Program-made: the position numbers and the translations under genes
The notes under the pieces: generated by a model
What the model saw: only the letters and a program-made list of their open reading frames with translations
Databases searched by the model: none
What the model was told of the DNA's origin: nothing
Origin: a virus
Virus record (IMG/VR): IMGVR_UViG_3300028837_000924
Span: 1 to 22,380 of that record
Length of the DNA: 22,380 nt
Direction: 5' to 3' (one strand)
Shown: positions 1 to 22,380 of the stretch, one piece after another
How positions within the stretch are numbered: the first letter of the stretch is position 1
How the letters are laid out: every line of letters begins with the position of its first letter

Positions 1-2
1 TA

Positions 3-131
3 GGAGACTTGGGTGGAGTTATTTACGATTCTCTAAGCCTCGACATGGACTTCCCAAAGCCTATGAACAAAGAACTACACCTGTCTGTCAGGGTAGACGA
101 ACAGGGAAATCGTACAGTGGAGGAGATATGA
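3..131 (+). CDS. C-terminal end of an unknown protein (partial)
   Basis: An open frame enters from the left edge of the window and ends at a TGA overlapping the next start (ATGA). The last 42 residues include the stretch GGVIYDSLSLDMDFPKP and end in RTVEEI. The alternating polar and hydrophobic pattern suggests a beta-rich end domain. I do not recognise it. The tight overlap with the next gene argues that it is real and co-translated. Too little is visible to assign a function. Confidence 0.5.
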   Translation, partial: GDLGGVIYDSLSLDMDFPKPMNKELHLSVRVDEQGNRTVEEI

Positions 132-640
132 AAAAAAGGCACATGCCTGGTTATATTCTATTTATCTGGTTACTATTTACTATTCTTGTGTTGAAGCTTT
201 ATCTGATACAGGAAGCCAACTGCCAGGTAATAAAAGAACCCTGGGAGCGCACTAAACAGATACTGATAATATCCGCCTGGACCACGCTTGACGCTGTGAG
301 TGATGCCTACATAGCAGACAACAGGAATAATGTCATGGCTCACTCTTTAGATGCGATGGGAACGGGGCTGGTATTAACACTGCCCTTCACCACTAAGCTA
401 AAGTTTAATGATGCACCCCGCTTTCTAAGCAGCACACTACTCATCAGGGCTGGAATGTTTGATATGGTATATAATAATACCAGAGGGTTGCCAGTGCTTG
501 GCTATAGGACAAACGTATCCTATTGGGATAGATCGCTGTCAGCTATTAACCCACCGCCCTCGGCTGAAGGCATCTACCGGGGATTCTTCATCACATTCGG
601 AGTAGTGATTAATTTAACAGGAGATTATCATGATAATTGA
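128..640 (+). CDS. Membrane-anchored protein of unknown function
   Basis: This 170-residue protein starts with a short basic stretch (MKKRH), then a hydrophobic segment at about residues 9-28 that fits an uncleaved signal anchor or a signal peptide. Further hydrophobic patches lie near residues 75-88 and 152-164, so it could span the membrane more than once or be a small beta-rich envelope protein. A GGAGG sequence a few bases upstream of the ATG is one of the few good Shine-Dalgarno matches in the window, although it lies inside the previous gene. It sits directly before a glycoside-hydrolase-like gene and the terminases, where lysis genes are often found, so a holin-like or envelope role is possible but unproven. 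I recognise no family. Confidence 0.6.
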   Translation: MKKRHMPGYILFIWLLFTILVLKLYLIQEANCQVIKEPWERTKQILIISAWTTLDAVSDAYIADNRNNVMAHSLDAMGTGLVLTLPFTTKLKFNDAPRFLSSTLLIRAGMFDMVYNNTRGLPVLGYRTNVSYWDRSLSAINPPPSAEGIYRGFFITFGVVINLTGDYHDN

Positions 641-658
641 CTTTAATAAATATTACTT

Positions 659-1282
659 ATGCTAAAACTATTTTTTAACCTCGTTGTCCTCCTGAAGCTT
701 GGAGATATATCAAAGAAATGGAAAACAGAGAAATGTACCTGGGATATAGATAATTGTGAAACATACAACTGCCTGCCCTGGAAATTTGGTGAACTGCCTA
801 TGACAACTACTTACAGTAACCAGCATTCTTTTTCTCAGCAATATGGACGTTTCAGGGCTAAATTCAAAATGAACGAAAAGTGGTGCTGGTGGTTATTGCA
901 ATTAGAGAAAAACCAGTATCTTGAAATAGATCATTTTGAGATTTTCGATAAGCATGTAGGATTGTGTTCATGGAAGAACACTCACTTTAATTCACAGCGC
1001 AGAATCCCCTGGAGAGAGTTCATAAACCCAAAATGCGAAATACATATAGCTTTTATGAAGGACATTTACTCCAGAAGGCTCTTTGGATCCTCGCGTGTTC
1101 GTAAGTACATTCTCGAAAAACCACGGAGATATGAAATAATATGGAGAAAATGGTTTATCCTGTGGAAAGTAGATGGATGGCCTTGTGGGATAATGTTCAG
1201 GGATATACCACGACAGGATATGTATCCTATACTGTCAGGACCAGAGGAAAACGAAATACTGGAAATGCAAATAAGATTGTGA
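659..1282 (+). CDS. Glycoside hydrolase family 16-like (laminarinase-fold) protein
   Basis: The 207-residue protein carries the hallmarks of the family 16 beta-jelly-roll glucanases. There is a strand pair resembling YGRFRAKFKM (about 62-71). The catalytic-type motif E89-I-D91-H-F-E94 matches the ExDxxE signature, in which the first Glu is the nucleophile and the last the acid/base. A later segment, YEIIW...ILWKVDG (158-173), matches the usual family 16 strand near the C-terminus. Family members cleave beta-1,3 or beta-1,4 glucans, galactans or carrageenans. No signal peptide is evident, so it would act inside the cell, be released at lysis or ride on the virion. The C-terminus is short compared with typical catalytic domains of about 230-260 residues. 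It might be a lysis enzyme, a capsule depolymerase or a non-catalytic binding domain. Confidence 0.62.
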   Translation: MLKLFFNLVVLLKLGDISKKWKTEKCTWDIDNCETYNCLPWKFGELPMTTTYSNQHSFSQQYGRFRAKFKMNEKWCWWLLQLEKNQYLEIDHFEIFDKHVGLCSWKNTHFNSQRRIPWREFINPKCEIHIAFMKDIYSRRLFGSSRVRKYILEKPRRYEIIWRKWFILWKVDGWPCGIMFRDIPRQDMYPILSGPEENEILEMQIRL

Positions 1283-1297
1283 TCGCTGAAATAATTA

Positions 1298-1328
1298 TTG
1301 ACATTCTTAAAAAATACTTGTAACTTTG
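1298..1328 (+). promoter_or_regulatory. Bacteroidota-type promoter upstream of the terminase genes
   Basis: TTG at 1298-1300 and TAACTTTG at 1321-1328 are separated by 20 nt. This matches the -33 TTG / -7 TAnnTTTG form used by the primary sigma factor of Bacteroidota. It lies in the only sizeable gap in this part of the window (1283-1350), about 22 nt before a small gene that leads into the terminases. Transcription would start near 1334-1337. Confidence 0.7.
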
Positions 1329-1350
1329 TTATCTATAATCATTCTAAATA

Positions 1351-1479
1351 ATGACTAAGAAAGCTAAACTCATAGGACGCAATACTAAGGGGAAGCAAGC
1401 CAATGTTTACAAGTTCATAAGAAAAGATATTTCAGCTTCTCAGTTTATGAAACGGAACATGCCAAAGAAAAAGAAATAA
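1351..1479 (+). CDS. Small basic protein of unknown function
   Basis: This 42-residue reading frame starts with ATG and ends in a TAA whose last A is also the first base of the terminase small subunit start (TAATG). It is very rich in Lys and Arg (MTKKAKLIGRNTKGKQ at the start, MPKKKK at the end). That suggests a nucleic-acid-binding or otherwise charged peptide. It is the first gene after a good promoter and is joined by stop-start overlap to the packaging genes, which supports it as real. I do not recognise a family. Confidence 0.55.
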   Translation: MTKKAKLIGRNTKGKQANVYKFIRKDISASQFMKRNMPKKKK

Positions 1480-1904
1480 TGGCATACAACAAAACACAAT
1501 TAACAGAAAAGATAATCGAAGTTATCAAAGAACATAAATTCAGGAATCAAGCTGAATTGTTTGTTAACGAAGACTATGCCCCATGTTCAGAAAAAACATT
1601 TTACAATCATAAATTACAAGATTTACAGGAAATTAAAAAAGCTTTTGAAGACAGTAAGACAAAAAGAAAGTTAATAATGCTGAATAATTGGGAGCAATCA
1701 AAATCACCAGCTCTTCAAATTGCAGCATTTAAAATACTTGCCACCCCTGAAGAATTTGAGCGCCTTGTTTCTCAGAAATTAGATCACACTTCAAAGGGTG
1801 ATTCAATAAAACCTATACAGATACTTACAGACAATTCCGGAACATCTGATGAATTAAAAAAACTCATTGGTGATAAAGACAACTCCGATACTGCGAAAAA
1901 ATAG
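1479..1904 (+). CDS. Phage terminase small subunit
   Basis: The small terminase recognises phage DNA and recruits the large subunit to start packaging. The 141-residue length is normal for the family. The N-terminal half is helical with a probable helix-turn-helix region around residues 15-55. The segment ALQIAAFKILATPEEFERL resembles the central helices of many small terminases, which form the oligomerisation core. The acidic C-terminal tail could contact the large subunit. The gene overlaps the large terminase by 38 nt and directly precedes it, which is the classic order. Similarity is at the level of pattern and context, with no catalytic motif to anchor it. Confidence 0.72.
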   Translation: MAYNKTQLTEKIIEVIKEHKFRNQAELFVNEDYAPCSEKTFYNHKLQDLQEIKKAFEDSKTKRKLIMLNNWEQSKSPALQIAAFKILATPEEFERLVSQKLDHTSKGDSIKPIQILTDNSGTSDELKKLIGDKDNSDTAKK

Positions 1905-3024
1905 TAAGGCATACAGGGAAGGATACCAGCTTATTATTAACCAGGGAGGACAGGGGTCATCCAAAACATACTCAATACTTACACTGTTTTATATCCTGGC
2001 AAAAGTATCAAAACAACGACTAATATTTACTATCTGTTCTTATGCTTTGCCTCACCTTAAACTTGGAGCAATACGGGACTTTGAGGATATCCTTATCTCA
2101 GCCGGTGAAGACCTGGGAGCAATACATAATAAGTCAGATCACTTTTTTAAGATAGGTAATTCTATAATAGATTATTTTGGCATACGTGATAATTATTCAA
2201 AAGTAACAGGGCCACGTCGGGATTTCCTTTTTATCAATGAAGCAAACAATAAAGTAACCTATGATGATTTTGATCAGCTCAATCAGCGAACACATCAATG
2301 CACATTTGTAGACTATAACCCGCGATCTGAGTTCTGGTTGCATGATATGGTTATACCACACTTTAAGCATGCATTTATTAAATCTACATTCTTAGATAAT
2401 CCACATATACCAAAGGCAGAGATTGATAAGATACTATGGAAGAAAGACAAGCCACAGTTTGAAAATTGGTGGAGGGTGTATGGCCTGGGTGAAGTAGGAC
2501 AGCTCGAAGGAACGATACTGAGCAACTGGCGATATGGTGAGTTTGATGATTACCTGCCTTATCAATACGGCCTGGACTTTGGTTTCCATCCTGATCCTGA
2601 CTTCCTGGTTAAAACAGCCATTGACCGCAAAGCAAAAAAGATGTATTGGCATCAGTGCTTTATGGAAAACGAACAGAAACTACATGACCTAAAGGATAAT
2701 ATTGAGAAAAACGTAAACAGGAAAGATCTTATCATAGCTGACTGTGCCGATAAGAGACTAATAGCTGAATTAAAACAGATACTTAATATAAAAGCAGTAT
2801 CGAAGCGCGGGACTGTCTCGGAATGGCTTAGATTGCTTCAGGACTATGAGCATATTGTGACAGAGACAAGCTACGACCTAGCAAAAGAATTTAACAACTA
2901 TATATGGAACGATAAAAAGGCCGGTATTCCTATTGATGACTGGAATCATGGCATAGATGCAGGGAGATATACTTTTATGGATACACAGAAAGTCAGAAAA
3001 AAAGGCATGAAACGTGTTAATTAA
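1867..3024 (+). CDS. terL: Phage terminase large subunit (packaging ATPase/nuclease)
   Basis: This is the motor that pumps DNA into the prohead and cuts it. The ATPase half shows a Walker A-type loop GGQGSSKT (27-34), a Walker B segment FLFINEA (120-126) with the catalytic Glu125, and DYNP (139-142), probably the coupling region. The nuclease half shows YGLDFGFHPDPD (234-245), where Asp237 is likely a metal ligand, then ADCAD (291-295) and HGIDAGRY (361-368) with the other acidic residues. At 385 residues it is compact. There is no in-frame ATG near the start, so initiation must be at TTG 1867 or GTG 1870, inside the end of the small subunit gene. That suggests translational coupling. Confidence 0.93.
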   Translation: MVIKTTPILRKNSKAYREGYQLIINQGGQGSSKTYSILTLFYILAKVSKQRLIFTICSYALPHLKLGAIRDFEDILISAGEDLGAIHNKSDHFFKIGNSIIDYFGIRDNYSKVTGPRRDFLFINEANNKVTYDDFDQLNQRTHQCTFVDYNPRSEFWLHDMVIPHFKHAFIKSTFLDNPHIPKAEIDKILWKKDKPQFENWWRVYGLGEVGQLEGTILSNWRYGEFDDYLPYQYGLDFGFHPDPDFLVKTAIDRKAKKMYWHQCFMENEQKLHDLKDNIEKNVNRKDLIIADCADKRLIAELKQILNIKAVSKRGTVSEWLRLLQDYEHIVTETSYDLAKEFNNYIWNDKKAGIPIDDWNHGIDAGRYTFMDTQKVRKKGMKRVN

Positions 3025-3060
3025 ATTGATTCTTAATAGATAAAATACTATTTTAGTGTC

Positions 3061-3627
3061 ATGGATAAAGACTTCACAAGTACGGATAATGAATTATATA
3101 TGGCCGTAGGTACAAAGATTTCGATATACTATAAACAACAATTCATAGACTTTCTTAGAGATAATTTACCTTTGTATGGCAATATCCTGGATATAGGAGA
3201 TCGCAACCCATTGACAGAGAGATTAGAAAAAGAATTTAATGTAAATATTGACAGTACCTCAGGCGATCTTGATGAACTTCTTGTTTGCAAAGCTAAACAA
3301 TATGATATAGTTATATGCAGTCAGGTGATTGAGCATGTTTTTAATCCGCTGTTTTTACTTTTAAATATTAAATCAGTGATGAAGGACAGGGCAGCATTGA
3401 TACTCGCCACACCTATGAAGCCGTACTGGATAACACAAAGCACACGACACTTTCATGAGATGGATAAATACAGACTGTATAAATTAATTAAGCGTGCTGG
3501 ATTTACTATACAATATTCTAAGCAGCTATACCTATACAGGCGGTGGACATGGAGATCGTTTACCGGAGTAAGGCCATTCCTGAGAAGTTTTTATAAACGC
3601 AGGGTAATACTAATCCTAAGCAAATGA
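3061..3627 (+). CDS. SAM-dependent methyltransferase (class I)
   Basis: The 188-residue protein has a Rossmann-fold methyltransferase core. There is a motif I-like strand and loop NILDIGD (41-47), an acidic residue at the end of the next strand (around Asp64), and YDIVICSQVIEHV (81-93), the motif IV typical of methyltransferase 11/23-type enzymes. A late FHEMDKYRLYKLIKRAGF segment (131-148) resembles the substrate-side helix of that group. Motif I has only one glycine, so cofactor binding may be modified. These enzymes often methylate sugars or small molecules, which fits the following sulfo- and glycosyltransferases. The C-terminus is strongly basic. The gene starts 36 nt after the large terminase and overlaps the next gene by ATGA. 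Confidence 0.75.
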   Translation: MDKDFTSTDNELYMAVGTKISIYYKQQFIDFLRDNLPLYGNILDIGDRNPLTERLEKEFNVNIDSTSGDLDELLVCKAKQYDIVICSQVIEHVFNPLFLLLNIKSVMKDRAALILATPMKPYWITQSTRHFHEMDKYRLYKLIKRAGFTIQYSKQLYLYRRWTWRSFTGVRPFLRSFYKRRVILILSK

Positions 3628-3992
3628 ACAGACCTGTAATAATAGCTATTGACTTCGATGGTTGCGTTGTCACTCACCGATACCCACAGATAGGACAGAT
3701 GTTAGGCCAGGCGCGGTACATCATAAACAAGCTCTACGATGAAGGATATTTTATTATTATCTGGACCTGCCGGGGCGGAGTGGATCTTGTCAATGCAATA
3801 AATTGGATGGATGAGTTTGGAATAAAATACCACAATATAAATGAGAATGCACCCTATGATATGATCCATTTTAAGCCTGCACCAAAAATTTATGCCGATG
3901 TGTATATTGATGATCGTAACCTACAGGGCTTTCCTGGATGGGAAAAAGCTTATGAGATAATAAACAAACAATATGGCAATACTGACTTATGA
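3624..3992 (+). CDS. HAD-like hydrolase (small phosphatase)
   Basis: This 122-residue protein has the HAD motifs in order. Motif I is AIDFDGC with nucleophile Asp10 and Asp12; motif II is IIIWTCR with Thr48; lysines at 84 and 88 stand where motif III is expected; motif IV is ADVYIDDRN with Asp96/Asp97. There is no room for a large cap, so this is a minimal capless HAD domain of the kind seen in phage and Bacteroides proteins of about 120-150 residues. It should remove a phosphate from a small substrate. The gene overlaps the methyltransferase before it by 4 nt and the phosphoribosyltransferase after it by 20 nt, so the two may act on the same metabolite. The substrate cannot be read from the sequence. 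Confidence 0.78.
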   Translation: MNRPVIIAIDFDGCVVTHRYPQIGQMLGQARYIINKLYDEGYFIIIWTCRGGVDLVNAINWMDEFGIKYHNINENAPYDMIHFKPAPKIYADVYIDDRNLQGFPGWEKAYEIINKQYGNTDL

Positions 3993-4326
3993 CGAAGTAC
4001 ACATACTTGTTAATAACATCTGCGCTCAGATAATAAAAGCATCAGCAGACTATGACGGTGTTTATTGTATCCGGGGTGGCGGGCTTGTAGCTGGTGCGAT
4101 GATAGCCTATAAGCTGAATATACCTGTCACTAGCGTGTTCAATAAGCGTATGTTGATCGTAGATGATTGCATAATGACCGGCAGGACCATAAGGCCTTAT
4201 GTTGATTTAGGCATTGATATAGCTGTTTTGCGATGTCATGAGAGCAGGGTGCATCTATGTAGGTATTTTGGTGAGATGAAATCTAATGATTATATAACCT
4301 ATCCCTGGGAAGTGCTGAAAAAGTGA
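3973..4326 (+). CDS. Very short phosphoribosyltransferase-like protein
   Basis: The PRPP-binding signature LIVDDCIMTGRT (61-72), two acidic residues then T-G-x-T, is clear. A GGG loop at 35-37 fits the pyrophosphate-binding loop, and the end DYITYPWEV is like the last strand of xanthine-guanine type enzymes. At 117 residues it is much shorter than the usual 150-220. The stretch between the first sheet and the PRPP loop, which normally holds the flexible catalytic loop, is almost absent. It may therefore be a minimal purine-salvage enzyme, a PRPP-dependent modifier or a regulator. It overlaps the HAD gene by 20 nt and the sulfotransferase by 4 nt (GTGA). Confidence 0.75.
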   Translation: MAILTYDEVHILVNNICAQIIKASADYDGVYCIRGGGLVAGAMIAYKLNIPVTSVFNKRMLIVDDCIMTGRTIRPYVDLGIDIAVLRCHESRVHLCRYFGEMKSNDYITYPWEVLKK

Positions 4327-4955
4327 AGTACCTCAAATTATACGGCCTCCAGCGTTCAGGAACGAACTACATTAAATTCCTTTTAGAGCAGAACTTTGAT
4401 GTGTTTGTCCTTCAGAACTGGTTAGGATGGAAGCATGGCCGTGTCGAGTATCTTAAAGACAATGAAACACTATGGAGAGATTTATCCGTATGTACCCTTT
4501 CGACTGAACAAAAGGCAAGTATTAAGTTCTCCAATACTCCACGCGTAGCCATAAAGAAAAATGTACATGCCTGGATGGTGAGCTTTTATAAATACAAGCG
4601 ATTCAACTGGGGCAGGGACTATAAACATATCATTGATGCTTATTTCACAGCTAACAGGCACTATGAAAAACATTGCTGGATGGTAGACTATGACGACCTG
4701 CTGACACAGCCCTGCGTTGAGATGGAAGCTATGATGCATAAGTTTGACCTGTCACAGAGGTTGGATAAAAAAGCTTGGGTGACGGAATATGAAAAGACCA
4801 TGCCTCGCGGTGGTGACGATCACTCCGATTCATGGGCCGTGAAATACGAGAATCATAAGTTTAGCAGGTCTTACTACCTTGAAAAGAAATATCTTAGACA
4901 GATACCAAACCTGGGAGATATTAATAAATATATAAAAAAGCATTATGAAAAATGA
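4323..4955 (+). CDS. Sulfotransferase-like protein (P-loop type)
   Basis: The N-terminus LYGLQRSGTNYIKFLL places the loop G8-L-Q-R-S-G-T-N15 where PAPS-dependent sulfotransferases bind the 5'-phosphosulfate. The segment IKKNVHAWMVSFYKY (78-92) resembles the 3'-phosphate-binding strand and helix, with Lys79 in place of the usual Arg and Ser87 kept. These enzymes move sulfate from PAPS to a hydroxyl or amino group on sugars, lipids or proteins. A later basic region ending KKHYEK could bind substrate. It starts at a GTG overlapping the previous stop and ends with an ATGA overlap to a second sulfotransferase of different sequence. It is less canonical than the second copy, and a kinase-like P-loop protein is the main alternative. 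Confidence 0.65.
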   Translation: MKYLKLYGLQRSGTNYIKFLLEQNFDVFVLQNWLGWKHGRVEYLKDNETLWRDLSVCTLSTEQKASIKFSNTPRVAIKKNVHAWMVSFYKYKRFNWGRDYKHIIDAYFTANRHYEKHCWMVDYDDLLTQPCVEMEAMMHKFDLSQRLDKKAWVTEYEKTMPRGGDDHSDSWAVKYENHKFSRSYYLEKKYLRQIPNLGDINKYIKKHYEK

Positions 4956-5494
4956 TCTCGCACAAACATAAGTTCATATTTGTTCAGATAAACAAGACAG
5001 GCAATACGAGTATTCGCAAAACACTCTGCCCTGAGACAGGACGCGAGAACGAACACCGGGCAATAAGTTATTATGCACAGCAATACCCTAAAGTATTTGA
5101 TGAGTATTTTAAGTTTACCTTTGTTCGCAACCCCTGGGATAAGGTAGTCAGTCAATATGAGTTTAGAAGAGATCCTGCAAGATTCCCGGCTAACAATACC
5201 AGTAATATGAGTTTTGAACAGTTTATTAACAATCCTAACGGCAGGCCGTTGCAGAATCAGCTTGACTGGGTAACCATAAACCAGATAATAGCTGTTGACT
5301 GGATAGGTAAATTTGAATACTTGCAGGATGATTATAATGAGCTTTGTGATATTTTAGGAGTAAAACGTAAGATATTGGAACACTACAACAAGACAGAGCG
5401 CAGGCCATACAGGGAATATTACAATGACAAAACAAGGGACATAGTTGCACAGATATTTTCAAGAGATATTGATTATTTTGGCTATCGGTTCTAA
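4952..5494 (+). CDS. Carbohydrate sulfotransferase (Sulfotransfer_2-like)
   Basis: Both PAPS-binding motifs are clear. FVQINKTGNTSI (10-21) is the 5'-phosphosulfate loop with Lys15, and FTFVRNPWDKVVSQY (55-69) is the 3'-phosphate site, with Arg59 and Ser67 in the expected places. The ending, with a tyrosine-rich stretch, a DKTRDIVAQIF helix and DYFGYRF, is typical of the family that includes chondroitin and heparan type sulfotransferases. The 180-residue size is compact, without a signal anchor, so it would act in the cytoplasm on a soluble or lipid-linked glycan or on a virion protein. PAPS would have to come from the host, as no PAPS synthesis gene is seen here. It closes the first half of the cargo block, 40 nt before the glycosyltransferase genes. 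Confidence 0.85.
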   Translation: MISHKHKFIFVQINKTGNTSIRKTLCPETGRENEHRAISYYAQQYPKVFDEYFKFTFVRNPWDKVVSQYEFRRDPARFPANNTSNMSFEQFINNPNGRPLQNQLDWVTINQIIAVDWIGKFEYLQDDYNELCDILGVKRKILEHYNKTERRPYREYYNDKTRDIVAQIFSRDIDYFGYRF

Positions 5495-5510
5495 GAAATT
5501 TGTATATTTG
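5478..5510 (+). promoter_or_regulatory. Bacteroidota-type promoter upstream of the glycosyltransferases
   Basis: TATATTTG at 5503-5510 fits the TAnnTTTG -7 element exactly. TTG at 5478-5480, inside the end of the sulfotransferase gene, lies 22 nt upstream as a -33 element. The spacing is slightly longer than the commonest 19-21. It sits in the 40-nt gap before the gene at 5535, so the glycosyltransferases could be transcribed separately from the genes before them. Confidence 0.58.
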
Positions 5511-5534
5511 TTTTTAATCTAAAGAGAATAGATT

Positions 5535-6335
5535 ATGAAACTCTACTTTCCTTCCGGCATGACGCATCACGGCGAAAATGCTATCAAGCATCTCGATTTC
5601 GAGCAATACACCGGCGAAGACCATAAAGAGCCTGCAATGTTCTGGTGTTATTTCTTAGAAGACTATGAATATATGCTGGAACACAAGGGTAAGAAGTTTA
5701 TTTTCTGGCATGGCTCCGATGTGCTTCGACTGCGCGAAAATCCTGAGCTGAGAAAATACCTCCGTCCTATGCACGAGCAGGACATTACCCATGTATGCCA
5801 TAGCCAGCTGTTACAGGATGAGCTTGCAGAGCTTGGGTTATACGCACTTGTACGGCCTACGTTTTGGGGTGATGTAAAGAAATACAAACCTACTTATGAA
5901 TATTCCGATAAGCCTGAGATTTATCTAACGTCTTCACCAGGCAGGGAGATCGAATACGGCGAGGGGTATGTGATCGCGCTGTCAAAAGCCTTTCCTGAGT
6001 GTCGGTTCCATGTGTATGGCAATGATGGACATTCTACTGATAACCTGTTTTTTCATGGCCGTGTGCCTGAGGATCAGATGGATAAAGAGATTGTAGATAT
6101 GCAGATTTGTTTACGTATGAATAAGCACGACGGATTTAGCCAGACCTCAATGAAAGCCTTGCTGTTAGGACAGTACCTGATAACCAGGATTGATTATGAT
6201 TATATTCATTATGCAGAAAAATATCAAGAGATTGTACATTTGATAGATTGTTATATAGATAATGATACGATGACAGATGATTATTATGATCCTGAAAATA
6301 CCACAAAACAATTTAATAACTTTGATTATATATGA
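5535..6335 (+). CDS. Glycosyltransferase, GT-B fold
   Basis: The 266-residue protein looks like a GT-B enzyme. The first half ends with FIFWHGSDVLRLR (55-67), a common N-domain to linker pattern (HGSD). The second half has a Rossmann strand and turn FHVYGNDG (158-165), FFHGRVPEDQM (172-182), then HDGFSQTSMKALLLGQYLIT (198-217). That last stretch matches the donor-sugar nucleotide region of families like GT4, except that the usual second Glu of the EX7E motif is replaced (SMKALLLG). It would transfer an activated sugar to an unknown acceptor. It starts 40 nt after the sulfotransferase, with its own promoter candidate, and overlaps the GT2 gene by ATGA. The replaced Glu may reduce or alter activity. 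Confidence 0.7.
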   Translation: MKLYFPSGMTHHGENAIKHLDFEQYTGEDHKEPAMFWCYFLEDYEYMLEHKGKKFIFWHGSDVLRLRENPELRKYLRPMHEQDITHVCHSQLLQDELAELGLYALVRPTFWGDVKKYKPTYEYSDKPEIYLTSSPGREIEYGEGYVIALSKAFPECRFHVYGNDGHSTDNLFFHGRVPEDQMDKEIVDMQICLRMNKHDGFSQTSMKALLLGQYLITRIDYDYIHYAEKYQEIVHLIDCYIDNDTMTDDYYDPENTTKQFNNFDYI

Positions 6336-7297
6336 GAAAACTCACAGCCTCGATAATATGCAAGAATGAAGAAGAGATGCTCCCTATCATGCTCGACTCG
6401 ATAAAAGGCATTGATGAGATCATAGTTCTTGACACCGGATCAACGGATAAATCCATAGAGATAGCCAAGAGTTACGGCGCTAAAGTATTTAAAGATCCCT
6501 GGCGGGATGATTTCAGCTATTCGCGTAATGCTTGTAAAAAGCATTGTACGGGTGACTGGTTGCTTATTATCGACTGTGATGAGGTTCTTGAATGCACCAT
6601 TGAACAGATCAAGTCAATGATAAATTCAGAATGGGCAAACAGGTATGATCTTTTGCTATTTGATGTTCAGACAGGATTAGAGCGTAACGAACAACCCAGG
6701 CTTATAAAGAACAAAAAAGATATATGGTATTACGGTGCAGCTCATAACCTGCCACGTTATTATCCTGATGGACTGGACTCACCGCATACCTCACGGATGA
6801 TACCTAATGATAAGACTTTTAAGACTACGTTCAGGGTAACGGCTAACTGCTCACCCAATCACGCAAAAGATCCTGACAGGACACTCAGGATACTTGAAAC
6901 AGCACTGAGCAAAGAGCCTATGAATACACGCAATCTTTATTATTATGTCCGTGAGTGGCTTAACAGGAAAGATCCGGCAAGGGCGCTGTATTGGTTGGGT
7001 AGGTATTTTAAGATAGCTCAGATGACCAATGAGCGCGCCGATGCTCATTTTATCGCTGCCACATGCCACTTGGATCTTGGTGATCCTGTCTCTGCTATTG
7101 ATGAATGTATGAACGCTATCAAGATACTACCTACGTTTAAAGCTCCATATCAGTTGTTAGAGATGCTTGCTCACGACACTATGAAACAGCAATGGCATAA
7201 GATGGCCCAGTCAGCTAATAATGCCGGTGTACTTTTTGTCAGGGATATGCACCCTAAACAGAAACCTAAAAGTAATTTGAAAGTTGTAAAGAAATAA
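6332..7297 (+). CDS. Glycosyltransferase family 2 with C-terminal TPR-like helices
   Basis: The N-terminal domain has the GT-A family 2 marks: ASIICKNEEEMLP (6-18) for the first strand with Asn12-Glu13, IIVLDTGSTDKS (30-41), a DDFSYSRN segment (59-66), and WLLIIDCDEVL (76-86), where Asp81-Cys-Asp83 is the metal-binding DxD. From about residue 185 the protein is helical (RTLRILETAL, RALYWLGRYF, AIDECMNAI), resembling tetratricopeptide repeats. This GT2 plus TPR layout is known from bacterial enzymes that glycosylate peptides or surface glycans. The reaction is transfer of a sugar from a nucleotide sugar, on the cytoplasmic side. The C-terminal tail is Lys-rich. It is the last cargo gene and lies 13 nt before the first structural gene. 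Confidence 0.87.
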   Translation: MRKLTASIICKNEEEMLPIMLDSIKGIDEIIVLDTGSTDKSIEIAKSYGAKVFKDPWRDDFSYSRNACKKHCTGDWLLIIDCDEVLECTIEQIKSMINSEWANRYDLLLFDVQTGLERNEQPRLIKNKKDIWYYGAAHNLPRYYPDGLDSPHTSRMIPNDKTFKTTFRVTANCSPNHAKDPDRTLRILETALSKEPMNTRNLYYYVREWLNRKDPARALYWLGRYFKIAQMTNERADAHFIAATCHLDLGDPVSAIDECMNAIKILPTFKAPYQLLEMLAHDTMKQQWHKMAQSANNAGVLFVRDMHPKQKPKSNLKVVKK

Positions 7298-7310
7298 TGT
7301 AATTATTCAG

Positions 7311-7934
7311 ATGACTTTAACTATCTGTTGCCCTGCTCCGACATATTTGGAAAGTGCGGTGACAACCTTAAATCCATGTCCTGCCGACGTAGGACAGATT
7401 CAAAAACTTGTTTTCTGGCGTACCGGTCAATCCATTGCCTCTGTAGCTACGGCCATTATCTCCACTACCTGGACCACACTGCTGGCAGCAACGGACGACA
7501 CGAAAGCCCTTGTGACTCCATTCGTTCATAACCCTGACATACCGGCGGGAGATCCTCGTGAGTTTGGAGGCGGTAATGAAACGCGGTGGGGTGCTTCGCT
7601 GAGAAAAGGTGCAAACTCACCCGTGCTGACATTCTCCATGCTGGCAGAGGACCAGGATATTATTGCAGCACTAAAGGAACTGCGGTGTGAAACCCTTGAC
7701 GTGGTAATGATAAACGAGGCCAACCAGTTTATTTATTCCGACCTGCAAGGCGGGACATCAGCCTTTTTTGGCTTCGAGGTGGTTCCCGGATCACTGTTTG
7801 TAGGTGATAAGAAAATCGGAGGCTTCGAGGACTGGGATGCTAACATGCTTCAGTTCAACCTGAAGCCTAACTGGTCAGATACGCTTGAAATAAGTGCCGA
7901 GACAACGTTCGCTTTAAGCATGGTAAATTCGTAA
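7311..7934 (+). CDS. Probable major tail tube protein
   Basis: This 207-residue protein is beta-rich, without a signal peptide or membrane segment. It has an early low-complexity TTLNPCPADVGQIQKLVF, a long middle with GGGNETRWGASLRKG, then AEDQDIIAALKELRCE and a C-terminal strand series ending FALSMVNS. Size, composition and lack of motifs fit a structural subunit such as a tail tube protein. The usual slot for that gene, just before the tail chaperone, is empty in this window, which supports the idea that the tube gene sits here instead. Start ATG follows the glycosyltransferase by 13 nt and has no clear ribosome binding site. The assignment is inference; a head decoration or other virion protein is possible. 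Confidence 0.45.
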   Translation: MTLTICCPAPTYLESAVTTLNPCPADVGQIQKLVFWRTGQSIASVATAIISTTWTTLLAATDDTKALVTPFVHNPDIPAGDPREFGGGNETRWGASLRKGANSPVLTFSMLAEDQDIIAALKELRCETLDVVMINEANQFIYSDLQGGTSAFFGFEVVPGSLFVGDKKIGGFEDWDANMLQFNLKPNWSDTLEISAETTFALSMVNS

Positions 7935-7935
7935 T

Positions 7936-8169
7936 ATGAAAACTATAACATTAGTTTATAAAAAGGAACAGCTGGAACTTGGTTTTATCCATGCCCAGAA
8001 TATATTGCAGGGACAGGCAGACGGAAGATATAAGACCGAATGGCAAATATCCAAAGATTCAGGTTACGAATTTAAAGATAATGGAATTATCAAGCGAACA
8101 AATAAAAGAACTGATACGGACAAGGCCGCACCAAGCAAGGATCCAGGCGGGGATAAAGCACCAGAATAG
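7936..8169 (+). CDS. Small hypothetical protein preceding the portal
   Basis: The 77-residue protein starts one base after the stop of the previous gene. Its first 55 residues look like a folded small domain (MKTITLVYKKEQLELGF, then YKTEWQISKDSGYEF), while the last 20 are charged and Pro/Gly-rich, so probably disordered. It overlaps the chosen portal start (8081) by 89 nt in another frame, which is a long overlap for real genes. The N-terminal half looks like a genuine protein and the spacing to the previous gene is operon-like. No family recognised. Confidence 0.5.
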   Translation: MKTITLVYKKEQLELGFIHAQNILQGQADGRYKTEWQISKDSGYEFKDNGIIKRTNKRTDTDKAAPSKDPGGDKAPE

Positions 8170-9805
8170 GCTGTCTTTTCATACACAGACAACACTTAAT
8201 AAGTCGGACTTTAAAGAAGCCTATCATGAGTTCCGGGAATGGATAAGCAGCGATAAGCCTGAGTTATTGCCAAGTGATAAGGCTATACGTATAATGCAGT
8301 TGATACGTCCGCCAATATCTACCGTTGAGCTTACCGAATCCATCTACTCGAAGCTGTATAAGGTCTTTTTCTCACAGGACTCATTTACTCATTATCAGTT
8401 TGCCAGCGATGAGCTGGTATCCGACTGGAGTGAGTACCGTGAGGTTAATTTCTGGCCTACGAAGGGATTTGAGGCAATAGAGAATGCCATAGATTCCGTC
8501 TGGGCAGTGGTATTTGATACCGAGAGCCTGTCTTCACGGCCCGCACCACGCAACCAGTTGATTAACATAAAAGATGTTATTGACCTCAGCGTGGATGATA
8601 ATAACAACCTTCACTATGTTATCTTTCAATATGCCGGTAAGGTGCTTGCCTATGACTCAAAGAGTATCCGTGTTTATCCTGTCCTGGATAAAGGCATGGG
8701 GCGCAAGGCTCAAAAGAAACAGTTTGATCAGATGACAGCTGTCAATATCGGCGAGGTAGAGATTGAGTTTAATCACGGACTCAACTACACTCCGGCGCGT
8801 ATGATGTGGACCGAAAAACTTGAATCGGATAATTTTATCAACAAAGAAGCGCCGATCACAAAGGAGCTGTCAGACCTTGACTGGCTGTTGTTGCATAAGG
8901 CAGCTAAGAAATACATGGACCTGTCTAATGCCTATCCTATCACAGTGGCCTATGAGTCGGACGATGATTCTGAAGATCCTGACCGCACAGATGATAAAGA
9001 CCGATCGCCGGGAGCAAAGAAAACAGACGGATACCGGTTCATGGGACCAGGTACACATATCGAAGTACCCGCACCAGCCGACAAGCAGGACTCAGACCTT
9101 ATGGAGAATCCCGTACAGCTGATCTCTCCTGAAGTAGATACCCTTACGTGGCATGTGACAGAAGAGAAAAGGCTCGAAAACAAGATATTCCGGTCGGTAG
9201 TGGGTACGGATGTAGAGGTACGCGATGACCAGGCCAAAAACGAAAAGCAGATAGATGCTTCATTTGAGAGCCAGTTGTCCGTACTTCTAAGGATAAAGCG
9301 CAACTTTGAAATTATACATAAGTTTGCCGACACTACTATCTGCCGGTTGCGTTATGGTGATTCATTCGTAGGATGTACGATAGATTACGGCACTCAGTTT
9401 TTCATTAAGACAGTCACCCAGCTGCATGAAGACTATAAGCTTGCCAAAGAAACCGGCGCAAACGATATTGTCCTCACAAAGATCACGGACGGCATCCTGG
9501 ATGCCAAGTTCCGCGATGATAAGTCAAGCCGACAGCGTGCAGAAGTGATCCGTGACCTCGATCCACTGCCTGAAAAAACAACCGAAGAGGCTATCATGAT
9601 ACACGAAAAAGGAGGTATTGATAAAATTAATTTTATTATCAAAACTAATTTACTTAATTTTGTTAGGCGGTTTGAACGTGAAAACATACCGATAACTGAA
9701 TTTGGTTCTAATATTGATTACGATACAAAGATCAGAACCATTCTAAATAAATTTATAAGTTATGCAAGCGAACAAAGACAACTCGATTCAGATCAAGGAG
9801 AATGA
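8081..9805 (+). CDS. Phage portal protein
   Basis: The portal forms the ring at the special vertex through which DNA enters. The frame is open from 7979, but the natural start is ATG 8081, giving 574 residues that begin MELSSEQIKELIRTRP, followed by HQARIQAGIKHQNRLSFHT, like the N-termini of Bacteroidota phage portals. The body shows the expected succession: an early helical clip region (IYSKLYKVFFS), WPTKGFEAIENAIDSVWAVV, then a long segment with MGPGTHIEVPAP and EVDTLTWHVTEEKRLENKIF, and a stem-like helix SFESQLSVLLRIKRNFEIIHKF. An Asp/Lys-rich insertion (DDDSEDPDRTDDKDRS) is probably a loop. The size is right for the family and position relative to scaffold and capsid fits. It overlaps the next gene by 44 nt. 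Confidence 0.83.
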   Translation: MELSSEQIKELIRTRPHQARIQAGIKHQNRLSFHTQTTLNKSDFKEAYHEFREWISSDKPELLPSDKAIRIMQLIRPPISTVELTESIYSKLYKVFFSQDSFTHYQFASDELVSDWSEYREVNFWPTKGFEAIENAIDSVWAVVFDTESLSSRPAPRNQLINIKDVIDLSVDDNNNLHYVIFQYAGKVLAYDSKSIRVYPVLDKGMGRKAQKKQFDQMTAVNIGEVEIEFNHGLNYTPARMMWTEKLESDNFINKEAPITKELSDLDWLLLHKAAKKYMDLSNAYPITVAYESDDDSEDPDRTDDKDRSPGAKKTDGYRFMGPGTHIEVPAPADKQDSDLMENPVQLISPEVDTLTWHVTEEKRLENKIFRSVVGTDVEVRDDQAKNEKQIDASFESQLSVLLRIKRNFEIIHKFADTTICRLRYGDSFVGCTIDYGTQFFIKTVTQLHEDYKLAKETGANDIVLTKITDGILDAKFRDDKSSRQRAEVIRDLDPLPEKTTEEAIMIHEKGGIDKINFIIKTNLLNFVRRFERENIPITEFGSNIDYDTKIRTILNKFISYASEQRQLDSDQGE

Positions 9806-10175
9806 GAAGAATCATTATCATGTAGAATTTACCAGGCATGTGAAGTCTGGACGCAAGACGAAGCCCGTAACGGGACTTCAGATTTTTAATGCCAGGGATT
9901 TTAAACAACTGACCGATACTATTGATCGTCAGGGTATTGACATCCTTAACTGGCATGAGATGAGAATTGTACATGATCCTGTTTTACAGGACAAGCTCGA
10001 CAGAGAGAAGTCCGACCGGGAAGCCAAAGCCGAAGCTGCACGAATAGCAAAAGAAAAAGCAGTCGAAGCAGAGGCTAAGAAAAAAGCAGAGGCCGAAGCC
10101 GAATCAGAGGACGAAGCCGAAGTTAAACCCGCACCAAAGGCTAAGGGAAGGCCGCCAAGTCAAACCAAAAAATGA
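9762..10175 (+). CDS. Charged Ala/Glu/Lys-rich protein of unknown function
   Basis: The 137-residue protein has two parts. Residues 1-75 look like a small folded domain (HYHVEFTRHVKSGRKTKP, then DILNWHEMRIVHDPV). Residues 76-137 are a single long, highly charged helix made of repeated Ala-Glu-Lys units, followed by KAKGRPPSQ (126-134), whose GRP core resembles an AT-hook. The charged tail could bind DNA or another virion protein. It sits between portal and two secreted genes and starts inside the portal gene. It could be a head or packaging accessory protein, but I recognise no family. Confidence 0.6.
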   Translation: MQANKDNSIQIKENEKNHYHVEFTRHVKSGRKTKPVTGLQIFNARDFKQLTDTIDRQGIDILNWHEMRIVHDPVLQDKLDREKSDREAKAEAARIAKEKAVEAEAKKKAEAEAESEDEAEVKPAPKAKGRPPSQTKK

Positions 10176-10182
10176 CGAGAAA

Positions 10183-10608
10183 ATGAAAAAAATCCTAATT
10201 TTATTTACATTTCTTTTTGCTCTGTGCCTGGGTATCCAATCCCAGAGCGCAACAGTCTTAAAGTACAAGATGCCAGATGTGACCGTCAGCGGTACAGGCA
10301 CAGGATATACGATATTTCCTATCGTGGCCGGTGAGTATGATGTTTCGATACAGATGATCCCTGCTTTAGCCGGTACGGGGGATTCGTTGATATTTTCGCA
10401 TATCATGTACCTGTCAGATTCGTATAGCGATAACGTATGGACGGCGGTATCTTCGGCTGATACAGTGTCAACAGCGACCGATTCAGATGGTATAGTGTGG
10501 TGGGCTGATCTCAAACCCTTACGTATTAAGGCTATTTATACCGGTATATCTACCGATACGATCACTATCACGCCATACGCAGTTTATAAAAAACATGCAA
10601 ACGAATAA
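10183..10608 (+). CDS. Secreted beta-rich protein, first of two tandem paralogues
   Basis: The 141-residue protein starts with a strong signal peptide (MKKILILFTFLFALCLGIQS, cleavage likely before Gln-Ser-Ala). The mature part is a beta-sandwich-like sequence containing VSGTGTGYTIFP, AGEYDVSIQMIPALAGTGDS and a C-terminal ITPYAVYKKHANE. It aligns along its whole length with the next gene, sharing QSATV, SGTGT, GEYDVS, IPALAG, NVWTA and VYKKHA. Export is unexpected for a gene between portal and scaffold. It would be released to the periplasm or outer membrane during infection. It may protect or alter the host envelope, or be a virion part with a signal-like start. No domain family is recognised. 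Confidence 0.75.
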   Translation: MKKILILFTFLFALCLGIQSQSATVLKYKMPDVTVSGTGTGYTIFPIVAGEYDVSIQMIPALAGTGDSLIFSHIMYLSDSYSDNVWTAVSSADTVSTATDSDGIVWWADLKPLRIKAIYTGISTDTITITPYAVYKKHANE

Positions 10609-10612
10609 AAAT

Positions 10613-11035
10613 ATGAAAAGATTAATTTTTATACTGATTGCTCTGTTTGCTGTTGTAGCACTTCATGCACAGAGCGCAACCGTTATCCCGCAAAAGATGT
10701 CTACCTTAACGTTGAGCGGGACAGGAACGGCAACCGTAACATTTCCGACCGTACAAGGCGAATACGATGTATCGCTTCAACTGATCCCTGCCCTGGCAGG
10801 CAGCGGCGATTCATTGCATTTCAGCCATGTGATATACCAATCCAATCATGATTATGATAATGTATGGACAGCCATCACCTCTTCGGCTACGGTATCTAGC
10901 ACGACCGATGCCGACGCGCTGGTTTCGATAACAGATTTTAAGGGGTTACGACTAAAGGCTATCTGCACCGGCATTGGTACGGACACATCCTCAGTAGTGC
11001 CTTATTGTGTTTATAAGAAACATGCTGAAGAGTAA
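10613..11035 (+). CDS. Secreted beta-rich protein, second of two tandem paralogues
   Basis: The frame opens at 10595, but ATG 10613, four bases after the previous stop, gives a proper signal peptide (MKRLIFILIALFAVVALHAQ, cleavage before or after the Gln). The result is 140 residues. The mature sequence mirrors the first copy: LTLSGTGTATVTFP, QGEYDVSLQLIPALAGSGDS, DNVWTAITSSATVSSTTD and the same YCVYKKHAEE ending. Divergence at the DNA level is large, so the duplication is old and both copies have been kept under constraint. It is a probable exported partner of the first copy, with the pair possibly forming a hetero-oligomer. Confidence 0.75.
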   Translation: MKRLIFILIALFAVVALHAQSATVIPQKMSTLTLSGTGTATVTFPTVQGEYDVSLQLIPALAGSGDSLHFSHVIYQSNHDYDNVWTAITSSATVSSTTDADALVSITDFKGLRLKAICTGIGTDTSSVVPYCVYKKHAEE

Positions 11036-11092
11036 CGCTTAACGGACAGAGGCGTTTAATAAATACCTGTTCATAAACATAATACTTATTAC

Positions 11093-11980
11093 ATGGGAAT
11101 TAATAAGGAAGAGGCTTTAAAAAAAATCAATGAAGCTGAAGAGAATAGCGAATTTGAAGTATTCACTAGCCCTGAATACAAATCGTTCCTTGAAAATTAT
11201 GCCGAAAGCGAAGTATCGAAGCGTATAGACGGCGAAGTTCTGAAGATACATAACCAGTATGATCAGGATATTTTTGAGCTTACCGGGCTGAAAAGAGACA
11301 CCAATGAGAAAACCTATGATTTTAATAAACGGATCATAAGCGAACTCAAAGAGAATGCAAAAGGTGTTCCGGAGCTTCAGGATAAGATAAAGAAGCTGGA
11401 AGATGATCTGAAAAACAAAGCCGGTGACGAACAGCTTAAAAAGGATTACGAAGCCCTGAAGGAACAGATCCAGAACGATAAAAAGTCCTGGGATGAAGAA
11501 AAGAAAGGCTTTGAGTCCACTCAGGAGCTGATGAAAAAGGAGATAGTCATTGATAATGCGCTTACTCAACTGACACTGAAACCGGACGACGTTGTTTCAA
11601 AGAAGCTGAAAGAGCTTGCGATAAAGGATGCCAAAGCAGACCTGTTGAAGATCGCAGAGATGAGAAACGGAAAGCTGGTGTTTGTTGAGAACGACAAGCC
11701 GATCCTTAACGATCAGTATGAGCCTAAAGAGGCTATTGATATGCTAAAGGAAAGGCTTGCAGATATTATCCAGGAAGGGAAGAAAGTAGAGAATTTCCCG
11801 AAAGAGAAGCCTGAGATAAAGGTCGATGGTGATAAGAAGGATATAAACGTTTATATTCCCGATACTGTGAAGTCACTTGAAGACCTGAGCAAACATCTCA
11901 TGTCACTTGGGTTGGATAGAAATACAGAAGAATATATCCTGGCTTACGGCAAATATTCGGAACAGTTTAGAAAAAAGTAA
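11093..11980 (+). CDS. Capsid scaffolding protein
   Basis: The 295-residue protein is highly charged and helical. A coiled-coil stretch from about residue 90 to 150 (KDKIKKLEDDLKNK, KDYEALKEQIQNDKKSW) is followed by a less charged region and a C-terminal LSKHLMSLGLDRNTEEY that looks like the capsid-binding helical part of scaffolds. Scaffold proteins fill the prohead and shape the shell, then leave or are cleaved. Its place directly before the major capsid gene, and the gp20-like composition, support the call. Start ATG 11093 follows a 57-nt gap with no clear promoter. Confidence 0.75.
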   Translation: MGINKEEALKKINEAEENSEFEVFTSPEYKSFLENYAESEVSKRIDGEVLKIHNQYDQDIFELTGLKRDTNEKTYDFNKRIISELKENAKGVPELQDKIKKLEDDLKNKAGDEQLKKDYEALKEQIQNDKKSWDEEKKGFESTQELMKKEIVIDNALTQLTLKPDDVVSKKLKELAIKDAKADLLKIAEMRNGKLVFVENDKPILNDQYEPKEAIDMLKERLADIIQEGKKVENFPKEKPEIKVDGDKKDINVYIPDTVKSLEDLSKHLMSLGLDRNTEEYILAYGKYSEQFRKK

Positions 11981-12000
11981 GCTGCAAAGAGAATGTAGCT
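11980..12000 (+). promoter_or_regulatory. Hairpin in the leader before the major capsid gene
   Basis: AGCTGCA (11980-11986) pairs with TGTAGCT (11994-12000) with one G-U pair, giving a 7-bp stem with a 7-nt loop. It lies just after the scaffold stop and 27 nt before the capsid ATG, followed by an A/T-rich single-stranded-looking stretch. It has no T-run, so it is not a normal terminator. It could protect or regulate the capsid mRNA. Confidence 0.35.
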
Positions 12001-12027
12001 AAATGTTAAACAATAAATCTTAATAAA

Positions 12028-12567
12028 ATGACATTAGCTGCAACCGTTTTAGATGAGTTCAGACTTGCTTACGAGAGAAGCAATATGGACGCGCATGAAC
12101 ACCGTTTGAGTATCTACGGTGCTTATGAAACATTTCGCAAAGATACTGCAAACCTTATTCCCGGATACCAGGAGCTTGAACTTGGCCGTAAGTATGAAGG
12201 GCAGACCGTGTCTGTGCCTGTCATTAACCGTGCCACCTACACCACAAGCTCATCCCGGAGCTGTACCGCCAAGACAAAGGAAAATACATCGGCCTATTCA
12301 GATGTGACCTTTACCACAATTGAGACTGGTTTTCAGATGATCCCGGCACAGTACGAGAGCAACATGATTAAGTACCAGGCTGACTTCAATCGCAAGATGG
12401 AAGATGTTCAGCGTACTTTCTTAGCTGCCCTTGATACGGCCGCCATCACTAACCTGAACACCAATAAGAGCGCGGTCAACAATGCGAGAATCGCGCCTTC
12501 CAGTTTGGTGAAGTATCACTGGCATACACGCGTAGCCAGACCGTACCGACAGGCTATCGCGATGTGA
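12028..12567 (+). CDS. Major capsid protein, N-terminal part (gene appears broken)
   Basis: The first 152 residues look like the N-terminal half of a Bacteroidota phage major capsid protein: YERSNMDAHEHRLSIYGAY, then SVPVINRATYTTSSSRSC, a QMIPAQYESNMIKYQADF helix region and FLAALDTAAITNLNTNKS at the end of the spine-like helices. After about 12483 the reading becomes implausible (ARIAPSSLVKYHWHTRVARP) and stops at TGA 12565-12567. In the -1 frame from 12468 the sequence continues with capsid-like residues. The two parts joined give about 280 residues, and the segment that should follow NTNKSAVNN seems missing. A frame-changing deletion near 12480-12495 explains this best, with either a real mutation or an assembly collapse behind it. 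Confidence 0.75.
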   Translation: MTLAATVLDEFRLAYERSNMDAHEHRLSIYGAYETFRKDTANLIPGYQELELGRKYEGQTVSVPVINRATYTTSSSRSCTAKTKENTSAYSDVTFTTIETGFQMIPAQYESNMIKYQADFNRKMEDVQRTFLAALDTAAITNLNTNKSAVNNARIAPSSLVKYHWHTRVARPYRQAIAM

Positions 12568-12869
12568 CCTATTCGATGCCCCAGGCTTCGCTGGGTTATC
12601 TCTCATGGGTAGATATTGACTCACGGCTTAATCATAAGTCAGGCGATGGAAAAGAATGGTTCGTCCAGCTCCTTCCGTTGGTTGGCCATGACGTCGGAGT
12701 GCTGTATCAATCAACTTGCGGGGATAAGTCAGGCACGCTGACCGGGCTGGATGCTACGCTGGTAGAGAGCTGGCAGTTTTCGTTTGATTATGCGTTCGTG
12801 AACGCTTACAACAGCGATACTTCCACTTATCCAGGCACCATTTACAGGGCTGACTTCAGTAAGACCTGA
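12468..12869 (+). CDS. Major capsid protein, C-terminal part (out of frame)
   Basis: Open from 12468 after a stop at 12465, this frame reads sensibly from about 12489: NRAFQFGEVSLAYTRSQ, VPTGYRDVTYSMPQASLGYL, SWVDIDSRLNHKSGDG, KEWFVQLLPLVGHDVGVLYQ, VESWQFSFDYAFVNAYNSD and a final FSKT. The pattern of a hydrophobic GVLYQ strand, acidic loop and SFDYAF strand fits the C-terminal part of a phage capsid subunit. The first in-frame ATG at 12564 is too far in to be a natural start, as good coding sequence lies before it. It is not a free-standing gene. Downstream genes begin at 12872, so the capsid gene ends here. Confidence 0.72.
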   Translation, partial: ERGQQCENRAFQFGEVSLAYTRSQTVPTGYRDVTYSMPQASLGYLSWVDIDSRLNHKSGDGKEWFVQLLPLVGHDVGVLYQSTCGDKSGTLTGLDATLVESWQFSFDYAFVNAYNSDTSTYPGTIYRADFSKT

Positions 12870-12871
12870 TA

Positions 12872-13108
12872 GTGGGTTGCTGCGGGAGAAAGGCAAGCAA
12901 ACTAAACTCAATCGCGAAGGGCTGGAAAAATGTTGTTTTCAGCTCTCCGCGAATTGAATATATAGCTAAAGAAAGAGCAAAGGTGTGCGCCGTTTGTGAA
13001 GAGAACAGAAGCAACTGGTGCAGGCTTTGTAAATGTTGGCTACCGGCAAAGTGCCGCAGCCTGTCAGAAACATGCGATAAATGGGAAATAGATAATACCT
13101 ATGACTAG
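12872..13108 (+). CDS. Small zinc-ribbon protein
   Basis: The 78-residue protein begins at GTG, two bases after the capsid stop. It has Cys39-x-x-Cys42 and Cys50-x-x-Cys53-x-Cys55, plus Cys61 and Cys68, in the order CAVCEENRSNWCRLCKC, then LPAKCRS and SETCDKW. Four or more of these cysteines should bind zinc. Small proteins of this type, ending in a Cys-x-x-x-W-like motif, occur beside capsid genes of Bacteroidota phages. They may bind DNA or serve in assembly. An early Cys3-Cys4 pair is extra. It overlaps the next gene by 8 nt. Confidence 0.7.
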   Translation: MGCCGRKASKLNSIAKGWKNVVFSSPRIEYIAKERAKVCAVCEENRSNWCRLCKCWLPAKCRSLSETCDKWEIDNTYD

Positions 13109-13436
13109 GATCTTTTCATCTCTTGACCTTGCATTAAACAATATCGAAGATTATATGCTTGCGAAAGAGACGGATATTTACCTATGTCAGACCACTTACC
13201 CATCAGGCAAAGAATATTCCTTCCGAGAAGAAAAAGACATCTCCTTTCAGGACTCTCCTGTTATCCTACGTTGTAATATTATCCCTTTGTGGCACCTGTT
13301 CAGAAACAAATCCAACGCATTGAAGCTGAAGAGAAAGTTTGAACAGAAATATGGATATGTGATACGGATGAAACGTATCACTTACGAAGATGAATATGTC
13401 TACACACTAAAAATATTACGCAGAAATGTTCAATAA
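13101..13436 (+). CDS. Hypothetical protein in the head-tail connector block
   Basis: This 111-residue protein has a basic, mixed alpha/beta sequence (LFRNKSNALKLKRKFEQKYG, then a strand IRMKRITYEDEYVYTLKIL). There is no signal peptide, membrane segment or clear motif. It overlaps the zinc-ribbon gene by 8 nt and the following gene by 11 nt. Its position after capsid and zinc ribbon suggests a role in head completion. No family recognised. Confidence 0.55.
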   Translation: MTRIFSSLDLALNNIEDYMLAKETDIYLCQTTYPSGKEYSFREEKDISFQDSPVILRCNIIPLWHLFRNKSNALKLKRKFEQKYGYVIRMKRITYEDEYVYTLKILRRNVQ

Positions 13437-14703
13437 ATCAACAGTTAAAACAGGGTTATTCGGACTTATTGGTTTTCGGGACACCGATGATCCTGATTAT
13501 AAGTCACTGGCAACAGCCCTTACAGCCTCATCCAGTGGTATGTATTATAGTGATTATCATCCGCTGGTGAACTACGAGAATATGTATTCTATCGCTCCGA
13601 ACTACGATGGGTATAATTACAGTGATTACTCGGCAACGGCAACCTACGCAACGGGTGACTTTGCCAAATCACTTAACCTGTCTTACGAGGCCGTAACAAC
13701 CGTTCCGACCGGTCAGCTGCCAGGGGATACGCTTGGCACATACTGGAAGCTGCCTGTCAATGACTGGCTGACGCAGAAAGTAGAAGCTTCGATCAATAAA
13801 GTGGTAAATAATGTGTTTGTTAATAAAAAACTAAATGAGACAACAAAGACATTCATTGATAACGTACAGATATTTGAGGGTGCAGGGCGTATGCAGGATG
13901 TGATCACCCCTAATAGCCGCTTTGTAGGACTTCGCATAAGACCGAAAAGAATAAATAATATAGCAGTCTTTCTTAATTACATAGGCTTTCAGTTCACAGA
14001 GATACAGACGGGATTGAATATATACTTGTTTCATTCAGGCAAATATGCTCCTGTCTCTACTACTGCCTTCACGACGGCAGCGGCGTATTCATTCGACTGG
14101 AAAGCCTCAACCATTGAGCTTAACTACGTAGACTATGATAATGATATTGACTCCGGAGGTGATTATTTCCTGGGTTATTTCGAGGATGACATATCAGGCA
14201 ATGCGATAAAGAAGCGTCATCAGTTTGCCGATCCGCCCTGCGGAGGGTGCGGAGGCGGTGATCTAAGTCTTTATAACCTATGGAGCAAATACGTAGAGAT
14301 ACAGCCCTTTGAGGTTGCCAGTGGTGATCTTAACGGTACAAATATATGGGATCTGTCGAAGACAGGCTATCCGCTTAGTACGAATTTCGGATTAAACCTG
14401 TCGCTGTCCGTCAAGTTTGATATTACGGATATTATTGTATCCAATAAATCACTGTTTACCGATGCGCTGGGTTATCAGTTTGCTTATGATATGTTGCAGG
14501 AGTTTGTATATAACCCGCAGTCGAGGCTTAATAAGCACGGTGATAATGCACAGAAACAGTCTATACTGTATGATCTGAACGGAGAGGACTCTATTCGCAC
14601 TAAGCTTGAAAAACAATTAGAGGCCGTAGGGTTTGACCTGAGCCGTATCAGCCAGGCGCTGCCTAATGATGTAAAAAGAAGGATCCATGTAGGTGCTAAG
14701 TAA
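13426..14703 (+). CDS. Structural protein, probable head-tail connector or virion protein
   Basis: The 425-residue protein lacks a signal peptide and is rich in Tyr, Asp, Ser and Thr, with beta-rich stretches early and a helical C-terminus (LEKQLEAVGFDLSRISQAL). A Cys-Gly-rich turn CGGCGGG near residue 273 could bind metal or cross-link. An LTQKVEASINKVVNNVF helix (about 115-131) is followed by strands. It starts inside the previous gene and overlaps the next by 11 nt. Gene order (after capsid, before tail genes) and length fit a neck or large virion protein. The exact role is not visible. Confidence 0.6.
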   Translation: MFNKSTVKTGLFGLIGFRDTDDPDYKSLATALTASSSGMYYSDYHPLVNYENMYSIAPNYDGYNYSDYSATATYATGDFAKSLNLSYEAVTTVPTGQLPGDTLGTYWKLPVNDWLTQKVEASINKVVNNVFVNKKLNETTKTFIDNVQIFEGAGRMQDVITPNSRFVGLRIRPKRINNIAVFLNYIGFQFTEIQTGLNIYLFHSGKYAPVSTTAFTTAAAYSFDWKASTIELNYVDYDNDIDSGGDYFLGYFEDDISGNAIKKRHQFADPPCGGCGGGDLSLYNLWSKYVEIQPFEVASGDLNGTNIWDLSKTGYPLSTNFGLNLSLSVKFDITDIIVSNKSLFTDALGYQFAYDMLQEFVYNPQSRLNKHGDNAQKQSILYDLNGEDSIRTKLEKQLEAVGFDLSRISQALPNDVKRRIHVGAK

Positions 14704-15124
14704 ACTGGAGAAATATAAGAACCTGGATATACAGATGTTTTTAAACCAGAGCATAAGGGATTTAGAGGAGGTGATTATTGAATTAAACCGTGATCAGATG
14801 TGGAGCGATGGAACAGTAAATGTAAAAAAACCACACGTTCAGTTATCTTATTCGCCTGTTACCGTTCCTTTAAAGAGAGAGTTTGCAAGGTATAAAAAGA
14901 CTGATTTCATCACCCTGCGCTGGGATGGTGATTTCTATGAGTCGCTGTTTATTGAATACCGTCCTGACTCGTTTGTTATAAAGTCGAACGATCCTAAATG
15001 GTCTTTTTCATTGGAGCCACAGACAAGATTTGAGAATGCTCTGGGATTGACACGCGGATCGAAAGCTAAACTGAGAGAACTGATAAAAAGTTCTATGTTA
15101 AGAAAATTACGAAATGCCGTATAA
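14693..15124 (+). CDS. Head-tail connector / neck protein candidate
   Basis: This 143-residue protein starts at GTG 14693, with an AGAAGG sequence about 10 bases upstream that could serve as a ribosome binding site. It has an early helical part (NQSIRDLEEVIIELNRDQMW), a beta-rich middle (FITLRWDGDFYES, FVIKSNDPKWSFSL) and a basic helical end (LRELIKSSMLRKLRNAV). Size and place match the small proteins that cap the portal or join the tail. It overlaps both neighbours by 11 nt, so it is translationally coupled. No family motif is known to me. Confidence 0.55.
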   Translation: MLSKLEKYKNLDIQMFLNQSIRDLEEVIIELNRDQMWSDGTVNVKKPHVQLSYSPVTVPLKREFARYKKTDFITLRWDGDFYESLFIEYRPDSFVIKSNDPKWSFSLEPQTRFENALGLTRGSKAKLRELIKSSMLRKLRNAV

Positions 15125-15734
15125 AAAGCCTAAAATACCAACATTCGATCTCAGGGGGATTGATGCAAAGATTCAGGACCTGCAAGCTATTGTTGCTAAC
15201 CTTGCATGGCTGGACTACTCTTTCGGGGTATGTGAACATGCTAAAAGACAGGAAAATGAAGAGATGATAACTTACCCTGCACAGTGGATAAATAACCGGA
15301 CGGATTATATTGATCTTCGTCCTTTCCCGGCTGATATTTATAATTATGCTTTCTGGAATTATGCTGATCCGGCAGAGGTGCAATACAATAACGATCAGTT
15401 ACAATACTCAAAACGCCAATATGCACATTATCAATATGATGTAGCCTGTATTTTTGTGACTGATATGAGCCGTGTGGATAATGCAAATACGTATAACGAG
15501 ACAAAATCCAGGATGCGTCAGGATATTGTCAACATCCTCGAGACGAACCTTGTAGATATAGGCTTTCATTTCTGGATAACCGAGATCATTGAAAAAGATA
15601 TTCAGCAGATATTTGATCCTTTCGTGATAGATAAACCCGATGAATGGAAATATCCATACCAGGCTTTTCGTATCAATGCGAATATACTGTTTAAACGCGA
15701 GTGTCCTGTTTATAATAATTATTCGAGGGTATGA
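15114..15734 (+). CDS. Tail terminator / tail completion protein candidate
   Basis: The 206-residue protein contains an early IDAKIQDLQAIVANLAWLDY helix, an aromatic middle (YIDLRPFPADIYNYAFWNYA) and a late alpha-beta part with RMRQDIVNILETNLVDIGFHFWI. It directly precedes the tail assembly chaperone with a 4-nt overlap. Proteins of this size there often end the tail tube or join tail to head. It has no signal peptide. The assignment comes from position and size rather than from a motif. Confidence 0.5.
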   Translation: MPYKKPKIPTFDLRGIDAKIQDLQAIVANLAWLDYSFGVCEHAKRQENEEMITYPAQWINNRTDYIDLRPFPADIYNYAFWNYADPAEVQYNNDQLQYSKRQYAHYQYDVACIFVTDMSRVDNANTYNETKSRMRQDIVNILETNLVDIGFHFWITEIIEKDIQQIFDPFVIDKPDEWKYPYQAFRINANILFKRECPVYNNYSRV

Positions 15735-16225
15735 TTGAGATCAAACATAAAAAGCTTACACTGGAACTGTATAACGATATTGACCAGTTGCCTATCGTTC
15801 GTTTTAACAAGGCTAATAAGTTCTGGATGTTACACGACAATATAGGCTCTTCGATTGAAGATATTGACCGGAACCATTTATCTAAGCTGGCATTGATAGC
15901 AGGCGACGAGGCCAAATGTAAAAAAGAGATAGCTAATCTCAGGATACTGATATATAATATTATCACAGAGGTTAATGTCAATCACATGAGCTTTGCCTGC
16001 CTTATCTCTAAGGTGAATGGAAAGCCTGCCAATGATCTGAGTGATGACGGGATAAAAAAACTATTAAAAAAGCTCAGTGACGGCGGACTGACAAATGAAG
16101 TATTAAAAAAAAAATTGCAGAACTCAGGGAGAAAATCTACGAAGAGCTGGAGGTTTATTTCCCTGCACAGTTTAAGAATGTACTTAGTACGGTTTTTTGG
16201 TCTAAGCAGAAAGAGAAAACAATAA
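15731..16225 (+). CDS. Tail assembly chaperone, zero-frame product
   Basis: The 164-residue reading frame has a helical core (EDIDRNHLSKLALIAGDEAK, CKKEIANLRILIYNII) and, near the end, LKKKLQNSGRKSTKSW, which is a poor protein-like tail. That tail follows a run of ten A and lasts only until TAA 16223-16225. Directly before the tape measure, tailed phages commonly encode two chaperones made by a -1 frameshift (as gpG and gpGT in lambda). Here the same arrangement is seen: the sensible sequence continues in the -1 frame. The short form should fold and bind the tape measure while the tail forms. Confidence 0.72.
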   Translation: MIEIKHKKLTLELYNDIDQLPIVRFNKANKFWMLHDNIGSSIEDIDRNHLSKLALIAGDEAKCKKEIANLRILIYNIITEVNVNHMSFACLISKVNGKPANDLSDDGIKKLLKKLSDGGLTNEVLKKKLQNSGRKSTKSWRFISLHSLRMYLVRFFGLSRKRKQ

Positions 16226-16500
16226 AGGCGCTGGATGCGATAATAAAAGGTGATATTCCCGATACGAGCGAGTTTGATGATTATTTTGCATCTATGGTCA
16301 AGCCTAAGAACTTTGCCGGAAAGGAAAACGAAGAGCTGAGATATGATAAAAGCTTTGAAAAGAATTGTGTTGTCCTGGGACAGTATTATAATAAGCCTGT
16401 TAAGGAATGCACGACAAGGGAATATTTTACATTACTTGATTATTACAATGAACAATTAAAACAATCGCGGCGTGGCAGAGCAACCAATAAGACACGATGA
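16099..16500 (+). CDS. Tail assembly chaperone, -1 frame extension
   Basis: In the -1 frame a stop at 16096-16098 is followed by an open frame that reads KIAELREKIYEELEVYF, PAQFKNVLSTVFWSKQ, KALDAIIKGD, then DYFASMVKPKNFAGKENEEL and a final EYFTLLDYYNEQLKQSR, ending at TGA 16498-16500. This is well-formed helical protein with no start of its own near the front. A ribosome slipping back one base on the A-run would make a fusion of 256 residues (15731-16500). An internal ATG at 16294 is unlikely to be a true start. The end overlaps the tape measure gene by 29 nt. Confidence 0.72.
   Translation, partial: SIKKKIAELREKIYEELEVYFPAQFKNVLSTVFWSKQKEKTIKALDAIIKGDIPDTSEFDDYFASMVKPKNFAGKENEELRYDKSFEKNCVVLGQYYNKPVKECTTREYFTLLDYYNEQLKQSRRGRATNKTR
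16105..16114 (+). promoter_or_regulatory. -1 frameshift slippery site (ten A)
   Basis: The zero frame reads TTA AAA AAA AAA TTG across this run, so two overlapping A AAA AAA heptamers are available, each allowing tRNA slippage by -1. The -1 frame opens only six bases before the run, so the site is at the very start of the shared window, as in real frameshift signals. A short possible hairpin follows at 16125. Confidence 0.72.
16125..16165 (+). promoter_or_regulatory. Possible stimulatory hairpin downstream of the slip site
   Basis: CAGGGAGA (16125-16132) can pair with TTTCCCTG (16158-16165), an 8-bp stem with one G-U pair and a loop of 25 nt. It begins 10 nt after the A-run, close to the usual 5-9 nt spacing for frameshift stimulators. 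The large loop makes stability uncertain. Confidence 0.33.
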
Positions 16501-19279
16501 GATAATTGAACCTGGCAATCCTTTTGATGAACTCGAAAAGGGAGTGGATTCTGCTATTAAGACTATTGATAAACTAATTGATACGCTTAAAAAGGCAGCT
16601 AAATCGCTAAAGGAATTTACCTCAAAGCAAAATCCTGCAATCAAAGAACAGCAAAAAAACATTGAGAAATCCGCAAAAACAACCGAACAATATGCAAGGG
16701 ATGTTCAAAAGCTCACCAAAACAAGGAAAGAGGCTGTAAGGGTTCAGAAAGAGATAACGAGAGAATCTGAAAGAGAATCACTAGCAAGAAGGAAGCTAAG
16801 AAAAGAGATACAAGATGGCATCAGAGCTACGGATGCTCAGAAAGGATCACTGGAAAGAAACAGGATAGCATTAAGAAAACTCACCGATAGATACAATAAA
16901 GCGGCACCACAGGCAGCAGAGAAGATGTCACGGCGTATTGATGGATTGACTAATAAGATCAAAAAACAAGAAGGTGCAATCGGTAAACATCAGCGAAACG
17001 TAGGTAATTATAAATCAGTCTTTGCCAATGCAGGTAAGTCGATTGTTTCATTTGGTGCGAGTATGTTAGGGGTGACTGCGATTATAGGCGCAGGAATAAG
17101 GATTTTAAGAAATGCAATAACTACAACATTATCCTTTGATCAGGCAATGGCAGACGTAGGAGCTATATCTGGAGCAACGGCTGAAGAGATGGATAATCTT
17201 AGAAAATCTGCTAAAGCATTAGGAGGGACTACTAAATTTACAGCTTCTCAGGTAGCAGGGTTGCAAAAAAATCTAGCCAAACTTGGATTTACTACAGATG
17301 AAATATTAAATTCTTCAAATGCCATTCTTTCATTAGCTGCTGCAACTGGTGAAGATTTGGCGAGAAGTGCCGAAGTTGCTGGATCCGTATTAAGAGCATT
17401 CAATCTCGATGCTACACAGATGACAAGGGTTGTAGATACTATGGCTGCTGCATTTTCCGGTTCGGCTCTTGACCTTGATAAATTTTCTGTTTCAATGCGT
17501 ACTGTTGCTCCGGTTGCTTTTGCTTTTGGTTTCTCTATTGAGCAAACAACATCACTATTAGCTGGATTAGCTAATGCCGGATTTGATGCATCTATGGCAG
17601 GAACATCATTAAGAAATATACTTTTAAATCTGGCAGATACCAATGGAGCATTGGCTAAGGAGTTAGGAGGTGCGGTTAATACTTTTGATGAATTTATTCC
17701 TGCTTTGATAAAATTAAGGAATAAAGGCGTTGATCTTAATAAGACATTAGAATTAACTGATAAAAGAAGTGTTGCTGCTTTTAACCGGTTCTTACAGGGT
17801 GCAGAATTTACAAGAGAATTTAGGATAGAATTAGAAAAAGCGCAGGGTGCTGCTGATGAAATGGCCGAGAAACAATTAGATACCCTCAAAGGTGATCTGA
17901 CTATAATGAAAAGTGCATGGGAAGGATTAACTATATCAGTAAAAGATAATACTGGTGGAAACGAAGCAGCACGCGAAGGAGTGCAATTATTAACTAAGGC
18001 TTTCCAGGGATTAACATTTGAACAAAAAGAGAATAAAAAATGGTGGGATACTACGAAAAAATCATTACAGGGTTTTGCGATTCCTCTACGATTAATAGGT
18101 AAATTAAGGGAAGAACAGCAAGATTTAAATGAAGAAACAGAAACATACGTAAGCAGATTACCTGAAATTATCGCAGCCGCAAATCAAATGATAGAACAAG
18201 CAAAAGCAAAAATAGAACTAGAAAGAGCCTTAACACTCGAAAAATTAATATCACAAGCACAAGAAAGAGATCGGAGCGCTGCAATAAAAAAATCATTTGA
18301 AGCAGAAGAAAGAGAGTGGGTTGCAGGGGTGAGAAAAACATCTAAAGCCGTAAAAGAGGAAATAGATTTGACAGATTTCAATTTAGGATTTAGTCTATTT
18401 GGCCCTGATGACGAGACAGAAGAAGAGCAAAGAGCAGATGCAATACTTAACGCAGATATAAAAATAACAAATGCAAGCATTGCAGAAGCAGAGAGGGCAA
18501 GAAGGGAAATGGAGAGGATTCAGAATGAATATTTACAATTTCAGGAATCTACATTCAAACAAGGATTAGCAGGCTTTAGTAATATTGCTATGCTTGCACA
18601 TGACATAGAATTACAGGCATTGGAAGAAAAAAAACAGAGACAGATAGAAGCAGGAACATTCAGTCAAAGAGCGTATAACAAAGAGCTTCAGGACCTTGAA
18701 AAATTTAATGCCGCCAGGAATGCTATTCTTAATGCACAGGCTATTATTGATCAGGTCAGGGCATTAAAGCAGACTATTATTACTATAGTACAGGGGACAG
18801 CACAAACGGCAAAGGTAGGCTTTCCGCAGAACATACCTTTATTGATCGGATTTGCCGGACAGGTTGCGGGACTAATAGCTACAATAGCAAGCATTAAGTT
18901 TGCTGAGGGCGGACACGGTGAATTAGGCAGTGAGGGTACTGTTTTGAGTGGTGAGCGTCATCATTCGGGTGGTGTAAATCTTGGAGAGATAGGCGAAGCC
19001 GAAAGGGGTGAGTATTTTGGTATCGTTAATCGCGCCATGACACGGCGTTACTCTAATGACCTGCCTCAGATATTTAATACATTGAACAAAGGAACATTTC
19101 ATAACGTATTCGCACGGGCTAATCAACTGCACGATGATTCAGGTATTGGTCATGATCCGTATACACGAAAGATTTATGAAACAATGACCAACCAGCCGGT
19201 AATATACCAAGATTCTAAGGGCGATACGGTGATGAGATTTCCGGACGGTAAGAAACGTACAATAAGGGCGCAGGCATGA
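16472..19279 (+). CDS. Tail tape measure protein
   Basis: At 935 residues this sets tail length. It has an N-terminal charged coiled-coil region (about 20-180), a hydrophobic segment (190-213), then a TP901-type core from about 220 (FDQAMADVGAISGATAEEM, NLRKSAKALGGTTKFTASQ, LSLAAATGEDLARSAEV, AGLANAGFDASMAGTSLRN). A second hydrophobic stretch near 787-812 precedes a conserved ending with GGHGELGSEGT, ERHHSGGVNLGEIGE and EYFGIVNRAMTRRYSNDLP, characteristic of Bacteroidota phages. It starts at GTG 16472 inside the chaperone. Codon use in about 16500-18650 favours TTA and AGA more than the genes around it, and the last part (from about 18660) is like its neighbours. This may be a recombination mosaic. 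Confidence 0.92.
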   Translation: MAEQPIRHDEIIEPGNPFDELEKGVDSAIKTIDKLIDTLKKAAKSLKEFTSKQNPAIKEQQKNIEKSAKTTEQYARDVQKLTKTRKEAVRVQKEITRESERESLARRKLRKEIQDGIRATDAQKGSLERNRIALRKLTDRYNKAAPQAAEKMSRRIDGLTNKIKKQEGAIGKHQRNVGNYKSVFANAGKSIVSFGASMLGVTAIIGAGIRILRNAITTTLSFDQAMADVGAISGATAEEMDNLRKSAKALGGTTKFTASQVAGLQKNLAKLGFTTDEILNSSNAILSLAAATGEDLARSAEVAGSVLRAFNLDATQMTRVVDTMAAAFSGSALDLDKFSVSMRTVAPVAFAFGFSIEQTTSLLAGLANAGFDASMAGTSLRNILLNLADTNGALAKELGGAVNTFDEFIPALIKLRNKGVDLNKTLELTDKRSVAAFNRFLQGAEFTREFRIELEKAQGAADEMAEKQLDTLKGDLTIMKSAWEGLTISVKDNTGGNEAAREGVQLLTKAFQGLTFEQKENKKWWDTTKKSLQGFAIPLRLIGKLREEQQDLNEETETYVSRLPEIIAAANQMIEQAKAKIELERALTLEKLISQAQERDRSAAIKKSFEAEEREWVAGVRKTSKAVKEEIDLTDFNLGFSLFGPDDETEEEQRADAILNADIKITNASIAEAERARREMERIQNEYLQFQESTFKQGLAGFSNIAMLAHDIELQALEEKKQRQIEAGTFSQRAYNKELQDLEKFNAARNAILNAQAIIDQVRALKQTIITIVQGTAQTAKVGFPQNIPLLIGFAGQVAGLIATIASIKFAEGGHGELGSEGTVLSGERHHSGGVNLGEIGEAERGEYFGIVNRAMTRRYSNDLPQIFNTLNKGTFHNVFARANQLHDDSGIGHDPYTRKIYETMTNQPVIYQDSKGDTVMRFPDGKKRTIRAQA

Positions 19280-21078
19280 GTGAATATCACATATATATAG
19301 CAACCGCAGGAAACCCGCTGACATCGTGGACAGAGATCGAGTCTACCGATGAGATTGAAGCCGTAAAAGCATTGCATGAGAGCGAGAAGTTTTCACGGGA
19401 AGAGATCAATGAGATAAAAATACAGAAATCAAGAAACGCCAATTTCTATAATACATTAGAGACATGGTTCAGCGACTCATCAAAGTTCAGCCTGTATTTT
19501 AAAGGTTTCCTATCTGTGTCTGATGTTGCTCACGACTCGGAACGTGCATGGTTTAAGTTCCAGCCTAAGATAGATGACGATTACCGTTATATCCTTGCCG
19601 GTAATGACAGTGAATATGATGTATGGGGTACGCTGACCGGATTGGATGTGACTATCTATGACAGCGAAAATAATGTACCTAACTTCCAGGCAGGAAGCCC
19701 CGGAGCGTCTATGGTCGATTTTGATGCCTGGGCATCGGCCGGAGGGGTGATCTCTACGGCAATAGCTAACCTGGGAGGCGTAAACATAGAAGGGCGTTAT
19801 ACGGCGCTGGGAACGGTAACTCAGGGAGATGTGTATTTTGTTAAGATAACCAATTTTGCCAGCGTATTCAATGATCCTAAGGTGAACGTGCTTAGTGCTG
19901 CTGATGTTGGCATCTCTGTTGAGGGGGCGCAAACCATAACAGCAGACGGGACATATTGTTTTACGATAGCAGTCAGCACGATTAATGCTTACCTGGTGAT
20001 CTTTAACACGCCGGCTGCGGCGCAGGCAGATTTTAGCCTTGATTTTTATTATGATGTAGCCGTCAATGTAAACAACGGTATGAAATGGTTGGATTTTTTA
20101 GAGCGATTTGTTGTAGACAAAATGGTGCTTACCTCTTTTTCAGGAAAGATAAAATCTACGTTTCTTAATAATGATAACGTACCTACGGCCGGACCATCGA
20201 CTATTGACTCATGGATAACCTCTAACCCTAACGGTAATTATGCTTATCTGAATACAGGCAGTAACCCGCTTACCTCGTTTATCGTATCAGAAGTGGCTAG
20301 CTGGATAGATTCAGAAACCAATGATTTCCGTATTTCGTTTAATGATATAATGGCCGACATCAGGGGAGTATTACAGGCATGGTGGTATATTGACGAGAGC
20401 GATAACCTCAGGGTCGAGCATCTATCATGGTTTGAATACCTTTTTCTTGACTCTACGGGCATTGTTTTGACCTCTGCAACGTATGAGAAATACCGCCCAT
20501 TCTCCGATTCAGAAGAAAAGAAATTCAATAAATCAGAACTATCCAACCGCGAGCAGTTCACATGGCCTCAGTCAGCAACCGGAGCAGCCGGGGAGAATTT
20601 CAGGGGCAATGATATTATATACGATGATCTTGAAGTATTGGAGGTGACGCACAAGACAGAGCCGAGCAGGGTGAACACTGATGTAAAGTGGATAGTTGAT
20701 AATCCCTCAACTGCTTCAGACGAAGGGTATTTGTATCTGATAGCTTCTAAGGTATGTAATTATAACGTAGTTCAGAAAGAGGCCGGATTGCTGGCAACGG
20801 CTATGTACGAGAATAATCATTTTGCCTGGGGTAATCTTCACCCTCGATACTGGACCTGGCAACGCTCATCGCGCAACGGTAATATGAACGGCGCAGCTAC
20901 TACCTTCGATTCGGCTATCCGGTTCCTGGAGCAGTCCGTCTCGTTTGGTTATCAGAATACGCTTGACGTGTTTGAACGTATAATAACAGAAGATGGCAGC
21001 GGGTTTCAGTTAGAGACAACAAGAAATTTAGATACTGATTTTTTAACAATTAAACTGGGATTTGATCCTTATGCTTAG
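19276..21078 (+). CDS. Distal tail protein with inserted beta-rich module
   Basis: The 600-residue protein follows the tape measure by a 4-nt ATGA overlap, where distal tail or baseplate genes lie. The N-terminal region has MSEYHIYIATAGNPLTSW and a charged helix. Residues 148-255 form a beta-rich module (DFDAWASAGGVISTAIANL, then RYTALGTVTQGDVYFVKIT) that resembles two regions of the next protein. The C-terminal part has RGVLQAWWYIDESDNLRVEH and a terminal SVSFGYQNTLDVFERII, possibly the part that joins the tail tube. There is no clear enzymatic motif. It overlaps the next gene by 8 nt. Confidence 0.65.
   Translation: MSEYHIYIATAGNPLTSWTEIESTDEIEAVKALHESEKFSREEINEIKIQKSRNANFYNTLETWFSDSSKFSLYFKGFLSVSDVAHDSERAWFKFQPKIDDDYRYILAGNDSEYDVWGTLTGLDVTIYDSENNVPNFQAGSPGASMVDFDAWASAGGVISTAIANLGGVNIEGRYTALGTVTQGDVYFVKITNFASVFNDPKVNVLSAADVGISVEGAQTITADGTYCFTIAVSTINAYLVIFNTPAAAQADFSLDFYYDVAVNVNNGMKWLDFLERFVVDKMVLTSFSGKIKSTFLNNDNVPTAGPSTIDSWITSNPNGNYAYLNTGSNPLTSFIVSEVASWIDSETNDFRISFNDIMADIRGVLQAWWYIDESDNLRVEHLSWFEYLFLDSTGIVLTSATYEKYRPFSDSEEKKFNKSELSNREQFTWPQSATGAAGENFRGNDIIYDDLEVLEVTHKTEPSRVNTDVKWIVDNPSTASDEGYLYLIASKVCNYNVVQKEAGLLATAMYENNHFAWGNLHPRYWTWQRSSRNGNMNGAATTFDSAIRFLEQSVSFGYQNTLDVFERIITEDGSGFQLETTRNLDTDFLTIKLGFDPYA
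19717..20046 (+). repeat. Recurring beta-rich module, copy 1
   Basis: Residues 148-257 of the tail protein begin DFDAWASAGGVISTAIANL and contain TQGDVYFVKIT and a TAAAQ-type ending before DFSL. The start and the position of the G-D-x-Y turn match two stretches of the next protein. Boundaries are approximate. Confidence 0.45.
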
Positions 21079-22380
21079 ATTTTATGACCATCAGCAACGT
21101 AGAGACTATAAGCGGTTCGAGGGCTATGAGCCTCTTTATGCACCTCGTAACCGGTTTATACCTTTTGAAATAGTGCGTACCCATGCAGCCGATGACTATG
21201 TTCAGACCATAGAACTGCTGGATATTGATGATAACGCAACGGATGTGTTTGGTTATTTTCATTCGCGTGGTACGGATATTGTTACGGCATGGAATAACGG
21301 AGGAGCGCCAAATGATTACGATACTTTTGTCAGCGCCGGTGATTCAATAAGCACAGCCGTAGAGGCTGCTGCTGCTGCTGATATTTGGGCTTACAGCAAT
21401 ACGATGGTTTTTAACTTTGCTGCCGGTGATTATTTTTATTTTGAGGGTACGTTAACAGTAAATGCAGGCACGGCACCTGATATTTACCTTGCTGCAGCTG
21501 CATCGCCCGGAACGCCGGTATCTAATGTGGTTACTCTGTCGGCAGGGGTAAACAAAATAACACTTCGCACTACATCCACATTAACAACAGCAGTATTAGT
21601 TGCTCGTACCAACTCAGGCGATGCTGCCAATTACGCCCTGTCGGTTGCAAAGACACGTCCTACGGTACTGCCTTATCCTTTTGAGAAAACAAATAAAGAC
21701 TATATTATTTACGAGGGTGGTACGCTGATAACGCTACTCCCTGTAGGGATTTACTGCCTAAAGATAACCGATAACCTGGGAGCGTATTATTCTGATTATT
21801 TCTGCATACAGGAACTGTTTGAAAATCTTGCTATCACATGGAGCAATGATGGTATTAATCCGTATGATGCATTTCTTCACACTGCAAATATACGTGTATT
21901 GGCTGCCATTGAAACAAGCAACAACGACGGGCAGTGTAACAGCAATACGTTTACTGTCATACAGGGCGAGGAGATAGTTATATCTGCTACGCAGCACCGC
22001 ACTTCAGGACAGATACCCGTTATTGGCCTTTATGATAACTCGGATGACTCACTGATAGACTCATTCTCAATATCTGATGGAGATAACGGATCGCTGGGTA
22101 AGACCTCACCTCCCGAACAACTTGGTATCCTTACGTCTGACCGCGCCGCAACAGTCTATCTTAAAATATCGGTTACAGGAAATAGCCAATTTGCACTTGC
22201 ACCACTTTCTGTTTTAAGACAATATAATGCAAATTATATCCGTTTGTTATGGCTCAATTCCCGTGATGTACGCGATGTTGCCGACAGAAGGGATCTTGAT
22301 TTTTCAGATGCTTTGCAGCAGGAAGTATTTTTGCAGGCTTATCTCAATACCCCTATACACGAGTCTAACGAGATAGGGAC
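21071..22380 (+). CDS. Tail/baseplate protein, receptor-binding candidate (partial)
   Basis: The frame starts at ATG 21071, overlapping the previous stop by 8 nt, and stays open to the right edge (at least 436 residues). It begins MLRFYDHQQRRDYKRFEGYE, then has beta-rich modules at about 82-194 and 264-380, joined by a segment with LPVGIYCLKITDNLGAYYSD, a pattern known from baseplate-like proteins of Bacteroidota phages. The modules repeat the one in the preceding gene, suggesting carbohydrate binding or adhesion at the tail tip. The C-terminus is not visible, so full architecture is unknown. Confidence 0.6.
   Translation, partial: MLRFYDHQQRRDYKRFEGYEPLYAPRNRFIPFEIVRTHAADDYVQTIELLDIDDNATDVFGYFHSRGTDIVTAWNNGGAPNDYDTFVSAGDSISTAVEAAAAADIWAYSNTMVFNFAAGDYFYFEGTLTVNAGTAPDIYLAAAASPGTPVSNVVTLSAGVNKITLRTTSTLTTAVLVARTNSGDAANYALSVAKTRPTVLPYPFEKTNKDYIIYEGGTLITLLPVGIYCLKITDNLGAYYSDYFCIQELFENLAITWSNDGINPYDAFLHTANIRVLAAIETSNNDGQCNSNTFTVIQGEEIVISATQHRTSGQIPVIGLYDNSDDSLIDSFSISDGDNGSLGKTSPPEQLGILTSDRAATVYLKISVTGNSQFALAPLSVLRQYNANYIRLLWLNSRDVRDVADRRDLDFSDALQQEVFLQAYLNTPIHESNEIG
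21314..21652 (+). repeat. Recurring beta-rich module, copy 2
   Basis: Residues about 82-194 begin DYDTFVSAGDSISTAVEAA, have FAAGDYFYFEGTL and a VNKITLRTTSTLTTAVLVA strand, then NYALSVAK. Compare copy 1 (DFDAWASAGGVISTAIANL). The similarity is weak at the sequence level and best seen in the opening and the turn. Confidence 0.45.
21860..22210 (+). repeat. Recurring beta-rich module, copy 3
   Basis: Residues about 264-380 begin with PYDAFLHTANIRVLAAIE, then VIQGEEIVISAT, SGQIPVIGLYDNSDDS and AATVYLKISVTGNSQFAL. This is the most divergent copy, and only the order of hydrophobic strands and the QGE/GD turn support it. Confidence 0.35.

Follow-up and report, generated by a model that had tools for sequence, protein, structure and literature searches.

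A glycosyltransferase locus with two sulfotransferase genes beside the head and portal genes of a phage: a candidate for virion-protein glycosylation

The DNA analysed here (the window) is a stretch of 22,380 nucleotides, a 22 kb fragment of a phage genome, in which seven genes lie between those for the terminase and the head protein MP2. Our confidence is about even that this terminase-MP2 slot is a locus for virion-protein glycosylation that is specific to the clade and whose decorating enzymes can be exchanged. The phage host is probably a member of the Bacteroidota; a portal search of genome_contigs, limited by pattern, returned no prophage relative, so the host assignment draws on isolates only. 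The features on which the argument depends are as follows, genes being named by their first position.

1867-3024, + strand: terminase large subunit, which borders the slot on the left (phrog_5653, 5e-26; phrog_2, 1.4e-22)
3061-3627, + strand: class I SAM methyltransferase (Methyltransf_23, 7.6e-8, above the cut-off)
3624-3992, + strand: HAD-type phosphatase, BT0820-like (PDB 2obb, 9e-21; phrog_1238, 2.9e-33)
3973-4326, + strand: phosphoribosyltransferase-like small protein (Pribosyltran, 2.1e-5, below the cut-off; phrog_8995, 1.5e-7)
4323-4955, + strand: divergent PAPS-type sulfotransferase, GLQRSGTNY family (alignment A4, profiles, predicted fold)
4344-4370, + strand: GLQRSGTNY, 5'-phosphosulfate-binding motif of 4323 (the same in 9/9 A4 sequences, by construction, as these were fetched with the motif)
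4557-4583, + strand: K79, W84 and S87, 3'-phosphate-binding region of 4323 (invariant in 9/9 A4 sequences and outside the pattern used to fetch them)
4952-5494, + strand: sulfotransferase, Sulfotransfer_2 family (1e-16; 62.3 bits, above the cut-off of 22)
4985-5011, + strand: QINKTGNTS, 5'-PSB motif of 4952 (alignment A5)
5126-5152, + strand: RNPWDKVVS, 3'-PB motif of 4952 (R59, N60 and S67 invariant in 9/9, A5)
5535-6335, + strand: GT-B-like glycosyltransferase, assigned by eye
6332-7297, + strand: GT2-TPR glycosyltransferase, conserved core of the slot (Glycos_transf_2, 1.2e-17)
6572-6580, + strand: DCD, the DXD motif of the 6332 GT2 domain (D81 and D83 invariant in 8/8)
7311-7934, + strand: MP2 or 'major head protein', which borders the slot on the right (phrog_8193, 2.8e-40)
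8015-9805, + strand: portal protein (phrog_7376, 9.4e-132), used with a tree to place the phage

The seven ORFs of the block (3061-7297) are tightly packed on the + strand, with four overlaps of 4 bases, one of 20 bases and one gap of 40 bases at their junctions, and 13 bases separate the end of 6332 from 7311. Coordinates and border profiles agree with an earlier note on this DNA, which described seven close or overlapping genes, none of a usual structural kind, between the terminase and the tail and head genes. Its view of them as cargo is borne out by comparison with relatives: in six annotated relatives the terminase directly adjoins MP2, and the block is therefore an insertion. The terminase differs among relatives, which indicates that the region recombines. 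Promoter-like sites number 14 (22.6 expected) and terminator-like sites 4 (4.3 expected). Elsewhere in the window, a reading of 659-1282 as GH16 gained no support.

Gene 6332 combines a GT2 domain bearing the DXD motif with TPR-type repeats, as had been proposed for one enzyme of the block. The repeats match TPR_19 (8.1e-4, below its cut-off), and designed TPR proteins are among the PDB matches of the GT2-TPR profile (A3). The four best PDB sequences for this profile are GmaR (2e-38), SunS (1.2e-27 and 8.4e-27) and 7msk (1.5e-22), which we take to be a peptide glycosyltransferase; the best other glycosyltransferase is a teichoic acid enzyme (8.9e-8), and the match of 6332 to the GtrB-like family is weak (phrog_841, 5.4e-5). 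With 61.3 bits against the SunS equivalog TIGR04195, 6332 does not reach the curated cut-off of 350 and is, by sequence, a relative of SunS, not a SunS. SunS is the S-glycosyltransferase of sublancin, and a further GT2-TPR relative, yolJ of Bacillus phage SPBc2, is presumably SunS. We infer from this kinship that 6332 transfers a sugar to a protein. GmaR is the O-GlcNAc transferase of Listeria flagellin; the excerpt of the source seen here has it add GlcNAc to flagellin and proposes that the TPR region serves to recognise this protein (PMC9638930). Like GmaR and SunS, 6332 has a GT2 domain with an invariant DXD followed by TPR-type repeats; however, it is shorter than GmaR and sits in a phage structural module.

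Both the window and the nine relatives found to be closest to it have the GT2-TPR gene in the slot, and in the sister clade this gene lies inside the structural module. Among 49 hand-chosen records, mostly longer ones, it is present in 14/14 of the clade and sister group and in 0/35 others. Five sister-group records stand apart from this count: L045 and L047 have a GT2, and the fetched stretches of L043, L136 and L143 (short, 4.2-6.4 kb) have none, although L136 was labelled in the portal tree as one of the sister 'GT2_tail' group. The accessory genes vary (GT-B-like; GT9, heptosyltransferase-type, in L033 and L034; a sulfotransferase in one relative), several relatives hold the GT2-TPR gene only, and the complete seven-gene set was seen in the window alone among the relatives examined. 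The earlier note had looked for the genes to be conserved together; what relatives share is the GT2-TPR core.

The assignment of 5535 was made with no match in Pfam, PHROGs, NCBIfam or PDB sequences. Its homologue L036:6938-7780, 41% identical, lies in the same slot with a 4-base overlap with its GT2 gene, and L233, a near copy of L036, keeps this pair as well. The profile match of 3061 agrees with the class I methyltransferase expected in the block; its one relative (L041:1628-2254) adjoins a GT2 gene outside the slot, and none was found in the slot of any relative examined. Two block genes, 3624 and 3973, went without a name in the earlier description. Against NF046079 (BT0820 family HAD phosphatase) 3624 scores 108.5 bits (3.3e-31), short of the curated cut-off of 165, so that by sequence it would be a relative of the family only, not a member. 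Gene 3973 carries VDDCIMTGRT (4159-4188), which we take to be a PRPP-loop-like motif, and has a homologue (31% identity) within a 7-deazaguanine gene cluster of Flavobacterium phage immuto. Neither gene fits readily into a glycan pathway, and virion glycosylation does not explain them.

Both PAPS motifs of 4952 (5'-PSB and 3'-PB, as we presume them to be named) had been called canonical. This holds for RNPWDKVVS, whereas QINKTGNTS is not fully so: it keeps K, T, G, T and S and departs at three positions from the A5 consensus HIPKTGGTS, with the P to N change found also in L002. Gene 4323, taken alone, reaches Sulfotransfer_3 with 2.3e-4 and 21.9 bits, below the cut-off of 27; at E 0.01, 7/9 members of its family match Sulfotransfer_3 (best 3e-8) and 4/9 match Sulfotransfer_1, and PDB profile matches point the same way. 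A single-sequence model of 4323 was useless (pLDDT 35), and an AF2 model built on A4 (pLDDT 69.9, pTM 0.71) was used instead. With it, every one of Foldseek rows 1-20 is a sulfotransferase (best E 2.1e-3; no row reaches 1e-3), and VIA-align, re-examining Foldseek's own rows, gives sulfotransferases for 50/50 PDB entries listed (Z 9.1-11.8; best rmsd 3.5 over 181). The predicted fold and the family profiles thus uphold the sulfotransferase-like character claimed for 4323; the earlier note had staked its proposal on neither 4323 nor 4952 falling outside the sulfotransferase fold, and the searches place neither outside it. These matches support both genes as sulfotransferases, which would be PAPS-dependent.

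How widespread are such genes? A single-sequence pattern scan found no 4323 relatives in viral_contigs or genome_contigs, tblastn found none in phages, and a search of 32 records was empty, an emptiness that counts for nothing; a motif scan afterwards gave 22 loci with a 4323-type motif. Viral loci related to 4952 number 25. Genes like 4952 on large virus contigs are surrounded by genes of sugar-nucleotide and capsule type, the 74 neighbours at 10/25 loci including Epimerase (4), GDP_Man_Dehyd (3), GLF (2) and Caps_synth (2). Within the clade and sister group, Sulfotransfer_2 is matched in 2/13 records searched, the window among them, and one of the closest relatives, L034, carries a sulfotransferase gene in its slot as well. 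Near the GT2-TPR loci searched, the A5 and A4 profiles (E 1e-5) found no sulfotransferase except L034's own, and a wider iterated profile added one match, at the weak-GT2 locus L223. Two separate gains in the window and L034 had been expected. The two sequences are joined in 0/200 bootstrap trees, in either tree, but an AU test on 20/49 hand-chosen rows does not reject a single origin (p 0.159), and the two-gain claim is therefore withheld.

In other phages the neighbours of GT2-TPR genes point to fibres. Collagen-like ORFs lie near 14/32 GT2-TPR loci and 2/74 control loci. By cluster, they accompany 13/18 GT2-TPR homologues at 200 bits or more against 2/47 below (p 4.5e-8), 13/23 against 2/42 with a threshold of 150 bits (p 4.9e-6) and 13/41 against 2/24 with one of 100 bits (p 0.036), the threshold having been picked afterwards and the link having emerged from neighbour testing, not from prediction. 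These groups omit L153, L155, L157 and L164 (L034, L035, L039 and L042 again), L232 and L233, and retain L170, a capsid relative of the window with no collagen-like run. The neighbour scan covered 57/59 selected neighbours at 15/28 loci. Among ten GT2-TPR neighbours scanned singly, five had no match, those of L165 and L175 gave strong tail fibre matches, those of L172 and L174 matched a virion structural family (and, for L174, tail families too) and that of L178 a family of unknown function. Within the clade a collagen-like run occurs in L039 only (1/10); the window has none.

What would the enzymes modify? Three targets had been proposed (a virion protein, a host polymer or a small molecule), and the balance leans to the first, because the core gene is nearest to protein glycosyltransferases and, in those loci of the clade and sister group that were examined, sits within the structural module. 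A phage glycosyltransferase gene is linked to structural genes in the window, the clade and the sister loci. Homology to SunS and GmaR leaves the acceptor of 6332 unfixed, and position and fibre association bear on it indirectly. We infer a scheme, from its activities and acceptor to the donor sugars, the succession of steps, the reliance on host PAPS and the benefit, in which 6332 would attach the first sugar to a Ser, Thr or Cys residue in one of the particle proteins; the TPR region would help to select the acceptor, in line with the proposal for GmaR and flagellin. The chain would probably be lengthened by 5535; 4952 and 4323 would add sulfate taken from host PAPS, perhaps in two places, and methylation of a sugar may fall to 3061. 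Host PAPS is assumed because no APS kinase was found in the 9 records searched, the window being a fragment (control genomes were positive in 11/14 cases, Bacteroides ihuae included). Cytoplasmic action is plausible, as six of the seven block proteins never exceed a 19-residue mean hydropathy of 1.43; the methyltransferase peaks at 1.75, borderline for a membrane segment. Since the accessory enzymes differ among relatives, the glycan would vary between phages, with possible effects on adsorption, on how surface-binding factors recognise the particle, or on its stability. The pathway first suggested, which builds and decorates a glycan, thus fits as a role, but not as a conserved seven-gene set.

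Virion glycosylation of mycobacteriophages is reportedly the subject of Freeman et al. 2023. Excerpts of the papers cited below allow comparison with this and other systems. Mycobacteriophage glycosyltransferases are thought to decorate capsid proteins; they are phage-encoded as in the window, but belong to another phage group, and the excerpt mentions no sulfotransferase (PMC11256854). Phage sulfotransferases are known from cyanophages and uncultured Caudovirales (BFVD rows) and from Stenotrophomonas phage DLP_6, and OM43 phages carry one whose function is called unclear in the part of the paper seen (PMC10580990). All share with the window a PAPS-type sulfotransferase in a tailed phage, as far as these sources describe them; the window differs in having two sulfotransferase families side by side, in an operon beside the head and portal genes, and a linked protein glycosyltransferase appears in none of those rows or excerpts as they stand. 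In the Halobacterium N-glycan pathway, two different sulfotransferases work on the sugars of a single protein-linked glycan; this is an archaeal system with no phage, likened here from an excerpted description and not from sequence (PMC11980604). Bacteroides BT_0416, a chromosomal sulfotransferase acting on cholesterol and likened in the same way, lies with PAPS genes BT_0411-0415, which suggests, within the portion of the source seen, that Bacteroides-type hosts can supply PAPS (PMC9417993).

Alternatively, the genes may be independent cargo (morons) gathered at a recombination hot spot, not one pathway. The confinement of the full set to the window, the differing distribution of every accessory gene, the variable terminase and a HAD and phosphoribosyltransferase pair better suited to nucleotide or sugar-phosphate metabolism favour this reading; we nevertheless find it unlikely, given a GT2-TPR gene in all clade members examined, a GT-B-like/GT2 pair kept in L036 and L233, a second phage with a sulfotransferase in the same slot and five of seven genes belonging to types that decorate glycans or other acceptors. 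It is well known that phages can change the O-antigen of their host through glycosyltransferases, and the enzymes could instead modify the host surface (LPS, capsule or an outer-membrane protein), blocking superinfection or keeping progeny from re-adsorbing to debris. The GT9 genes in the slots of L033 and L034 and the capsule-type surroundings of 4952-like genes agree with this, but the protein-type kinship of the core enzyme, its weak GtrB-like match, the absence of a hydrophobic stretch from six of the seven proteins and the location in the structural module make it unlikely.

A hypermodified DNA base, with the glycosyltransferases, sulfotransferases, methyltransferase, HAD protein and phosphoribosyltransferase acting on nucleotides or bases, is improbable: the immuto cluster and, in the excerpt seen, phage nucleotide modification systems based on glycosyltransferases and sulfotransferases (Iyer et al., 2013, as cited in PMC10829341) offer precedent, but the scanned window genes (9762, 12564 and 12872 lay outside the scan of this fragment) include no base-oxidising or thymidylate-synthase-like core gene, the GT2-TPR enzyme resembles protein glycosyltransferases and the block is placed among structural genes. 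It is very improbable that the acceptor is a small peptide, secreted or bound to the particle, which would be glycosylated in the way SunS modifies sublancin and sulfated afterwards, despite the kinship of 6332 with SunS, 7msk and yolJ, as several relatives hold the GT2-TPR gene alone and neither a peptide precursor nor an export gene was recognised in the block, short of a dedicated search.

Returning to virion glycosylation, we put forward its fullest form only tentatively: the phage would furnish its own particle with an O- or S-linked glycan that is sulfated and perhaps methylated, the first case of a sulfated glycoprotein in a bacteriophage, by means of a SunS/GmaR-type glycosyltransferase fixed in the slot and decorators that are exchanged, and members of the same family would glycosylate the collagen-like fibres of many other phages. 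Virion glycosylation is known and so are phage sulfotransferases; their combination looks new. The sulfotransferases are tied here to a protein-type glycosyltransferase beside virion genes, so that a direct test is possible, namely the search for sulfated glycopeptides on particles. If the proposal is true, sulfation would let phages control particle charge and recognition, and the link between GT2-TPR and collagen-like genes would offer a general way to find phage fibres that are glycosylated.

The block at 3061-7297 consists of seven genes, all on the plus strand and all seven with open frames:

Genes of the block, by start coordinate
3061, plus strand, methyltransferase (profile match)
3624, plus strand, BT0820-like HAD phosphatase (profile match)
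3973, plus strand, phosphoribosyltransferase-like protein (profile match)
4323 and 4952, plus strand, two sulfotransferases (profile matches)
5535, plus strand, GT-B-like protein (GT-B by eye; profiles assign nothing)
6332, plus strand, GT2-TPR glycosyltransferase (profile match)

Neighboring genes overlap by 4 bases at four junctions and by 20 bases at one, with a single 40-base gap, and 13 bases then lead to the head protein gene MP2. The G+C content is 0.36-0.42 in the block genes, 0.49 in MP2, 0.44 in the portal gene, 0.38 in the terminase gene and 0.39 in the tape measure gene; because the last two are low as well, a foreign origin of the block cannot be read from G+C alone.

The portal matches 75 phage-collection records, with 31.8-34.8% identity in the best 40 of the 75. 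Named phages among the matches listed have Flavobacterium, Bacteroides, Parabacteroides, Croceibacter, Elizabethkingia and Alistipes as hosts, next to one “Bacteriophage sp.”; since the relatives are phages of such genera, a host in Bacteroidota is likely. No prophage relative turned up in a pattern-limited portal scan of genomes. A quick portal tree, built from 84 of 97 portals once duplicates and short ones had been dropped, joins the window and the nine closest relatives found (L033-L040 and L135) in one clade (SH-aLRT 99); relatives are mostly uncultured contigs, and the portals of these nine are 41-53% identical to that of the window.

The block is an insertion. Six annotated relatives (B124-14, PDS1, P2559Y, TCUEAP2, AS73P1 and BF503P1) have 90-414 bases from terminase to MP2 and no block genes in that interval; P2559Y has a single small opposite-strand gene there. 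Among the IMG/VR relatives L041-L112 the distance was measurable in 64 of 72, exceeding 1,000 bases in four and 1,900 in none. It is 4,290 bases in the window and 1,175-6,664 in its nine closest relatives. The terminase beside the same MP2 and portal varies, being 54% identical to that of the window in L034 and about 29-33% in L035, L036, L039 and L135; in L033, five terminase queries gave no match. The packaging end thus recombines.

The constant member of the insertion is GT2-TPR, which lies between the terminase and MP2 in all nine closest relatives, as in the window, with the gene interrupted in L040. In the sister group it lies downstream of the 13426 homologue: in L041, L042, L044 and L046 it directly precedes or is near the 15731 homologue, and in L137 it is located at the contig end. 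Only L042 was found to have a 15114 homologue just upstream. Among 49 chosen whole records searched, GT2-TPR is present in 14/14 of the clade and sister records versus 0/35 of the others. The earlier note had proposed looking for the gene set in related phages; the whole seven-gene set was found in the window only. A GT9 gene occupies the slot in L033 and L034, the latter together with a Sulfotransfer_2 protein and a Fib_succ_major domain protein (6203-6709, with a lipoprotein-like start by eye). The GT-B-like homologue overlaps GT2 by 4 bases in L036 and lies beside it in L233, a near copy of L036. The relative of the 3061 methyltransferase in L041 adjoins another GT2 gene, outside the slot.

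Along some 185-250 of its positions, the GT2-TPR profile matches GmaR (2e-38), SunS (1.2e-27 and 8.4e-27) and 7msk (1.5e-22); the remaining glycosyltransferases score 8.9e-8 or worse and align along some 75-130. GmaR glycosylates flagellin, and binding of the acceptor protein has been proposed for its TPR (PMC9638930). The window protein scores far below the SunS equivalog cut-off and is thus a relative rather than SunS itself. The DXD motif is invariant in 8/8 GT2-TPR sequences. Relatives occur in 18 phage records, including Bacillus phage SPBc2 (yolJ), PaBG and Synechococcus phage S-SRM01 (MW015081.1), the last of which also has a sulfotransferase according to PMC10580990.

GT2-TPR relatives were fetched across viral contigs; at least 174 were confirmed, of which 80 were kept. 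Their neighbors include matches to tail fibre and collagen-like tail families, with any single family at 10 or fewer of 57 neighbors. Gly-X-Y runs of at least 8 occur at 14/32 GT2-TPR loci versus 2/43 weak-GT2 loci, 2/74 portal-control loci and 0/25 sulfotransferase loci. By GT2 cluster (70% identity), the runs accompany 13/18 at 200 bits or more versus 2/47 below, a threshold chosen afterwards. Within the stretches fetched, the portal or MP2 of the window is absent from all 14 Gly-X-Y-run loci, which therefore look like other phage lineages; L165 alone has a partial terminase match (32%). In L154-L185, GT2-TPR genes lie near collagen-like genes in apparently several phage lineages. The window has no collagen-like gene, though it stops inside an open reading frame that follows the tape measure gene, and in its clade only L039 has one (17111-17839, between the 15114 and 15731 homologues).

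The 4952 protein matches Sulfotransfer_2 at 62.3 bits. Relatives, at most 41% identical, are encoded at 25 of 27 candidate viral loci, near copies included, with two or more such genes at 13 of the 25; relatives at 27-32% are found in three phage records. Sugar-nucleotide and glycosyltransferase families are among the 74 neighbors scanned at 10 of the 25 loci. L002-L013 and L026, virus contigs 41-222 kb long, have 2-6 Sulfotransfer_2 genes close to genes for sugar biosynthesis, and tandem arrangements are frequent. For 4323, which the earlier note had called a divergent sulfotransferase-like P-loop protein, a motif scan gave 22 loci, and an alignment of nine keeps K79, W84 and S87, outside the motif used for fetching; L127 has two neighboring genes of this family at 5876-7142. 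A PDB sequence search to E 10 returned 29 matches: 28 sulfotransferases or proteins of that fold (best 2.1e-4), and one protease. The alignment-based model (pLDDT 69.9) bears the fold out: Foldseek places tyrosylprotein sulfotransferases first (2.1e-3, none at 1e-3), and Z against SULT enzymes reaches 11.8 (VIA-align). This modeled likeness stops short of showing activity or substrate. Of the PAPS-synthesis genes that the earlier note had proposed to look for, APS kinase was not found in nine records; the host would have to supply PAPS. In Bacteroides, putative PAPS genes have been described (PMC9417993).

At 22,380 bases the window covers the whole of its IMG/VR record, which is itself a fragment. 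The major capsid gene (12028-12869) is broken into two reading frames that meet near 12480; between the parts matching the intact L033 protein, some 63 residues of the latter are absent, reflecting either an assembly error or a real variant. As a fragment with this oddity, the record may contain assembly errors. The head module holds tandem paralogues (10183-10608 and 10595-11035) that share 56% identity, begin with stretches resembling signal peptides and contain 21-23% Ser+Thr; L033 and L034 have one counterpart each, as possibly does L041 (by eye), and none was seen in L035, L039 or L135. These are possibly exported or decorated particle proteins. The 659-1282 product, which by eye looks like a GH16-type protein (EIDHFE motif), has no Pfam or PDB sequence match.

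How might the insertion work? A glycan would be linked to a virion protein, then extended and sulfated in the cytoplasm ahead of particle assembly. We give this reading an even chance, because we infer both acceptor and chemistry and the sulfotransferase lies outside the conserved core. Phage sulfotransferases, also present among BFVD rows, are known and unexplained (PMC10580990), and virion glycosylation is reported for mycobacteriophages (PMC11256854). Among the titles and abstract starts listed, mostly outside subscription journals, none links sulfotransferases to phage virion glycans, and phage-sulfotransferase phrases retrieved no paper from literature of similar coverage. Both parts are thus known separately, phage sulfotransferases on one side and virion glycosylation on the other, and their combination looks new.

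Follow-up and report, generated by a model that had tools for sequence, protein, structure and literature searches.

The window covers one virus record from end to end, a contig of 22,380 bases that IMG/VR classes as linear. Positions 12028-12866 hold a major capsid protein gene of the family that includes MP1 of Bacteroides phage B40-8 and the capsid proteins of Flavobacterium phages of the FpV type (PHROG 7231, annotated as virion structural protein, with a profile of 349 positions). The genes around it are ordered as in the named relatives: portal, capsid-associated protein, capsid, PHROG 8189 protein, and tail genes. An intact head gene matching PHROG 7970 (11093-11980, plus strand) occupies the place of the gene annotated as 'capsid associated protein' in the relatives, and the PHROG 8189 profile match corresponds to an intact structural gene (13426-14703, plus strand). 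The remaining recognizable head and tail genes are open frames with lengths similar to those of their homologs. Between the capsid and PHROG 8189 genes lies a small cysteine-rich ORF (12872-13108; PHROG 13558, E = 5e-4), for which no counterpart is annotated in the named relatives.

The capsid gene is spread over two reading frames of the plus strand. A frame-1 ORF (12028-12567) matches the N-terminal part of the PHROG 7231 profile (positions 1-158, E = 1e-35), and a frame-3 ORF (12468-12869, called without the requirement of a start codon) matches its C-terminal part (positions 219-348 of 349, E = 4e-30). The ORFs share 100 bases (12468-12567), and the C half reads one base back relative to the N half. 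The same split is obtained by tblastn with 161 ORFs from relatives, in which frame 1 extends to about 12486 and frame 3 starts at 12489. Per-codon scoring against 133 relatives identified the valine at 12475-12477 as the last certain frame-1 codon and the asparagine at 12489-12491 as the first certain frame-3 codon; at 12480-12482, frame 3 lacks the asparagine that all family members share. By this scoring, the break lies within about 12478-12489. The profile split, tblastn, and codon scores thus agree with an earlier note on this DNA, which had placed the end of the first frame at about 12483 and the resumption of capsid-like sequence at about 12489.

Accordingly, the gene can be divided into an N-terminal part comprising the N-arm, the E-loop strands, and the spine helix (12028-12477), the break interval, and a C-terminal part in frame 3 (12489-12866). 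The end of the first ORF (12493-12567) is out of frame, runs to a stop codon, and bears no similarity to the family past the break. At the junction itself, the isoleucine at 12490-12492 remains consistent with frame 1, the asparagine at 12489-12491 fits frame 3, and up to about nine bases around 12484-12492 are acceptable in both frames. This handful of bases fitting both sides is compatible with a join or a deletion at a short shared sequence and demonstrates neither.

The extent of the loss was estimated by aligning 133 distinct full-length relatives with the two capsid pieces of the contig and counting the residues between the last frame-1 column and the first frame-3 column, where the contig has two bases. 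The relatives carry 62 residues in this gap in 114 of the 133 cases and 63, 64, 66, or 68 in the rest, which bears out the earlier estimate of 60-70 missing codons. This corresponds to 184 missing bases in the commonest case and 187-202 otherwise. Each of these lengths leaves a remainder of one when divided by three, in agreement with the observed -1 frame change. The earlier note's claim of a frame-changing deletion in this record's capsid gene is supported. The joined product would comprise about 280 residues, compared with 342-438 in the named relatives. A profile of the 62 missing positions found the segment nowhere in the window on either strand (best E = 0.87), at a sensitivity that recovered left-out relatives at 4e-15 and 4e-16. 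Within the remaining sequence near the break, just one unrelated 10-base pair of direct repeats is present. The copy is a member of the PHROG 7231/B40-8 MP1 type by descent; lacking the middle segment and the single open frame of that type, it is, as written, damaged and non-working.

The structural role of the lost segment can be judged from the intact capsid protein of a relative (L099), modeled with a mean pLDDT of 75.5 and a pTM of 0.78. The model resembles HK97-fold phage capsids, with the best similarity to mycobacteriophage Douge (Z = 15.5), followed by P22 (14.4) and HK97 (11.6), over 246-251 aligned residues at rmsd of 3.3-3.7; the fold is thereby assigned on this intact relative. Residues 156-223 of L099 correspond to the part absent from the contig's gene and contain, beyond the spine helix, a 17-residue helix (176-192), a strand (199-203), and an 11-residue helix (205-215). 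These elements presumably belong to the P and A domains of HK97-type capsids, which take part in capsomer packing, and for this reason a shell would not be expected to form without them.

As the PHROG 8189 gene lies downstream of the capsid gene, it was used as a capsid-independent bait to gather related loci without bias on the state of the capsid gene. Among the 85 loci collected, 76 hold the whole capsid region; in six the region runs off the end of the fetched stretch, and in three it is lacking. All 76 carry a single open capsid frame; relatives sharing the two-frame arrangement, which had been proposed earlier as counter-evidence, were found at none of these loci. The 80 loci found via the capsid itself are also whole and in one open frame (80/80), as expected given that choice. 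The N part of the capsid matches one place in each of 76 phage records, and none of the fetched loci contains two major capsid ORFs. Named relatives comprise capsid proteins of Bacteroides, Parabacteroides, Alistipes, Elizabethkingia, Croceibacter, and Flavobacterium phages (approximately 35-42% identity, one copy each). Single-protein and exact-DNA scans of viral contigs and blastn against phage records returned no relative close enough for a base-by-base comparison; the best identity in the collections searched was about 40% over a capsid half.

MP1 of B40-8 (ATCC 51477-B1), identified as a head protein by N-terminal sequencing (PMC2535602), belongs to the same PHROG 7231 and occupies the same place after the portal (MP3) and the capsid-associated protein, but it is encoded in one open frame, whereas in the contig's copy about 62 codons are missing and the frame shifts. 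The capsids of Flavobacterium phages tant8-1 and FpV9 (about 41-42% identity over the C half) and of Croceibacter phage P2559S (36% over the N half) share the gene order with the contig but are single open frames of 342-351 codons that include the middle segment. A relative of the structural module is also present in a 1.58 Mb chromosome contig of Bacteroides salyersiae (L172), so the lineage, whose known members are mostly lytic isolates, also occurs in host genomes.

In this metagenome-derived record, an otherwise ordinary major capsid gene, belonging to a B40-8/FpV-like siphophage of Bacteroidota, lacks about 184 bases. The favored explanation, with a probability of roughly 0.55, is a join error of the metagenome assembly, the phage itself having a whole gene. 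Two contig ends would have been merged at a short overlap arising by chance (up to about nine bases around 12484-12492), possibly in a region of low coverage or of strain mixture, and the actual phage would encode the complete protein. This explanation fares somewhat better than a lineage devoid of the capsid because the lesion is isolated, affects an essential gene, shows no decay around it, and lies in a contig without close relatives. Against it, a genuine slippage deletion would also leave a short shared sequence, and without a close relative there is no base-by-base comparison with the original sequence. General decay of the contig, or a contig riddled with errors, was considered and rejected; the sole other split gene, which is chaperone-like, has a break that recurs in relatives and is therefore not evidence of damage to the contig.

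A genuine deletion of about 184 bases, e.g., through slippage at short direct repeats, is the main alternative and somewhat less likely; it would have occurred in a prophage or in a defective genome sustained by a helper. Such a genome would have no working capsid and would form no particles of its own, and the gene would be an ordinary pseudogene. The simplicity of the lesion, the few bases at the break that suit both sides, and the prophage-like relative in the B. salyersiae chromosome contig are in line with this possibility. However, no other recognizable head or tail gene is damaged, neither an integrase nor a host flank was recognized in the 22-kb fragment, and among free particles the dominance of a genome lacking a capsid would be unexpected.

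A second functional capsid gene, suggested by the earlier note, is very unlikely. The genomes of named relatives measure 40-48 kb, so that perhaps half of the genome is unseen and could hold a whole copy, the present one being a relic. Against this, the capsid gene occurs once per record in the 76 phages and twice in none of the fetched loci, the missing segment is absent from the rest of the window, and the present copy is at the usual place among the head genes. Even less credible is a programmed frameshift or ribosome bypass yielding one shorter working protein: the 100-base ORF overlap (12468-12567) would permit it, but positions 12400-12600 contain neither an X-XXY-YYZ heptamer (as the earlier note had observed) nor a homopolymer of five or more bases, a frameshift cannot supply the 62 or more conserved residues that are absent, and no relative shows the arrangement (0/76). 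ORFs 12028-12567 and 12564-12869 overlap at ATGTGA; a shell built from two separately made pieces, or from a capsid protein devoid of the segment after the spine helix, is nevertheless extremely improbable.

The split capsid gene thus probably does not exist as a biological feature, and the arrangement most likely reflects either faulty assembly or a single defective copy rather than a novel mode of shell construction. A literature search for split capsid genes in metagenome contigs found nothing relevant. The case calls for caution: gene callers will list this divergent representative of a known capsid family as two short unknown proteins, and surveys based on capsids will therefore overlook or misclassify it.

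The other frame break in the contig is of a different kind. The homolog of PHROG 8914 (15731-16500) lies directly upstream of the tape measure gene, resembles a tail assembly chaperone, and undergoes a -1 frame change in a run of ten adenines (16105-16114) with no codons lost. In contrast to the capsid break, which is unique, lacks a slippery site, and removes codons, the chaperone break is recurrent and coincides with a conserved A run. Among relatives, 123 loci carry the gene as a single open frame (a few of them cut short), and 14 others have it split at this same site. These 14, of which some are near-duplicates, include the isolate P2559S, and with the contig the split loci number 15. In unsplit genes, the three lysine codons at the run are always AAA (298 of 298 cases), compared with 53% AAA elsewhere in the same genes. 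Of 74 distinct unsplit sequences, 73 have a run of 9-11 bases, and lengths of A9-A11 are also kept in the split genes. Near-identical neighbors differ by a single A (L114 and L083, 95% identity; P2559S and L025, 90%).

The lambda G/GT frameshift occupies the same position as the chaperone-like gene (PMC5009743), and frameshifting at A runs of 7, 9, and 11 reached 10, 40, and 63%, respectively, in reporter assays with other genes (PMC3711429). Judging by its sequence conservation, the A10 run is likely a conserved programmed slippage site in the tail assembly chaperone. The RNA polymerase may be what slips, given that the required change is +1 in some relatives and -1 in others. In unsplit relatives, the slippage product would be short. 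Sequencing errors may account for some of the odd run lengths.

A gene block at 3061-7297, between the terminase and the MP2-like gene, has no equivalent at that place in B40-8. Its content (a methyltransferase, phosphoheptose-isomerase-like and phosphoribosyltransferase-like proteins, two sulfotransferase-like proteins at 4323-4952 and 4952-5491, and a glycosyltransferase) suggests modification of a surface sugar.
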